Below, one piece after another: positions 1 through 64,000 of a DNA stretch of 64,000 bases. The notes beneath the pieces are model-generated. The model did no database searches. It was not told the DNA's origin and saw nothing but the letters and a program-made list of their open reading frames with translations. This DNA comes from Dysgonamonadaceae bacterium (lineage in GTDB: Bacteria; Bacteroidota; Bacteroidia; Bacteroidales; Azobacteroidaceae), in contig JAISUK010000044.1 of NCBI GenBank assembly GCA_031272075.1, positions 62,001 to 126,000 of the forward strand. The letters are read 5' to 3'. The number at the start of each line of letters is the position of its first letter. Position 1 is the first letter of the stretch. A program made the translations under genes and the position numbers.

Positions 1-2
1 AT

Positions 3-518
3 AATGGAAAATCGGGCTTCTCCGGCGAATTCGGACATATTGCTTCGTTTGATAATGAAATCATTTGCCACTGCGGAAAAAAAGGCTGTCTGGAGACGGA
101 AGCATCCGGCTGGGCGCTGTCGCGAAAGCTGATTGAACGTATCAACAACAAGGCAAATTCCATCCTCTCGGAGTGGGTGATGGCGAACGAAGGGCAACAT
201 ATCCCGCTGGAAGAGATTATGAACGCCATAAAAAAAGAAGATACTTTGAGCATCGAAATCATGGAAGAAGTCGGACAGAAGCTGGGAAAACATATCGCAG
301 GACTCATCAACATCTTCAATCCGGATCTGGTGGTCGTCGGCGGAACGCTCTCTCTGGCGGAAGATTACCTCTTCGAGCCGATCAAAACAGCGATCCGGAA
401 ATATTCGCTCAACCTGGTGAGCAGAGATTCGGAGATCGTTCTCTCGAAACTGAAAGACAAGGCAGGCGTGATCGGCTCTTGTATGGTGGCGCGCCGGAGG
501 ATGTTTGAAATGGTTTGA
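3..518 (+). CDS. ROK family protein (sugar kinase or NagC-type repressor), C-terminal part
   Basis: The window opens inside this gene; about 171 C-terminal residues are visible. The ROK signature is clear: GEFGHI followed by the zinc-type cluster CHCGKKGCLE within the first 35 visible residues, and later FNPDLVVVGG, the usual ROK C-terminal strand-loop. ROK proteins are either sugar kinases of the glucokinase or N-acetylmannosamine type, or NagC/XylR-like repressors that also carry an N-terminal helix-turn-helix. The N-terminus that would decide between them lies outside the window. It converges with the HAD phosphatase and GH92 mannosidase operon, so a role in sugar sensing or sugar phosphorylation fits the context, but that is inference. 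Confidence 0.85.
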   Translation, partial: NGKSGFSGEFGHIASFDNEIICHCGKKGCLETEASGWALSRKLIERINNKANSILSEWVMANEGQHIPLEEIMNAIKKEDTLSIEIMEEVGQKLGKHIAGLINIFNPDLVVVGGTLSLAEDYLFEPIKTAIRKYSLNLVSRDSEIVLSKLKDKAGVIGSCMVARRRMFEMV

Positions 519-538
519 TTGCTTCGCTGCGCGAGGCA

Positions 539-1189
539 TCATCCAAAGTCGCCTAAACCCAGAAGGTCTTTGAGATGAAAATGAGTGAAATCGGGAATTG
601 CCGCAATGACGTCGTTCGCGATACTGGCTTTCGAGTTCGTGGTTGCCAGTCCGACGACTTTCATGCCGGCATCCTTTCCCGATTGGATGCCGTGGAAAGA
701 ATCTTCAAACACGAAGCAACGTTCCGGAGGAACATCCAGGTCTTTGGCTGCCAACAGGTAACACATCGGGTTGGGCTTCCCGTGCGTAATCCGGTCGGCC
801 GAAACAATCGTATCGAAATACGGTTTCAGGAACATTTTCTCAAAGACGCTCTGCAATTTTTTATCGGAAGAACTCGTTACCAATCCAAGCTTTACATGAT
901 GCTGCTTCAGTTCCGCCAGAAATTCCGGCGCCCCCGCAATCGGGATGATCTCCAATTGCGATTCGTAATCGTGGTTTGCCTGTTCGATTCTCGCCTGTTC
1001 TTCGGGCGGGAGATGCGAAAAATAAGTAGACATGATCGCCGGGAGGGTCGTCCCTTTGATGACCCGCTCGAAATCTACGATGCCGAGGTGATAGACTTCG
1101 CCGATGTTTCTCCAGAAGATATCGTATTGGGGTTCCGTATCAATGATGACCCCATCCAGATCGAATAATGCAGCGATCGACTGTTTCAT
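539..1189 (-). CDS. HAD-superfamily hydrolase, beta-phosphoglucomutase / sugar-phosphatase type
   Basis: A 216-residue HAD hydrolase with all four motifs: FDLDGVIIDTEP (nucleophile and acid/base Asp), the Thr/Ser motif VTSSSD, the Lys of HGKPNP, and the metal-binding pair in FVFEDSFHGI. The helical cap between motifs I and II places it with beta-phosphoglucomutase-like phosphatases and mutases acting on sugar phosphates. The frame extends upstream to a TTG at 1201, but the ATG at 1189 gives the normal start just before the first beta strand. It follows the GH92 gene by 24 bases and is probably cotranscribed, which suggests handling of a sugar phosphate derived from mannose or another glycan sugar. 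Exact substrate unknown. Confidence 0.85.
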   Translation of the reverse strand: MKQSIAALFDLDGVIIDTEPQYDIFWRNIGEVYHLGIVDFERVIKGTTLPAIMSTYFSHLPPEEQARIEQANHDYESQLEIIPIAGAPEFLAELKQHHVKLGLVTSSSDKKLQSVFEKMFLKPYFDTIVSADRITHGKPNPMCYLLAAKDLDVPPERCFVFEDSFHGIQSGKDAGMKVVGLATTNSKASIANDVIAAIPDFTHFHLKDLLGLGDFG

Positions 1190-1213
1190 CTTACAGCGCA
1201 ATTCTTCGGCGGA

Positions 1214-3508
1214 TTACAGTCGCTCGTCTTTCGAGAACGAATACGGCAGTTCGTCGCCGCTGACACTGCGTTTGACCGGCGTGGGCGACATTTCAAAATC
1301 AATCGTCATGCCTTTCATCATCTCTTCGTGGCTCAACCACACTTTCTTGTAGTCTTTGCCGTTCACTTTCATGGAAGCGATATAGCGATTCGCATCGCTG
1401 TTGGAGGGCGCATTCAGTTCTATCTTGTGTCCGTTTTCCAGCGTCACCGTCATTTTTCGGAACAGTGGCGATCCGAGCACGTACTGTCCTGATCCCGGGC
1501 ATACCGGATAAAATCCCATCGCAGTAAACACGTACCACGCAGAAGTCTGTCCGTTGTCTTCATCGCCGCAATAGCCGTCGGGCGTAGCAAAATACAGCTT
1601 ATCCATCACTTCCCGGAGCCGGAATTGCGCTTTCCAAGGCTCTCCGGCATAATTATACAGATAAATCATGTGCTGTATCGGCTGGTTGCCGTGTGCGTAT
1701 TGTCCCATGTTCATGATCTGCATCTCACGGATTTCGTGGATGACCGCACGGTAATAGCTTTCATCAAAAAGCGGAGGCATGTTGAATACCGAATCCATCA
1801 TGGCGATAAACGGAGCGTTGCCGCCCATCAGGTCAATCAGTCCCTGTACATCATGAAATACCGACCAGGTGTAATGCCAGCCATTGCCTTCGGTAAATGC
1901 GTCACCCCATTTCAGCGGATTGTAGGGCGATTGGAATTGGCCGTCCTGGTTTTTCCCGCGCATCAGTTTGTGGGTGGGATCAAACAAGTTTCGGTAATTC
2001 TGTGAGCGTTTGGCATACAAAGCGATTTCCGTCTTCGGACGTTTCAACGCTTGCGCCAGTTTGAAGATCGTCCAGTCGTCGTAAGCATATTCCAGCGTCC
2101 GGGCGGCGCTTTCGTTGATTTTCACATCGTAAGGCACATAGCCCAGCTTATTGTAATATTCATATCCCATTCGTCCGGTAGAACGGCACTTCGGATGAAC
2201 GTGTTCCGTCCCGCTGATCATGCCTTCATACAAGGTTTGTATATCATAGCCGCGCAACCCTTTGAGGTAGGCATCCGCCACGATAGATGCGGAATTGTTG
2301 CCCACCATGCAATCCCGATGGCCGGGGCTGGCCCATTCGGGCAGGAATCCGCTCTCTTTGTAGGTATTCGCCAATCCTTCCTGTATTTCGCAGTTTATCG
2401 ACGGGTAGAGCAGGTTCAACAGCGGGAACAAGCAACGGAAAGTATCCCAGAATCCGGTATCCGTAAACATCCTGCCCGGCAGCACTTCGCCGTTATACGG
2501 GCTGTAGTGGACAACCTTGCCCGAAGCATCTATCTCATAAAATTTGCGGGGAAACAATACCGAACGATACAGGCAGGAATAAAATGTCCGTAACCGGTCG
2601 TCTGTCCCGCCGCTGACTTCCACCTTGCCCAGCGTCGTGTTCCAGATCTGACGCCCGTTCTCGCAGATTTCGTCAAAACCGGCATTTCCCAATTCTTTCA
2701 GGTTTTGCTCGGCTTGTTGAATACTGATAAATGAGGAGGCGACGCGCGCGTGCACCAGTTCATTCCTGGCAGTAACGAATCCAATCACAGCGCCTGCATG
2801 CGCATTTTCTGATTCCAGCAGATCGGTATGCAAGTCGTTGTCGTAAAAGACGGCTTTGTATTCAAAGGGCTTGTCGAATACCACGACGAAATAATTTTTG
2901 AAATTTTGCGGAACCCCTCCGCTATTCTTGGTGGAATATCCGACAATCTTGTTTTCTTCCGGGATGATTTTGACGTACGACCCCTTGTCGAACGCATCGA
3001 CAACTACATAGCTATGTTCCTGCTGCGGAAAGGTGAACCGGAACATCGCTGCCCGTTCGGTGGGCGTGATTTCAGTCACCACATCATAGTCTGCCAGATA
3101 CACCTTATAATAATAGGGTTTTGCCGTTTCTGCTTTATGCGAAAACCAGCTGGCGCGTTGATCTTGCTCAAACACCGGACTTCCGGTGACGGGCATGAGG
3201 GCAAATTGTCCGTAATCATTGATCCAGGGACTGGGCTGGTGCGTCTGTTTAAAGCCGCGTATCTTGTCGGAATCGTAAGTATACGCCCACCCGTCGCCCA
3301 TTTTTCCTGTCTGCGGCATCCAAAAATTCATCCCCCAGGGTCGCGCGATAGCAGGGTAGGTGTTGCCGTTCGACAACGAATGTTTCGACTGCGTACCCAT
3401 CAGCGGGTTTACGTAATCAACCGGAGTAAGATTCTCACTGACGATCGGCTGTGCGGACAGCATTGCGGAAAAAGCCGACACAAACAAGCCGGCAACTATT
3501 CTGTTCAT
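1214..3508 (-). CDS. GH92 family alpha-mannosidase, secreted
   Basis: A 764-residue glycoside hydrolase of family 92, which removes alpha-linked mannose from N-glycans or mannans with calcium-dependent exo-action. Family features: DYVNPLMGT at the start of the mature protein, NGNTYPAIARPWGMNFWMPQ, WNTTLGKVEVSGG, TEGNGWHYTWSVFHDVQGL, and the C-terminal block CGDEDNGQTSAWYVFTAMGF typical of the (alpha/alpha)6 domain. The long frame runs upstream to 3610, but the ATG at 3508 begins a signal peptide (MNRIVAGLFVSAFSAMLSAQ), so that start is chosen. A TAnnTTTG -7 element sits just upstream. It is the first gene of a two-gene operon with the HAD phosphatase. There is no SusCD pair next to it, so it acts outside a classical polysaccharide utilisation locus here. 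Confidence 0.93.
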   Translation of the reverse strand: MNRIVAGLFVSAFSAMLSAQPIVSENLTPVDYVNPLMGTQSKHSLSNGNTYPAIARPWGMNFWMPQTGKMGDGWAYTYDSDKIRGFKQTHQPSPWINDYGQFALMPVTGSPVFEQDQRASWFSHKAETAKPYYYKVYLADYDVVTEITPTERAAMFRFTFPQQEHSYVVVDAFDKGSYVKIIPEENKIVGYSTKNSGGVPQNFKNYFVVVFDKPFEYKAVFYDNDLHTDLLESENAHAGAVIGFVTARNELVHARVASSFISIQQAEQNLKELGNAGFDEICENGRQIWNTTLGKVEVSGGTDDRLRTFYSCLYRSVLFPRKFYEIDASGKVVHYSPYNGEVLPGRMFTDTGFWDTFRCLFPLLNLLYPSINCEIQEGLANTYKESGFLPEWASPGHRDCMVGNNSASIVADAYLKGLRGYDIQTLYEGMISGTEHVHPKCRSTGRMGYEYYNKLGYVPYDVKINESAARTLEYAYDDWTIFKLAQALKRPKTEIALYAKRSQNYRNLFDPTHKLMRGKNQDGQFQSPYNPLKWGDAFTEGNGWHYTWSVFHDVQGLIDLMGGNAPFIAMMDSVFNMPPLFDESYYRAVIHEIREMQIMNMGQYAHGNQPIQHMIYLYNYAGEPWKAQFRLREVMDKLYFATPDGYCGDEDNGQTSAWYVFTAMGFYPVCPGSGQYVLGSPLFRKMTVTLENGHKIELNAPSNSDANRYIASMKVNGKDYKKVWLSHEEMMKGMTIDFEMSPTPVKRSVSGDELPYSFSKDERL

Positions 3509-3538
3509 GAAAGTGGTGTTTTTGTTTGATAATTGAAG

Positions 3539-3546
3539 CAAATGTA
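3539..3546 (-). promoter_or_regulatory. Bacteroidota -7 element for the GH92 operon
   Basis: Minus-strand TACATTTG matches the Bacteroidota TAnnTTTG consensus. A TTTG-containing -33 element lies 19 bases upstream on the same strand (TTTTTTG). About 30 bases separate it from the ATG at 3508. Confidence 0.7.
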
Positions 3547-3576
3547 CAACAAATTCTTTAGTTATCAAAAAATCAC

Positions 3577-3584
3577 TAACTTTG
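3577..3584 (+). promoter_or_regulatory. Bacteroidota -7 element for the YciO-type gene
   Basis: Plus-strand TAACTTTG matches TAnnTTTG. The expected leader contains a short hairpin, AGTGGC/GCCACT with a 5-base loop, at 3595-3611, just before the ATG at 3625. The two divergent promoters share the 116-base gap. Confidence 0.65.
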
Positions 3585-3624
3585 CAGTGAATGGAGTGGC
3601 CGCTAGCCACTAATTCTTAAATCG

Positions 3625-4233
3625 ATGAAGGTTCGTTTGTATGAAGAAAATACCAACATGAAAGATGTCGACAAAGTTGTCAATATCTTGAAAGACGGTG
3701 GGTTGGCAATCTATCCCACCGACACCGTCTATGCCATGGGTTGCGATGCCTTGAACGTCCGTGCAGTGGAAATGATCTGCAAAATCAAAAACATCAATCC
3801 CGCTAAAACCAACCTTTCGATTATCTGTTACGACCTGAGCGACATCAGTGCTTATGCCAAAATCTCCACGCCGGTCTTCAAACTGATGAAAAAAAACCTG
3901 CCGGGGCCATTCACTTTTATCTTGAATGCCACTACCAATCTCCCAAAGATTTACAAGAATCGGAAAGAAGTCGGCATTCGAATCCCCGACAACGGCATCA
4001 TCCGACTGATCACCAAAGAACTGGGGAACCCGATCCTGACGACTTCCGTCCGCAACGACGACCAAATCATGGAATACGATACCGATCCCGAACTGATTTA
4101 TGAAGAATACATGAACCTCGTGGATGTGGTGGTCGACGGCGGCTATGGCGGGCTGGAACCTTCTACTGTGGTAGATTGCACCAACGACATGATCGAGATC
4201 GTTCGCCAGGGGAAAGGCGAATTGATATTATAG
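3625..4233 (+). CDS. YrdC/Sua5-domain protein of the YciO subfamily
   Basis: A 202-residue YrdC-fold protein. Motifs include GGLAIYPTDTVYAMGCD near residue 30, LPGPFTFILNA near 92, GIRIPDN near 119 and the C-terminal STVVDCTND. Length and the ending (hydrophobic Thr-Val-Val block, then IVRQGKGEL) match the YciO subfamily rather than full-length Sua5. YrdC/TsaC proteins make threonylcarbamoyl-AMP for the t6A37 modification of tRNAs reading ANN codons; the activity of YciO itself is less certain. In Bacteroidota this form is often the annotated threonylcarbamoyl-AMP synthase. Its last 6 bases overlap the convergent gene. Confidence 0.85.
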   Translation: MKVRLYEENTNMKDVDKVVNILKDGGLAIYPTDTVYAMGCDALNVRAVEMICKIKNINPAKTNLSIICYDLSDISAYAKISTPVFKLMKKNLPGPFTFILNATTNLPKIYKNRKEVGIRIPDNGIIRLITKELGNPILTTSVRNDDQIMEYDTDPELIYEEYMNLVDVVVDGGYGGLEPSTVVDCTNDMIEIVRQGKGELIL

Positions 4234-4641
4234 CGGTTGAGGCTGATCAGTCGCGCCCAGCAGCGAATCGATCATTTCTATCTTGCCGAGCCGGTCGAAC
4301 GAGAAGGTATCGTCGCGTTCGTCCACATAGCGGAGTAACACACGCGCCCGTTCCAGCAACCGGTTCCCGTGGTCTGCGTCCAGGTAACTCTCTTCCAATA
4401 ACAGGTTTGCGAGTATTTCCATGAACGAGAGTGCAGGATTGCCGTCCACGGCAAGCAATTCCATGAGTTGATCGGGTGTGGCGTCCAGGCGTTGCGCTTC
4501 CGTCAGTCGTAACGAAGCATAGCATTGCTCCAGCAGTTGCCGCGAATTGTCGGTATTCCCGTGGGTGCGTTGCTCAATCAGCAGTCGCAATGCTTTGAAG
4601 AAATCTTCAATCAATGCCAGAATATAATCTCGTTTCAACAT
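4228..4641 (-). CDS. Small helical protein of unknown function (DUF6483-like)
   Basis: A 137-residue, predicted all-helical acidic protein without signal peptide or membrane segment. The start MLKRDYILALIEDFFKAL and the later LLEESYLDADHGNRLLERA repeat-like helices recall DUF6483-type proteins, a family of unknown function; this is a weak resemblance. It begins 18 bases after the rseP stop and is probably the last gene of that minus-strand operon. No function can be assigned. Confidence 0.6.
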   Translation of the reverse strand: MLKRDYILALIEDFFKALRLLIEQRTHGNTDNSRQLLEQCYASLRLTEAQRLDATPDQLMELLAVDGNPALSFMEILANLLLEESYLDADHGNRLLERARVLLRYVDERDDTFSFDRLGKIEMIDSLLGATDQPQPL

Positions 4642-4659
4642 GGCGAGTTTGTTGTTGTG

Positions 4660-5979
4660 TTATCTCAAGAATCGCAAAATATCGTTTCCGTTGGAATAAA
4701 GCACCAGTCCCAAGATGATAATCATGCCGGTAATTTGGGCATATTCCAGGAATTTCTCATTCGGTTTGCGTCCGGAAATGATTTCGTACAGCAGAAACAG
4801 CACATGTCCGCCGTCCAATGCCGGAATGGGCAGCACGTTCATCACACCCAGTATGATGGACAGGAAAGCCGTCATGCTCCAGAACGCTTCCCAGTCCCAC
4901 AGTGGCGGGAAGATGCTGGCGATGGTGCCAAAACCGCCGAGACTTTCCACGCCTTCTTTTGTGAAGAAATATTTGAATTGTCCCAGGTAGCTTTTCATGG
5001 TCGAGACTCCCTTCGACAGTCCTGCGGGAAACGAAGTAAAGAAGTTGTACCGTTTATAGATTGTTTGATAAACTTCTACAGGCGATTTGCGAATCACGCC
5101 GATTTTGCCGTTTTCGTTGGGTGTAATCTCTGTCTGTTGTAAGGCGCCGTTGCGGTAGAAAGCGATGGCGACAGCCTGTTCTTTGTGCTCGTTGAACAGG
5201 TCAGTCAGCTCATCCGCCGCCATTCCCAGGTTGCCTTCCACACCGACGATGCTGTCGCCGGCTAGCAGTCCTGCTTGTTTGGCCGGAGAGCCGTTGTTCA
5301 CCGAAGAGACGACAAACGGGAAACGCGGGACGATGAAACTGCCTTTCGAGTCGAGCAGCACTTTGTTGAACCCTTCCGGCAGGGTGATGCCGGTTTCTGC
5401 GCCGTCGCGCAAGACGGTGACTTCTGCAGCTTCCGCCAGCGCCATCAAGGATTTCATATCGATGGTTTCCAGCAACTTCCCGTCGGCTGTCAACGGGATA
5501 TCCCCGTCGCGGAAGCCGGCGTTTTCCGCTGTTTCATTGAAAGCAAACCCCATGGTATAATTTCTGAATGGGATGTATTCTTCGCCCCAATGCAACAGGA
5601 TCATCGCGTAGATGAAGAATGCCAGGATGAAGTTCATGACGATTCCGCCAATCATGATGATCAGCCGTTGCAATGCCGGTTTGGAACGAAATTCCCACGG
5701 CTGCTCCGGCTGTTTCAGCTGTTCTTTATCCATGCTTTCGTCGATCATCCCGGCGAGTTTGACGTAGCCGCCCAGCGGCAGCCAGCCGATGCCGTATTCC
5801 GTTTCGCTTCGCTTCGATCGGAATTTCCAGAGGGAAAACCACGGATTGAAAAACAGATAAAACTTTTCCACACGCACCTTGAACAGGCGAGCAGGAATAA
5901 AATGGCCGCATTCATGAATAATGACGAGTATTGAGAGACTCAATACCAATTGTAAAACTCTTATTAATACTGTTTCCAT
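4660..5979 (-). CDS. rseP: RseP-family site-2 protease (intramembrane zinc metalloprotease)
   Basis: A 439-residue M50 protease with the catalytic HExxH as HECGH at residues 22-26 in the first membrane segment and the second motif NVLPIPALDGGH near the C-terminus. The periplasmic part between the membrane segments contains PDZ-like repeats (KAGLLAGDSIVGVEG is typical of a PDZ carboxylate loop). RseP cleaves membrane-anchored anti-sigma factors and signal-peptide remnants. The gene follows dxr by 3 bases, the arrangement seen in many Bacteroidota. In this genome it is a candidate for processing the FecR-type anti-sigma factors found at 48 and 62 kb; that link is inferred from known FecR-RseP biology, not shown here. 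Confidence 0.94.
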   Translation of the reverse strand: METVLIRVLQLVLSLSILVIIHECGHFIPARLFKVRVEKFYLFFNPWFSLWKFRSKRSETEYGIGWLPLGGYVKLAGMIDESMDKEQLKQPEQPWEFRSKPALQRLIIMIGGIVMNFILAFFIYAMILLHWGEEYIPFRNYTMGFAFNETAENAGFRDGDIPLTADGKLLETIDMKSLMALAEAAEVTVLRDGAETGITLPEGFNKVLLDSKGSFIVPRFPFVVSSVNNGSPAKQAGLLAGDSIVGVEGNLGMAADELTDLFNEHKEQAVAIAFYRNGALQQTEITPNENGKIGVIRKSPVEVYQTIYKRYNFFTSFPAGLSKGVSTMKSYLGQFKYFFTKEGVESLGGFGTIASIFPPLWDWEAFWSMTAFLSIILGVMNVLPIPALDGGHVLFLLYEIISGRKPNEKFLEYAQITGMIIILGLVLYSNGNDILRFLR

Positions 5980-5982
5980 AAA

Positions 5983-7134
5983 TTATATAATCAATTTTTC
6001 TGCAATCGCGCGCGATTCCGCATCCGTCCGGACATAATCGTCAAGCGTGGGTATGCGGACAAAAGAGGCGCGTTGCATCGTTGTTTCTATGATCTCACTC
6101 ATTTGCAGGAAGCCGATCCTGTCTTGTAAAAATGCTGCCACCGCAATCTCATTGGCGGCATTCAGGATACACGGCATATTGCCTCCCTGCCGGATGGCCT
6201 CGTAGGCGAGTGGCAGATTCCGGAATTTATGCAAATCCGGTTGCTCAAACGTCAACGAGCGATAGCGACTGAAATCCACACGCCCGAAAGACGATTCCAA
6301 CCGATCGGGATAAGCCAGCGCGTACTGTATCGGTAGCCGCATGTCGGGCACGCCCAGCTGCGCCTTCACGGAAGCATCTGCAAATTGCACCATCGAATGG
6401 ATGATCGATTGCGGATGCACCAGCACCTGAATCTGTTGCGGGTCGACGGCAAACAGCCATTTGGCTTCTATCATCTCAAACCCTTTGTTCATCAGCGAGG
6501 CCGAATCGATGGTCACTTTCGCGCCCATGTTCCAATTCGGATGCTTCAATGCCTGCGCTTTGGTGGCGTGCGCCAATTGGTCGAGCGTCCATTCCCTGAA
6601 CGGGCCGCCCGAAGCGGTGAGGAGGATCTTCTCGATGGCATTGTCGCCTTCTCCTACCAGGCACTGAAAGATGGCGGAATGTTCCGAATCGACGGGGAGC
6701 ACCGCCGTCCGGTGTTCCAATGCCAGTTGGGTAATCAGTTCTCCCGCCACAACCAAAGTCTCCTTGTTGGCCAGTGCAATGGTCTTGCGGGCGGTGATGG
6801 CCGCGATGGTTGGCCGCAACCCGGAAAACCCCACCATGGCCACCAGCACGATGTGGATCGGTTCTGCCCTGACCACTTCGCAGATGGCGTCGGCTCCCGT
6901 CCAGACTTTGATCGGCAGGTCGCTGAGCGCCGCCTTCAGTTGCGGATATTTTGTTTCGTCGGCAATCACCACCATTTCCGGCAGAAATTCCTTCGCTTGT
7001 GCTATCAGCAGGTCAACGTTGCGGTGGGCGGTCAAGGCGTACACTTCAAACCGTTCCGGATGCTCCCGGATCACCTGCAGCGCCTGTGTCCCGATCGATC
7101 CGGTTGAACCCAATACAGCAATCTGTCGTTTCAT
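5983..7134 (-). CDS. dxr: 1-deoxy-D-xylulose-5-phosphate reductoisomerase
   Basis: A 383-residue enzyme that converts DXP to methylerythritol phosphate with NADPH in the MEP isoprenoid pathway. The NADPH loop GSTGSIGTQAL is at residues 9-19; ALANKETLV, SEHSAIFQCL and the metal/substrate block IDSASLMNKGFEMIEA are all present. Length is normal for the family. Its ATG shares one base with the TGA of the upstream M23 gene, so the two are translationally coupled. Confidence 0.96.
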   Translation of the reverse strand: MKRQIAVLGSTGSIGTQALQVIREHPERFEVYALTAHRNVDLLIAQAKEFLPEMVVIADETKYPQLKAALSDLPIKVWTGADAICEVVRAEPIHIVLVAMVGFSGLRPTIAAITARKTIALANKETLVVAGELITQLALEHRTAVLPVDSEHSAIFQCLVGEGDNAIEKILLTASGGPFREWTLDQLAHATKAQALKHPNWNMGAKVTIDSASLMNKGFEMIEAKWLFAVDPQQIQVLVHPQSIIHSMVQFADASVKAQLGVPDMRLPIQYALAYPDRLESSFGRVDFSRYRSLTFEQPDLHKFRNLPLAYEAIRQGGNMPCILNAANEIAVAAFLQDRIGFLQMSEIIETTMQRASFVRIPTLDDYVRTDAESRAIAEKLII

Positions 7135-8000
7135 CAGAATACAATAAACTCTTCCGGATCGACCGCCGATCCTTTATACCACAATTCAAAATGCAGATGC
7201 GTCCCGGTGGACAGTTGGCCGGTATTTCCCACCAGTGCAATGGCGTCGCCGGCATCCACTTCGTCGCCGATGCTCTTTAGCAGCAGTGCATTGTGCTTGT
7301 AGATCGAGACAAACCCATTGGCATGTTGCAAGTGGATGACATTGCCGGCGTCGGCGTCAAAACCCACAAAAATCACTGTCCCGGCGAGTGTGGCCAGCAC
7401 ACTTTCTTTCGGACTGGTCGCGATGTCCGTGCCGAAATGTTTGTTTTCCCGATTGAAATGGGTGGAGATGATCCCCTTGACAGGGCGGTAAAAAACCAGG
7501 TTGTCCGGCAAAACCACCGACGGCGAGAAGACACTCAGATTGTAACGCTCTTCATCTTCGTACTTCCGTACAAACTCGGTCGTCATTTCCGATCGAGAGA
7601 AATCGGACGAAGTCAGGCTGTCGGGCAATGGATCGATGTCGCGCACCGAATCGATCTTCAGGTCGCCGCGCAGGATGCCCCCCACATTGTTCAGGAAAAA
7701 TGACTGGACAGCCAGCACATGTTCGAGCGAATCCGCGCGCAGGATGCTGTTGACGATCTCGCGGCGGTTTTCCACATCCAGATATCCCGGCAGGTAATTG
7801 CGGATGGGCGTCTTGATGATCACAATAGAAGTCAGGACTACCAGCAGGAAGACGAAAACCAATACCGTCAGATACGCCGACAAACGCGACAGGCGAAACG
7901 AAAACACTTCTTCGAGCGTATTTTCATTCAGAAACGACAGTTTGTATTGCAGCCGGATCCTTTTCCAGAAGGTTGCGTTTTTATTGCGATTGCCAGCCAT
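7134..8000 (-). CDS. M23 family murein endopeptidase, membrane-anchored
   Basis: A 288-residue protein with a short cytoplasmic N-terminus, one membrane segment around residues 38-62 (LTVLVFVFLLVVLTSIVII), a linker, and a LytM domain from about 180. The zinc ligands look intact: H-x3-D in NKHFGTD and HLHFELW near the C-terminus. Such enzymes cut peptide cross-links in peptidoglycan at the periplasmic face. It starts 2 bases after the S46 peptidase stop and overlaps dxr by one base, so it belongs to the same operon. Confidence 0.9.
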   Translation of the reverse strand: MAGNRNKNATFWKRIRLQYKLSFLNENTLEEVFSFRLSRLSAYLTVLVFVFLLVVLTSIVIIKTPIRNYLPGYLDVENRREIVNSILRADSLEHVLAVQSFFLNNVGGILRGDLKIDSVRDIDPLPDSLTSSDFSRSEMTTEFVRKYEDEERYNLSVFSPSVVLPDNLVFYRPVKGIISTHFNRENKHFGTDIATSPKESVLATLAGTVIFVGFDADAGNVIHLQHANGFVSIYKHNALLLKSIGDEVDAGDAIALVGNTGQLSTGTHLHFELWYKGSAVDPEEFIVF

Positions 8001-8002
8001 AT

Positions 8003-10153
<2,151 letters not shown>

Positions 10154-10161
10154 AGATAAAA

Positions 10162-12891
10162 TCAATAGCCTATAAATATTTTATATGAGTAAGGGGTTCC
10201 TTTTTTGTTATTCAGTTTTACAATATACACACCCGGTTCGCTGATGTAGCGAGTGGTGCCGGACGCGACGGGGAATTTGTCACGCAGCCGTCCGGCGGTG
10301 TCGTAAATCTCTGCCTCGTCGGCGTCGTCTACATTGTTGAAGCAGACAGTTTGTTGTTGGACAAAGACGAGCGGCACATTGGCGGAAACTTTTTCCGTTC
10401 CCAGTGTCCATTCCGTCCAGAGTCGCAGATTGGTCACGTACAGTCCGTCGGAGGGTGTCAGGTTGCTCTGATTGTTGACAATAGCGACAAAAACGGATTT
10501 CCCGGCGTAGTCTCTCAGGTCAATCGGGTCATCTCCAAGCGAATACCATCCCCGAATGCCGCTTGAGCTATTGCCATCATAACCGTATTTTATTTCCGCT
10601 TCATCCTTAAACGAACTTTCGTCGATGGCGTTTTGCGATACCATTACTTCCAGCACTTGTGTAGAAGTGATCGCGACATCGAAATCGAGGAAGATATTTC
10701 CCAGGTTCGACGGGATCGACAATTGCGGCGTGATCAACCAATCGTTTGAAGTATTGTTGTTTCCTTCGATGGCGGCAACACCCCATTTGGTGACGCCGTT
10801 GTTGAGTGCAGCCGAAAACCAGGTGACGCCATCGTTGTTGTTGTCCTTCACTGTCCAGGTTTCAGGAATGCCGGCATCAAAATTTTCGGTATAAGGCAGT
10901 TCTTTCGGCGCGGTCAGTGTCATGAACCACAGGTCGTTGCCGTAATATGTCTGTCCGTCCGTCGTTTTCACATACGCGCGCACATGGTAAACGGTGCGTT
11001 GCGTCAAGCCGGTGATTGTTGCGCTGTAAGCGCCCAATTCGGCTCCTGAGACTTTTACGGAAGAGTTTCCTGTGGTCGGGTTGGCGGAGATACTCCAACA
11101 GAATCCCCTTTCGTTGACCGGGCTGGGGCCGTTTTCCACCAGAGAGGCGTTCAATACGGCGGTAGTTTGGAAGACATTGGTCGCCGCCAGGGTTTGGATC
11201 AATGGGTAGGGTGATTCCTCTACTCGCTTCAGGTCGAAGCTCACCGAGCCGTCGGTCTGATTTCGGCTGATATTGAATACCCTCGCGTAGGTGCGCGAAT
11301 TGTCCCAAGCCACGAATCCCGGTTGTGTAAAATCCGAAACCGTGGTGGTGCCGGTGGTGCCGGGGAAAGGATTTCCCGATTCGGTGTTGGGAATCCCGTT
11401 AGCGCGCAGCAAGTCGCAACACTGGTGGTTGCCGATGATGTTCGGAGTCAGGAAATAATCCCACAATCGGAGGGCGCTCAAGGTTTGGGTGGTTCCATAC
11501 AGCGTGACCGTCTTGTTTTCGGCAGTGGTGCGGTCTATATGGTAAATCAGCATCCCTTCGCCGTTGAGGTAGGTGTCCCATCCCTGTTTTTTCCGGACTT
11601 CAAAAAGGAAATATTCCTCGTTCACGGGCGTATTCATGCGGTACACGCGATTGTTGTCGCCACTGGTGATGGGAGGCAAGGTTTTCAAGCTGGAGGTCTC
11701 TGAGGGCACAATATAGGTAGGGTTGATCCATCCCAAAAGAAAGCGTTCGACTGCGCCGAAGTAGGGAGGTGTCCGTCCGCTGTTCAGGTAAGATCCGGAA
11801 CCCATCGTACTCCAATAGCCGATACCTGTGCCTTCACCGTTGACGTTGCCGTCGGCGTCGTACAAGTCAGGCAATCCCAGCACGTGCCCAAATTCGTGTG
11901 TAAATGTGCCGATCCCGGCCATGTTTGAGCCGGTATTTCCACGCAATTCGGACGTACAGGCATAGTTGCCGATGGTTTTGCCGTCGATTTTGACGTTCAG
12001 TCCAGCGGCAGAAGAGGTCTGCGGCCAGATCAGGTCGGTATTGTTGTTGTAGCCTTCCGCTTCGTTATAGCCGGCATAAAAAACAAAGACGTAGTCCAGA
12101 TAGCCGTCGCCGTTGGTGTCGAAATCGGCGAAATTCAGGTCTGAATATTTGGTATTTGCAGCCGAGCAGGCATCCACAATCATCTGTGCAACATTTTTGT
12201 CGTTGCCGGTGGAGGCGCTGTTTTCCCCGTAATACTTGATGTTATGAGGCAATTCCACAGGGCCGTATACCATAAATTCGGGCGTGAATTTGCCTGCGGA
12301 GTTGTCGATATAAAAATCGCGGGCGCTGCCGGTGCCGCCGTTGCCGGTATATCCCTCCTGGTTCAGCATGTTTTCAAATGCCGTTTTGGTATTGACAAAT
12401 TTCTTGTCGGTGAAATTGGCCAGGATCACCAGCCCCTTACGGGTGCCTGTCACCTGTGCTTTGGATGAACGCAACTGCGGTGCGTCGGAAGGTGTGAGCA
12501 TGGAGCGTTCTTGCAGCGTGCGCTCCAGCGCCGGTCGCTTCACCAGTTCTACAAATTCTTTGGAGTCGCGTTTAAGGCGTTGTGTAGCGGTCGACTTCAG
12601 GCTGCTGCTGGTGACTTTCACTGTCCCGGGCAACAATTGGCCGTCATCGATCACGGCATACATAAAATACCCTGTCCGCTCATTAAAAGCAATCACCGAG
12701 CCGTCTTCGGTGGCGGCGTAGTGAAAATATTCGTCCCCGTGCATCCGAAAGACGATCGTTTCGCCGTTCGGTTGCTTAAATTCTATGGGATAGGGGTAGG
12801 CAATTACTGCCTTTAATCCGATTGGAATCCATGCAAAAAAAGCAATGACTAATAACAAATAAAAGTATCTCATCACGAAAAAATTTTTCAA
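10162..12891 (-). CDS. Secreted M6-family metalloprotease with gingipain-type adhesin domain and T9SS-like tail
   Basis: A 909-residue exported protease. An N-terminal hydrophobic segment is followed by the M6 (immune inhibitor A-like) catalytic domain with THEFGHVLGLPD at about residues 331-342; a calcium-loop-like DTNGDGYLD lies near 258-266. After the catalytic domain come a fibronectin-like stretch (about 560-660) and a block beginning PYTENFDAGIPETWTV that resembles the cleaved-adhesin domain of Porphyromonas gingipains. The last 70 residues (IYDTAGRLRDKF, then GVYIVKLN) look like a type IX secretion sorting domain. Starts at 12891 or 12873 are both possible. With the S46 peptidase it forms a plausible protein-to-dipeptide degradation chain. 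Confidence 0.9.
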   Translation of the reverse strand: MKNFFVMRYFYLLLVIAFFAWIPIGLKAVIAYPYPIEFKQPNGETIVFRMHGDEYFHYAATEDGSVIAFNERTGYFMYAVIDDGQLLPGTVKVTSSSLKSTATQRLKRDSKEFVELVKRPALERTLQERSMLTPSDAPQLRSSKAQVTGTRKGLVILANFTDKKFVNTKTAFENMLNQEGYTGNGGTGSARDFYIDNSAGKFTPEFMVYGPVELPHNIKYYGENSASTGNDKNVAQMIVDACSAANTKYSDLNFADFDTNGDGYLDYVFVFYAGYNEAEGYNNNTDLIWPQTSSAAGLNVKIDGKTIGNYACTSELRGNTGSNMAGIGTFTHEFGHVLGLPDLYDADGNVNGEGTGIGYWSTMGSGSYLNSGRTPPYFGAVERFLLGWINPTYIVPSETSSLKTLPPITSGDNNRVYRMNTPVNEEYFLFEVRKKQGWDTYLNGEGMLIYHIDRTTAENKTVTLYGTTQTLSALRLWDYFLTPNIIGNHQCCDLLRANGIPNTESGNPFPGTTGTTTVSDFTQPGFVAWDNSRTYARVFNISRNQTDGSVSFDLKRVEESPYPLIQTLAATNVFQTTAVLNASLVENGPSPVNERGFCWSISANPTTGNSSVKVSGAELGAYSATITGLTQRTVYHVRAYVKTTDGQTYYGNDLWFMTLTAPKELPYTENFDAGIPETWTVKDNNNDGVTWFSAALNNGVTKWGVAAIEGNNNTSNDWLITPQLSIPSNLGNIFLDFDVAITSTQVLEVMVSQNAIDESSFKDEAEIKYGYDGNSSSGIRGWYSLGDDPIDLRDYAGKSVFVAIVNNQSNLTPSDGLYVTNLRLWTEWTLGTEKVSANVPLVFVQQQTVCFNNVDDADEAEIYDTAGRLRDKFPVASGTTRYISEPGVYIVKLNNKKGTPYSYKIFIGY

Positions 12892-12922
12892 AGATACTGA
12901 TTAATTCTTGATTAAAGTCTTA

Positions 12923-13378
12923 TTAATTCGTAATTAACAGCCTTTTAACAACTTCGGAGATGGCTTTTCCTTCGGCGCGACCTGCCAAACGTCTTGATGC
13001 TAAGCCCATTACCTGTCCCATGGCTTTGATGTCGGTTGCTCCGGTTTCCGCGATGATTGCCTTGATTTGCGATTCCAGTTCTTCCGGACTCAGCTGTTGC
13101 GGGAGGTATGCTTCCAGCACGCTGACTTCAGCGAGTTCTTTTTCCGCCAGGTCGGGACGGAGTTGTTCGGTATAGATGGCGGCGCTTTCTTTCCGTTGCT
13201 TCACCATCTTCTGGAGAATCTTGACGGCGGCTTCGTCGCTCAGATCCCCATCGGATCCTTTGGCTGTTTTTGCTTCCAGAAATTCTTTTTTTGCGCCCCG
13301 AAGCGCTTCCAGCCTGATTTTATCTTTTGCCAGCATCGCTTTTTTGATGTCTTCACTGACGGTCTCAAATAAATTCAT
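12923..13378 (-). CDS. yqeY: GatB/YqeY domain protein
   Basis: A 151-residue YqeY-type protein related to the C-terminal tRNA-binding domain of GatB. Typical features are the N-terminal IKKAMLAKDKIRLEALR and the C-terminal GQVMGLASRRLAGRAEGKAISEVVK. Function is not well defined; a role linked to tRNA-dependent amidation has been proposed for the family. The frame is open to 13477, but the ATG at 13378 fits the family length and follows a promoter-like element. Confidence 0.9.
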   Translation of the reverse strand: MNLFETVSEDIKKAMLAKDKIRLEALRGAKKEFLEAKTAKGSDGDLSDEAAVKILQKMVKQRKESAAIYTEQLRPDLAEKELAEVSVLEAYLPQQLSPEELESQIKAIIAETGATDIKAMGQVMGLASRRLAGRAEGKAISEVVKRLLITN

Positions 13379-13412
13379 TGTCGTAGTTGTTATTAATTCA
13401 TGAATGATCCTG

Positions 13413-13420
13413 CAAAGTTC
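13413..13420 (-). promoter_or_regulatory. Likely -7 element upstream of yqeY
   Basis: Minus-strand GAACTTTG differs from TAnnTTTG by its first base. A TTG lies 19 bases upstream as a -33 element. It probably drives yqeY and perhaps the M6 gene 31 bases beyond it. Confidence 0.45.
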
Positions 13421-13464
13421 CGCTTTTCTTTCAAAAAAACAAAAAAACAGCAAAGAAATCCGTT

Positions 13465-13878
13465 TCAGAAATCGCAAAAGATGAAGTCCAGGTTCTGTTT
13501 TACATAATGCTCAAATTTACTGTCGGAACTGATTAATGTTATCTTCTCGGAGATTGCCTGGGAGATGATTAGGTGATCGTTCGGATCATTGTGTCCGGGT
13601 GGACAAATAAGTCTCGAATACGTCAGGAGATGTGCTGTTTTGACCGAGAGAATTTCAAATTTTGAGATTAAATCCGGAATGATGTCTTCCGCATTCTTCC
13701 ATATTGTCCGAATTTTATTTCGCTTGTACAAATGAATGATTTCCATGATAGAGACGGTGCTGATATAATGACGACCATAATAAAAATAATCAATTATATC
13801 TTGAATTTCCTTATTCATTCTCTCTGGTTTGTCGTATAAAGACAACATGGCATTGGTATCTAATAAATAACGAATCAT
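13465..13878 (-). CDS. PIN-domain ribonuclease toxin candidate (copy 1)
   Basis: A 137-residue PIN-domain protein. Acidic active-site candidates are Asp7 (LLDTNAML), Glu46 (STVSIMEIIHL), Asp98/Asp101 (GHNDPNDHLI) and Asp119 (LISSDSKFEHY), the usual spacing for VapC-like RNases. It lies 28 bases downstream of a small basic protein gene, in the usual antitoxin-toxin order. A close paralogue with the same partner is at 37302-37709; long blocks such as YISTVSIMEIIHL and LISSDSKFEHYV are identical or nearly so. The partner does not look like a known VapB, so the pair may be a distinct toxin-antitoxin type. RNA targets unknown. Confidence 0.85.
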   Translation of the reverse strand: MIRYLLDTNAMLSLYDKPERMNKEIQDIIDYFYYGRHYISTVSIMEIIHLYKRNKIRTIWKNAEDIIPDLISKFEILSVKTAHLLTYSRLICPPGHNDPNDHLIISQAISEKITLISSDSKFEHYVKQNLDFIFCDF

Positions 13879-13906
13879 AGTTAAAGCAGGATATGAAGTG
13901 TATGAA

Positions 13907-14116
13907 TCAATACATTTTTGCGTATTCGTCCCGTATCTTTTTATAGGCAGGATAATTTTCCCTTAACCACATACCCAATGGAGAGATTGGGCCTGTCCTA
14001 TCTCCATTGAATTTGAACTCCGTCTTGATACCATCAGGATAGTAATAGACTTTTCCGGTTTTTTCCCGTTTCTTTTTTTTGGGGGGTTCGTTCCCGTTTT
14101 TAATTTCATTTTCCAT
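13907..14116 (-). CDS. Small basic protein paired with the PIN gene (candidate antitoxin, copy 1)
   Basis: A 69-residue protein with a lysine-rich start (PPKKKKREKTGKV), then the conserved core GKVYYYPDGIKTEFKFNGD and an aromatic C-terminal helix (LGMWLRENYPAYKKI). The frame extends upstream to 14374, but that part reads through intergenic heptamer repeats, so the ATG at 14116 (or 14125) is chosen. A minus-strand TACCTTTA, a variant of the usual -7 element, lies about 35 bases upstream. The same core occurs in the copy at 37740. I do not recognise the family; position and co-duplication suggest an antitoxin or other cognate regulator. Confidence 0.7.
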   Translation of the reverse strand: MENEIKNGNEPPKKKKREKTGKVYYYPDGIKTEFKFNGDRTGPISPLGMWLRENYPAYKKIRDEYAKMY

Positions 14117-14170
14117 AATAATCATGTCATTTACCAGGGTTAAATTTCGATGTAAAGGTAAACAAAATAG

Positions 14171-14198
14171 TTGAAAGTTGAAAGATGAAAGTTGAAAA
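14171..14198 (+). repeat. Heptamer repeat TTGAAAG, four units
   Basis: Tandem units TTGAAAG, TTGAAAG, ATGAAAG, TTGAAAA upstream of the PIN module. The same heptamer on either strand recurs at 16932-16945, 22035-22063, 24329-24349, 34236-34249 and 38146-38159, always between genes or at a gene end. Confidence 0.8.
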
Positions 14199-14289
14199 TT
14201 ATTATGAGACTTGACGGATTGCAGGTTTGCTGTATTGAGTATTATATACGGGATTTTCGTAAAAATTCGCATGAAACAAAAATATTCCC

Positions 14290-14297
14290 TAACTTTG
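14290..14297 (+). promoter_or_regulatory. -7 element upstream of the MATE operon
   Basis: TAACTTTG matches TAnnTTTG and precedes the DUF2442-like fragment and the MATE gene by 58 and 138 bases. Confidence 0.55.
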
Positions 14298-14354
14298 CCG
14301 ATGAAAAAGAAGTGATCATAGCAGCATGGAACAATTATTTTAATCCGGAGCGAA

Positions 14355-14438
14355 ATGGGAACAAAAATAAACAATGTATGGATTGACGATACGGAAGTCT
14401 ATATAGAAACTGATGACGGAAAAATTTGTTGCGAATGA
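14355..14438 (+). pseudogene. Truncated DUF2442-like ORF coupled to the MATE gene
   Basis: A 27-residue frame, MGTKINNVWIDDTEVYIETD then DGKICCE, matches the first strand-turn-strand of DUF2442 proteins and then stops, whereas DUF2442 proteins normally run to 70-90 residues. It is probably a gene remnant. Its TGA overlaps the ATG of the MATE gene (ATGA), so it could now act as a translated leader. The upstream frame ending ADEKEVIIAAWNNYFNPE might be the tail of the DUF4160 partner that often precedes DUF2442, but this is very uncertain. Confidence 0.45.
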
Positions 14439-15790
14439 AGACAGGTGATGCACCGCTGGCATTAGGCACTGAAGATACAGGAAAATTGCTGATGCAATAT
14501 GCGATCCCGGCGATTATTGCAATGACGGCCTCGTCGCTCTACAATATCACCGACAGCATATTCATCGGTCATGGCGTCGGTGCGATGGCGCTTTCGGGGT
14601 TGGCCATCACTTTTCCGCTGATGAACCTGTCGGCGGCATTCGGTTCGCTGGTAGGGATGGGGTCGTCCACGCTGTTGTCCGTCAGGCTGGGGCAGCGCGA
14701 CTACGAAACCGCCAACAACATCCTCGGCAATGTGTTTGCACTCAACATCATCATCGGATTTGCCTATATGGTTGTGGTATTGATGTTCCTCGATCCGATC
14801 CTCTATTTCTTCGGGGCGAGCGCCGACACCCTGCCCTACGCGCACGACTTCATGAAGATCCTGCTTTTCGGCAATATCGTGACCCATCTCTATTTTGGCC
14901 TGAACGCGCTGTTGCGTTCTGCAGGGAAGCCGCAGAAATCCATGTACGCCACCATTTTCACCATCCTGCTGAACATGGTGCTCAATCCGCTGTTTATCTT
15001 CGGATTCGGCTGGGGCATCAAGGGCAGCGCCTGGGCGACGGTGATCTCGCAGGTGGCGGTATTGTTGTGGCAGATTCACCTCTTCAGCGACAAGTCGCAG
15101 TTCATCCACCTGAAGAAAGGCATCTACCGGCTCAAGCAGTCGATCGTTAAAGACACTTTCGCCATCGGCATGTCGCCTTTCCTGATGAATGTGGCGGCGT
15201 GCGTGATTGTTGTACTGATCAACCAGGGGCTGATCAAGACCGGCGGCGACCTGGCGGTAGGCGCGTACGGAATAGTGAATCGCGTCGCGTTCTTGCTGGT
15301 GATGCTCGTCATGGGCTTGAACCAGGGGATGCAGCCCATCGCAGGGTACAATTTCGGCGCGAAGCTGTATACCCGCGTGCAGGCAGTATTGAAGAAATCC
15401 GTGTTCATCGCCACGTTCGTGATGACTTTCGGGGCGCTGGCAGTAGAATTGTTCCCGCACGCCGTCGCTTCCATCTTTACCACGGACCAACAATTGACCG
15501 ACTTGGCGGCTACCGGATTGCGTTACATCTTCATGTCGTATCCGCTGGTGGGATTCCAGATGGTGGTATCGGTGTTTTTCCAGAGCATCGGCATGGCGAA
15601 AAAAGCCATCTTCCTCTCCCTCACGCGCCAGGTGTTTTTCCTGATCCCCTGTCTGCTGACGCTTCCGGGACTGATGGGGATCACCGGTGTATGGCTCAGC
15701 ATGCCCGTCTCCGACTTCATCGCCTTCTTCGTCACCGCGGCGCTGCTGTGGCGACAGATCCGACAATTCAACAGACTTGACACCAAATAA
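14435..15790 (+). CDS. MATE family multidrug/metabolite efflux transporter
   Basis: A 451-residue, 12-helix MATE protein of the DinF/NorM type (YNITDSIFIGHGVGAMALSGL near residue 35 and the symmetric half beginning at about 235). Such transporters export cationic drugs or metabolites using Na+ or H+ gradients. An in-frame TTG exists at 14426, but the ATG at 14435 overlaps the TGA of the small upstream frame and is the better start. It leads a plus-strand run of genes to queF. Confidence 0.92.
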   Translation: MKTGDAPLALGTEDTGKLLMQYAIPAIIAMTASSLYNITDSIFIGHGVGAMALSGLAITFPLMNLSAAFGSLVGMGSSTLLSVRLGQRDYETANNILGNVFALNIIIGFAYMVVVLMFLDPILYFFGASADTLPYAHDFMKILLFGNIVTHLYFGLNALLRSAGKPQKSMYATIFTILLNMVLNPLFIFGFGWGIKGSAWATVISQVAVLLWQIHLFSDKSQFIHLKKGIYRLKQSIVKDTFAIGMSPFLMNVAACVIVVLINQGLIKTGGDLAVGAYGIVNRVAFLLVMLVMGLNQGMQPIAGYNFGAKLYTRVQAVLKKSVFIATFVMTFGALAVELFPHAVASIFTTDQQLTDLAATGLRYIFMSYPLVGFQMVVSVFFQSIGMAKKAIFLSLTRQVFFLIPCLLTLPGLMGITGVWLSMPVSDFIAFFVTAALLWRQIRQFNRLDTK

Positions 15791-15808
15791 TCACGTAATC
15801 ATCACAGT

Positions 15809-16444
15809 ATGACCGACAATTATATCATCACCATCGGTCGCCAATTGGGAAGCGGCGGCCGTACCATCGGCAAGATGCTGGCGCAGCAACTGGAGATTCC
15901 CTGCTACGACCGCGAACTGATCCAGATGGCCTCGCAATCCAGCGGACTGGGGAAAGAGTTTTTTGAACAGGCCGACGAGAAAACGAAATTCCACCTGTTT
16001 GGCAACCTGCTGGGCTGGTTTTCCAATCCCGCCAGCTACGAAGGATACCTCAACAATTCGCTGCGCAACGAATCGCTGTTCCAAATTCAGAGCGACGTGA
16101 TCCGTAACCTGGCAAGCCAACATTCCTGCATCTTCGTCGGCAGGTGCGCCGACTACATCCTGCGCGACTTTCCTCACTGTGTCCGCGTGTTTGTCGCCGC
16201 CGACATCGCCGATCGGATCAGACGGCTGACCGAACGCGAATCGATCTCCGCAGACAAAGCGAAAGAAATCATCGAACGCACCGACCGACAGCGGGCAAGC
16301 TATTATAATTATTACAGCAATAAGACCTGGGGGATGGCCACTTCCTACGACTTGTGCATCAATACTTCGTTGCTGGGATTAGACAGCTCCGTAGATTTTA
16401 TTCGCTCTTTTGTGGAAAAGAATCTGGAAATTACGTTAAAATAG
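15809..16444 (+). CDS. Cytidylate kinase-like family protein
   Basis: A 211-residue P-loop protein with GRQLGSGGRTIGKML near residues 11-25 and CYDRELIQMASQSSG, both typical of the cytidylate-kinase-like family, which is distinct from housekeeping Cmk. A C-terminal lid-like region carries Arg-rich RIRRLTERE. It may phosphorylate a nucleotide, but activity of this branch is poorly known. It lies 18 bases after the MATE stop. A neighbouring dUTPase hints at pyrimidine nucleotide handling. Confidence 0.85.
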   Translation: MTDNYIITIGRQLGSGGRTIGKMLAQQLEIPCYDRELIQMASQSSGLGKEFFEQADEKTKFHLFGNLLGWFSNPASYEGYLNNSLRNESLFQIQSDVIRNLASQHSCIFVGRCADYILRDFPHCVRVFVAADIADRIRRLTERESISADKAKEIIERTDRQRASYYNYYSNKTWGMATSYDLCINTSLLGLDSSVDFIRSFVEKNLEITLK

Positions 16445-16445
16445 C

Positions 16446-16453
16446 TACCTTTG
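16446..16453 (+). promoter_or_regulatory. -7 element for dut
   Basis: TACCTTTG matches TAnnTTTG, 18 bases before the dut ATG at 16472. It argues against the in-frame TTG at 16451 as the start, since that codon overlaps the element. Confidence 0.6.
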
Positions 16454-16471
16454 CCGAAAGAAATTGAACGT

Positions 16472-16906
16472 ATGAACATCAAAATAGTCAATCACTCCAA
16501 ACATCCATTACCGGAATATGCGACGCCTTTTTCGGCGGGGATGGACTTGCGAGCCGATATCGATGAGCCTATCGTGCTGGAATCGCTGCAAAGGGCGCTG
16601 GTGCCCACCGGGCTGTTTATCGAACTGCCGGCAGGGTATGAAGCGCAGATTCGTCCACGTAGCGGCCTGGCGATCAAACACGGCATCTCGCTGGTCAATT
16701 CTCCCGGAACCATCGACGCCGATTACCGTGGAGAAATCAAAGCGATTGTCGTCAACCTCTCCGCCGAACCGTTTGTTATCCACGACGGCGAGAGAATCTG
16801 CCAAATGGTCATCTCCCGACACGAACAGATCGCGTGGGAGCCGGTGGCGGCGTTGCAAGACACAGCCCGCGGCGCAGGAGGGTTTGGACATACGGGTAGG
16901 AGTTAG
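16472..16906 (+). CDS. dut: dUTP diphosphatase
   Basis: A 144-residue trimeric-type dUTPase with all five motifs: [15 protein letters not shown], the uracil-binding hairpin [19 protein letters not shown] and the C-terminal arm [12 protein letters not shown]. It hydrolyses dUTP to dUMP, keeping uracil out of DNA. The start at the ATG fits the family length. The final codons and the TAG stop lie in the first copy of a directly repeated 13-mer. Confidence 0.96.
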
Positions 16907-16920
16907 GGGGTAGGAGTTAG
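16894..16920 (+). repeat. Direct repeat of a 13-mer across the dut stop codon
   Basis: GGGTAGGAGTTAG occurs twice (16894-16906 and 16908-16920) with one G between. The first copy encodes the end of Dut and its TAG. TTGAAAG-type heptamers (as CTTTCAA) follow at 16932-16945. Confidence 0.8.
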
Positions 16921-16982
16921 GAAATTCGTAACTTTCAACTTTCAATTAACTGCTAATTTTCAACTAAGAAATTTTTATTGTT

Positions 16983-18731
16983 TTGAAGATAAATATTTAT
17001 CAGCTTATATTGAGTCTGTGCTTCGCTGTGGCGATTCAAGCAACGGCGCAGGAGGCGCTTGCGGTGCCGTCCGACAGTCTGTTGTCGGAACGTCGGAAAT
17101 TCGACTGCTTTTTCCTGGAGGCGCTCAGGATGAAGGCCAACGAACGGCACAACGACACCTACAACCTGCTGCTGCACGCCTTGGAGATCGATTCCACCTC
17201 TTCGTCGGCGTTGTACGAGATCGCCAACTACTACCTGTTTCTCGGACAAACAGACCTGGCATTTCATGCTTTGCAGAAAGCGGCGGAATACAGCCCGCAC
17301 AATTTCGAATACCGGATTGCATTGGCTTCGCTGGCGCGTGAGCTTGACAACCACGACGAGGAGGCTGTCGCGATGTACGAAAGCCTGGTGGCCGACTATC
17401 CCGACAAGCCCGAACTGAACTACTACTTGAGTGAGCTGTATGTCAGGCGAAAAGAACCGGAAAAAGCCATCCAGGCGCTGAATGTGCTCGAACAGAATAT
17501 CGGCATGAGCGAATCACTGACACTCCAGAAATTCCGCCTGTATTCCCAACTCAACCAGCGGGAACGCGCGTTCAACGAAGTGAAACGGCTGGCCGACCAA
17601 TTTCCCTACGAATCGCGCTACCGGATCATCCTCGGCGACCTCTACCTCGAGCAGAACGAGACGGATACGGCACTGGTCTATTTCCGCAAAGCCCACGAGA
17701 TAGATCCCGAAAACCCTTACTACATCGTCTCCATGGCCAATTATTACGAACATATCGGCGACAACAAAGCGGCTTCGGAAGAGATCGACGCGGCATTACG
17801 CAACCCCAAACTGGAAGTGGATACCAAGCTGGGGATCCTGTCGCGTTACATCCAGACCCTGCAACAGAACAAGAAAGAAATGGACGCCGCCAACACCCTT
17901 TTCGAGACCTTGATGGATCAACATTCGCAGGAGAAAGGCCTGAACCTGATGTACGGACAGTTCCTGCTGATGCAGGGAAAGACGGAAGAAGCCAAATTCC
18001 GCTTCCAAGTCGTCACCGAATCGATTCCGGAAAACAACGAGGCGTGGAAACAGTTGATAGGCATCGCTTTACGTGCGAACGACGCCGACGAATGTATCAA
18101 GATTTGCGACCAAGCGCTGGAGCATTTCCCGGAAATGCCGGATTTCTATTTCTATAAAGGCGCCGGATACTACCAGAAAAAAGAATACCTCACCGCGCTG
18201 GAGACCTACCAACAAGGACTGCAATTCGTGACCGAAGACGAACTGCCCTACAAATCGGATTTCTTCGGACAGATCGGCGACCTCTATCATCACCTCAACC
18301 GGAACCAAGAAGCATACCAGGCCTACGATTCCGCACTTTTCTATAACGAACGCAATGTGGTGGTGCTGAATAATTACGCCTATTTCCTTGCGCTCGACAA
18401 GCACGACCTGAGCAAAGCAGAACGGATGAGCAACCAATGTATCAAACTGCAGCCGGACAACAGCACTTACCTCGACACCTACGCGTGGGTATTTTTTGTT
18501 CAGGGAAATTATACGTTGGCGAAATTCTATATCGAACGCGCCATGTCGGTCGATTCGGACAAAAGTGCTGAAATCATCGAACATTACGGCGATATATTGT
18601 TTATGACGGGCGATGTGGACAATGCGGTAGCGCAGTGGACCATCGCGCTGGAGAAGAAAAAATCGGAAGCAGACACCGATACGGCAGTGCTGGAACGGAA
18701 GATAGCGGAACGAAAATATCTGGAGAGTTAG
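16983..18731 (+). CDS. Exported tetratricopeptide repeat protein
   Basis: A 582-residue TPR protein with an N-terminal signal peptide (KINIYQLILSLCFAVAIQAT, cut before AQEALA). At least ten TPR-like helical pairs cover most of it (ALYEIANYYLFLGQTDLAFH, LGDLYLEQNETDTALVYFRK, ILFMTGDVDNAVAQW). TPR arrays bind other proteins. The start is a TTG at 16983, since no ATG precedes the signal peptide. It is followed by a DUF4292 lipoprotein and an EnvC-like protein, a combination seen in Bacteroidota envelope operons, so a role in cell-envelope assembly is likely but not proven. Confidence 0.88.
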   Translation: MKINIYQLILSLCFAVAIQATAQEALAVPSDSLLSERRKFDCFFLEALRMKANERHNDTYNLLLHALEIDSTSSSALYEIANYYLFLGQTDLAFHALQKAAEYSPHNFEYRIALASLARELDNHDEEAVAMYESLVADYPDKPELNYYLSELYVRRKEPEKAIQALNVLEQNIGMSESLTLQKFRLYSQLNQRERAFNEVKRLADQFPYESRYRIILGDLYLEQNETDTALVYFRKAHEIDPENPYYIVSMANYYEHIGDNKAASEEIDAALRNPKLEVDTKLGILSRYIQTLQQNKKEMDAANTLFETLMDQHSQEKGLNLMYGQFLLMQGKTEEAKFRFQVVTESIPENNEAWKQLIGIALRANDADECIKICDQALEHFPEMPDFYFYKGAGYYQKKEYLTALETYQQGLQFVTEDELPYKSDFFGQIGDLYHHLNRNQEAYQAYDSALFYNERNVVVLNNYAYFLALDKHDLSKAERMSNQCIKLQPDNSTYLDTYAWVFFVQGNYTLAKFYIERAMSVDSDKSAEIIEHYGDILFMTGDVDNAVAQWTIALEKKKSEADTDTAVLERKIAERKYLES

Positions 18732-18750
18732 TGGGTTAGATATTCAGTAA

Positions 18751-19599
18751 TTGTTAATTGTTAATAACATAAAATGGTTTTGCATCGCAACCCTGCTGGT
18801 GTTGCTGTCGTGCAAAAGCAGTCGGAAAGAAGCGGAAGCGGTAGCGTTGCCGGTTCGTCCGGGGCAAGAAGTGTTGCGCGCCGTGGCCGCCAACACCGTG
18901 CCCTACCGCACGCTCTCGGTGCGGGCGAGCGCTTCGCTGAAACCCGGAATGAAAAACAAACGCCTCTCGGCCCCCGCCGACCTGCGGATCATACGGGGAC
19001 AGGCGATACGCCTCTCGCTGATGATCCCAATCATCAATTCTGAGGTGTTCCGCCTCACCATCACCCCCGACAGCCTGCTGCTGATTGACCGTTCACACAA
19101 ATTGGCGGTCGCCGAATCCATCGACAATATCGCCAAGGCAAGCGGCTATGCATTGAACTATTTCAACCTGGAATCGCTGTTTACCAACTACCTGTTTATC
19201 GCCGGAAAAGCGGAAGTGACGCCTGCAGATTTTCGCTCTTTTGCCGTCAAACAGGAGAAATACAGGGCGTTCATCCGGCCGAAAGCCGACCGCAACCTGG
19301 CGGTGACTTTCACATGCGACTATACCGACCGCATCCGGACTACGCTGCTGGAAAATGCCGATAAAGGAATCCGACTGAACTGGGACTACGATGATTTTCT
19401 GCCGGTGAAAGACGATCTGACCTTCCCGATGAAGATGTCGATGCTGCTGCAATGGCCTTCCGACGAAGCCAGCCTGAACCTCTCCTGTTCGGGCGTGGAA
19501 ACGGATAAGGAATTTACCATCGATCGGACACTCCCGGCTAAATATTCCCGAATGTCACTGGCGCAATACCTCCGCATTTTTGAGAAAAGCGATGAATAG
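18751..19599 (+). CDS. DUF4292 domain lipoprotein
   Basis: A protein of about 280 residues with a lipobox, LLVLLSCKSS, near residue 20, so it is lipid-anchored in the envelope. The body (SLMIPIINSEVFRLTITPDS, YALNYFNLESLFTN) matches DUF4292, a LolA/LolB-like fold family of Bacteroidota. No ATG lies in frame before the signal peptide; TTG at 18751 is the likely start. Its end overlaps the ATG of the EnvC-like gene by 8 bases. A role in lipoprotein or envelope handling is inferred from the fold. Confidence 0.8.
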   Translation: MLIVNNIKWFCIATLLVLLSCKSSRKEAEAVALPVRPGQEVLRAVAANTVPYRTLSVRASASLKPGMKNKRLSAPADLRIIRGQAIRLSLMIPIINSEVFRLTITPDSLLLIDRSHKLAVAESIDNIAKASGYALNYFNLESLFTNYLFIAGKAEVTPADFRSFAVKQEKYRAFIRPKADRNLAVTFTCDYTDRIRTTLLENADKGIRLNWDYDDFLPVKDDLTFPMKMSMLLQWPSDEASLNLSCSGVETDKEFTIDRTLPAKYSRMSLAQYLRIFEKSDE

Positions 19600-20836
19600 A
19601 ATATGCTTACTCATACCATTGTTGTGGATAGCGATCGGCGCTCAAGCGCAGGATTCGCAGAAAATCAAAGACTTGAAGAGTCAACGCGAACACGCGGTGG
19701 CAGAAATCCAAGCCGTAAGCAAACTGCTGGACGAAAATAAAAAATCCACCACTTCCGCCCTCAACCGCCTCAACCTGCTGGTGAAGAAAATCAATGCCCG
19801 CAAAGAACTCATCCGGCTGCTGAATCGCGAGATAGAGACCGCCGACCGCGAAGTGAACACGATGTCGTTTCATATCCGTTCGCTGGAGAAAGAACTCAAC
19901 GTCAAAAAACAGGCGTACGCTGCCTCGCTCCGCAAGATGTACCTACACAAAATCAACCGCAACGAACTGTTTTTCCTCTTCTCGGCTCAAAACCTGATGC
20001 AGACCTACCGCCGCATCCTCTACCTGAAAGAATATGCCGCCTGGAAACGCCGACAATCGGAAGAAATCATCGAGAAACAGCAGACACTGGAACAAAAGAA
20101 ACAAGAACTCCTCAAAGTGAAAGCGGAAAAGACGGCGCTGCTGGCCGAACGCGAAGCGGAAGAAAAAGCATTGCAGGGCGAACAAAGTTCCCAGAAAAAA
20201 GCGGTACAGTCGCTGAAGACGACACAAAAACAGCTCGAAGCAGACCTGAAGAAAAAACGAAAACGGGCGGAAGCCCTCAACAATGCCATCAAGGAAGCGA
20301 TAGCGGAAGAAATACGTAAAGCAGAAAAAGACAAATCGCCCGACCAGGCAAAGGACGACCGCATGGCTGAATCCAAAGGCGGCTATGCGATGACCAAAGA
20401 AGAACGGCTATTGTCCGACAATTTCGCTAACAACAGGGGATTGCTGCCCTTCCCCGTGAAGGGCGACCATACAGTCGTCGCCGGATTCGGCATCCACCAG
20501 TTTCAGGAACTCAAAAATGTGATGGTGCACAACAACGGCATCGACATCCAGACAACGCCGGGCAACGAAGCTTGCAGCGTCTTCAACGGCGTGGTGACGA
20601 AAATATTCCTGCTCGCGGGCTTCAACAACAATATCATCGTTCGTCACGGCAACTACCTGACGGTCTATTCCAACCTGGTGAACGTCCGCGTGAAGCAAGG
20701 CGAGTCCGTCAAGACGGGACAGGCGCTCGGCACGATCTTTACCGATACGGCCAACGGGAATGAGACGATCCTGCATTTTGAATTATGGAAAGAAAAAAAT
20801 AAATTAAACCCGGAAAATTGGTTACGCTATGACTGA
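19592..20836 (+). CDS. EnvC-like murein hydrolase activator (degenerate M23 domain)
   Basis: A 414-residue protein with signal peptide ([20 protein letters not shown]), long coiled coils from about 25 to 250 and a LytM/M23 domain from about 290. The zinc site is incomplete: the usual HxGxD is VHNNGIDIQ and HxHFE is ILHFELW, lacking the first His. This is typical of EnvC, which does not cut murein itself but activates amidases during cell division. The ATG at 19592 lies inside the end of the DUF4292 gene, and the stop overlaps queC by 8 bases. Confidence 0.88.
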
Positions 20837-21512
20837 TACTAAACAGCAATTATCGCCGTCGAACGGCGCTGCCCTGGTCCTGCTTTCGGGCGGACAGGAT
20901 TCTACTACTTGCCTCTTCTGGGCATTGAAACAGTTCGATTCCGTCCGCGCGCTGTGTTGCGCCTACGGACAACGTCACGCGCAGGAAGTGGAGATCGCCC
21001 GCAGCATCGCAGCGAAAGCCGACGTGCCGTTCCAGGCGCTGGACGCCTCCGTCATCAGTCGCCTGGCGGACAACGCACTGACGAACCATGACCTGGAGAT
21101 GGATCAACAGCAACCCGCAGGTTCTTATCCGAACACCTTCGTGCCGGGAAGAAACCTGTTTTTCCTGACTTTCGCCGCTGTCATCGCTCGCTCGCACGGC
21201 ATCAGCAACCTGGTGACGGGCGTGTCGCAAGCCGACTTCAGCGGATATCCCGACTGCCGCGACACCTTCATCCGCGCGGCCAATGTGACGCTCAACCTGG
21301 CGATGGACGAGCATTTCCAAATCCATACGCCGCTGATGTGGCGAAACAAAGCGGAAGTGTGGGCGCTGGCGGACGAACTCGGCGTGTTCGACCTGGTTCG
21401 CAACGAAACGCTGACATGCTACAACGGAATCAAAGCGGAAGGATGCGGCCATTGCCCGGCCTGCAAACTGCGTAATGAAGGATTACTCACTTATCTAAAA
21501 CAAAAGAAATGA
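20829..21512 (+). CDS. queC: 7-cyano-7-deazaguanine synthase
   Basis: A 227-residue PP-loop ATP pyrophosphatase with [11 protein letters not shown] near residue 18 and the zinc cysteines CGHCPACKL at the C-terminus. QueC converts carboxy-deazaguanine to preQ0 with ATP and ammonia on the route to queuosine in tRNA wobble positions. It overlaps the upstream gene by 8 bases and queF by 4, so the next pathway step is directly coupled. Confidence 0.96.
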
Positions 21513-21955
21513 CGGAACAGACGACAGGACTGACGCATCTGGGCGGCAAAACCGAATACCGACAGGACTACGCCCCGGAAGTGTTGGAGACATTCCTCAA
21601 CAAACATCCCGAAAACGACTACTGGGTGAAACTGACTTGTCCGGAGTTCACGAGTCTATGCCCGATCACCGGACAACCGGATTTTGCCACAATCGAAATT
21701 CGATACCTTCCCGACCGGCGGATGGTGGAAAGCAAAAGCCTCAAACTTTACCTCTTCAGCTTCCGCAACCACGGCGCTTTCCACGAAGATTGCGTCAACA
21801 TCATCATGAAAGACCTGATCCGCCTGATGGACCCGAAATACATCGAAGTGACGGGATACTTCACCCCCCGCGGCGGCATCAGCATCCACCCCTATTGCAA
21901 CTACGGACGCCCCGGCACCTGCTACGAAGCCCTGGCCAAGAAAAGACTGGAGTAG
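21509..21955 (+). CDS. queF: NADPH-dependent 7-cyano-7-deazaguanine reductase
   Basis: A 148-residue unimodular QueF. The catalytic Cys lies in [13 protein letters not shown] and the QueF motif ESKSLKLYL follows. It reduces the nitrile of preQ0 to the amine preQ1. queD and queE are not in this window. The TAG stop (21953-21955) lies inside a 28-bp palindromic repeat, so the repeat supplies the end of the gene. Confidence 0.96.
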
Positions 21956-21979
21956 AGACGGTGCATGCACCGTCTCTAC
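21952..21979. repeat. 28-bp palindrome, copy 1 (perfect)
   Basis: Perfect inverted repeat with arms GTAGAGACGGTGCA and TGCACCGTCTCTAC and no loop. It contains the queF stop codon. The following bases (ATGGGGAGGATGCGG) loosely resemble those after copy 3, so the mobile unit may be longer than the palindrome. Confidence 0.9.
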
Positions 21980-22073
21980 ATGGGGAGGATGCGGTTTATC
22001 ATCAAAGAAGGTGCCGATTATCATTCGCAATTAATTTTCAACTATCAATATTCAACTTTCAACTATTTTGTTG

Positions 22074-22081
22074 TATTTTTG
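22074..22081 (+). promoter_or_regulatory. -7 element for the XRE-cupin gene
   Basis: TATTTTTG matches TAnnTTTG, 32 bases before the ATG at 22114, just after a run of TTGAAAG-type heptamers. Confidence 0.6.
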
Positions 22082-22113
22082 CGCCGTAAAATAATTATTT
22101 AAAACATTAACGG

Positions 22114-22692
22114 ATGGAATCCAACAAATTTATCGGGAATCGCATCAAATCGATACGCGAATCCCGAAAGATCACAATCGAGGAACTGGCCGAGCGATCA
22201 GGACTGCAAACTGCTGTAATTGAGGAGATAGAAAACAATACCGGATTGCCGTCGCTGGCATCGCTGATCAAGATAGCGCGGGTGGTGGGGGTTCGCCTGG
22301 GGACTTTCCTGGACGATGCCGACGAAGCCGGACCCATCATCTCCCGAAAGACAGCGCATACAGGCGCCGCGGGTTTCGCTACTTCCAACGGCACCGGTAG
22401 GCGCAACAACATGGCCTATTTCCCCTTGTCTTCCGAAAAGGCAGGACGCAATATGGAACCTTTCGTAATCCACATCGAACCGTCGAGAGGAAAACAGTTC
22501 GACACTTCCTCGCACGAAGGCGAAGAATTTATCTATTGCCTGGAAGGCGTCGTCGAAGTCACCTACGGCAACCACACCTACCTGCTGGATGCAGGCGACA
22601 GCATCTATTACGATTCGATCGTGGCGCATCATGTCCATGCTGCAGGAGAAAATGAAGCCAAAATCCTCGCCGTTGTCTACACCCCTTTCTAA
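22114..22692 (+). CDS. XRE-family regulator with C-terminal cupin domain
   Basis: A 192-residue protein with an N-terminal helix-turn-helix (residues 7-60, including [19 protein letters not shown]) and a C-terminal cupin ([36 protein letters not shown]). Such HTH-cupin proteins act as small-molecule-sensing regulators. The acyl-CoA ligase gene starts 10 bases after its stop, so it probably controls that gene and itself. Confidence 0.9.
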
Positions 22693-22702
22693 CCCACTAG
22701 CC

Positions 22703-24346
22703 ATGCAACAATTAACAGACCTTACCGTCGGGCAATGGCTCGAATACTGGGCAAAACATACCCCCGACAGCGAATACCTCGTCTACTCCGACCGCGATCT
22801 GCGGTTCACCTGGAAACAGTTCGACGAACGCGTCAACAATATGGCCAAAGGACTGATAGCCATCGGTGTCGGCTCAGGCACCCACATCGGAATCTGGGCT
22901 ACCAACGTCCCCGACTGGCTCACTTTCCTCTATGCCGGCGCCAAGATCGGCGCAGTGGTCGTCACCGTCAACACCAATTACAAACAGCACGAACTGGAAT
23001 ACCTCGTGGAAGATTCCGACCTCCAGACGCTGTGCATCACCGAAGGCGTCTTCGACGGCAGCTATGTCGACATGGTTTACACGATGCTGCCGGAACTGAA
23101 GACTTCACAACGCGGATACCTGAAAAGCGAACGCTTCCCGCACCTGAAAAATGTCGTCTTCATCGGTCAGGAAAAATTCCGCGGCATGTTTAACACCGCC
23201 GAACTGCTGCTGCTCGGACAACATATCGACAACCAGCGACTTGACGACCTGAAAAACCGCGTTCACTGCCACCAGGTGGTCAACATGCAATATACCTCCG
23301 GAACGACCGGATTCCCCAAAGGCGTGATGCTCTCGCATTACAATATCGTCAACAACGGCTATTTCACCGGCGAAGGCATGCACTATACCAACCAAGACAA
23401 ACTTTGCTGCTGCGTCCCGCTGTTCCACTGCTTCGGCGTCGTCCTGGCCACAATGGCTTGCCTGACACACGGCGCCACCCAGGTGATGGTGGAACGCTTC
23501 GACCCGCTCACCGTGCTGGCTTCCGTACACAAAGAGCGATGCACGCTGCTCTACGGCGTCCCGACGATGTTTATCGCCGAACTGACTCATCCGATGTTCG
23601 ACATGTTTGATGTCTCGTCGTTGCGCTCCGGCATCATGGCCGGTTCGCTCTGCCCGATCGAGCTGATGCAGCGAGTCACAAAGCAATTGCACATCACGCA
23701 CATCACCAGCGTGTACGGCCTGACGGAATCCTCTCCGGGGATGACCCATTCGGTGGTGGAAGATCCTTTCGAGAAACGCTGCACCACCGTCGGCAAGGAA
23801 TATCCTTTCACGGAGGTCCGCATCGTGAATCCCGATACCGGTGAGGAATGTAAGAACGGCGAACAGGGCGAAGTCTGCTGCCGCGGCTACCTGGTGATGA
23901 AAGGTTATTACAAAAATCCGCAAGCTACCGCCGAAGTCATCGACCGCGACGGCTGGTTACATTCGGGCGATCTGGGAATCCGCGACGAAGATGGATACTA
24001 CCGCATCACCGGCCGCATCAAAGACATGATTATCCGCGGCGGCGAAAATATCTACCCCCGCGAAATAGAAGAATTTCTCTATTCGCTCAAAGGCATCAAA
24101 GACATCCAGGTGGCCGGTGTCCCTTCCGAAAAATACGGGGAAGAAGTCGCCGCGTTCATCATCCCCGACGAAGGGGCGACACTCACGCCCGAAGATGTCC
24201 GTGACTACTGCCGAGGGAAAATCGCGCGCCACAAAATCCCGAAATACGTCTTCTTCGTCGATTCCTATCCGTTGACCGGAAGCGGGAAGATCCAGAAATT
24301 CAAACTCAAGGATATAGCGATGAGGGAGTTGAACGTTGACCGTTGA
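22703..24346 (+). CDS. AMP-binding acyl-CoA synthetase (fatty-acid CoA ligase type)
   Basis: A 547-residue adenylate-forming enzyme with the P-loop [13 protein letters not shown] near residue 195, [12 protein letters not shown] (A5 motif), the hinge [18 protein letters not shown] and the C-terminal Lys in [11 protein letters not shown]. It activates a carboxylic acid, probably a medium- or long-chain fatty acid, to its CoA ester. The frame extends upstream into the cupin gene, but the ATG at 22703 is the normal start. Pairing with an HTH-cupin regulator is frequent in Bacteroidales. The last codons and the TGA are made of TTGAAAG-like heptamers. Confidence 0.92.
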
Positions 24347-24349
24347 AAA
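24329..24349 (+). repeat. Heptamer repeat forming the end of the ligase gene
   Basis: Units TTGAACG, TTGACCG, TTGAAAA, variants of the TTGAAAG heptamer. They encode the last residues L-N-V-D-R of the ligase and its TGA, and lie 4 bases before palindrome copy 2. Confidence 0.65.
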
Positions 24350-24353
24350 TACG

Positions 24354-24381
24354 GTAGAGACGGTGCATGCACCGTCTCTAC
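24354..24381. repeat. 28-bp palindrome, copy 2 (perfect)
   Basis: Identical to copy 1, 7 bases after the ligase stop codon. With copy 3 it brackets an AT-rich ORF and a tRNA-like element. Confidence 0.9.
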
Positions 24382-24467
24382 AATGCCGCGAATTTTCTTT
24401 TTCAATTATTTTCATTACCTTTACCGTATAATTAACCTTTATATGTTATTGATCAAAAACGAAGACT

Positions 24468-24935
24468 ATGAAAGAACTGAAACAATTCGATGGCGATTTG
24501 CAATGTTTTGCCGATAAAGTCTATTCCGAAATGAGAACATCGAATGAAATCAAAATTCTTGGGAGTATTGATAGTGTCGTAATCGAAGATCTGAAATCAA
24601 AAGGATTGCTTCTGGAAACAACAGATATAGCAATAACAGATAAAGTAATAATGAAGTATTATGAACATCCTAAATCAGCAAAAGGTGCATCAATAGATAA
24701 AAAACGATATAATGAAGTAGAAATTGGAATTAATAGTCCCACAAATATTTATCAAGATATTGAATCTAAATCATTGGTTTATGTGTATTCATCAAGATAT
24801 GATGACAAAATTTTAAAATTAATTATAAAGCCAAATTACACGATAAATGGAAATACAGTAAATCTACTGAACTCTATCGGAATTGTACCGGAATACAGTT
24901 TTTTAAATCTTGCCAAGTATAAAAAAATAAAGTAG
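24468..24935 (+). CDS. AT-rich hypothetical protein, possible nuclease-toxin domain
   Basis: A 155-residue protein with no signal peptide or membrane segment and composition far more AT-rich than its neighbours, suggesting transfer. The C-terminal half (EVEIGINSPTNIYQDIESKS, then YDDKILKLIIKPNYTINGN) has the alternating pattern of small barnase/EndoU/RelE-like nuclease domains often found at phage or toxin protein ends; this is a weak pattern match. It lies between two perfect palindromes and ends in a hairpin terminator. No partner or immunity gene is visible. Confidence 0.6.
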   Translation: MKELKQFDGDLQCFADKVYSEMRTSNEIKILGSIDSVVIEDLKSKGLLLETTDIAITDKVIMKYYEHPKSAKGASIDKKRYNEVEIGINSPTNIYQDIESKSLVYVYSSRYDDKILKLIIKPNYTINGNTVNLLNSIGIVPEYSFLNLAKYKKIK

Positions 24936-24956
24936 GCCACATAAATGACCTACTTT
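24929..24956. terminator. Hairpin between the AT-rich ORF and the tRNA-like element
   Basis: AAAGTAGG and CCTACTTT form an 8-bp stem around a 12-base loop. The stem overlaps the last codons of the ORF. It could end transcripts from either side. Confidence 0.5.
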
Positions 24957-24960
24957 GTGA

Positions 24961-25042
24961 AGATATTGGGGGGAGTCGAACCCCCGATATACTGTCCTGT
25001 GAAGGATAAGCCCAGAACTACCGACTGCTACCATCAATATCC
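24961..25042 (-). tRNA. tRNA-like element, isoacceptor unclear
   Basis: On the minus strand a 7-bp acceptor stem GATATTG/CAATATC (8 with a G-U pair) and a perfect T-arm, GGGGG TTCGACT CCCCC, are obvious, with a D-loop-like CGGTAG. The middle is not canonical: 49 bases lie between acceptor and T-arm, about 7 more than in a class I tRNA. The best anticodon hairpin, TATCC/GGACA around TTCACA, has a mismatch and only a 6-base loop. CCA is not encoded. It may be a decayed tRNA, a tRNA with an unusual arm, or a tRNA-derived remnant left by an integration event. Confidence 0.4.
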
Positions 25043-25114
25043 GACACAAATATACTACAAATATTTCAAATGCAAATAAAATTGAGAAAAAATATTTTCC
25101 TTGTCGGATCATCC

Positions 25115-25142
25115 GTAGAGACGGTGCATGCACCGTCTCTAC
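25115..25142. repeat. 28-bp palindrome, copy 3 (perfect)
   Basis: Identical to copies 1 and 2. It lies between the tRNA-like element and the end of the large T9SS protein gene. Confidence 0.9.
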
Positions 25143-25167
25143 ATGGGCGGTGCGCGGATCCCTCTTT

Positions 25168-25187
25168 AAAAACGGAACGCCCCGTTT
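25168..25187 (-). terminator. Terminator of the large surface protein gene
   Basis: On the minus strand AAACGG, a 6-base loop and CCGTTT are followed by a short T run, about 60 bases after the stop codon at 25250. Confidence 0.55.
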
Positions 25188-25249
25188 CTTCACAGAACCA
25201 GGGCGCCCATTATTAACTATTTATGTCAATATAAAAGATCGAAATTGAT

Positions 25250-28200
25250 TTAGTTCTTCAAAACTTTGAGAACTTCGGTACCCGCGGTGGATTTCAAGCG
25301 GAGGAAATATACGCCGCTCTTCCAGCCGGTGGTCGACAGCCGGTAGTTCACCGGAGCCAACTGGGTAGTAAGCAAGGTACGACCGTTGGCATCGACAACC
25401 GTAACCGCATCGATGGCTGCATCGCGTTGAGCAGGTTCGATGTAGAGGATGTCGGTGACCGGATTCGGGTAGACCTTGACATTTTCACTGACGTCGTCGA
25501 GGCCGGTGCCGTAGACTATCTTGGTGATAGTATGCGTGACGGTTCGATTGCCGCAAACATGCGTCATCTGTACGGTAACGGTGCCCGGCATCGGGTCGCT
25601 GCCCGTGGTGAGCGTACTGGTGTTACCTATTGTTTGCAGCGTGTCAAATGCGGCGGTATTATTGGAATAACTCCAGTCGTATTTGGTGACGTCAATATCG
25701 GTGTAAGCCACTTTCAGCTTGTACGTTTTGTTCGGCGAGATTTCGGTGATCGGATCCTCTAGAGCGAGGGTTGCAGGCAGCGGGTGAGCCACCCAAACCT
25801 GTACCGTGTCGCTGATGACGTAGAGGTTGTTCACGCCGGACACTTTCACATAATACTTATCGTAGTCGTTGTAGCTGGCATTGTGGATCTGGAGGGTGTC
25901 GGAGAAGCGACCGATCAGTTTAGTGCCGTCCTTATACCATTGGTAAGTCAGGTTATCGCCCGAAGCCACCACTTTGAGCACGTAGTCGTCGTGTTCGCAG
26001 ATGACTGCGCCGACCGGCTGAACCAATATCCGTGGTGGTTCTTTGGGGTTGATCTTAATCACCACTACGGTGTCGTAGCCATGGCAAACGATGCGGTTGA
26101 TGTAGTATGGGCGTACCTTGATGGTATCGTAAATTGCATTGGACGTATTGTTGTACGTTTCATATCCGGGGATAAAGTCGCGCGGATGCGGCCAGGCCGA
26201 ATGGAGGCTCCCTCCTGTGGGGATCGAAGGATCCGACGGCGGTACTGCTGCCAGCGCGATGCTGTCGTACGCCGTGATCATTCCATATTCCGGATGCTGA
26301 TCCGTCCACGCATACCACGAGGTATCGATGGCCGGCTGGTAGTTGGTCATCGAGTAGCCGCCACTCTGGGTAAGCGGCAACTTCGTGAGCGTATCGTAAT
26401 CCACGATCTGATTGTCGAGTTGGATATTTTTCGAGAAGGCGCCGTTGCGTACTTCCTGATACTGATTTTCGAACATCGGGAACGGACGCGGATCGACGGT
26501 CAGCGCGAAGTCGGTGACACCGCGATAACGCCAATCTTGGTAATCTTCATATCCGAAGTCGGTCTTCTTGGCGAAGCATACGCCGCCGCGGTAGTTGGCA
26601 AACAGCGGGGTGACGCGGAATACCACGCGGGTGATCGAACCGCGCCATTCGGTCGGCACCTTGAAGGTCGGCAAACTGTCCATGCGACTCCAGTGGTCGA
26701 CGGTGTTCATATTGCCGATCACGGCATAGCGTGAATGGGAAGTATCGAAAGTGTCTGCCAATTCAATAGCATTGAGGATAAACGGATCGTCGTTGAAAGT
26801 AGTGACGCCGGCATCGGTCGACGGGCTGTATGGTGTCGGGGTCTGACGGAAGTGGCTTTCAAATACATCAGGATGAGACACAACAGGGTAGGTCGACAGC
26901 CGTGAGCGGCGGATTACCAGATCGCGGGTAAGAGTACGTTGGCCGTCCTTAAAATCGTTGCCGCTGTAATATTCGTCGTAGTAGTGGCGAAGGGAGTCGT
27001 ATTCAGTATAATTCGATTGATAATAATTCTGTGCGCCGGGCATTCCATCACGTCCTAAATCGAGCAATCCGTTTTTGTGCGGGCGGTATGTCCTATCAAA
27101 AAGCGGTCCGTTGCCACGTCCTTCGATATCCGGATAAGTATAACTCCAGTCACCTCCATTTAAACCTGCGTATTCAACGTTGAATGGCGGAATCGCGTTT
27201 GGACCCGAAGTTTGCAGGTAAATTGGGTCTGCATTGAGATGAGGCCAATTAGCAGTGTATAACGGGTTTTGATAAAACAGCAGTGTATTTGTTTCAAAAG
27301 GCCAACCACCGAAATTGCCTGATTGTCCTGCATTAGCAGACCATGTCCACTGGAAGTGCATCGAGTCGGCAAAAGCCGCATCTACGCCGGTAGACGAGTG
27401 GGGAGCATCGGGGATGTTCGGGTTGTAGAAAACTTTCTTCCATACTGTATCGCCTTCGCAAATCACAGTATCCATGTGGGCAAATGAACGCGAAGCATCT
27501 TGATAGGTCGGATAGGGATATTGCATGATTGGTAGCGGGTTAACGATTACCGTATCAAATGCGATTACATTGTTGAGAGGGGCGCCTCCCGTCTGAGTCA
27601 TATCTAAGAAGGGCTTGAATGCTTCTCCATAATAGACAGTGTAGTCATTGCTGTAGCATCCCCAATAGTCTACAATACCCCATTTACTGCCTAAGTTATC
27701 GGTATCTCCTGTGGCAGAGGAAGTAGTAGAGGTAGTATCAGGAGCATTTGCAAAATCTGACCAGTAGAGGTTGTGACCCGAATAGGCAGGTTGCGTACCC
27801 CCACGCGGAGTGGTAGGATCGTCTACGTGGCTGGGCAAAATGCGCATGATGCCGAAGCTTGATCCACCGTAGTTCGATTGTTTATGCAGGTTCGTATTAT
27901 TGACAAAATGAGGCTTATCCATGTGGTAGTCGCTCCAGCTGACTTTACCGGTAATTTCGGAGAAAGTCGGCGCAGGCAAAATACCAGGAAATGTACCATA
28001 AGGTGCAGAGGCATAACCTACATGAGCTGAATCCGGTTCGAAAGTGCTGAGTAGTTGCTGACCTCCAGCAACGGTAGCTGTAATATCGCCGGTAAACAAC
28101 TGTCCGTTATCCGATTCTTCCTTTTCCCAAGCAAAGATGTATGGTGCACGGCCGGTGAAAGTTAACCGCACGTATGCAGTATCCACAGTGCGTGGCTCAA

Positions 28201-30310
28201 TTACAGGTGTGGAGCCAGCAAACCATCCGTAATCTCCCCCTCCAACATCGTTGTTCATTGTCGTGTCGCGGTAGTCGTAGCAGACGGTGTTGGCATTCAA
28301 TTTTGGAATACCACTATAAGAGACGACTCCGGGAATCAACCCATCGTCACCTCCGTAACCGTAGTTATAAACGTCTACATATCGATCCCAAGCGACCGTA
28401 GGTAGCGGATGAACCCCTGCTACAATGTATTCCCAGCAGTTACCCCATTCTGAGAAAGGCAGTGTTGGGGAGTCGGAATAAACATTCCAGTCATTACCTC
28501 CATTCAAATGTTTCCAATCATAATAATGTTCACACCAATCTCCGTATCTTCCGATCATATGATGCAATCCCATTTGGTTGAAATAATCGTTGTCATATTT
28601 AGGAAAGACGGCTACTGACACATAGGCGTTATATCTGTCAAACTCCACATTGGGAATAACATCGTCAGTAGGAGGCGTGCCACAAGTATATTCTCCGCTT
28701 GTCGGAAGGACATAACCTAATCCTGCAACAGCGCTGGCACCTTTTCCTTCTGTTTGATTGAAACAGATATCCGTGTATGACCCATCAGCTCTCCGAATAT
28801 AGAGGCGATAGTTATAGGACAGTGTGCCTCCATAGTTGAAATAATCAGCAGCACCAAAAGGCGTATAAGAGGCGAATCCATCGAAATCGTATTCCGTGCG
28901 AGCGCACAAATGGTTACCGACTTCATTGGCGCGCGTTGTAGCTGCTCCGGTAGAAGTTTTAGTGAAAGTCGGTATATTGTGCTTCAGATTGTAGTCTACC
29001 ATTGTGCTTTTTAACATCGGGTAAGTGCTCCCCTCGACGTTGGTCCAGCCTTCGTCAGTGCCTATATATGCGGAGAGGGCGCCATAACCTACGCCACTTG
29101 AACATACAGCGCTCTTTCCCTGATTGTTTGCAGTCTCATATACAACTGCTCTTGCCCCCTCTAAATTGGAACCATAAGAATGTTGATAACCTGTGGTAAC
29201 GGTATATGGATGTGATGATTGTTGTTGTGTAAGTGTAGAACTGCGAGACAAAGAATAATAGCAATCAGTAATTAGCGCATCATTGTTGGTATAACCGCAA
29301 ATAGTGCCTGCACTGCCACCATATGTCATATAAGCTGTTGTATATTTATTTGACCACGTATTACAATCATAAGGGGGGAATGAATCCCACGCGTCACAAG
29401 TGGAGTGACAATCCATAGTGCCGGATTCCCATGTGACATAGGTGCCCACTGCTTTTATTATTCCGGCAGCGTAACTTTGAGAGATTTGAGTGCTGTTATT
29501 AATGGTGCCGACCAAACCACCGGCTGACAAATATGACCAGTCTGCCGCAATATTGTAAGTTCCAAGCGGGCCATTGGTGGAACAATTGGAGATAGTTCTG
29601 GTTTGTGTTATTTGTTCCACATCGCCCAAGGCATAACTGTTAACGATTGATCCGGCCATCATGAATCCGACCAAACCGCCGGCTTGCTTTTGCGCGGTAA
29701 CTTTTCCGGTGGCAAAACTTAGTTTGATCGCTGTGCCGGTAGCATAACCGATAAGCCCGCCGCCTATTGTACTGGTGGTCGAACTAAGGTCTACTATTGC
29801 ATCGGAACGACATTGTGTGAAATAACATCCATCGGCATAGCCAACCAATCCTCCAGCCACTTGAGCATTCGTGACAGTCAGTCCTAATCCGGCTTTTAAC
29901 CGACAATTGGTAAAGTGGGTATTTGTGGCTTGTTGCGCCAACGGCCCTAAATAGGATAATGTAGAACTGTTTGCAGCGACTGCAACAATTAAGAGATTCT
30001 TGATGTTGCAATTGGTCAATGAGGTAAACAAACTGGGGCCATTCGCAGTGACTTCATAGTCGTCAAAGTCGATTGTTTTGCCAGTTAGCGCAGGAATGGG
30101 GGCAGATGCGTAACAATCACCTTGGAGCCGGAAGTTTGAGGCCGTCGAATAGGAAAATGAAGCCAAGTCCGTTCCTGATGGGATATCTTTGACACCTGCA
30201 GAAGCAGCATTAGGCAATGAACTGTCAACCCAATTGTGAACTTGCGAAAACACCCAACCTCCTGACGTAGTCAGCAGGAAGAGCGATAGTAGTAGAATTA
30301 CTTTTTTCAT
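25250..30310 (-). CDS. Very large T9SS-exported surface protein with GLUG-type repeats
   Basis: A protein of 1,686 residues. The signal peptide is MKKVILLLSLFLLTTSGGWV. Residues about 140-290 hold GLUG-like repeats (GGLVGYADGCYFTQCRS, GGLVGFMMAGSIVNSYALGD), typical of beta-helical adhesins. The long middle is rich in Tyr, Asp, Gly and Trp and has no domain I recognise. An Ig-like stretch follows (CEHDDYVLKVVASG, LTYQWYKDGTKL). The end VYPNPVTDILYIEP to KSGVYFLRLKS is a classical type A sorting domain of the type IX secretion system. The frame is open to 30376, but the ATG at 30310 starts the signal peptide. It is monocistronic, with a strong -7 element. Adhesion or glycan display is plausible. 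Confidence 0.9.
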   Translation of the reverse strand: MKKVILLLSLFLLTTSGGWVFSQVHNWVDSSLPNAASAGVKDIPSGTDLASFSYSTASNFRLQGDCYASAPIPALTGKTIDFDDYEVTANGPSLFTSLTNCNIKNLLIVAVAANSSTLSYLGPLAQQATNTHFTNCRLKAGLGLTVTNAQVAGGLVGYADGCYFTQCRSDAIVDLSSTTSTIGGGLIGYATGTAIKLSFATGKVTAQKQAGGLVGFMMAGSIVNSYALGDVEQITQTRTISNCSTNGPLGTYNIAADWSYLSAGGLVGTINNSTQISQSYAAGIIKAVGTYVTWESGTMDCHSTCDAWDSFPPYDCNTWSNKYTTAYMTYGGSAGTICGYTNNDALITDCYYSLSRSSTLTQQQSSHPYTVTTGYQHSYGSNLEGARAVVYETANNQGKSAVCSSGVGYGALSAYIGTDEGWTNVEGSTYPMLKSTMVDYNLKHNIPTFTKTSTGAATTRANEVGNHLCARTEYDFDGFASYTPFGAADYFNYGGTLSYNYRLYIRRADGSYTDICFNQTEGKGASAVAGLGYVLPTSGEYTCGTPPTDDVIPNVEFDRYNAYVSVAVFPKYDNDYFNQMGLHHMIGRYGDWCEHYYDWKHLNGGNDWNVYSDSPTLPFSEWGNCWEYIVAGVHPLPTVAWDRYVDVYNYGYGGDDGLIPGVVSYSGIPKLNANTVCYDYRDTTMNNDVGGGDYGWFAGSTPVIEPRTVDTAYVRLTFTGRAPYIFAWEKEESDNGQLFTGDITATVAGGQQLLSTFEPDSAHVGYASAPYGTFPGILPAPTFSEITGKVSWSDYHMDKPHFVNNTNLHKQSNYGGSSFGIMRILPSHVDDPTTPRGGTQPAYSGHNLYWSDFANAPDTTSTTSSATGDTDNLGSKWGIVDYWGCYSNDYTVYYGEAFKPFLDMTQTGGAPLNNVIAFDTVIVNPLPIMQYPYPTYQDASRSFAHMDTVICEGDTVWKKVFYNPNIPDAPHSSTGVDAAFADSMHFQWTWSANAGQSGNFGGWPFETNTLLFYQNPLYTANWPHLNADPIYLQTSGPNAIPPFNVEYAGLNGGDWSYTYPDIEGRGNGPLFDRTYRPHKNGLLDLGRDGMPGAQNYYQSNYTEYDSLRHYYDEYYSGNDFKDGQRTLTRDLVIRRSRLSTYPVVSHPDVFESHFRQTPTPYSPSTDAGVTTFNDDPFILNAIELADTFDTSHSRYAVIGNMNTVDHWSRMDSLPTFKVPTEWRGSITRVVFRVTPLFANYRGGVCFAKKTDFGYEDYQDWRYRGVTDFALTVDPRPFPMFENQYQEVRNGAFSKNIQLDNQIVDYDTLTKLPLTQSGGYSMTNYQPAIDTSWYAWTDQHPEYGMITAYDSIALAAVPPSDPSIPTGGSLHSAWPHPRDFIPGYETYNNTSNAIYDTIKVRPYYINRIVCHGYDTVVVIKINPKEPPRILVQPVGAVICEHDDYVLKVVASGDNLTYQWYKDGTKLIGRFSDTLQIHNASYNDYDKYYVKVSGVNNLYVISDTVQVWVAHPLPATLALEDPITEISPNKTYKLKVAYTDIDVTKYDWSYSNNTAAFDTLQTIGNTSTLTTGSDPMPGTVTVQMTHVCGNRTVTHTITKIVYGTGLDDVSENVKVYPNPVTDILYIEPAQRDAAIDAVTVVDANGRTLLTTQLAPVNYRLSTTGWKSGVYFLRLKSTAGTEVLKVLKN

Positions 30311-30649
30311 AAAAATATGTGTTATTAAAAAATTAAATTGACTAAAGTGCATTTTAATAAATGAATAATTCGACAAAGATACGAAGTGTTTTTAAAATGC
30401 AAAGCGTTAAGCTAAAAAAAATCACAAATTCGATCTGATTTCCAAAATATTAATAGCAAGTGGCGCGATCGGTGGCGGCAAATTTAAATTGTCGTTTAGG
30501 GGGTCGCGTAGTGCGTATTTTGGGGCTTTGTCGGGTGTGGCCGGAGTGTCATGGGGGGCGTCTGTTTTGTACCATATCAGTAGGGATTTAATAGTAAAAT
30601 ATTTAGGAAATATTATATTGTATTAATAAATCTTAACTATAAACTAGGT
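30311..30649. other. Intergenic region with one promoter
   Basis: The 339 bases between the two minus-strand genes hold the promoter of the large surface protein at the left end. The rest is AT-rich except for a short GC-rich part around 30460-30560. No coding frame, repeat or clear hairpin terminator is seen. Confidence 0.6.
30374..30381 (-). promoter_or_regulatory. -7 element for the large surface protein
   Basis: Minus-strand TATCTTTG matches TAnnTTTG, with TTTG 18 bases upstream as -33 element. Confidence 0.7.
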
Positions 30650-32080
30650 TTATTGTTTGAAGATCGTCGTCAGCAGCCGGTCGAGGCTTTCCACATCGAG
30701 TTTTTTGGCGATGATGGTGTGGGTGCTGTCGGTGAGGAAGATGCCCGGCGTGGTGGAGGTGTCGTAGTACCGCCAAAATTCGGAGGAGCGGTCGGGATCC
30801 CAGAGGTTGTGCCAGTCGGTAAATCCGTTGCTGCGGATGTAGTCGAGCCATTCGTCGCGGTTGTTGAGCATGCAGACGCATGCGACATCGAGGCCGCGGT
30901 CACGGTATTTGGCGAAAATCTCGTGGTAGATGCGCGGGGTGATTTTCTTGCAGAAGCCGCAGTCGGGCTCGAAGAAATAGACCAGCGTATAGGGCGCTGC
31001 GAGGTCGTAGAGCCTGACGGGTTGTCCGGCGCTGTCCTGCAGTGCGAGGTCGTGGGCTTTCATGCCGATGCGGTTGTAGCGGACGTGGCCGTATTCCGAG
31101 CGCAAGCGTTGCATGAAGGCTGAATCGGGGCAATAGACGGGCTGCTCACAGAAGTAGTAGTCTTCGGCGAGGCGTGCCCACATATTTTCGAGGCCCATGA
31201 TGGGGTTGCCGAGGGCGTAGTTCATCAGTCGGCCGAGCATGAGGCGAGAGCAGATGCTGTCGCCGAGGGTCTGCGCCACGAGCCACGAGGCGGCGGCGGC
31301 GATGGTGTCGGGCTCCGGCTCAACGACGGTCGAGAGGTATTGTTCGATTTTTTGCGTGAAGTAGCCGGTGTACCAGAAGCGCAGGTCTTGCAGGTCGATG
31401 TTGTCGAAGAAATGTTTTTTCTGGTATTGCCGTTCGAGGAATCGCTGTTCGAGCGACTGCGGCATGGGGTAGGGGCCGGTATTCACGGCATCGAGGCCAC
31501 GGACGAAGGCGGCGACCCATGCGCCGCTGAAGTCGCGATAGAGGGTTTCGCGGTATTGCTTCACCACGGCGTTGAGCGAATCGAGGCGGGCGTCGGTGCG
31601 GGCGCGGTGGGCGCTGTCGGGGTAGACTTTCTTAAATTCGTCGTAGAGGACGCGCAGGTCGCGGTGGCGGTCGGCCATGAAAGCGGTATAGGCCTGGAGC
31701 GCTTCGGACTGCGGTGCGCCGCTGATGCGGTTGTTATGGGTGAAGTCGGTGGTGTCGACTGTAATGGTAAACTGCTGGTCGTCAGCCATCAGGAAGTCGA
31801 AGAAATGGAGGCTGTCGAGGTGTATCATATAGAGGCCTTCGGGGTAGGGGAGTTGGGAGCGAAACATGCCCCGCCCGTCGGCGGAAAGACGCACAGTATC
31901 TTGCGTATAGCGACTTCCGTCGAAATAACAGACTAATTTGAGGGTTCTTCCTGCCCATTGTGGAGCGATGAGTTCGATCTGGCAAGCATCGGGCAAATCA
32001 GCGGCGTTGTTGGGAGTGACGGTGGCAAAAACCCCCGTCAGAATCCACACAATTAGTATATGCGTTTTGTATTTAAACAT
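30650..32080 (-). CDS. Exported thioredoxin-fold protein, DUF4369/DUF5106 type
   Basis: A 476-residue protein with an N-terminal signal segment (THILIVWILTGVFATVT), a DUF4369-like beta domain (about 30-125), a helical DUF5106-like region and a C-terminal TlpA/thioredoxin fold with CGFC at about 374-377 in FFEPDCGFCKKI and the cis-Pro loop TSTTPGIFL. Such proteins are periplasmic thiol-disulphide reductases or oxidases of Bacteroidota. It is more GC-rich than the flanks and stands alone with its own promoter. Substrates unknown. Confidence 0.85.
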   Translation of the reverse strand: MFKYKTHILIVWILTGVFATVTPNNAADLPDACQIELIAPQWAGRTLKLVCYFDGSRYTQDTVRLSADGRGMFRSQLPYPEGLYMIHLDSLHFFDFLMADDQQFTITVDTTDFTHNNRISGAPQSEALQAYTAFMADRHRDLRVLYDEFKKVYPDSAHRARTDARLDSLNAVVKQYRETLYRDFSGAWVAAFVRGLDAVNTGPYPMPQSLEQRFLERQYQKKHFFDNIDLQDLRFWYTGYFTQKIEQYLSTVVEPEPDTIAAAASWLVAQTLGDSICSRLMLGRLMNYALGNPIMGLENMWARLAEDYYFCEQPVYCPDSAFMQRLRSEYGHVRYNRIGMKAHDLALQDSAGQPVRLYDLAAPYTLVYFFEPDCGFCKKITPRIYHEIFAKYRDRGLDVACVCMLNNRDEWLDYIRSNGFTDWHNLWDPDRSSEFWRYYDTSTTPGIFLTDSTHTIIAKKLDVESLDRLLTTIFKQ

Positions 32081-32100
32081 AATGCTTTTTTAATGACCCT

Positions 32101-32108
32101 CAAAGTTA
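32101..32108 (-). promoter_or_regulatory. -7 element for the DUF5106-type gene
   Basis: Minus-strand TAACTTTG matches TAnnTTTG, 20 bases before the ATG at 32080. Confidence 0.6.
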
Positions 32109-32202
32109 ATAAATTTATTAAATGTCAGGCTATAAATAAAATTATATTCTTAACAAAACGTCGGATATTTTGGATAAAAGTCGAAAAAAAAAGGACGAAA
32201 TT

Positions 32203-32230
32203 GTAGAGACGGTGCATGCACCGTCTTTGA
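32203..32230. repeat. 28-bp palindrome, copy 4 (decayed right end)
   Basis: The left arm GTAGAGACGGTGCA is intact. The right arm keeps TGCACCGTCT and then diverges (TTGA in place of CTAC). It lies 9 bases past the end of the DUF5615 gene. Confidence 0.85.
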
Positions 32231-32238
32231 TGATAGTT

Positions 32239-32580
32239 TCAGATTATTTCAAGCACGCCATGCTCATCAGACTCGCCAAACATTTCAATGCGAGGTTTTA
32301 ATGATATCAGCAATTGTTCCACGTAACGTCGACTATGGTTGCCTTGCCGTAACAACACGTCCTTTGGAGGAAAACTTCTAAATGAAGAAAGGTTGAAAAA
32401 ATCCTCGTCATTGGTAACAATAAAAAGATTATTGGCTTTTGCATAATCCCATATTTCAGTGTCTTTTACAGGCGTTTGCATTCCGATATAATCTACATGT
32501 AAACAGTCATCAAAATGCTGTTTCAACACTGCAGCAGAACGCCAGGAGAGATTGGCGTCAAGCAAAAGCCGGAGTTGCAT
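32239..32580 (-). CDS. DUF5615 PIN-like toxin
   Basis: A 113-residue protein with the PIN-like pattern of DUF5615: LLLDANLS near the N-terminus, VDYIGMQTPVKDTEIWDYA, and FIVTNDEDFFNL. DUF5615 proteins are VapC-related toxins typically encoded just after a DUF433 antitoxin, as here, with a 23-base overlap. Start at the ATG at 32580, since the longer frame lies inside the antitoxin gene. The pair is bracketed by palindrome copy 4 and a half copy at 32894. Confidence 0.85.
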   Translation of the reverse strand: MQLRLLLDANLSWRSAAVLKQHFDDCLHVDYIGMQTPVKDTEIWDYAKANNLFIVTNDEDFFNLSSFRSFPPKDVLLRQGNHSRRYVEQLLISLKPRIEMFGESDEHGVLEII

Positions 32581-32806
32581 CGGAAGAAATAATTTTGATA
32601 TACGATTCTCTTTCGGCGACAAAATTTAATGCCGCACGAATATGAACTTCCTGTAGGTCAGGGTAATCTTCCAAAATGTCTGCTGTTGTCATTCCCGATG
32701 CCAGCCATTGCAATATATCCGTTACGGCAATGCGAGTACCTGTAATGCAAGGCTTACCGAACCGGATTCTCGGATCTATAGAAATGTAAGAAACCACTTG
32801 TTCCAT
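32558..32806 (-). CDS. DUF433 antitoxin
   Basis: An 82-residue DUF433 protein: IDPRIRFGKPCITGTRIAVT followed by the helix-turn-helix-like DILQWLASGMTTADILEDYP. DUF433 proteins are DNA-binding antitoxins of the VapB45 type that repress their own operon and neutralise a DUF5615 toxin. The open frame extends to 32917 through a half palindrome, but the ATG at 32806 begins the conserved region. A TATTTTTA element lies shortly upstream. Confidence 0.88.
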   Translation of the reverse strand: MEQVVSYISIDPRIRFGKPCITGTRIAVTDILQWLASGMTTADILEDYPDLQEVHIRAALNFVAERESYIKIISSDATPAFA

Positions 32807-32893
32807 ATTTATTTGTTGAAGTTTATGACCGTAAAAATACAGATATTGTTCCGATTGACAAAATTCTGCCCGGAATTTCTTACGAATTGCTAC

Positions 32894-32907
32894 TGCACCG
32901 TCTCTAC
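32894..32907. repeat. Half copy of the 28-bp palindrome (copy 5)
   Basis: Only one arm, TGCACCGTCTCTAC, is present. Read on the minus strand it supplies the TAG stop codon of the ATPase gene. It separates the DUF433/DUF5615 pair from that gene. Confidence 0.8.
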
Positions 32908-34169
32908 AGGTAACCATTTTCCTCGAGGCTGTTAGAATCCAACAGAAAGTCGAAAAGCCCCATAATCATAAAGCCGTTTTCATTGAGATAGGGCATGATG
33001 TCGTCTTTGGCGATGATAATTTTCTTGAAAGAATCGTCAATATTGCGGAGTGGGGCGAATTCTTGATTTTTCTTTTCTTCGTCGGGCATGGCGAATGCCG
33101 ATTGGATATAATAGCGTTTGTTACCGCGATTGGCAACAAAATCTACTTCCAACTGTTTTCTGATGGTTTGGTTGAGCGTATCGGTTGTTCTTACCGCTAC
33201 CATTCCCACATCCACACGGAATCCCCGATTGCGCAACTCGTTATAAATCACATTCTCCATGATATGATTTTCTTCAAGTTGGCGGAATCCGAGTAAAGCA
33301 TTTCTGAGCCCCATGTCCTGGAAATAATATTTAGACAAAGTATTGATATATTTCTTCCCTTTGATGTCGAAGCGGAAAGCTTTTTCTACAAAAAAAGCAT
33401 CTTCCATGTATGAGAGATAGTTGGAGATGGTTTTATTATCTATCGAAATGCCTTTTACGCTCTTGAAAGTCCGTGACAGTTTGTAGGGATTGCAAGGAGA
33501 ACCGATCGCTGACGCGATCACGCGCAGCAGTTCCTCAAATTCGCTTTTATTTTTAATTCGGTGGCGTTCAAGTATGTCTTTGATATAGACACTTTCCTGG
33601 AGGCTGAGAAGGAAGTCTTCCTTTTTTTTGCTGCCTTCCAGCGTCAATAGCTGCGGCAGACCGCCGAAAGTGTAATATTCTTTCCATCGTGCTTGTTTCT
33701 CACCGCCGATAGCGGAATAATATTCGGCAAACGATAGCGGATAAAGGTGAATTTCGTCGCCTCGGCCTCGAAACTCTGTAGCAACATCTTTCGACAAGAA
33801 CCGGGAGTTGCTTCCCGTGACATACACATCGGCATTGCGGACATGCAGCAAACTGTTGAGCACACCGACAAAATCGTCCATCATTTGCACTTCATCCAAG
33901 AGTATGTAATACATTTCTTTATCGGTCATCAAGCTGTCGATGTATTGCAGCATTTTGTCGGGGTCGCGCAGTTCGATATTCCTTCTGTCGTCCAGTGCCA
34001 CTTCAATGATGTGGTCGTTGGCGATACCCTGACGCGAGAGGTATTCGCGAAACAACTCAAAAAGCAGAAACGATTTCCCGCTTCGCCGGATGCCGGTCAC
34101 AATCTTGATTAGCCTGTTGTGACGACCTGCTATCAACTGATTCAAGTAGTGATCTCTATTTATCTTCAT
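32904..34169 (-). CDS. AAA-family ATPase with DUF4143
   Basis: A 421-residue ATPase with Walker A GIRRSGKS near residue 26, Walker B YYILLDEVQMM near 100 and a C-terminal DUF4143 domain (a nuclease-like or winged-helix region, with ELRNRGFRVDVG and QLEVDFVANRGNKRYYIQ resembling a PD-(D/E)xK core). These ATPases are common and often variable between strains of Bacteroidota; their role is unknown, with links to defence or mobile DNA suggested for some. The frame is open to 34265, but the ATG at 34169 is the family start. The gene lies between palindrome copies 5 and 6, and its stop is inside copy 5. Confidence 0.9.
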   Translation of the reverse strand: MKINRDHYLNQLIAGRHNRLIKIVTGIRRSGKSFLLFELFREYLSRQGIANDHIIEVALDDRRNIELRDPDKMLQYIDSLMTDKEMYYILLDEVQMMDDFVGVLNSLLHVRNADVYVTGSNSRFLSKDVATEFRGRGDEIHLYPLSFAEYYSAIGGEKQARWKEYYTFGGLPQLLTLEGSKKKEDFLLSLQESVYIKDILERHRIKNKSEFEELLRVIASAIGSPCNPYKLSRTFKSVKGISIDNKTISNYLSYMEDAFFVEKAFRFDIKGKKYINTLSKYYFQDMGLRNALLGFRQLEENHIMENVIYNELRNRGFRVDVGMVAVRTTDTLNQTIRKQLEVDFVANRGNKRYYIQSAFAMPDEEKKNQEFAPLRNIDDSFKKIIIAKDDIMPYLNENGFMIMGLFDFLLDSNSLEENGYL

Positions 34170-34217
34170 ATGAATTATATTCCCCTTTTTTGACAGAAAT
34201 GTCATTTTTTGGGAATA

Positions 34218-34225
34218 CAAAGATA
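34218..34225 (-). promoter_or_regulatory. -7 element for the DUF4143 ATPase
   Basis: Minus-strand TATCTTTG matches TAnnTTTG, 48 bases before the ATG at 34169. Confidence 0.6.
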
Positions 34226-34235
34226 GGAAATTTAG

Positions 34236-34249
34236 TTGAAAGTTGAAAA
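34236..34249 (+). repeat. Heptamer repeat next to palindrome copy 6
   Basis: TTGAAAG, TTGAAAA, ending one base before the palindrome. The same heptamer also directly precedes palindrome copy 2. Confidence 0.6.
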
Positions 34250-34250
34250 T

Positions 34251-34278
34251 GTAGAGACGGTGCATGCACCGTCTCTAA
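34251..34278. repeat. 28-bp palindrome, copy 6 (last base changed)
   Basis: GTAGAGACGGTGCA and TGCACCGTCTCTAA; only the final base differs from the perfect copies. It lies upstream of the ATPase gene, so this gene is bracketed by repeat copies. Confidence 0.88.
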
Positions 34279-34354
34279 AGGATGATTGAAAGAAAAAAAA
34301 TCCCATAATTTCAAAATATGGAATATTTAGCGATGAGAAATAACCACTTCGCCA

Positions 34355-34579
34355 CTAAAATAAATCGGTGTATCTTTTTAATTCTTTGTTATTTTTCAAT
34401 TCCTCGAATGCTTTTATTGTTTCCACATTGGGAACGTCATCGGATGGAATGGAAATCCCTTGCGGTTTGAAAAAATCGTGAAGCATGGCGCCATAACGTT
34501 TGTAATCGAAAGTAATAGAGGATATCTCGCCGTCGTTCTTTCGGGTTAATTTGATTCCTTGCGCAATTGTTGTTGTCAT
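34355..34579 (-). CDS. Small hypothetical protein, antitoxin-like
   Basis: A 74-residue protein starting MTTTIAQGIKLTRKNDGEIS and ending with the helix TIKAFEELKNNKELKRYTDL. The short N-terminal strands and the acidic C-terminal helix resemble antitoxins of small type II systems, but no toxin gene is adjacent: the next genes are the ATPase and rpoD. It begins 5 bases after the rpoD stop and so could be transcribed with it. Function unknown. Confidence 0.55.
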   Translation of the reverse strand: MTTTIAQGIKLTRKNDGEISSITFDYKRYGAMLHDFFKPQGISIPSDDVPNVETIKAFEELKNNKELKRYTDLF

Positions 34580-34584
34580 AATTA

Positions 34585-35445
34585 TTATCCCAGATAGCTT
34601 TTGAGCAGATCGTTTTTGTTGCTGGTGCGGAGGCGGCGGATGGCTTTCTCCTTGATTTGTCTGACGCGTTCGCGGGTGAGGCCGAATTTGTCGCCGATTT
34701 CTTCCAGGGTCATTTCCTGGTAGCCGATGCCGAAGAACATCTTGATGATGTCGCGTTCGCGGTCGCTCAGGGTGGAGAGGGCGCGGTCGATTTCTTTCGA
34801 GAGCGATTCGCTGATGAGTGAGCGGTCGGCGACGGGCGCGTCTTCATTGACCAGCACGTCCAACAGGCTGTTGTCTTCACCTTCCACGAAGGGTGCGTCG
34901 ACCGAGATGTGACGTCCCGACACCTTGAGTGTGTCGGAGATCTTGTCGACGGGGATGTCGAGTTCGTTGGCCAGTTCTTCGGGCGAAGGTCGGCGTTCGT
35001 GTTCCTGCTCGAATTTGGAAAAAGCTTTCGTGATTTTGTTTAACGAACCGACCTGATTGAGCGGGAGGCGCACGATGCGCGACTGCTCTGCCAGCGCCTG
35101 GAGGATCGACTGGCGAATCCACCACACGGCGTAGGAGATGAATTTGAAGCCGCGGGTTTCGTCAAACTTTTCTGCAGCCTTGATGAGTCCGAGGTTGCCT
35201 TCATTAATCAAATCAGGGAGGCTGAGTCCCTGATTTTGATATTGTTTTGCCACCGAGACGACAAAGCGGAGGTTGGCGCGGGTCAGTTTTTCCAATGCAG
35301 CGCGGTCGCCGCGTTTGATGGCCTGCGCCAATTCTACTTCTTCTTCCACCGTGATCAGATCTTCACGGCCGATTTCCTGAAGGTATTTGTCCAACGAAGC
35401 GCTTTCGCGATTGGTGATCGACTTTGTAATTTTTAATTGTCTCAT
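34585..35445 (-). CDS. rpoD: Primary sigma factor RpoD (Bacteroidota type)
   Basis: A 286-residue sigma-70 factor with regions 1.2, 2 ([20 protein letters not shown]), 3 and 4 (TREVRQI-type helix: [18 protein letters not shown]). Region 1.1 is missing, as in the housekeeping sigma of Bacteroidota, which recognises TTTG / TAnnTTTG promoters. This matches the elements found through the window. A TACCTTTG -7 element lies upstream at 35490. Confidence 0.96.
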
Positions 35446-35489
35446 CTAAAGTTTCAATGATATATAGGCCTGTTTTAAAAAAAGGAGTG

Positions 35490-35497
35490 CAAAGGTA
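35490..35497 (-). promoter_or_regulatory. -7 element for rpoD
   Basis: Minus-strand TACCTTTG matches TAnnTTTG, 44 bases before the ATG at 35445. Confidence 0.65.
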
Positions 35498-35538
35498 ATA
35501 CTTTTCCGGATAAAACCCTACTGCTTTTCTTCTTTTTT

Positions 35539-37074
35539 TTAATTATTTAAATCGATCGCAAAATAGCTGACTTTACCCGAAGCAGTAACACCTTTAATAA
35601 ATAAACCCTTATCATCGGGATTTTGTTTTAAAACCGATTGAATAATTTTATCAAAATCGTCAACCGTATTGATTTTTTCGTCGTTCACCGACAAGATGAT
35701 GAACCCTTTCGGGATGCCTGCATCGCGGAATTTGCCGTTAGTGAGGCCTGTAACCTCGATTCCGAAGTTGAGTCCGAGTTCTTTTTTCTTTTCAGGCGAC
35801 AGTTCTTTGAAAGCGGCGCCGAGCAATTCGGCAGGTGCGACATTTTTCACCAGTTCCAGGCTGCCTTGCCGGTTTTTGAGCGTGATGGTGAAAGTCTTTT
35901 CGTTGGTGCCGTTACGCAATACGGTGACTTTGACTTTTTCGCCGGGGCTGTATTTGCTGATTTGTTCCTGCAATTCGCTGACGGAACGGATTTTTTTGTC
36001 GTTTACCGCAGTGATGACATCGCCTACTTCGAGGCCGGCAGACTGTGCGGCGCTACCGATGGAGGAGAAGCCGGCAACGTAGGCGCCTTCTTCTGTCTTC
36101 AGGTTTTCCACCGTTTTGGGTTCAACTTCCCTTTGTGCGGGGATGTTGCGGATTTCCACACCGAGCACGGCGCGTTGCACCACGCCATATTGTTTGAGGT
36201 CGGCCACCACTTTGCGGGCGATGCTCACGGGCACGGCGAACGAATATCCGGCGAAATTCCCTGTTTCGGAATAGATGGCGGTGTTGATGCCCACCAGTTC
36301 GCCTTTGGTATTGACGAGTGCGCCGCCGCTGTTACCCGGATTGACGGCAGCATCGGTCTGGATGAACGATTCGACTTTCATCTGCGCCTGGTCGCTGCGG
36401 TTGTTGCGGTCGTACGAAGGGAACACATTGCCGCGTCCTTTGGCGCTGACGATACCGGCGGTGACGGTAGAGGTGAGGTTGAAGGGATTGCCGACGGCCA
36501 GCACCCATTCGCCGACTTTGAGTTTGTCGGAATCACCGAAAGGAATGGTGGGCAGGTCTTTGGCATCCACTTTGATCAATGCGATGTCGCATACGTCGTC
36601 GCCACCGATCACACGGGCTTTGTAGCGCTTGTTGTCGTTGGTGGTGACTTCCAGTTCGTCGGCGCCGTCAATCACATGGTTGTTGGTGATGATGTAGCCG
36701 TCGGTGGAAATGATCACACCCGAACCGAAGCCGACGCGGGGCTGCTTTTCCTGGTAGTTGGGGCGTCCGAAGAAAAATTCAAACGGGTCGAAACTCCGCG
36801 AATCGTAGCGTTCGGAAGAGCGGGTGGGTTTTACGATGGATTTGATATGGACTACAGCATGCACACTGAGTTCTGCTGCATAGGTGAAGTCGGTATTTTC
36901 GGCAGGGGTAGCATAGTTGACCGCATGCAGGGCGCCCTGAAGAAATCCATCCGACGTGCCGGTAGCTCCGCTGGGTTGATGTTGATTCCAATAAAAAAAG
37001 GTGACAGTGCCGACGCCGGCGCTGACTGCTCCGATGAGGAGGAAACTAAAAAGAAATTTCCAAAACTTTTTCAT
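35539..37074 (-). CDS. DegP/HtrA-type periplasmic serine protease (Do family)
   Basis: A 511-residue trypsin-fold protease with an N-terminal membrane or signal segment. The triad is visible: His in IITNNHVIDGA, Asp in VCDIALIKVD and Ser in AVNPGNSGGALV. Two PDZ domains follow (about 290-390 and 420-505). It degrades or refolds damaged envelope proteins. It is single, read toward rpoD. The far side is a repeat-rich gap and the second PIN module. Confidence 0.94.
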   Translation of the reverse strand: MKKFWKFLFSFLLIGAVSAGVGTVTFFYWNQHQPSGATGTSDGFLQGALHAVNYATPAENTDFTYAAELSVHAVVHIKSIVKPTRSSERYDSRSFDPFEFFFGRPNYQEKQPRVGFGSGVIISTDGYIITNNHVIDGADELEVTTNDNKRYKARVIGGDDVCDIALIKVDAKDLPTIPFGDSDKLKVGEWVLAVGNPFNLTSTVTAGIVSAKGRGNVFPSYDRNNRSDQAQMKVESFIQTDAAVNPGNSGGALVNTKGELVGINTAIYSETGNFAGYSFAVPVSIARKVVADLKQYGVVQRAVLGVEIRNIPAQREVEPKTVENLKTEEGAYVAGFSSIGSAAQSAGLEVGDVITAVNDKKIRSVSELQEQISKYSPGEKVKVTVLRNGTNEKTFTITLKNRQGSLELVKNVAPAELLGAAFKELSPEKKKELGLNFGIEVTGLTNGKFRDAGIPKGFIILSVNDEKINTVDDFDKIIQSVLKQNPDDKGLFIKGVTASGKVSYFAIDLNN

Positions 37075-37223
37075 ATTATCTGTATTTTTTAGTTGTTTAA
37101 TAAATCTGTTAAACTCACAATTGAGATATACAAATAACGTACAAATATTCGATTTAACATTTCATTTTTAACACTTTTAACCCGCTATCCGAAAGATTAA
37201 CCATACTTAACAGACAGATTGTC

Positions 37224-37257
37224 ATGTTAGTGGTTAGTGGTTAGTGGTTAGTGGCTG
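37224..37257 (+). repeat. Tandem heptamer GTGGTTA
   Basis: Three perfect GTGGTTA units (37230-37250) flanked by a partial and a degenerate unit, upstream of the DegP gene. The same heptamer is at the end of pyrB (39143-39177). Confidence 0.8.
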
Positions 37258-37301
37258 GCTTGGTTTTGACATCGTCTCGCAATGACGCACAAGGAACTAA
37301 C

Positions 37302-37709
37302 CTAATCGCAATAAATAAAATCCAGTTTTTGCGATACATAATGTTCGAATTTACTGTCGGAGCTGATCAATGTAATTCTTTCGGTAATGGCTTGGGCGAT
37401 GATCAGGTGGTCGCTCGGGTCGTTGTGTCCGAGAGGGCATATTAGCTTCGCATACGTCTGGAGGTGTTCCTTTTTGACGAGAAGAATCTCGAATTGTAGC
37501 ACCAAATCAGGAATAATGTCTTCTGTTTTTTTCCAATTAGTTCGTATTTTGTCTCTTTTGTGCAAATGAATGATTTCCATGATGGAAACCGTGCTAATAT
37601 AAGGACGACTGAAATAATAGTAATCGATAAGATCCCAGGCATCCTTTGTCGTTTGCTCAAATCTGCTGTGCAAAGAAAGCACAGCGTTTGTATCAAATAA
37701 GTAGCGCAT
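37302..37709 (-). CDS. PIN-domain ribonuclease toxin candidate (copy 2)
   Basis: A 135-residue paralogue of the PIN protein at 13465-13878. Active-site acids correspond: Asp6 in LFDTNAVL, Glu in STVSIMEIIHL, Asp in GHNDPSDHLI and Asp in LISSDSKFEHYV. The N-terminal third is more diverged than the rest. It lies 30 bases after its small partner gene. The 15 bases before the start codon (minus-strand sequence CCTGCTTTAACTATG) are also shared with copy 1, so the whole unit was duplicated or acquired twice. Confidence 0.85.
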   Translation of the reverse strand: MRYLFDTNAVLSLHSRFEQTTKDAWDLIDYYYFSRPYISTVSIMEIIHLHKRDKIRTNWKKTEDIIPDLVLQFEILLVKKEHLQTYAKLICPLGHNDPSDHLIIAQAITERITLISSDSKFEHYVSQKLDFIYCD

Positions 37710-37739
37710 AGTTAAAGCAGGTATATTAAGGTGAAAGTT

Positions 37740-37922
37740 TTATTGGCGAATTTCCTGCCTATTGGATATATATGAATTAGGATACTTCTCCTTTAGCCAC
37801 ATACTTAGCAACGGAGGCAGATCTGAATCATCTCCGAATTTGAACTCAGTTTTGATGCCATTGGGATAGTAATAGACTTTCCCTGTCCTTTTCCGTCTTT
37901 GTTTCTTTTCGTTTTCCATCAT
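37740..37922 (-). CDS. Small basic protein paired with the PIN gene (candidate antitoxin, copy 2)
   Basis: A 60-residue protein with a basic start (EKKQRRKRTGKV), the core GKVYYYPNGIKTEFKFGDD and LLSMWLKEKYPNS. The core is nearly identical to copy 1 at 13907, while the linker between core and Trp motif differs. A second Met at residue 2 could also be the start. A minus-strand TATCTTTA element lies about 30 bases upstream. It is first in a two-gene operon with the PIN gene. Family not recognised. Confidence 0.7.
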   Translation of the reverse strand: MMENEKKQRRKRTGKVYYYPNGIKTEFKFGDDSDLPPLLSMWLKEKYPNSYISNRQEIRQ

Positions 37923-37987
37923 GATCGTTTTTTTTTAGGGTTAATTTTGGGGTAAAGATATAAAATTTATTACGAAATTTCTACATT

Positions 37988-38145
37988 TTCAACTTTTCTT
38001 CGAGATTTTTGTCGCGACTCGGCATAATCCAAACTTGTTTGGCTTCTGCACTCGCTGCTCCAAAAATTCAACTTTTCTTTGAGATTTTTGTCGCGACTCG
38101 GCATAATCCAAACTTGTTTGGCTTCTGCACTCGCTGCTCCAAAAA
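37988..38145 (+). repeat. Tandem duplication of a 79-bp intergenic unit
   Basis: Two copies (37988-38066, 38067-38145) that differ by a single base near their start (CTTCGAG versus CTTTGAG). Each unit contains GTCGCGAC and an inverted pair CCAAAC/GTTTGG with a 2-base loop. It is followed by TTCAACT heptamers (38146-38159) and the pyrB promoter. No coding frame covers it. Confidence 0.9.
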
Positions 38146-38201
38146 TTCAACTTTCAACTAAAAATTTCCTCAAAAATAGCTGTTGCTTCTGAAATTTTAT
38201 C

Positions 38202-38209
38202 TACATTTG
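38202..38209 (+). promoter_or_regulatory. -7 element for pyrBI
   Basis: TACATTTG matches TAnnTTTG, 24 bases before the pyrB ATG at 38234. Confidence 0.65.
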
Positions 38210-38233
38210 TCAGCATAAGAGACCCTATTGATT

Positions 38234-39157
38234 ATGAACACAAAAAGCCTGGTATCTATTGTGGATTTTTCCAAAGACGACATCCTGCGGTTGATCGGAA
38301 CGGCAGAATGTTTCGAACGGAATCCCAATCGCGGGTTGCTGGAAGGAAAAGTCTGTGCGACCCTTTTTTTTGAGCCTTCCACGCGCACGCGGTTGAGTTT
38401 TGAGACCGCCATCAACCGTCTGGGCGGACGAATCATCGGCTTTTCCGATGCGGCCACCACCAGTTCTTCCAAAGGAGAGACGCTGAAAGACACCATCATG
38501 ATGGTGAGCAATTATGCCGACCTGATCATCATGCGCCACTACCTGGAAGGCGCGGCGCGCTATGCTTCCGAAGTGACCGACATCCCTATCATCAATGCGG
38601 GCGACGGCGCCAACCAGCATCCCTCGCAGACCATGCTGGACATCTATTCGATCTACAAGACGCAAGGTCGGCTGGACAACCTGCAGATTACCGTCGTCGG
38701 CGACCTGAAATACGGGCGCACCGTCCATTCACTGATTGTCGGAATGTCGCATTTCAACCCGACTTTCCATTTCGTTGCGCCGGAAGAATTGAAAATCCCT
38801 GAATTGTATAAACATTTCTGCGAAACCAACGGCATCCGCTACCACGAACATACCGAATTTTCGGAGGAGGTGATCAACCTTTCGGATATCCTGTATATGA
38901 CGCGGGTGCAGCGCGAACGCTTCACCGACCTGATCGAATACGAGAAAGTGAAGAATGTGTATGTCTTGCGCAACAACATGCTCAGTCACAGCAAAGACAA
39001 CCTGAAGATACTCCACCCGCTTCCCCGCATCAACGAGATAGCCAACGACGTGGACAACAACCCGAAAGCTTATTATATCGAACAGGCGCGCAACGGGGTG
39101 TTCGCAAGGCAGGCGATCATTTGCGATGCGTTGGGAATTGAAGTGGTTAGTGGTTAG
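38234..39157 (+). CDS. pyrB: Aspartate carbamoyltransferase catalytic subunit
   Basis: A 307-residue enzyme for the first committed step of pyrimidine synthesis. The carbamoyl-phosphate loop [12 protein letters not shown] is near residue 50; [11 protein letters not shown] and HPLPRINEI are present. It is followed by the regulatory subunit, so the holoenzyme is the PyrB6I6 type. A TTG at 38228 is in frame, but the ATG is preferred. The last four residues (V-V-S-G) and the TAG come from a GTGGTTA heptamer array, so the end of the gene was probably rewritten by repeat expansion. Confidence 0.96.
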
Positions 39158-39177
39158 TGGTTAGTGGTTGGTGGTTA
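39143..39177 (+). repeat. Tandem heptamer GTGGTTA across the pyrB stop
   Basis: Five units (the fourth is GTGGTTG). The first two encode V-V-S-G and provide TAG at 39155-39157. Confidence 0.85.
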
Positions 39178-39207
39178 GTTTTTTTATTATTTTAATTCTT
39201 AATTGAA

Positions 39208-39669
39208 ATGATGGTACGAAATAAAGAATTGCAAGTGGCAGCGCTCAAAAACGGTACGGCGATCGACCACATTCCTTCGGAATACCTTTTCAAAGTGGTA
39301 TCGCTGCTGGGGATCGAACACCTGTCGACGCGGGTCACCATCGGATACAACCTCGACAGCAAAAAAATGGGGACCAAAGGGATCATCAAGATCGCGGACA
39401 AGTTTTTTGAGGAAGACGAGATCAACCGCATCTCGCTCATTGCCCCGTCGGTCAACCTGAATATCATCAAAGATTTCGAAGTGATCGAAAAAAAACAGGT
39501 GAATCTGCCCGACGAACTCTACGGACTGGTGAAATGCAACAACCCGAAATGCATCACCAACAACGAGCCGATGCAGACACGGTTCCACGTCATCGACAAG
39601 GATAATGTGACGCTGCGGTGCCATTACTGCGAAATGAAAATCAAGAAAGAAGAAATTGAACTGCTGTAA
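39208..39669 (+). CDS. pyrI: Aspartate carbamoyltransferase regulatory subunit
   Basis: A 153-residue PyrI with the nucleotide-binding N-terminal domain (AIDHIP near residue 18) and the zinc domain with four Cys: CNNPKC and, 22 residues later, CHYC. It binds ATP or CTP and gives feedback control. The next gene may begin at 39669, overlapping its stop by one base. Confidence 0.95.
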
Positions 39670-39725
39670 TGAAACGAGCCGGGAACCACTCCCTATCGGA
39701 ATCTGTCGGCCAAAAGCGTAAAGCG

Positions 39726-40415
39726 ATGACCCGATTTTTGAAGATACTGGCGTTGTGCTGCTGTTGCGGCGGCTTGTCGGCACAAAACAATGCCGACACG
39801 TTCCTGGACAATGCTTTCAATTGGGGTCTGAAAGGCGGCTTCAATGCCACCGTCGTCACGCACTACGATGTGGCAAAAAGCGGCGAACCGCTTGAAGACA
39901 AAACGTTTACCAACAAAACGGGCTACGGAGGCGGGTTGTTTATACGGATCAATCTGGGGGAATTATTTATGCAACCGGAATTTGCATATTGCTACTCGAA
40001 AGAACGGTATGCCTTCGTCATTCCGGGGGTGGAAGAAAATTCGGCATTGAGTTTCCGGATCAAAGCGCGCCATCATGAGGTGAGCGTACCGGTGCTGATC
40101 GGATATAACATGGTGAAAAGCGGCAACTATCTCTTTAATATTTATGTAGGACCGGACTTCAGAAACAATTTCCGTACACATTTCACGGAGCTTTACCAGG
40201 AATTTACCGACGTTTCGGCGCGTTACCGCATCAATGGCGTGGTGGGGTTCTCCCTGAATGTCGCACACCTGCTTTTCGATTTCCGTTACATGTTCAGGTT
40301 TCCCAATTCGGATGTCGATTTTGCGGATGTCGACGAGGCGCCGGAATACCTGAAGCGATTCGCTGTGAGTAAGAACGAAAACCTGCTGAGTTTTTCTTGC
40401 GGGTTGATGTTTTGA
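39726..40415 (+). CDS. Outer-membrane beta-barrel protein (PorT-like family)
   Basis: About 229 residues with signal peptide (MTRFLKILALCCCCGGLSAQ) and a C-terminal eight-stranded barrel pattern (LKGGFNATVVTHYDV, GGLFIRINLGELFMQPEFAY, FSLNVAHLLFDFRYMF). This resembles the PorT/outer membrane beta-barrel family of Bacteroidota, some members of which serve type IX secretion. An ATG at 39669 overlaps the pyrI stop and would add 19 residues before the signal peptide; the start at 39726 is preferred. It converges with the thioredoxin-fold gene, with one base between stops. Confidence 0.8.
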   Translation: MTRFLKILALCCCCGGLSAQNNADTFLDNAFNWGLKGGFNATVVTHYDVAKSGEPLEDKTFTNKTGYGGGLFIRINLGELFMQPEFAYCYSKERYAFVIPGVEENSALSFRIKARHHEVSVPVLIGYNMVKSGNYLFNIYVGPDFRNNFRTHFTELYQEFTDVSARYRINGVVGFSLNVAHLLFDFRYMFRFPNSDVDFADVDEAPEYLKRFAVSKNENLLSFSCGLMF

Positions 40416-40416
40416 C

Positions 40417-41433
40417 TCAATCTGCCTCGTCCGTCGTAGCGTTTTTTGTTTTCTTCAGCCATCGCATGATGATTTTTGCACCCAGAGCGCCGACAAGGCG
40501 GCTTTCGAGCAGCGGGAAGAATTTCGGATAGGGTTTGAGCGTCGGCGTCAGTGCATCGTAGAGGGCGAACGCCTTGTCTTTGTCGTGCTCGAAGACAGCG
40601 ACGCGATATAGCTCGGCAGCAGACAGCAAAATTTCTGTCATTTCGGGCGTGAGGTCGAGACGGGCGATACTGTCGACCGCCACCTCCAAATCGGCCGCTT
40701 TTTTTGCGGTGAGCACATTGCGTAGTTGTCTGTAGGCAATCACCAGGTCGACGGCGGCTTTCCCTTTTGCCTCGTTGAAGAAAGCGCGATGCTCAATCAG
40801 CGACGGGAGTGCGGCCTGGTTGATCGATTCGTCGGAGTAGATGTACCACAGGGCTGTATCCTGTTTTTCAATCCGTAGGGAATCGAAAAGAATATGCACG
40901 AGGCGGCGCGCCTGTCCGGCATCATGTTGCGCGAGGCATTGTTGCAGGAAAGCGGCAAGGAATGCCTGGTCGCGTCGTCCGGAAGCAAACTCGTTATACA
41001 TCGTTCCGTTGGCGGCGTCGTCGTCTAAGCCTTGTTGCGTCCGTTTCAGGAACGAGGCTGCCAAATCGTCAGCGCCGGTGAACTTATGTTGCAGCGTTCC
41101 GTCGGGGCGCACGATGAGGAATGTCGGGAAGGCAGTTACCGCGAAGCGCTTCGACAGCGCAGGGCCTTCGCCCTTTTCCATATCTATCTGGATATTGATG
41201 AAGCGTGCGTTGAAAAAAGCGCCCACCTCTTCCAGCGGAAAAATATTCTTGGCAATCTGCTTGCAGGGGCCGCACCACGAGGTATAGCAATCCACAAACA
41301 AATATTTATTTTCCGTCTTTGCTTTGGCCAATGCCTCATCGAAGCCGACCGACTCAAAGGCGATGCCCTGCGCAAAGGCGGGCATCATGCCGATGAGTGT
41401 TGTGAACAGAAAGCATAATGGTCGTTTCATCAA
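40417..41433 (-). CDS. Exported thioredoxin-fold protein of uptake locus 1
   Basis: A 338-residue protein with signal peptide (RPLCFLFTTLIGMMPAFAQ), a thioredoxin domain with SWCGPCK (Cys54, Cys57) and cis-Pro in VTAFPTFLIV, and a helical C-terminal half of about 190 residues without known domain. It is homologous along its whole length to the last gene of locus 2 (53682-54737). The start overlaps the stop of the metallohydrolase-family lipoprotein by 4 bases, so it belongs to the SusCD operon. It probably acts as a periplasmic thiol reductase; its role in uptake is unknown. Confidence 0.88.
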   Translation of the reverse strand: MMKRPLCFLFTTLIGMMPAFAQGIAFESVGFDEALAKAKTENKYLFVDCYTSWCGPCKQIAKNIFPLEEVGAFFNARFINIQIDMEKGEGPALSKRFAVTAFPTFLIVRPDGTLQHKFTGADDLAASFLKRTQQGLDDDAANGTMYNEFASGRRDQAFLAAFLQQCLAQHDAGQARRLVHILFDSLRIEKQDTALWYIYSDESINQAALPSLIEHRAFFNEAKGKAAVDLVIAYRQLRNVLTAKKAADLEVAVDSIARLDLTPEMTEILLSAAELYRVAVFEHDKDKAFALYDALTPTLKPYPKFFPLLESRLVGALGAKIIMRWLKKTKNATTDEAD

Positions 41434-42575
41434 TGCGGTTCTTGAAGCGTTACGTCGAAATTCTGCCGGAAATAGTCCTGCACGAGTTGAATCTTTTGCT
41501 TGAAGAAGCCGATGGTCTTGTCGATGGTGATATCTTTCGGCAGGTAGGAAGCGGAGGCCTTGCTGATGAAGAACGCTTCGGGTTTGCTGCGCAGATAGGT
41601 GTAATACGCTTCCTTCTCGGCGGCGGTTCGGTTCAGGATGAAGGCGACGTAATCGGCGAAATCCTGCTCGACGCGCGGGCAGCCCATATAGCCGAAGTAG
41701 GTGCCGGTAGGCGAGAGATAGCGATAATAATATTCGAAGCGGCTCGGACGGAAGATGCCGATCTGTATCCAGGGGCAGCGTTCCTGCGTGATTGATCCCT
41801 CAATATCATCCACAAATCCTTCGGGCGTATTTGTCGTGGCGGCCGACAAGGTGCCGTTCGCCCAATAAGCGAGTATGGCCGGTGGAGTCGTTGGCGGGAG
41901 GTCGGTATATACGCCGTAAGTGGTGCTGATGATGGATTTTTTGTGATACGCATACGAAACTGCTTTGAAGTCGTCCGGAGCAGGCCAGCCGGTGGTGTTC
42001 ATCATCATGCGTTCCACGAGGACGGACGTCAGTTTTTCTTTCAATTGTTGGCGCGACATCCGATCCATTTCCGGCCCTACGTCGGTCAGCACGACGAGCG
42101 TGTTGGTAATCAACGCATCGAAGGGCGTTTCCTGTTTTACCGCAGGAATGCCGTTGATGTTATCCACTACATACCGCCAATTGTGCCGCAAATTACTGCA
42201 CAGCAAGATCTGCGTTTGCATGTACTTCTTGATGAATCCTTCGGGGAAGAGTTCAAACACTTCTTCGAGCACATCGAGGAAGGGCAGCACGTAGTCCATA
42301 TCGGCGGCATCGTAAGGGAAAGCGGTGAGATAGACGGTGCTTGTCCAGTTGTAGCCGATTTCGTCGGACGAGAAGCGCGGGCGGATCAGTATGTCGTATT
42401 TCGTGGCCAATTCTTCGATGCGCGCATTGATGGCGGCGTTGTCGCTGTCGTTATTGCTGCCGTCGGAATCGGAAGTAGGCAAGTAGCCGATCTCGTCGCT
42501 GGGATCGCTGCGGTCGCAGGCAAGGAATCCGATGACGACCAGCAGGCTTAACAGGATATATTTGATCTGTTTCAT
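41430..42575 (-). CDS. Substrate import-associated metallohydrolase-family lipoprotein with altered active site
   Basis: A 381-residue lipoprotein (lipobox VIGFLACDRS) whose body matches the zinc metallohydrolase lipoproteins linked to SusCD pairs (TIGR04549-type): RPRFSSDEIGYNWTSTVYLT, WRYVVDNINGIP and the C-terminal region with EQDFADYVAFIL. In typical members a HHEFAH-like zinc motif precedes a Tyr-Pro-x-x-Phe segment; here that place reads VLVERMMMNTTGWPAPDDF, so both His are absent. It is probably not a zinc peptidase and may bind substrate only. It follows SusD by 40 bases. Confidence 0.75.
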   Translation of the reverse strand: MKQIKYILLSLLVVIGFLACDRSDPSDEIGYLPTSDSDGSNNDSDNAAINARIEELATKYDILIRPRFSSDEIGYNWTSTVYLTAFPYDAADMDYVLPFLDVLEEVFELFPEGFIKKYMQTQILLCSNLRHNWRYVVDNINGIPAVKQETPFDALITNTLVVLTDVGPEMDRMSRQQLKEKLTSVLVERMMMNTTGWPAPDDFKAVSYAYHKKSIISTTYGVYTDLPPTTPPAILAYWANGTLSAATTNTPEGFVDDIEGSITQERCPWIQIGIFRPSRFEYYYRYLSPTGTYFGYMGCPRVEQDFADYVAFILNRTAAEKEAYYTYLRSKPEAFFISKASASYLPKDITIDKTIGFFKQKIQLVQDYFRQNFDVTLQEPH

Positions 42576-42598
42576 AGATACATAATTTGTTTAGACAT

Positions 42599-42610
42599 TG
42601 ATAATTATCA
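42599..42610. repeat. 12-bp palindrome between SusD and the lipoprotein gene
   Basis: TGATAATTATCA, perfect inverted repeat in the 40-base gap. Too AT-rich for a strong terminator; it could be an operator or chance. Confidence 0.3.
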
Positions 42611-42615
42611 TGCAA

Positions 42616-44292
42616 TTAATCGGGAGTTTTGGCGTAGCGTACGTTGGGCACGAGCTTCGCTCCGTTGTATTCGCGCTCGGCGATGGGGAAGTCGAGCACG
42701 TAGTTGGGGTCGTGATCTTGCAGCGTGTAGGTCTGTTCGTACCACTTGTGCACAATCTTCGGTTGTCCGGTGCGCCGCAAGTCCCACCAGCGGTGAAACT
42801 CCTCGAAGCACAATTCGCGTCGGCGTTCGTTCCATACAAACTGTACCAATTCGCTATTCGAAGCAAAGGTGGTGGAAGCGAGTTCTTCCGAGGTGCCGGC
42901 GTAAGGTGCGATGCGCTTCTCGCGCAAGTCGTTCAGGTATTGAATGGCTTTGGCGGCATCGCCTCCGGAGTTGCGCCGCGCGTAGGCTTCCGCCAGATTG
43001 AGATACACTTCGCCGGTACGGATCACGTTGGGGAAGTTGTAGCAGACGCTGAAGTCATACGAACGGTCGCTTTTCATTACGTAGTAGTTGTAGCGTGAAC
43101 GCACGGAGGTGACGCCGGTATAAGGGCGCGGTGCGATGAACCAATAAACGGGTCGCCGGTCGCCGGTAACCGATGCAATGATGCCGTTGGCGCCGCGCGT
43201 GATGCTGAAGTTGTACTGTCCGATCAGCGTCTTGGCTTCATATTCCGCCGAGTTTGTCAGGTTCGGCGCGACGAGATAGCTGCCGAGCGCATTCTCATCA
43301 ATTGGCGCTGAAGTACGCCAGCCGATGGCGGTATTGTAGTCAATGGCTTGTACGGGATACGTGAAGTTTCCCCAACTGAGTACTATTTCGGTGTTGCTGC
43401 GCGTAAAGAAATTGACCACGGCCGCGTCGGAATTATTGGTGGTGGTGTTTGATGCCGGATTGTTCGCTCTGTCCTGCATCGAGATATCGTACAGTCCATT
43501 GGTAGCGCCATATTTCGTCAGGAATTCTTCGCCGTAGAGAATCGCCTGGCTGTAGTCTTCCTGAAAGAGGGCGATGCGCGAGGCGACGATCAGTGCGGCT
43601 TTGTGGTTGACTTCGTAGGCCGAAGCGATGTCCTTGCCGTCGAGGTTGTCCAAAGCCGTCCGGATGTCGTTGTTGATCAGCGTCCAGACTTCGCCGACGG
43701 TGTTGCGGGCAAAGGTAGCGGTCGTCGTGGTGGTCTCGTTCTTGATGGGGACGCAGAGGTCGCTCGATTGCGCTTCGTTGAACGGCTTCGCATACGTGTT
43801 GGCCAGATAGAAATAGGCCAATGCACGGTGGAAGGCGGCCTGTCCGCGCAGGATTTCTTTTTCGTCGTCGGTGCCGTCGGTGTCGTCCACCGCATCGAGG
43901 CAGAGGTTAGCGATCAGAATCTGGTGGTAGAGCTGTTTGAAAAACTCGTCGGTAAACTCGGTTTCGATCTCCTGATCCCAGAAATAGCAACGGTCGTAGG
44001 TAGCGAAATAGCTGCTGGTAAGGTAGGAGGCTTGCTCCGACCAGTCTTTTCGGTTGGCGTCTTCCGCGAGATTGACGGCTGAGAAAAATTCCACGTCGTC
44101 GGTCATATAGTTGATGAAGTTGCCCGTATTGGAGACATCTTTGAAGTAGGCTTCCCCTTGCAGGATTTCTTTATAGTCGCGCGTGGTGACGGGAATCTTC
44201 AAGTCTTGCGCCGAACGTTCGAGGAAGTCGCCGCAGGATGTTCCCGCGAAGCACAGCATGCTGAGGATTAAAAATGGATTTGTCAGTTTCAT
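42616..44292 (-). CDS. SusD/RagB family nutrient-binding lipoprotein (locus 1)
   Basis: A 558-residue SusD-like protein with lipobox CFAGTSCGDF. SusD features: YHQILIANLCLDAV and YLANTYAKPFNEA in the TPR-like N-terminal part and the C-terminal LNLAEAYARRNSGGDAAKAI, then LCFEEFHRWWDLRRTG. It sits on the cell surface as the lid of the SusC pore. It starts 12 bases after the SusC stop. Ligand unknown; no glycoside hydrolases are nearby, and peptides are a reasonable guess. Confidence 0.94.
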   Translation of the reverse strand: MKLTNPFLILSMLCFAGTSCGDFLERSAQDLKIPVTTRDYKEILQGEAYFKDVSNTGNFINYMTDDVEFFSAVNLAEDANRKDWSEQASYLTSSYFATYDRCYFWDQEIETEFTDEFFKQLYHQILIANLCLDAVDDTDGTDDEKEILRGQAAFHRALAYFYLANTYAKPFNEAQSSDLCVPIKNETTTTTATFARNTVGEVWTLINNDIRTALDNLDGKDIASAYEVNHKAALIVASRIALFQEDYSQAILYGEEFLTKYGATNGLYDISMQDRANNPASNTTTNNSDAAVVNFFTRSNTEIVLSWGNFTYPVQAIDYNTAIGWRTSAPIDENALGSYLVAPNLTNSAEYEAKTLIGQYNFSITRGANGIIASVTGDRRPVYWFIAPRPYTGVTSVRSRYNYYVMKSDRSYDFSVCYNFPNVIRTGEVYLNLAEAYARRNSGGDAAKAIQYLNDLREKRIAPYAGTSEELASTTFASNSELVQFVWNERRRELCFEEFHRWWDLRRTGQPKIVHKWYEQTYTLQDHDPNYVLDFPIAEREYNGAKLVPNVRYAKTPD

Positions 44293-44304
44293 ATTCTGTT
44301 TGAT

Positions 44305-47300
44305 TTAGAATGTGATATTTATATTAAAGGTATAAGCGCTCGGCAACGTGGAGTTGGCTGATGAAGCTTGTTCGGGGTCGCGCCCGTGCCAGCGTTTGTC
44401 GGCTATCAGGAACAGGTTTGTCGCTTGAGCCGACAGTTCCATCGAGGCGATGTGGAACATCCTCGACCACTGACGCGGCATTAAATAACTCAGGTAGAGT
44501 CGATTCAAGCGGATGTTGTCGGTCGAAGCGACCCGTATGTCGGAACGGTCGTAGATCGATGTGCCGGAGATTACCGAGTAGGTAAGGAAGGACGATCCGT
44601 CGTAGTAACTGACGGTGGGACGTCGTCCGTCGCCATTCGCCAGCGTGTTGTATTGCTGGTAGTTGAACAGCGCGGGGATGTTGGTAAATTCCTCGTCGCC
44701 CGGTTGTTTCCAACGATTAATCAGTTCTTTGGGGACATTAAACATCGGGTCGAACACACGCGCTGACGATGTATTCGAATAGTTATAGAGGTTCGGTAAG
44801 CGTTTCACGCCGCCCAACTGATAGGCGAAGTCGGCATTCAAACGAAAATTCTTCCAGCGGGCATGCAATTTCAGGCCGCCGGTATGTGGCGCATAGAGGA
44901 GGCCGGATTTCACCAAGCCCGCCCGTTCCGAATAGAGCGTGTAGTTGGGATGTTCCTGGTCGTCGATGCCGATGTAAGTATGCTTGCCTTCGTCGTCGTA
45001 GAAGATGGGGAGGCCGGTGTCGTGATCCAGTCCGTAGAATTGGTAGGAATAGAGCGTGCCGAGCGGTTCGCCGACGATCAACGCATTGCCGTTGAGCTTA
45101 TCGCTGGTGGTGACTTCTTTGCCGTCGTTGGCTTTGGTCAGCGTATTTTTGTTGTAGCCGTAGATTACGCCGAGTCCGAGTTCCCAATCCTTCGATTTGA
45201 TGGGGTAGGCCATCAGGTCGATTTCGTACCCGACATTCTCAATGTCGCCGCCATTGATCTTGTAGCTGCTCAGCCCGTTTATCGCCGAGATCTGCTTGTA
45301 CATGATGGCGTCGGTGGTTTTTTTGTGATAAGCGTCAAACGAACCGGAGATGTGGCCGTTGAACAGCGAGAAGTCTAGCCCGGCATTGTAGGTCACAACT
45401 TTCTCCCAACGCAGGTCGGGATTGGGATAATAAGAAACGTACGATTCCCAAAGGCCGACCTCGGAATAAGGGATGGTGCGTATGGTTGATACCAGATCGG
45501 GCGATGTGTTTGTGTCCACCGATCCCAATGCGCCGTAGGAAGCGCGTAGAGCCAGGTAGTTCAATAACGGATTGTCTTTCAGGAACGCTTCGTTTGTCAG
45601 CGTATATTTCGCGCCGAGCGACCAATTGGGCAAAAAGCGGTATTTGGGATTCACGCCGAACTGATTGGAGCCGTCGGCGCGAATGGAGAACGAGCCGGTG
45701 AGCTTGTCTTTATAGGAATACGATCCCGAACCGATCCATGACAGGTAGTTCTGTTCGCTGTCGGTGATTGAGGGCGAGAGACTCGAACGGAAATAGGCGT
45801 AGTTGCTGGACGTTACGGTCGGGCTGAGGATCTGTCCTTCGGGAAACCAGCCGCGAATCGTTACGCCGAAGCCGTCGGACTTGACGGTGCGGATTTCGGA
45901 AATGGCTTCCGCACTGAAGGTATGCACGTCGTTGAACGTATTGTTGTAAGCGACGGCATTGCGTATCGTATAGGCTGTCTGTTTGGATTCACGATTGTTG
46001 TAGATGCCGCCGTAGGGGAGGGAGCTTGAGTTTGCCTTGTCCGATCCCGGCAGTTCGGCGCCGACCGCATAACCGCGGATAGCAGTCACGATATAAGAAT
46101 CTTCCGTTGCCGTAGAGACGCGGGTGGTGTTGGATTTGGAGATCGAGCCCGACAGTTTATAACGGAATCCTTTGTAGAAATTCCATTGCAGGTCGAGTTT
46201 GGTATTCAGTTGATCGACATCGGCGGTTTGTCCCGTCTGGCTGATTTCGTAGAGGTAGTTGCGAACCATCGCCGACTGATCGTCGTTGTAGGTCGAACTT
46301 GTTGTCTGCACCGGGTGGAAGAAATAGCTGCCGTCGTCGTTGTAGGCGGGGATGGTGCGCGCCGTATTGTACGCCCATGAATCGGGATTGACACCTGTAT
46401 AGAAACCGTGATTGCGCTGTGATGATGAGGATATCTGGAAATTGACGTACAGCTTCTTCGACAGCCACGATGTGAGTTTCAGCAATCCGTTGTAGCGGGT
46501 GCTTTCGCTGCCGATGGCTGTGCCCGGCGAATTGTTGTATCCGAGCGAGGCGTAGTAGGTGGCAGTTTCGGTGCCTCCGTTGATGCTCAGCGTGTGATTG
46601 GTGGTGACGGCATCGCGAAAGAGGAGGTCGTACCAGTCGGTATTGCGGTCGGACATCTGCTGCACGGCCGAAGTGAACTGATCGTAGGTCAATGCCTTAT
46701 TCAGATAGTCCAAATAGAGCGCTTCGTAGCCCACCACATTCGGCACGCGGGGATAGAGCAGGCTGGCGGCGATGATTTCCTGCGACAGCGTGATGCGTTC
46801 GCCGGCGTTCATCATGCCGAGATTGCTGTAGTTGACTCGCTCATTGATGGAGAAGTTGCCGTTGTATGTCGCCTGCGGCTTGCTGGCCTTGCCTTTTTTT
46901 GTGGAGACAACGATAACGCCATTGCCGGCGCGGACACCATAGAGTGCGGCGGCTGCGGCGTCTTTCAAGACATTGATCGATTCGATGTCTTGCGGATTGA
47001 TGCCCGCGATGGCGTTGCCGATCAGGTAGGCCGCATCGTCACCGTTGAGGTCGCTGTAGCTTACGCTCACCGGATCGTCGAGGATGATGCCGTCGAGCAC
47101 CCACAGCGGCGCTTTGTTGCCGAGGATGGAGGCGTTGCCGCGAATACGGATTTTGGGCGTGGCGCTCGGTTCGCCGCTACCAAGGGAGACCGACATGCCG
47201 GCCACTTGTCCGGCGAGCATCTGCGCTACCGACATCCGTGAGTCAGACATGATGTCGGTCGCCTCAATGCGCTTGGCGGCGCCGGTCAATTCATGCTTTG

Positions 47301-47952
47301 AGATTTCTCCATAACCGGTGACGATCACTTCGTCGAGTGCGAGCGGGTCTTCTTCGAGCCGCACCACCCAGTTTTGCTTGGGAATCGCGCTGACCGGGCA
47401 TGTTACCGATCGGTAACATATAAGTGAGAAGGTGATCACCTGGCTTTCATCGACTGTCAGCGAGAAGGCGCCATCGGGGTCGGTCAATGTGCCTGTGGGT
47501 GTTCCTTTCACATACACCAGCACGCTGGCAAGGGGCTCGCCCGACTTGTCGATCACTTTTCCGGAGACCGATGTCATTTGCGGGTTTTGTGGCGTGTCGC
47601 TTGCCGGAGTCCGCTGATTTGGTGTTTGCTTCTGCTTTTCTTTCAGCGTGATGTGGATAAACTGTCGGTCGATGGTATAGTCCAGCGGTTTATCGCCGAT
47701 CAGTTGTTTCAGCGCTTGTTCAATGTTGTCAGCTTCCACCTTACCCGACACGGTATAGTGGCTTATCTGATCATAGACAAACAAAATTTTGTAGTCCGTC
47801 AACTTCTCCAAGCGCTTAAACGCTTGTGAGAGCTGTTCATTCTTTAACTCAAGGCTAATCATTTTCTGCGTATCGGTATTTTGTACCGATGATTTCGCCA
47901 TCGCGATTTGCATCAACAACAGAGATAAAGATACAATGAATATTCTCTTCAT
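44305..47952 (-). CDS. SusC/RagA TonB-dependent outer-membrane transporter (locus 1)
   Basis: A 1,215-residue transporter with signal peptide, an N-terminal STN domain (about 30-110) that signals to FecR, a carboxypeptidase-regulatory-like beta domain (about 128-215), the TonB-box region LALDEVIVTGYGEISK, a plug domain with DAAAAALYGVRAGNGVIVVS and a large barrel ending in NSTLPSAYTFNINITF. The STN domain shows that it is a transducer, consistent with the FecR and ECF sigma genes upstream. It takes up the substrate bound by the partner SusD. Confidence 0.95.
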   Translation of the reverse strand: MKRIFIVSLSLLLMQIAMAKSSVQNTDTQKMISLELKNEQLSQAFKRLEKLTDYKILFVYDQISHYTVSGKVEADNIEQALKQLIGDKPLDYTIDRQFIHITLKEKQKQTPNQRTPASDTPQNPQMTSVSGKVIDKSGEPLASVLVYVKGTPTGTLTDPDGAFSLTVDESQVITFSLICYRSVTCPVSAIPKQNWVVRLEEDPLALDEVIVTGYGEISKHELTGAAKRIEATDIMSDSRMSVAQMLAGQVAGMSVSLGSGEPSATPKIRIRGNASILGNKAPLWVLDGIILDDPVSVSYSDLNGDDAAYLIGNAIAGINPQDIESINVLKDAAAAALYGVRAGNGVIVVSTKKGKASKPQATYNGNFSINERVNYSNLGMMNAGERITLSQEIIAASLLYPRVPNVVGYEALYLDYLNKALTYDQFTSAVQQMSDRNTDWYDLLFRDAVTTNHTLSINGGTETATYYASLGYNNSPGTAIGSESTRYNGLLKLTSWLSKKLYVNFQISSSSQRNHGFYTGVNPDSWAYNTARTIPAYNDDGSYFFHPVQTTSSTYNDDQSAMVRNYLYEISQTGQTADVDQLNTKLDLQWNFYKGFRYKLSGSISKSNTTRVSTATEDSYIVTAIRGYAVGAELPGSDKANSSSLPYGGIYNNRESKQTAYTIRNAVAYNNTFNDVHTFSAEAISEIRTVKSDGFGVTIRGWFPEGQILSPTVTSSNYAYFRSSLSPSITDSEQNYLSWIGSGSYSYKDKLTGSFSIRADGSNQFGVNPKYRFLPNWSLGAKYTLTNEAFLKDNPLLNYLALRASYGALGSVDTNTSPDLVSTIRTIPYSEVGLWESYVSYYPNPDLRWEKVVTYNAGLDFSLFNGHISGSFDAYHKKTTDAIMYKQISAINGLSSYKINGGDIENVGYEIDLMAYPIKSKDWELGLGVIYGYNKNTLTKANDGKEVTTSDKLNGNALIVGEPLGTLYSYQFYGLDHDTGLPIFYDDEGKHTYIGIDDQEHPNYTLYSERAGLVKSGLLYAPHTGGLKLHARWKNFRLNADFAYQLGGVKRLPNLYNYSNTSSARVFDPMFNVPKELINRWKQPGDEEFTNIPALFNYQQYNTLANGDGRRPTVSYYDGSSFLTYSVISGTSIYDRSDIRVASTDNIRLNRLYLSYLMPRQWSRMFHIASMELSAQATNLFLIADKRWHGRDPEQASSANSTLPSAYTFNINITF

Positions 47953-48095
47953 TTTTAGATTAAAGTTGTGAAACTGTTCGTCAGACAGTTTCGGATTAAT
48001 ACTGTTAACGCATTTATAAAAATATAATGATAGACGGACAGTGTGTGCGATCGGGTACTTTTGTCGGCAATTAATTATCCGATTTTTTTTTGGTG

Positions 48096-49247
48096 TTAGT
48101 CGATATATACTGTGTCGCCTACCGAACGGACGTTGATGATTTTCATGCGATTGAGCAGGATGAGCGCCTGCTCGAGCGTGTCGTGACGGTCGCAGAAGTA
48201 GCGCATGCTGTATTTCATTACATTTGAGTTATTGAAAATGACATTGATATTATACCACCTTCCCAGGCTCTGCATGATGTCGATGAGCGGGACGTCGTCG
48301 AAGTAGAAATAGCCTTGTTTCCAATAGATATATGCGTCCACATCGACCGATTTGACGAGGAACGAGCCTTCGGCTTGCCATTGGGCGTCTTGTCCGGGGA
48401 TCAGCGTCGTGAACACCTCTTTTCTGTGCGGGTCGCCCACTTCGATGCTACCGTTGATCAGCGTCACGTGCGAATCGTGTGCGGCATAATTGCGCACATT
48501 GAGTTCCGTTCCCAGAACACGCACCTGCATCTGCTCCGTCTGAATGACAAACGGGTGAGCGGAATCTTTTGCCACTTGGAAATACGCTTCTCCCTGCAAA
48601 GCGACGCTGCGCACTGCCCCGTCGAACCGTGAGGGGTATTCGAGACGGCTTTCCGCATTCATCCACACGGTGGTGCCATCCGACAGCACGACTTTGAAAT
48701 CTTGTCCGCGAGGCGTGGTCAAGGTGTGCATTTCCACCTTTTGCGGCGCGGTATAGGTCAACGACAGCGTGTCGCGACGGTCGAGCAAGGTGCCGAACGA
48801 TGCCAACGCATCGTCTTTGGTGTCGTGTGCCAACACGAGGGCTTCGCCGGTTGTGGTTTGTAGAACGACTTGCTGCACGGCATCTATCGCTTGGAAAGCC
48901 ACCACTTCTTCGTTGCGGCGCAGGTTGCCTGCCCACCACAGGTAGCCCAAGAAGAGCAATGCGGCGGCAGCAACGCCGGATATCGATATCCAGAGCGTAC
49001 GACGCACGGACTTTTTCTGCGTCCGGTGTTGGAAGCGATTCCATTCGTCGTTCACATTTGTCGGCAGTGGATCGTATCTCAGCAAAAGCGCGCTCCTGCT
49101 GTTCACGAAGTCCTTATACGCGCGCATGGCTTCGTCGTCCTGCAAGAGGCGATCTTTCTCCTCGTCGGTCAATGCCCGTCCCCGCTCAGTCAGTTCGATG
49201 ATCTCTTCCAGCGGATCTTTTTCCAATTTGTTATTATCTTTTGTCAT
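48096..49247 (-). CDS. FecR-family anti-sigma factor (locus 1)
   Basis: A 383-residue inner-membrane regulator: cytoplasmic N-terminal part, a membrane segment near residues 85-105 (LWISISGVAAAALLFLGYLW), the periplasmic FecR domain (TTPRGQDFKVVLSDGTTVWM, LQGEAYFQVAKD) and a C-terminal DUF4974 domain (YIYWKQGYFYFDDVPLIDIM). It holds the ECF sigma inactive until the STN domain of SusC reports substrate. It starts 53 bases after the sigma gene and lies 143 bases upstream of SusC. Confidence 0.93.
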   Translation of the reverse strand: MTKDNNKLEKDPLEEIIELTERGRALTDEEKDRLLQDDEAMRAYKDFVNSRSALLLRYDPLPTNVNDEWNRFQHRTQKKSVRRTLWISISGVAAAALLFLGYLWWAGNLRRNEEVVAFQAIDAVQQVVLQTTTGEALVLAHDTKDDALASFGTLLDRRDTLSLTYTAPQKVEMHTLTTPRGQDFKVVLSDGTTVWMNAESRLEYPSRFDGAVRSVALQGEAYFQVAKDSAHPFVIQTEQMQVRVLGTELNVRNYAAHDSHVTLINGSIEVGDPHRKEVFTTLIPGQDAQWQAEGSFLVKSVDVDAYIYWKQGYFYFDDVPLIDIMQSLGRWYNINVIFNNSNVMKYSMRYFCDRHDTLEQALILLNRMKIINVRSVGDTVYID

Positions 49248-49300
49248 CGTGTTGTTTCACAATATTTCTTATCTGTATAATTGACGTTTTCGTTGTCCTT

Positions 49301-49810
49301 TCAGGTACTTTCTTCAGGATCAATTTTGGAAATCTTTCCTCGCAGCGTTTTCAGCGCTTTGACGATGTGCTTTTTCACGGCGTCGGTAGTGACTCCCAAT
49401 TCTTCGGCCACTTCTTTGTACGATTTTTTGTGAAGATAACATTCTTGCAGGATCAGACGGGTTTTCGGTGCGAGATCGTCCAGCATTCGGTACATCGTCC
49501 GTATGCGTTCGTCCAGCTCCTCGTAGTCTGTCCCATCTTGATACATTTGCAGATAAAAAGCGGCATGTTTTTCTTCCACCATCTTGTGCCGTATGTAGTC
49601 GATACATCTGTTACGGATGCAGGAATACATGTAGTTGTTCCAATTGACGACATTCCGGTTGCCCCGCGCCGTCTCCTTCCACGCATACTCGAAAGCATCG
49701 CTCACGATGTCTTTGCACTCTTCCGGATTGGGGATAAACTGAAGAGCGAAATAGAAGTACCGTGCATAATTGTCCTTGAAGAACCGTTCAAAGTCGATGC
49801 TCTGTTTCAA
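49301..49810 (-). CDS. ECF sigma factor, FecI-like (locus 1)
   Basis: A sigma-70 family factor of 169 residues from the TTG at 49810. Region 2 (IPNPEECKDIVSDAFEYAWK) and region 4 (LEECYLHKKSYKEVAEELGV-like helix) are clear. The open frame extends to a GTG at 49900, but a TAnnTTTG promoter lies inside that extension (49869-49876), so the start after the promoter is favoured; there is no ATG. It directs RNA polymerase to its own uptake locus once released from FecR. The gene is divergent from putA. Confidence 0.88.
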   Translation of the reverse strand: MKQSIDFERFFKDNYARYFYFALQFIPNPEECKDIVSDAFEYAWKETARGNRNVVNWNNYMYSCIRNRCIDYIRHKMVEEKHAAFYLQMYQDGTDYEELDERIRTMYRMLDDLAPKTRLILQECYLHKKSYKEVAEELGVTTDAVKKHIVKALKTLRGKISKIDPEEST

Positions 49811-49868
49811 AGTAGCAGTATTATTGATGAATTGTTGGTCGACCCGACTTTTTTTTCGGGTTATTCTG

Positions 49869-49876
49869 CAAAAATA
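49869..49876 (-). promoter_or_regulatory. -7 element for the locus 1 sigma gene
   Basis: Minus-strand TATTTTTG matches TAnnTTTG, 58 bases before the proposed TTG start. Confidence 0.5.
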
Positions 49877-49888
49877 AAAAATATTTCT

Positions 49889-49896
49889 TACTTTTG
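49889..49896 (+). promoter_or_regulatory. -7 element for putA and its leader
   Basis: TACTTTTG matches TAnnTTTG. The expected transcript has a leader of about 220 bases before the putA ATG. Confidence 0.6.
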
Positions 49897-49940
49897 CCAC
49901 GTAATGAGATAAATTATAAATTACTTAAACTGCAAAAGCC

Positions 49941-50036
49941 ATGAAACGTCGTCGATACTTATTCGATCGCTTCTCACCACAAGCCCTGCAAACGTTGCAT
50001 CGTTACCGGGCGGTCATGTTTAGTCCTACCATATAA
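49941..50036 (+). CDS. Small basic leader ORF upstream of putA
   Basis: A 31-codon frame beginning MKRRRYLFDRF and ending MFSPTI with its own ATG, between the putA promoter and gene. Two of its 31 residues are Pro and five or six are Arg. It is followed by a perfect 5-bp hairpin. It may be a translated leader that affects putA expression, or a chance frame; no homologues come to mind. Confidence 0.35.
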   Translation: MKRRRYLFDRFSPQALQTLHRYRAVMFSPTI

Positions 50037-50048
50037 ATAAATGTGTGT

Positions 50049-50063
50049 CCGGAGCAAATCCGG
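50049..50063 (+). promoter_or_regulatory. Short hairpin in the putA leader
   Basis: CCGGA, loop GCAAA, TCCGG, followed after a gap by a T-rich stretch. It lies between the small leader ORF and putA. A role in attenuation is possible but the stem is short. Confidence 0.3.
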
Positions 50064-50119
50064 CGTTTTCCGTTGAAATTTTATTTTTTTACTTACACAT
50101 TTATTTATTATTTATCATT

Positions 50120-53100
50120 ATGAACAATCTTCAACCTACACTTACCGAAGTACAGGAGTGGGCGCTCAAACTGTACAATACCTGTGAACAAACGATTACC
50201 GAATCGGAGCGCAAAGAACAACACAAGTACGCCGTCATGGTGCAACGACCGCAGGACAAGAAATTCCTGGTCAAGATGCTCGACGAATCGTCGCAGATAC
50301 GCGATCACCGGAAGCTGGCCAAACGCATCAAATGGATGCTTGACTGCTATGGGGTGCCGAAATTCCTCAACAAACGCGATGCTTTCCTGTTTAAGATGTA
50401 TCAGGTGGTCGGCCACTATTTTGACTTTATCGCCATCCCCATCATCAAGAAACGGTTGCGGATGGATACTTCGAAGATCATCATCGACGAGGCGCGTCCC
50501 CGCATGACGCGGCACTTGGCGCGTCGCTACAAGGAACGGATCGGACAGAATGTCAACCTATTGGGCGAAGTTGTGCTGGGAAACGAAGAAGCCGATCATC
50601 GCTACCATCACTACCTGGAAGCGCTGGAATCGCCCGACATCAATTATATCTCCGTAAAAATATCGGGAATTTATGCCCAGACGCATGCTTTGAATTACGA
50701 GGAAAGTTTCCCGGAGCTCGTGGCGCGTATGTCTGCGCTCTACCAGAAAGCCATCGACTTTCCCTATACCGACGAAGACGGTGTGACGCGCGCCAAATTC
50801 ATCAATCTGGATATGGAAGAATACAAAGATTCGCATTTCACCCTGCGCCTGTTTAAAGAAGTGCTCTCGTTGCCGCAATTCAAGCATTATTCTGCGGGCA
50901 TTGTGGTGCAGTCCTACCTGCCGGACGCTTACGATTTCCAGACGGAACTGCTGGCGTTTGCCAAAGCGCGGGCGGCTGCAGGCGGGGCGCCGCTGAAGAT
51001 GCGACTGGTGAAAGGTTGCAACCTGGAGATGGAGACAGTGGTGTCGTCGCTGCGTGGCTGGCCGAATCCCATCCGTCCGTCGAAAACAGAAGTCGACGCC
51101 AACTACCTGCACCTGCTGGAACGGGGATTGTTGCCCGAAAATGCACAAGTGCTGCATCTGGGTGTCGCCTCCCACAATTTTTTTACCATTGCATACGCCT
51201 ACCTGCTGGCGAAACAGTATGGCACAACCCAATACATGACTTTCGAGATGCTGGAAGGCATGGCTAATCATCTGTGGCGGGCGCAGTCGTTGCTCGGCAA
51301 CCGTGTGATCCTGTATACGCCGGTGGTGAAAAACGAACATTTTCTGAATGCCGTCTCCTACCTGGTGCGCCGCATGGATGAAAATACGGCGCCGGACAAC
51401 TTCCTGACACATTCGTTCAACCTGCGACCGGATACGGAAGAATGGCATTTTCTGTCGAAGCAGTTTGAAGATGCTTATGCGATGCGCGACCATTTGTCGC
51501 ACAGCTCGCCGCGGACACAAGACCGCCTGAAGCCCTACGTCGATGTTGCGCCTTCGGATGTGATGAAGAATGAGCCGGATACCGATTTCGACCTCGCGCA
51601 AAATCAGGAATGGGTGAGAAAAATCATTGCGGAATGGAAAAAACCTGCTTCCGCACAACCGCAGATCATCCCATTGCAGATTGGTGCGGAAACGGTGGTC
51701 TGCGAAAAACGTTTCCGCTATTTCGACCGCTGTCAGGATGAGGAAGTTTGCCTCTACGAGATGTCGCAGGCAAACAATGAACAGATCAAAAAAATCATCT
51801 CCATTGCAGAAACCGATCCGGCAGCATGGCGGACAACCACACTTGAACAAAGGCACCGCATCATGTATGCTGCGGCCAACAACCTGGCGGCGATGCGTGG
51901 CGATCTGATCGGCTGCATGTGCGCCGTCACCGGCAAGACCATCACCGAAGGCGACGTGGAAGTGTCGGAAGGGGTCGATTATGCCCGTTTCTATACGACT
52001 GCCATGAAGCAATTCGCTGCCTTGGATACTGTCGAGATGAAGCCCAAAGGCACCGTCCTGGTGATTTCTCCCTGGAATTTCCCCTGCGCCATCCCGATTG
52101 GCGGGATTGTGGCGGGGCTGGCAGGCGGGAATACGGTCATCCTGAAGCCCGCGACCGTTGCGGCTCCGGTGGCATGGTTGTTTGCCGAAGCCTTCTGGCG
52201 GGCAGGCGTGCCGAAAGAAGCGCTGCAAGTCGTCATCACCGACCGCGAAGCCTTGCAGACATTGACTGCGGCGCCAGCCATCAAACATATCATCCTCACC
52301 GGCGGAACCGATACAGCGCAGGCCATCGCCAAATCCAATCCGACAACGCCCTTATCGGCCGAAACGGGCGGCAAGAATGCCATCATCCTGACGGCGTCGG
52401 GCGACCGCGACCATGCCATCTTGAATATCGTCACTTCGGCTTTCGGCAATGCCGGACAGAAATGTTCGTCGTGTTCGCTGTTGCTGGTAGAACGGTCGGT
52501 GTACGAAGACAAGCAATTCCAGGCAAAACTGAAAGATGCGGCCACAAGCCTGAAAGTCGGCAGTGTGTGGAATCCGGGCAATATCGTCGGCCCGATGATC
52601 ACCAACCACAACGACAAACTGTTGCAGGCGTTGACACTCGAAGAAGGAGAATCGTGGCTGGTGGCGCCCCGTTTTATCGATGCGCAGCGCTACATCCTGG
52701 CGCCGACCATCAAATGGGGAGTCAAGCCGGGGAATTTTTCGTTCCGCACCGAACTGTTCGCCCCGTTGTTGAGCGTGGCGTGCATCGACAACCTGAAAGA
52801 AGGCATTGCCCTGGTCAACGGACTGGACTACGGCCTGACATCCGGTCTGCAAAGCCTGGATGAAAACGAACAGCGCTTATGGAAAAATGACATTATGGCA
52901 GGAAATCTCTATATCAACCGCGGCATCACGGGCGCCATCGTCAACCGTCAACCTTTCGGCGGCATGAAACTTTCTGCTTTCGGCGGCGGCATCAAGGCAG
53001 GAGGGCCGAACTACTGCACCTGCTTTGTCGAGATTGCCGACAAGCAAGGCGCTACTGCGGATTACGAAACGAGTTACAAGCGGGCATACGAGCAGGAATT

Positions 53101-53557
53101 TTCCATTGCACGCGATATCAACAATCTGTATGGCGAACAAAACCTGTTCCGCTACCTGCCGTTGCGCAGTATGGCGCTGCGCTTGTTTCCCGGCGACAGC
53201 CACGAACAGGCGGTAATGATCGCGCTGGCAGCGAAAATTTGTCGCACACCACTCACCGTCAGTGTCGACCCTGCCGATGACCGTCCGGCACTGTCTGCCG
53301 ACTTGGACTGTGAGATCCGCCAGGAGTCGCTGAATGAGTTCCTGGAACGGTTGCCGCAGTACGAACGCATCCGCACCTGTTCGCCCCAGATTCCCCTGGC
53401 GATGTACGAACGGGCGGCTGCGACGGACAAATACATCGCTACGGCGCCTCCGGTAAGGGAAGGTCGCCTGGAACTGATCCATTACATCAAGGAGCAGAGC
53501 ATCGCTTTCGAGTACCACCGTTACGGGAGCATTTCGGACATTCCGATTTGTGAGTAG
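50120..53557 (+). CDS. putA: Bifunctional proline dehydrogenase / L-glutamate gamma-semialdehyde dehydrogenase
   Basis: A 1,145-residue PutA-like enzyme. The N-terminal half holds the FAD-dependent proline dehydrogenase barrel (VKISGIYAQTHALNYEE, MRLVKGCNLEMETV, LGVASHNFFTIAYAYLL). The C-terminal half is an aldehyde dehydrogenase with ISPWNFPCAIPIGG, ETGGKNAIIL and the catalytic Cys in GNAGQKCSSCS. Together they oxidise proline to glutamate with channelling of the intermediate. No DNA-binding RHH domain is visible at the N-terminus, so it is not a self-regulating PutA. The frame is open to 50045, but the ATG at 50120 is chosen. It lies between the two uptake loci. Confidence 0.94.
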   Translation: MNNLQPTLTEVQEWALKLYNTCEQTITESERKEQHKYAVMVQRPQDKKFLVKMLDESSQIRDHRKLAKRIKWMLDCYGVPKFLNKRDAFLFKMYQVVGHYFDFIAIPIIKKRLRMDTSKIIIDEARPRMTRHLARRYKERIGQNVNLLGEVVLGNEEADHRYHHYLEALESPDINYISVKISGIYAQTHALNYEESFPELVARMSALYQKAIDFPYTDEDGVTRAKFINLDMEEYKDSHFTLRLFKEVLSLPQFKHYSAGIVVQSYLPDAYDFQTELLAFAKARAAAGGAPLKMRLVKGCNLEMETVVSSLRGWPNPIRPSKTEVDANYLHLLERGLLPENAQVLHLGVASHNFFTIAYAYLLAKQYGTTQYMTFEMLEGMANHLWRAQSLLGNRVILYTPVVKNEHFLNAVSYLVRRMDENTAPDNFLTHSFNLRPDTEEWHFLSKQFEDAYAMRDHLSHSSPRTQDRLKPYVDVAPSDVMKNEPDTDFDLAQNQEWVRKIIAEWKKPASAQPQIIPLQIGAETVVCEKRFRYFDRCQDEEVCLYEMSQANNEQIKKIISIAETDPAAWRTTTLEQRHRIMYAAANNLAAMRGDLIGCMCAVTGKTITEGDVEVSEGVDYARFYTTAMKQFAALDTVEMKPKGTVLVISPWNFPCAIPIGGIVAGLAGGNTVILKPATVAAPVAWLFAEAFWRAGVPKEALQVVITDREALQTLTAAPAIKHIILTGGTDTAQAIAKSNPTTPLSAETGGKNAIILTASGDRDHAILNIVTSAFGNAGQKCSSCSLLLVERSVYEDKQFQAKLKDAATSLKVGSVWNPGNIVGPMITNHNDKLLQALTLEEGESWLVAPRFIDAQRYILAPTIKWGVKPGNFSFRTELFAPLLSVACIDNLKEGIALVNGLDYGLTSGLQSLDENEQRLWKNDIMAGNLYINRGITGAIVNRQPFGGMKLSAFGGGIKAGGPNYCTCFVEIADKQGATADYETSYKRAYEQEFSIARDINNLYGEQNLFRYLPLRSMALRLFPGDSHEQAVMIALAAKICRTPLTVSVDPADDRPALSADLDCEIRQESLNEFLERLPQYERIRTCSPQIPLAMYERAAATDKYIATAPPVREGRLELIHYIKEQSIAFEYHRYGSISDIPICE

Positions 53558-53670
53558 TGGGGTCTTATTATAATTTGATAAGTTATGGATTTTTTAGAAT
53601 ACAAAGGGTATAGGGGGAGCGTTGAATACAGCAAGGCCGATAACTGTCTATGTGGGGAATTTAAATATCG

Positions 53671-53692
53671 CCCCCAGACTGTTATCTGGGGG
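53671..53692 (-). terminator. Hairpin spanning the stop codon of the locus 2 thioredoxin gene
   Basis: CCCCCAGA and TCTGGGGG form an 8-bp, GC-rich stem with a 6-base loop. The minus-strand TAA stop lies in the loop. It could end the long locus 2 operon and also block read-through from putA. The T run is weak. Confidence 0.55.
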
Positions 53693-54737
53693 TGATAGAC
53701 CGTTGGATGTAGCCTTTGGTCGATTCGTCGGTGACCAATTGCAGCAATTCCGCTGTTTGAGTTTCGTTCCAGGTTTTTTTGAAAGCCGGTATCACGAAAT
53801 AAAGAAACAAGTTTTTATCCAAATCCACCAACTTCGGCGCTGTGGTATTGATCAGTTCGAAGAGTGCTTCCTGGCCGGATTCCGTCATTTTGGCCACCGA
53901 AGCAGCCTGGTATACCGGCAGAATATCGGCGTTTAACAAGTGGAGGGAAGCGGCTTTATTTCCAGCCTCTTCAATCTTTTCCTTGGTTGCCTGGCGGTCG
54001 TATCCCTGGAGTATTTTGGAAAAATATATCACATATTTCATTTTCAATACCGAATCAACCTTCTGTCGGCCAATCTCTTCCCGAAATGTTTCCAGATTTT
54101 CGGTCAGAAACGCTTCCTTTTCGGAACCAAGTGGGGCGTAGCTGTCGAAGATAAAGAAACCTTCTTTGAAAATTTTGTCTTCGTCTTTGAGCGTTTCGTA
54201 AAATTCTTCGACCAGCTTGGTGACATCGGTGGTATGTGTGTTTTGCAGCGCCTCTAAATAGCAGGCAACCAGTTTTTTATCCCGATCTCCGGCATCGTAG
54301 CGTTTTTTCAGCGCTCCAAAAGCTTGGGCAGGGTCGAAAGAAGCATCCACCTTGTCGATAAACCGGAGATCGAGGACACCTCCGGCAAAAAGATGGATCA
54401 ACTCGCCTTCTCCGTCCAGGATGACGAAGGTGGGATAGGCTTTAATGCCGAATTTCTTGGCAAAAACCGGTCCTGAATCCCCTTTCTCTGCGTTCACTTT
54501 GACGCTGACAAAGCGTGGGTTGAAATAGTCTCCGATTGCTTTCAACGGAAATATCTGTGCATCCATCAAACGGCAAGGGCCGCACCAGTCGGTGTAAACG
54601 TCCACAAACACAAATTTGTTCTCGGCTTTGGCTTTTGCCACGGCCTCATCGGGGGTGATTTCCTCGAAATTGATTCCCTGTCCCCAGAGGGTTGACGACA
54701 GGATGATTGATGACAGGAAAAGCATTATTTTTTGCAT
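53682..54737 (-). CDS. Exported thioredoxin-fold protein of uptake locus 2
   Basis: A 351-residue paralogue of the protein at 40417-41433: signal peptide (LFLSSIILSSTLWGQ), thioredoxin domain with DWCGPCR (Cys52, Cys55), cis-Pro in IKAYPTFVIL, and the same kind of helical C-terminal half. It is the last gene of the second uptake operon, 25 bases after the PKD-like lipoprotein gene. Its position mirrors locus 1, so the thiol protein seems to be a regular part of these systems. Confidence 0.88.
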   Translation of the reverse strand: MQKIMLFLSSIILSSTLWGQGINFEEITPDEAVAKAKAENKFVFVDVYTDWCGPCRLMDAQIFPLKAIGDYFNPRFVSVKVNAEKGDSGPVFAKKFGIKAYPTFVILDGEGELIHLFAGGVLDLRFIDKVDASFDPAQAFGALKKRYDAGDRDKKLVACYLEALQNTHTTDVTKLVEEFYETLKDEDKIFKEGFFIFDSYAPLGSEKEAFLTENLETFREEIGRQKVDSVLKMKYVIYFSKILQGYDRQATKEKIEEAGNKAASLHLLNADILPVYQAASVAKMTESGQEALFELINTTAPKLVDLDKNLFLYFVIPAFKKTWNETQTAELLQLVTDESTKGYIQRSITPR

Positions 54738-54762
54738 ACTTCAGTATATTATCAGGTTCCTA

Positions 54763-56346
54763 CTACCAGGTTCGCATTGTGTGCGGTTCTCTGTAAATCA
54801 GGTTTGTCGCCTGCCCGTTCCCTGTATACACTTTTTTCGGGCCGGCAGCGGCGTTGATGTCGTGGGTTGTACCTTCCATCGCATACGCACGCAAAATCCA
54901 GCTATCGGCTTTGTTGGACAGCACCAGGAATTCATTCGGTGCATCCGCATGATAGTAGCTGGGGTGGTTGTTGCAAGCCCAATCGTAGTTGTGGTGGATA
55001 TAGACGATCTTCTCATCGTCGGGTATTGTCACGGCGTTCAATTTTTGTGTCTGATTGTTCTGATTGTAGTAATGTACTTTATTGTCGCCGGTGGAATAGT
55101 ACAGGATGCTCGTGATGGAAGAAGCCGCGCCGGTGCCGCCTCCATTCTGTACACAAAAGACTTTGCCGTCGCCCACATTAAATTCGGCGGGCACCTGGTA
55201 ACTGCCGAAATAGACCAAAGAGCGGTAGGTGTTAAAACTGCCAGTTGCAGCATCCACAAGCCTCAGTTTGCCGATTTCTCCCTCGTTTTTGCTGCGAAGT
55301 AGCGCCCATCCGCGGGTTGCGGCGTTGAGGTAGTTGTGCTGCGTCCCGAAATACAGCACCTCCTGGTTGGTGAAATGGTGCTGTTCGTAACCCGGATAAG
55401 GCTGGGTATAAGCATACCTGTCTTGTGTAGTGCTGTAGCCGACAATCGAACCGGTGTTTTCGTTCAGGAACATCATATTGGAAGTGACTGTACAACCCTT
55501 TTCCGAGAGTCTGATTCCTTCATCCGGAAAAGCATAGCCGAAGCGTCCGTCGCTGTATGTAGCGCCGCCGACGGCATGAAGCTGATTGTTATTCAGCAGC
55601 ATGAATCCGCTGGAATTTCCCCATACGCCTTGCGGCTTCTTGACTGCGGGCAGTTCCATAAACGCGTGATCCCAATCGTATAACATGGTCATGTCATTGG
55701 CTTTGTAGATTCGCATATCTTCATCGGTGCATAACATAAACATATACACCCAGTTGTTAGCCACTGTTTTGCCCTCATCGTCAATGGTCTGGTAGCAATA
55801 CCTGTCTGAAAAAGTGGAGCGGATGGGTTTGCCCGGCAGGTCGTCACCGTTGATGGTTTTAAGGATATTGGAGTGGAGAACGCCGCTCCCGTCTATGAAA
55901 TCGACGTCGGTACGTCCGTTTTCGTATTTATTGACAAAATATCCCAGACTGAAAACGCTGGAAACGGTGATGATGGTACGCATGTAAGCGGAGGTGCCGG
56001 TTTGCTTGTCTTTGGCTTGGAAGATCAGTTTGTATTGACCCGGAGCCAGCGCCATTTTGTAATCCAGTTTTCGCTCACGCCCGATGGTATCGCGGCGGTT
56101 TTGCGTGGTGGTGCCGTGTGGATAGGCAACCCAAAAGTACTCGTAATCCGCTTCATTGCCTTGCACTTGCGGATCAAGCACGAAAGATTCCAGCATGAGA
56201 GCGGTGTAGTTGGCTTCAAATTCCGAAAGGATGATCGGCGCTACCGCGTCGGCATCCTGGTAGCTGTAGTTGCCGGTATCGTTTATACATTTTGTAAAGA
56301 ATGCGGCATACATGATTACGGCCAAATATATCGTTGCTTTTTTCAT
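54763..56346 (-). CDS. PKD-like family lipoprotein (locus 2)
   Basis: A 527-residue lipoprotein (segment MYAAFFTKCIND with the lipid Cys at about residue 20). It begins with an Ig/PKD-like domain (ILSEFEANYTALMLESFVLD, LAPGQYKLIFQAKDKQTGTS) and continues with a region of beta strands that may form a propeller (AFMELPAVKKPQGVWGNSSG, FLNENTGSIVGYSTTQ). The family is known from Bacteroidota SusCD loci, together with DUF4843 proteins; its ligand is not known. It is probably a surface-exposed binding protein. The frame extends upstream to 56409; the ATG at 56346 begins the signal peptide. Confidence 0.85.
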   Translation of the reverse strand: MKKATIYLAVIMYAAFFTKCINDTGNYSYQDADAVAPIILSEFEANYTALMLESFVLDPQVQGNEADYEYFWVAYPHGTTTQNRRDTIGRERKLDYKMALAPGQYKLIFQAKDKQTGTSAYMRTIITVSSVFSLGYFVNKYENGRTDVDFIDGSGVLHSNILKTINGDDLPGKPIRSTFSDRYCYQTIDDEGKTVANNWVYMFMLCTDEDMRIYKANDMTMLYDWDHAFMELPAVKKPQGVWGNSSGFMLLNNNQLHAVGGATYSDGRFGYAFPDEGIRLSEKGCTVTSNMMFLNENTGSIVGYSTTQDRYAYTQPYPGYEQHHFTNQEVLYFGTQHNYLNAATRGWALLRSKNEGEIGKLRLVDAATGSFNTYRSLVYFGSYQVPAEFNVGDGKVFCVQNGGGTGAASSITSILYYSTGDNKVHYYNQNNQTQKLNAVTIPDDEKIVYIHHNYDWACNNHPSYYHADAPNEFLVLSNKADSWILRAYAMEGTTHDINAAAGPKKVYTGNGQATNLIYREPHTMRTW

Positions 56347-56368
56347 TATTCTGTTTTTTTTATTGAGT

Positions 56369-57145
56369 TTATAATAAAGGAAATACCACTTCCGTGCCGT
56401 CCGCTTCAAAGAGTGGATCGTGCGTAAGCAGGTAATCGGTGAGTGCGCGGCGGGCTTTCATGTTATAGAAACGCCGTATGTCCGTATAGGTTGTTCCCGT
56501 AAGTGTCTGATCGAAATCGGCATAGCCTACGTAGTCGATGATAAACCGCATTTTTTCCTGTCCCCACGCGCCGAAAGTCTGGAAGTAGCCGTTGCTGGTG
56601 GTATTTTCCCACATGGCGGGCTGTGAAGCCATGGCGGTGATCTTGATGGTATAAGCTTGACGTCCGTCGAATCCGGCCACAAAATACTCATTGGAAGTAA
56701 TGGCCAGATCCAGACGGTATTCGGTGGAATTCATCAAATCGGTACGTTTGACGATGATTGGAACCGCAGCGAAGATGCTGTTGGCAGGCATTACCATTGC
56801 GGCCATTGCGGCAGGTGTATCGAAGGCTTCATAATCTCTGCCGGCCACGGCAGCATTTTCCTCGCCCGCATTGGTCTGCACGATGGGCAATGGGCGCTCC
56901 TGCGGAGAGAGCGAACCTGTCAGGCGGACATCCACCCATACGGTATCCACTGTCCTTGATCCGGCCAGGAAGAATGAATAGTTCACACTGTCGCGTTGAA
57001 TAGATCCTTTGGCATTGTTTTCTCCCCTGTAGAAAAAGAGTGAAGGAGCGTCGTCGAATTTATTGACTACCTGTTCCTCGCATGCCGTCAACAACAGGCA
57101 AATAATCGGGAGGAACACGCTGTATTTTAGAAATTTAGTCGTCAT
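56369..57145 (-). CDS. DUF4843 domain lipoprotein (locus 2)
   Basis: A 258-residue lipoprotein with lipobox CLLLTACEEQ. Body features FDDAPSLFFYRGENNAKGS and VWVDVRLTGSLSPQERPLPI match DUF4843, a Calx-beta-like family found with SusCD pairs. Function unknown; it probably binds substrate at the surface. Start at the ATG at 57145, 13 bases after the SusD stop; the upstream ATG at 57169 would lie in the SusD gene. Confidence 0.85.
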   Translation of the reverse strand: MTTKFLKYSVFLPIICLLLTACEEQVVNKFDDAPSLFFYRGENNAKGSIQRDSVNYSFFLAGSRTVDTVWVDVRLTGSLSPQERPLPIVQTNAGEENAAVAGRDYEAFDTPAAMAAMVMPANSIFAAVPIIVKRTDLMNSTEYRLDLAITSNEYFVAGFDGRQAYTIKITAMASQPAMWENTTSNGYFQTFGAWGQEKMRFIIDYVGYADFDQTLTGTTYTDIRRFYNMKARRALTDYLLTHDPLFEADGTEVVFPLL

Positions 57146-57158
57146 ATTTATTAAGCAT

Positions 57159-58640
57159 TTAGATTTCAAACAATAACTGTGAATCGGGAAGCGGAAGCAA
57201 GAGGTTTTCCCAGCTGAAGCTCAAGGCGGCCGGCCAGGTAAACTTGGTGTAATTGAGCCGCTTGTAAAAGAAATACATTTGACCTTCGCCATAAAACTCT
57301 TTCCGGTATTCTTTTTCCAGTCGTTCCTTTATCGCATCCTCGTCGATGAGCGTGTCGTCGATAGAAGAGTCCATGTTGCGTGCGATGCGGAAAGTGCGGA
57401 ACAAGTCCGGGCGGCCACATTCTACGGCGATGAAATACATTTCCGACAGACGCATCAACGGCATATCCGCTTCCGCAGTGGTCTCTGTGTCGTTGAATTT
57501 TCTGAAATAGTTGAAATCCCCCACCAGCGGAATGGTTTTGTTTTCCCACAGTCGCTGATCGCGGTAACGGATGTCGAGGGGATGCAAGGCTGATTCGTAC
57601 GCGGTGGCGAGTTTCGTCTTGTCTTGGGTAAAAGCGGTAGTGTATTCGAAGAATGCCGCTTTCAGCGTAGTCGTAGCGAGCGAATTATTCACTGCGAAGA
57701 CGTGTTCGGTTGGGAAGGTGAGGCGACCGTAACCGGCTTCTGATTCATTCCCCAGGGTAAATTTCAGTGAGCCGTCGCTATTTTGCGCTTCGATGACTTC
57801 GAGTGCGTACCTGGCAGCCAAGGATTTTGTGTCGCCGATGCCGTTAATATTGTTGATAAACAGGTAATAACGGGCTTTGGCGGCTTTCACGGCATAGTAG
57901 TTGAAACGCACCTGACGGAAATAGTGGAAATCATTGATGGTAAGATCGGAGCCTTGCAGTGTGCCCGGCGCGTTGAGCTGCGTGTTCGTATAAGTCAGGA
58001 TCGGATCGTCTGCCAGCAGTGCTTCCGCTTGGTCGAGTTCGTTGATGATGTTGTCCAACACTTCCCTGTAAGTGCGTGTCAGCAGTTCGTTCGGATCTTT
58101 CGTTACTGTTTTAACATAAGGGATTGCCTTATCATCCAAATTGATTTGTGAAGTCACCGGACTCCAGAATCGCAGGATCTCAAGATGCAGAAATGCACGC
58201 AAACCGATGGCTTCGCCTTTGATCAATTCGTAGTTTCCATCGGTGAACAATGCTTTTTTCTCATCGATATGTGCGAGTAAAGAATTGAGGTTGCTGATGG
58301 TTTTGTAGTAAGCCAGCCAGGTGGTTTCCAGCAGGCTCTTGCTGACTGACGAAGTGTAGTCAAATCCGGTGAGGGAAGTCAGCAGCTCGTTGGAGGTGCC
58401 CGCCCGCACGGTCCAGTGTTGGGTGATCATTTCGGGCAAAACCACGGTGGTGTTGAGTCCATAGAGCGATGAGGAGGCCATCCGGATATAGGCGCCGACC
58501 AGCAAATCCTGAAAGCCTTGTTCCGTGCTGAACGATTCTTCTTCGCGTATTTCGAGCGCAGGATTGATGTCGAGCCATTCATTACACGCGGAAAGCGCCA
58601 ATGTCAATGTCAATATGATGATGTTGAATATCTGTTTCAT
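57159..58640 (-). CDS. SusD/RagB family nutrient-binding lipoprotein (locus 2)
   Basis: A 493-residue SusD-like protein with lipobox LTLALSACNEWLDI. SusD features: LLVGAYIRMASSSLYG, IKGEAIGLRAFLHLEILRFW and the C-terminal MPLMRLSEMYFIAVECG, YRKEFYGEGQMYFFYKRLNY. The ATG at 58649 (3 codons upstream) is also possible. It follows the SusC gene directly. Partner of the frameshifted SusC at 58661-62045. Confidence 0.93.
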   Translation of the reverse strand: MKQIFNIIILTLTLALSACNEWLDINPALEIREEESFSTEQGFQDLLVGAYIRMASSSLYGLNTTVVLPEMITQHWTVRAGTSNELLTSLTGFDYTSSVSKSLLETTWLAYYKTISNLNSLLAHIDEKKALFTDGNYELIKGEAIGLRAFLHLEILRFWSPVTSQINLDDKAIPYVKTVTKDPNELLTRTYREVLDNIINELDQAEALLADDPILTYTNTQLNAPGTLQGSDLTINDFHYFRQVRFNYYAVKAAKARYYLFINNINGIGDTKSLAARYALEVIEAQNSDGSLKFTLGNESEAGYGRLTFPTEHVFAVNNSLATTTLKAAFFEYTTAFTQDKTKLATAYESALHPLDIRYRDQRLWENKTIPLVGDFNYFRKFNDTETTAEADMPLMRLSEMYFIAVECGRPDLFRTFRIARNMDSSIDDTLIDEDAIKERLEKEYRKEFYGEGQMYFFYKRLNYTKFTWPAALSFSWENLLLPLPDSQLLFEI

Positions 58641-58660
58641 AATGTTCATAAATTTTTGAA

Positions 58661-60253
58661 TTAAAACCTGGTAGCTATCGAGACGGAGAAATTCCGAGCG
58701 AAAGGATAAGTCGTGCCGCGCTCACGTTTGATGGTGGAGAGATGGAATACATCGTCCGCATAACACGATACGGTGAGGTATTCCATGAATTTCAAGTGTT
58801 TACGTAGCCATTCGGGACTAAATTCGTAAGCCAGATTCAGGGAACTCAATCGCAGTTCGCTTTCTTCCATCACGAAACGCGAGGAGGCGTACGTGGTAGA
58901 GAAGTCGGTAATTCTTTTGAAGTAGGTATTGTCCCCCGGATTTTGCCAGCGGTCGTAGAGCGCTCTGCGGTCGAGGTTGTTCCAGGGATTATTCACGCCC
59001 GATCTGGTGGTACTGATGTTTTCCACTTTGTCTACCAGCGTCTGGTTGTAGATATCTCTGCCGAGACTGTAGGAAAATGACGCATTCAGCGTAAGATTTT
59101 TCCAACGCAACATGGTGCGCAGGTTGCCCCATACATTGGGATCGTCTACGCCGCATGCCACTTTGTCTTCGGCATTCCACGTATCGACGCGAACGCCGTC
59201 TTTATTCAGAAAGATTTCATTGCCGGTAGCAGGGTCAATTCCAAGCGATTTGACCACATAGATGGTGTTCATCGATTCGCCTTCCTTGTAGAGGAAGCTC
59301 GGATTGGATCCGGTGGCGGTCATTAATTCATCGTTGAGAAATTCCAACGCATTGGAAATCTTTAATATTTCGTTCCGGTTGTGAATCAGATTTCCGCCTA
59401 CCGACCACGTCAGGCCTTTGGGGTCGCGCAAGAGAAAGAAATTGGCGCTCATCTCGACACCCCGGTTGCGTACCTCGCCGATATTTGCCTTGTAGCTCTC
59501 GTAGCCGGCAGCCGTAGGCAAGTTGATGTCCGCGAGCAGTGATTCCGTCAGTTTGTTGTAGAAATCCACCTTGATATTCACGCGTCGGTTGAAAAGCGTT
59601 GTCTCCAATCCCAGATTGACCTGCTTGGTTGTTTGCCAAGTAAGGTCGGAATTTCCCAGCGCAATCATATACGAACCATTCCAGAACTCGTAGCCCTGAG
59701 AAAAGTAGCGGTAAGTGGTAAGTGCCTGGTAAGAACTGAAATTCTGGGAACCGGAGGTGCCGTACGAAGCCCGCAGTCGCAGGTTGTCGATGGCTTTGTT
59801 GTTTTTGATGAAAGACTCGTTGTGCAAGTTCCAACCCAAGCCGACCGACCAGAAGGGTGCGGTGCGTTTGTTGGCGCCAAACTTGGACGATCCTTCCATT
59901 TTGCCCGATAAATCGGCAAAGTATCGACTGTCAAAAGTATAGTTGATATTGAGGATGGAACCCACGCGGCGCGAACGTGCTTCCGTACTGCTTGGTTTTC
60001 CGTCGGGAGGATAGGCTCCCGCCATGCCGAGATTGGCCATATTGATCGCCGAAAAACCTACGGCTGTGATGGAATAAGTTTCACTCTGACTGTCGCCGGC
60101 GCTGAAACTGAGTCCGGTATAGAGTTGATGCCGTTCGGCAAATGTCTTGTTGTAGTTCAGCGTAATATCTCCTTCGTAAGAGAAATTACCCCGTACCGTA
60201 GGCATAACTTCCCCGTAATTTATAGTTTTCGCCCGAATACGCTGAAGTTTCAA
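58661..60253 (-). pseudogene. SusC/RagA transporter of locus 2, C-terminal part after a frameshift
   Basis: This frame encodes the barrel part of SusC (EGDITLNYNKTFAERHQLYT, ADLSGKMEGSSKFGANKR, ending ARNFSVSIATRF). Homology begins at about 60188, where the upstream frame ends; the codons between 60253 and there are the wrong frame. Removing one base from the run of four C at 60189-60192 (plus strand) joins the two frames into one transporter of about 1,127 residues. No start codon with a signal is present. Confidence 0.88.
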
Positions 60254-62045
60254 AACTGGTATGTTCGCGCGACAGGTATTTATCGGTACGACTTTCCTGT
60301 TTGGTAACTCCCAGGCGTCCTCTCAAGAAGAGTTCGGGGGTGACATACCACTCCATCGCGAAATTATTTTGGATCTCGATATAGCTGCCATCGTCGCGGT
60401 AGGGCAAGGTGGCGTTATACAGCGGGTTGCCCACCTGCGGCGGCGTACTTCCGGTGGACGAATAAGGTTCGGCGATTATTTTTTTCAGATTGCCGTCGTC
60501 ATCATAAGGAGTGTAAATCGGGTTGGCGGCAGCGTATTCCGAGAAACTCCCGTAAGGAGAGTTGTAGTTTTTATTACTGACGATCGTCAGATCGTTTTGG
60601 AATTTGATTTTTTCCAATTCATATTGAAAAAACAGGTTGCCGGAGAATGTGTTACGCGACGACTCCTTCATTGCGCCGGTCACATCGTTGTAGCCCAGTC
60701 CGGCAGAATAACGGAAATTGTCTGCACCGCCGTCGAGGGTCAGACTGTGGCGATTGCCGACGCCCACGTGAACAGGGTATTTCAGCCAGTAGGTATCCAC
60801 TCCGCGTTCCACTTCAATCAGGCGGCTGTTATATAATTCCTGCAACGATTGATAGGAATCGTCAATGGTTGAAGAATAGAGGCCTGCGGCGCGTTCGTAT
60901 TCCAATTTTTCGCGTGCATTCATCAAATTGTAGGAGGTGAGGTCGGGCGCCTCAAAATTGACCGTTCCACGATAACTGATTCTGAGTTTGCCGACTTCGG
61001 GACGCTTCGAGGTGATAACGACAACACCATTGGCGCCTCGCGCACCATACAATGCAGTTCCGCTGGCGTCTTTCAGCAGTGTGATGCTTTCCACCAGCTC
61101 CTGATCCATGTCTATCACGCGCTGGAGCGACACTTCAAAGCCATCGAGCACGAACAGGGGAAGGTTGGATGAAATAAGTGTGTTGCTTTCTTCCTGAAGA
61201 TCTCGGACGCTGATATCCAGACTGGTGCGGCCGCGCAAGGTGATTTCGGGCAAGCGGTTGGGGTCAGATCCGTACTCGATGTCGTCTATCACGTTGAAAC
61301 TGGGGTCCAGGTTTTTAATGGCAGTAATCAGACCGGTATTGCCTGCGGCACGAAGCTCTTTTGCGGTAAAAGTCTGGGCGGCGCCCGTATAGCTTTCGCG
61401 CGATTTGTTAAAGATTCCGGTTACCACTACTTCGTCGATGACACTGGCGTTTTCTTTCATCGTGACATTCAGGGTGGGTTCACCTTTCCAGAGGATTTCT
61501 TTCGTTTCCATTCCGACAAAGCTGAAGATCAACGCCACTTTTTCCATCGCAGGGAAAGTCAGCGCAAAATGTCCGGCAGCATCGGTTGTAGCGCCGAGGG
61601 TGGTGCCCTTGATTCGGATATTTACGCCCGCGAGCGCCTCTCTGTCCGAGTCGTAGACCACGCCCTGCACTTGCTGCTGATCTTGCTGCACAACATTTGT
61701 TGCGGAAGGATTCGCTTTGTGCAGTGTGATGATTCGTCCTTCAATTTCGTAACGAAATCCGGTTCCGGCGAGGATACGTGTAAGCACATTTCTCACCGTT
61801 TCGTTTTTTACCTGTATGGAAACATTCCCGATCGATTCCGTCTGTTCTACATTGTAGACAAAATTCATCCCTGTCTGTTTCCTGATGGATTCCAATACCG
61901 CTTTGAGCGGAGCCGATTTAAAATCCAGGGTTACGATGGCAGATTCGGTTGTGTCCTGAGCATACAACGGAATTGCTGCCGTCAACAGCATCACGAGCAA
62001 AAATGCCAGGCCATTACGCCACTTACATTTGCTTTTTAACTTCAT
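60186..62045 (-). pseudogene. SusC/RagA transporter of locus 2, N-terminal part before a frameshift
   Basis: 619 residues: signal peptide (GLAFLLVMLLTAAIPLYAQ), STN domain (about 35-110, LDFKSAPLKAVLESIRKQTG), carboxypeptidase-regulatory-like domain (VQGVVYDSDREALAGVNIRI), TonB-box region VIDEVVVTGIFNKSRES, plug (LLKDASGTALYGARGANGVV) and the first barrel strands. It stops at a TAA in YGTG at 60186, caused by one extra base in a four-C run. Either the gene is broken, phase-variable, or the base is a sequencing error. It starts 5 bases after the FecR stop. Confidence 0.9.
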
Positions 62046-62050
62046 AACAT

Positions 62051-63115
62051 TTATAATTTAAAGATGTATAATTTATGGTTTTTTATTTCCGCTTTCATAT
62101 TGGAAGAATGGCAGATGGCCTGAATGATCGGTTCGATGGTGTCGTAACGGTCAAAACTTCCGGTGAAATGCAAACTTTGCACGTCGTCGGCGATAAATTC
62201 GATATCGATATTGTACCAGCGCGACAGTACATCCATGATTTCTTTCAATGATTTATTGTCGAAATGAAAGCGGCCGTCGTTCCAGGCCACGTATGCTTCC
62301 ACGTCGACATTTTTTACTTCCAGGCGGTGGCTTTCGGTGTTCCATTCCGCCAGCTGTCCGGGCATCAGCAGGCGTTCCTCGCCGGCAATGATGATGCCGA
62401 TGCTGCCTTTCACCAGAATGACTTCGGTCGCAGGCTCGTTTTGGTAGGCGTAGACATTGAATCGGGTGCCGTACTGCCGCACTTTTATCTCGTCTGTCAC
62501 CACATAGAAGGGACGAGTGCTGTCGGGAGCGATTTCAAAATACGCTTCGCCTTGCAAATAGACGGTGCGTTCGACGCCGGTAAATGCAACGGGATATTTC
62601 AGTTGAGAGGCGGCATTCAGGTGGACTTGCGTGCCGTCGTCCAGTTCAATTCTGTATTCGCCTCCACGTTGGGTAACGATGGTGTTGTATTGTTCGGTCG
62701 CGACCGATTCGTTGTTGTGATACGATATCCGGTCGTTGTTGACTGTTGCTGTACCCGATTCGCTCACCGCCACTTTTTCGGCGGTTTCGGCATTCAGCGC
62801 TACCTCCTCGCCATTAGAAAGGATCAATACCGCCTGCGAAGTTCCTTGCCGGATCTCTGCCAGCGTTTGCCTCGTGTCGTCCGGTGCTTTCAACAGTATG
62901 AAATACACGGCCAGCATACATGCCGGCAACAACAAGATGGCGGCAGCATATCTGAAAACTACTTGCCATCGGAATGTTGGAATCGGCTTCCTGCCGATGC
63001 GCCGACAGAAATCCAGCCAAGCCTTCCACTTGTCGATACGCTTGTAATGCAGGTATTTCGACAGAAAAGCATTGTCTTTTTCCATCTCGTCGATCAATTG
63101 TTTTTGTTTTTCCAT
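62051..63115 (-). CDS. FecR-family anti-sigma factor (locus 2)
   Basis: A 354-residue inner-membrane regulator with a membrane segment near residues 50-72 (YAAAILLLPACMLAVYFILL), the FecR domain (TQRGGEYRIELDDGTQVHLN, LQGEAYFEIAPD, GTRFNVYAYQ) and C-terminal DUF4974 (AYVAWNDGRFHFDNKSLKEI). It passes the signal from the STN domain of SusC to the sigma factor, 63 bases upstream. SusC begins 5 bases after its stop. Confidence 0.94.
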   Translation of the reverse strand: MEKQKQLIDEMEKDNAFLSKYLHYKRIDKWKAWLDFCRRIGRKPIPTFRWQVVFRYAAAILLLPACMLAVYFILLKAPDDTRQTLAEIRQGTSQAVLILSNGEEVALNAETAEKVAVSESGTATVNNDRISYHNNESVATEQYNTIVTQRGGEYRIELDDGTQVHLNAASQLKYPVAFTGVERTVYLQGEAYFEIAPDSTRPFYVVTDEIKVRQYGTRFNVYAYQNEPATEVILVKGSIGIIIAGEERLLMPGQLAEWNTESHRLEVKNVDVEAYVAWNDGRFHFDNKSLKEIMDVLSRWYNIDIEFIADDVQSLHFTGSFDRYDTIEPIIQAICHSSNMKAEIKNHKLYIFKL

Positions 63116-63178
63116 AAATCTGACGTTTGTAATAGAAACGATCAGACAAACAAAAGGGTGACAGAATTTGAAAAAAAT

Positions 63179-63745
63179 TTATATCAGAGTGTAAGTTGAG
63201 AGCAAAAACAGGAAAAGGAGGTGCAGCCGTTGGCGCAGATGGCGCATGGCTCTCAGTTTTTGCGTTTTCACCGTGTCGATAGAGATTTGAAGTTCGACGG
63301 CAATCTCGCGATTTTTTTTTCCTTCGAGCGACATCAGGAAAATTTCCCTGCAGCGCGCGGGAAGTTCGTCGATGGCTTTGAACAACAGTCGGTATTCTTC
63401 TTCGCGGTGCATTTCCGTTTCGTCGAACACCTCCTCGTCGGAGGACTCGTCGGTGATGTAACCGGCATACCGATTTTCCACGTCCTGATGACGCAAGTAA
63501 TCGAAGGCGGCATTTTTGACGAAACGGTACAGATATGACTTGAAAGCAGGATAGGAAGTGAAAACGACCTGTTTTTCCCAGATCGACACAAACAATTCCT
63601 GGACAATATCTTCCGCCGCTTCGTCGGAACCCGTAATAGACGACACGTACACCACGAGTGCGGCGTAGTAATCGTCGTAAAGCGTTCGATAAGCCTCCAA
63701 TTTCTTGTCATTCAGTTTTTGTAAGAAAACGGACTCTTTGTTCAT
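63179..63745 (-). CDS. ECF sigma factor, FecI-like (locus 2)
   Basis: A 188-residue ECF sigma: region 2 (SDEAAEDIVQELFVSIWEKQ, AFKSYLYRFVKNAAFDYLR) and region 4 (ELPARCREIFLMSLEGKKNR, EIAVELQISIDTVKTQKLRA). The C-terminal tail LLFLFLLSTYTLI is unusually hydrophobic for a sigma factor. It heads the second uptake locus. Two -7 elements lie upstream at 63772 and 63793. Confidence 0.94.
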   Translation of the reverse strand: MNKESVFLQKLNDKKLEAYRTLYDDYYAALVVYVSSITGSDEAAEDIVQELFVSIWEKQVVFTSYPAFKSYLYRFVKNAAFDYLRHQDVENRYAGYITDESSDEEVFDETEMHREEEYRLLFKAIDELPARCREIFLMSLEGKKNREIAVELQISIDTVKTQKLRAMRHLRQRLHLLFLFLLSTYTLI

Positions 63746-63771
63746 GGCGATGATAGATACAATTTTAACGT

Positions 63772-63779
63772 CAAAGGTA
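63772..63779 (-). promoter_or_regulatory. Proximal -7 element for the locus 2 sigma gene
   Basis: Minus-strand TACCTTTG, 26 bases before the ATG at 63745. Confidence 0.55.
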
Positions 63780-63792
63780 ATGATATTTTTTA

Positions 63793-63800
63793 CAAAGATA
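63793..63800 (-). promoter_or_regulatory. Distal -7 element for the locus 2 sigma gene
   Basis: Minus-strand TATCTTTG, 47 bases before the ATG. The two elements are 13 bases apart, so they would be alternative start sites. Confidence 0.45.
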
Positions 63801-63837
63801 GAATATCTTCGATGGCTTTGCTATACCCTGTTTAAGG

Positions 63838-63845
63838 TATTTTTG
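63838..63845 (+). promoter_or_regulatory. -7 element facing out of the window
   Basis: TATTTTTG matches TAnnTTTG and points to the right edge. The remaining bases to 64000 hold only short frames (ATGs at 63927, 63961 and 63974), one of which may be the start of a gene beyond the window. Confidence 0.4.
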
Positions 63846-64000
63846 CATAGAATCAAATTAAAAATAGCATCATTCATATAGAGATTTCTATTTTTTCGTT
63901 ACTTTTACCACCTGAATTAGAATGATATGAAACGAGCATGATTTTCAAACATCCCGGTTGATGACAACAAAGACATGCGAGTTCCATACGACCTATTAAA

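Follow-up and report, generated by a model that had tools for sequence, protein, structure and literature searches.

Organisation of the operon

The window analysed here, a stretch of 64,000 nucleotides from the genome of a Dysgonamonadaceae bacterium, carries an operon that reads SusC, SusD, a lipoprotein and a thioredoxin-fold protein (Table 1). SusC and SusD are separated by 12 nt, SusD and the lipoprotein gene by 40 nt, and the stop codon of the lipoprotein gene shares one nucleotide with the ATG of the thioredoxin-fold gene (TGATG). The codon-position composition of the lipoprotein gene is similar to that of its neighbours, and acidic residues directly follow the lipobox cysteine of the encoded protein. 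The window also has a second thioredoxin-fold gene (53685-54737, minus strand; 140.9 bits when compared with that of the operon), with a proline dehydrogenase/aldehyde dehydrogenase gene (50045-53557) located between it and the operon.

Table 1. Features of the operon and of its third gene, with coordinates in the window
Feature	Position	Strand	Basis
FecR-type regulator, upstream of SusC	48096..49247	-	PF04773 and PF16344
SusC/RagA TonB-linked outer membrane protein	44305..47952	-	TIGR04056, 629.8 bits
SusD/RagB lipoprotein	42616..44292	-	PF14322 and PF07980, over cut-off
HExxH-less Mx1-like lipoprotein gene, 381 aa	41430..42575	-	intact ORF; lipobox Cys20; weak PF15890 match; profile homology to TIGR04549/PF15890 enzymes
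Signal peptide and lipobox to Cys20 of the lipoprotein	42516..42575	-	Cys20 aligned in 19/19 rows
Lipoprotein residues 187-203, VERMMMNTTGWPAPDDF, site of the HHEFxH...PxxF motif	41967..42017	-	hhalign, MAFFT
Lipoprotein residues 303-309, EQDFADY, site of the enzymes' E-D-F-x-E motif; first Glu replaced by Gln304	41649..41669	-	joint alignment
Thioredoxin-fold protein with CGPC motif	40417..41430	-	PF00085

Residues at the zinc-motif positions

The preliminary description placed the lipoprotein among the metallohydrolase lipoproteins of TIGR04549 and held that both zinc-binding histidines of the HExxH motif are missing. This family (TIGR04549/PF15890, substrate import-associated zinc metallohydrolase lipoproteins) has 4l7a and 9urd as solved relatives. 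The histidines are indeed absent. No HExxH occurs anywhere in the protein, and the stretch from residue 187 to 203 aligns, by both hhalign and MAFFT, with HHEFTH...PESF of the TIGR04549 protein encoded in the same genome, with VERMMM at the place of HExxH. The placement of residues here is certain only to within about one position; neither alignment shows a His there, and both pair Glu188 with the first His of the motif and are gapped near the second. The absence even exceeds what had been claimed, as the Glu of the second motif is also gone. In the joint alignment HExxH and the Glu in E-D-[FI]-x-[ED] are present in 17 out of 17 enzymes, and we take this Glu to be, probably, the third zinc ligand, by analogy with other zincins.

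None of the 19 rows of the window protein's group encodes HExxH in that alignment. The second-motif column of these rows is occupied by Gln in ten, by Asn in three, and by Gly, Trp, Leu, Arg, Ser and Asp in one each, so that Gln is not universal in the group; Glu is found in none as aligned, and L114 would gain one by a shift of a single residue. The spacer between the two motifs is 100 residues in the window protein, compared to 33-39 in 16 of the 17 enzymes and 60 in the remaining one. A zinc site elsewhere in the protein, which the preliminary description had considered, was not apparent either: except for the lipobox Cys, no alignment column holds His or Cys in at least 8 of the 19 rows.

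Kinship to the enzymes and spread of the HExxH-less group

Direct comparison with the enzymes gives weak matches. BLASTP aligned the TIGR04549 protein of the same genome to the window protein with 24% identity over 142 residues (E 0.012), PF15890 reached 16.4 bits (E 0.0062; cut-off 25.6) over residues 299-377 only, and no NCBIfam model matched at E<=0.01, the 75 bits or more required for TIGR04549 thus not being reached. The gene is located beside SusC and SusD, as the TIGR04549 definition expects of its lipoproteins, and its product shows neither of the zinc features of that definition (HExxH; the Glu of E-D-F-x-E). By the curated cut-offs the window protein is outside TIGR04549. With matches as weak as these, the earlier view of good conservation throughout the remaining protein does not hold, and the family label needed testing with profiles.

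Profile comparison was more informative. Alignments of 7 close relatives (A3) and of 13 relatives (A5), compared with 14 HExxH enzymes (A4) by hhalign, gave probabilities of 98.5 and 99.3 (about 97-99). With the signal peptides removed, profile scores against the enzymes were 83 for the 7 close relatives, 131 for all 19 and 108 for the 12 distant ones, whereas 18 control comparisons (reversed, column-shuffled and unrelated neighbour families, likewise without signal peptides) scored between 11.6 and 24.2, the highest two, 24.2 and 23.6, being against Met-zincins. The profile alignment between group and enzymes is nearly co-linear and extends over most of the mature chain. Judged from these profiles, the homology of the group to the HExxH enzymes is beyond chance, and it is secure at the profile-to-profile level only. 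The proposed family membership thus stands as profile homology to TIGR04549/PF15890, and fails as membership by either curated cut-off. PF15890 gave a weak match in six out of ten relatives scanned, and none of the ten reached a Pfam or NCBIfam cut-off, which leaves the genes of the group unannotated. A sequence search of the PDB with profile A1 returned one chance match, and profile A6 reached the solved relative 9urd at an E-value of 0.11 only.

In a tree built on 257 columns, excluding the motifs and signal peptides, the window protein and 18 relatives, three of them from the same genome, are found on one side of a branch and 17 enzymes together with L062 on the other. The tree has long branches, and the support of this one (94/97, not starred; found in 96% of 200 bootstrap trees) has to be read with the separation being partly by construction, since the rows were found with HExxH-less profiles and most enzymes with PF15890. 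The absence of HExxH is a state of the whole group and not of one deviant member. A sequencing or assembly error as the cause of the missing motif was rejected, as the open reading frame is intact and the state is common to the 18 further tree rows, which come from several genomes. The curated family has mostly kept the motif: PF15890 has matches in 12 out of 149 genomes, and 17 of the 20 distinct ones encode HExxH. The question of whether most members lack HExxH therefore has two answers, no for the curated family and yes for the group of the window protein, where all 19 lack it. Broken motifs over the PF15890 cut-off are found in L062 (1339-2358, plus strand; HHQFAK), L056 (1027-1923, plus strand; HHEFSN) and L057 (1441-2247, minus strand; HHEFSS), the latter two in the order listed. 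L062, counted in neither group, appears from its place among the enzymes in the tree to be a second, separate loss.

Using the window protein as a query, relatives were found in 3 out of 295 genomes of its order, its own included, and a profile free of the signal peptide gave matches in 8 of the 295. The genome of the window encodes four HExxH-less members (on C50, the contig of the window, C53, C60 and at C52:85322) and one enzyme. The signal-peptide-free profile also picked up L119, an HExxH enzyme, and L115 (1432-2409, minus strand; a frame of 326 residues with a lipobox), another HExxH-less relative, which is in neither the tree nor the tallies. Most weak matches from profiles including the signal peptide matched the signal peptide only, as seen by inspection of the proteins from one search and judged by the matched range alone for the other. 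L013 was discarded as a relative, being another protein on inspection, and a scan of viral contigs gave nothing useful. The dN/dS ratios of three close pairs of relatives, the window gene not among them, are fairly high (0.57, 0.50 and 0.35), and two further pairs were saturated. The L007 record (CANQBK010000128.1), titled 'uncultured Clostridia', encodes a SusD and a lipoprotein that closely resemble those of a Bacteroidales MAG, and it is probably a misbinned contig.

Operon partners and proposed role

SusC and SusD are located upstream in all 18 mapped HExxH-less loci, that is the 19 rows of the tree minus L007, a partial contig, and likewise in all 11 mapped loci out of the tree's 17 enzyme rows. 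The downstream genes differ. A thioredoxin-fold protein and/or an HExxH-bearing Met-zincin is encoded within the next four genes in 12 out of 17 HExxH-less loci (L101, which ends at the contig end, was left out) versus none of the 11 enzyme loci (Fisher p = 2.5e-4, relatedness ignored). Eight loci have a thioredoxin-fold gene with a CxxC motif (the window, L098, L102, L103, L008, L120, L124 and L128), and five an intact Met-zincin (PF16313), assigned with Pfam for L097 and L098 and with phmmer for L121, L122 and L125; L098 has both, hence 12 in total. L008, L102 and L103, where the neighbour is of the TlpA type, are near relatives of each other. Among the five loci with neither partner, L129 has a subtilase downstream and L127 nothing recognised. 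In the other three (L099, L123 and L126) the order SusC, SusD and HExxH-less lipoprotein is followed by an ABC ATPase and an ABC-2 type permease with ABC_transp_aux. In 10 of the 11 enzyme loci the next gene encodes a DUF4302 protein (nine by phmmer, using a protein so named by Pfam as a query, and one by Pfam; the next gene of L135 was left out of this test).

L121 offers a further case of an enzyme next to a pseudoenzyme in such an operon: the gene of an intact Met-zincin (10020-12431; HEVGH) is directly followed by that of a relative with SAFAE at the place of HExxH (12447-14753, plus strand).

By alignments and profiles the window protein is a relative of a peptidase family without the metal and catalytic residues, as expected of a pseudopeptidase. 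We consider it probable that it is a non-catalytic accessory lipoprotein that captures or positions proteins or peptides as substrates of SusCD, with co-encoded enzymes doing the chemistry. The lineage would have descended from the SusCD-associated zinc metallohydrolases, and its metal site would then have been lost rather than gained, a single loss in the group's ancestor being the simplest case. The lipoprotein most likely sits on the outer membrane, presumably in complex with its SusCD pair, and its old cleft, presumably metal-free and inactive by now, may capture or orient the substrate for import. The chemistry would be performed in the window operon by the exported thioredoxin-like protein of the next, overlapping gene, and in the relatives by thioredoxin- or TlpA-like proteins and/or the intact Met-zincin protease, once by the subtilase. 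A retained operon place and fold family, catalytic residues gone, and new partners that are catalytic are together expected if a subunit stopped cutting but kept holding; the lack of the zinc site throughout the group likewise suggests that the protein probably helps the importer to hold on to its substrate and does not cut it. The preliminary description had proposed a turn from enzyme to binding protein, and we infer the same, as the best reading of the sequences. The nature of the partners, thioredoxin-fold proteins and proteases, suggests that the substrates are proteins or peptides and may contain disulfides.

It is unlikely, though the most plausible of the alternatives, that the protein is a purely structural subunit of SusCD, a scaffold or lid support that binds no ligand itself and keeps its fold only for contacts with SusC and SusD. 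This is consistent with the strict SusC-SusD gene order despite widely differing sequences, and with how few residues beyond the signal peptide are conserved throughout the group: in a set of 13 sequences M1 and C20 alone are invariant, and P120 and L377 nearly so. It is however less easily reconciled with Glu188, Gln304 and Asp308, which stand at the old motif sites and are invariant among the 7 closest relatives.

Improbable, and somewhat more so, is that the protein is still an enzyme or metal binder, either with other catalytic residues or with its metal site moved elsewhere. All 7 closest relatives keep the same acidic residue in six columns (D92, D171, E188, D308, E320 and E322). The two AlphaFold models of the window protein, made from three-row alignments, are of low confidence (mean pLDDT 40.8 and 42.1), and a Foldseek search with them gave no match at E<=0.001. 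Furthermore, four sequences of one genus (L004, L005/L008, L007 and L020) share a CC...HCC cluster, which may form disulfides or a new metal site. The window protein, L003 and L010, however, lack this cluster, and the group has no shared His or Cys column beyond the lipobox. That there is no kinship to the metallohydrolases at all, the motif alignment being due to chance and the site never having existed in this lineage, would fit the near absence of pairwise and family matches, but is very improbable given profile scores far above all controls, a nearly co-linear alignment, the recurrent weak PF15890 match and the same operon place.

Extending the pseudopeptidase reading to the whole group, we tentatively speculate that it is an undescribed group of pseudo-metallopeptidases that act as a module for substrate capture in SusCD importers whose cargo is proteins or disulfide-bonded peptides. 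After loss of zinc in the enzyme encoded by the third gene, these operons would have recruited Met-zincin, subtilase and thioredoxin partners, to which proteolysis and reduction were passed, so that the operon keeps its chemistry while binding is separated from cutting. If true, the SusCD substrate of these operons can be guessed from the partners (a protein or a peptide, in many cases disulfide-containing), and the enzymes and non-enzymes at the same operon place offer a natural series for testing how a subunit of an importer goes over from cutting to holding. The genome of the window encodes both kinds.

We found no study or description of the HExxH-less group in the open-access papers searched. 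The family itself was found named in one open-access paper, in the form of a gene table: the table, from an iron-limitation study of Riemerella anatipestifer, includes an HExxH-type relative together with the SusC and RagB/SusD genes belonging to it (values 3.06, 3.41 and 3.81; PMC5429918), a hint that some such HExxH enzymes act in iron supply. Like the TIGR04549/PF15890 proteins, the window protein is a lipoprotein encoded by the third gene, after SusC and SusD, and its homology to them covers most of the mature protein; unlike them it has no HExxH, a Gln for the second-motif Glu, a longer motif spacer, scores under both curated cut-offs and a thioredoxin instead of DUF4302 downstream.

SusE and SusF are built from other domains. 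The window protein resembles accessory SusCD lipoproteins, such as surface glycan binding proteins, in being encoded with one SusCD pair and in its presumably non-catalytic role, but differs in its likely derivation from a metallopeptidase-like family. SusCD pairs are described as carrying extra lipoproteins, one pair of B. theta being stably complexed with two of unknown function (PMC7618045). Metallopeptidase pseudoenzymes have, as far as the text available from a review of them goes (PMC11266112), similarly lost the metal site while keeping the resemblance, with a binding or scaffold role inferred. That text contains no SusD, transporter or word beginning with Bacteroid-, and lipoprotein and words in bacteri- in its reference list only; unlike the pseudoenzymes it covers, the window protein is tied to an importer.
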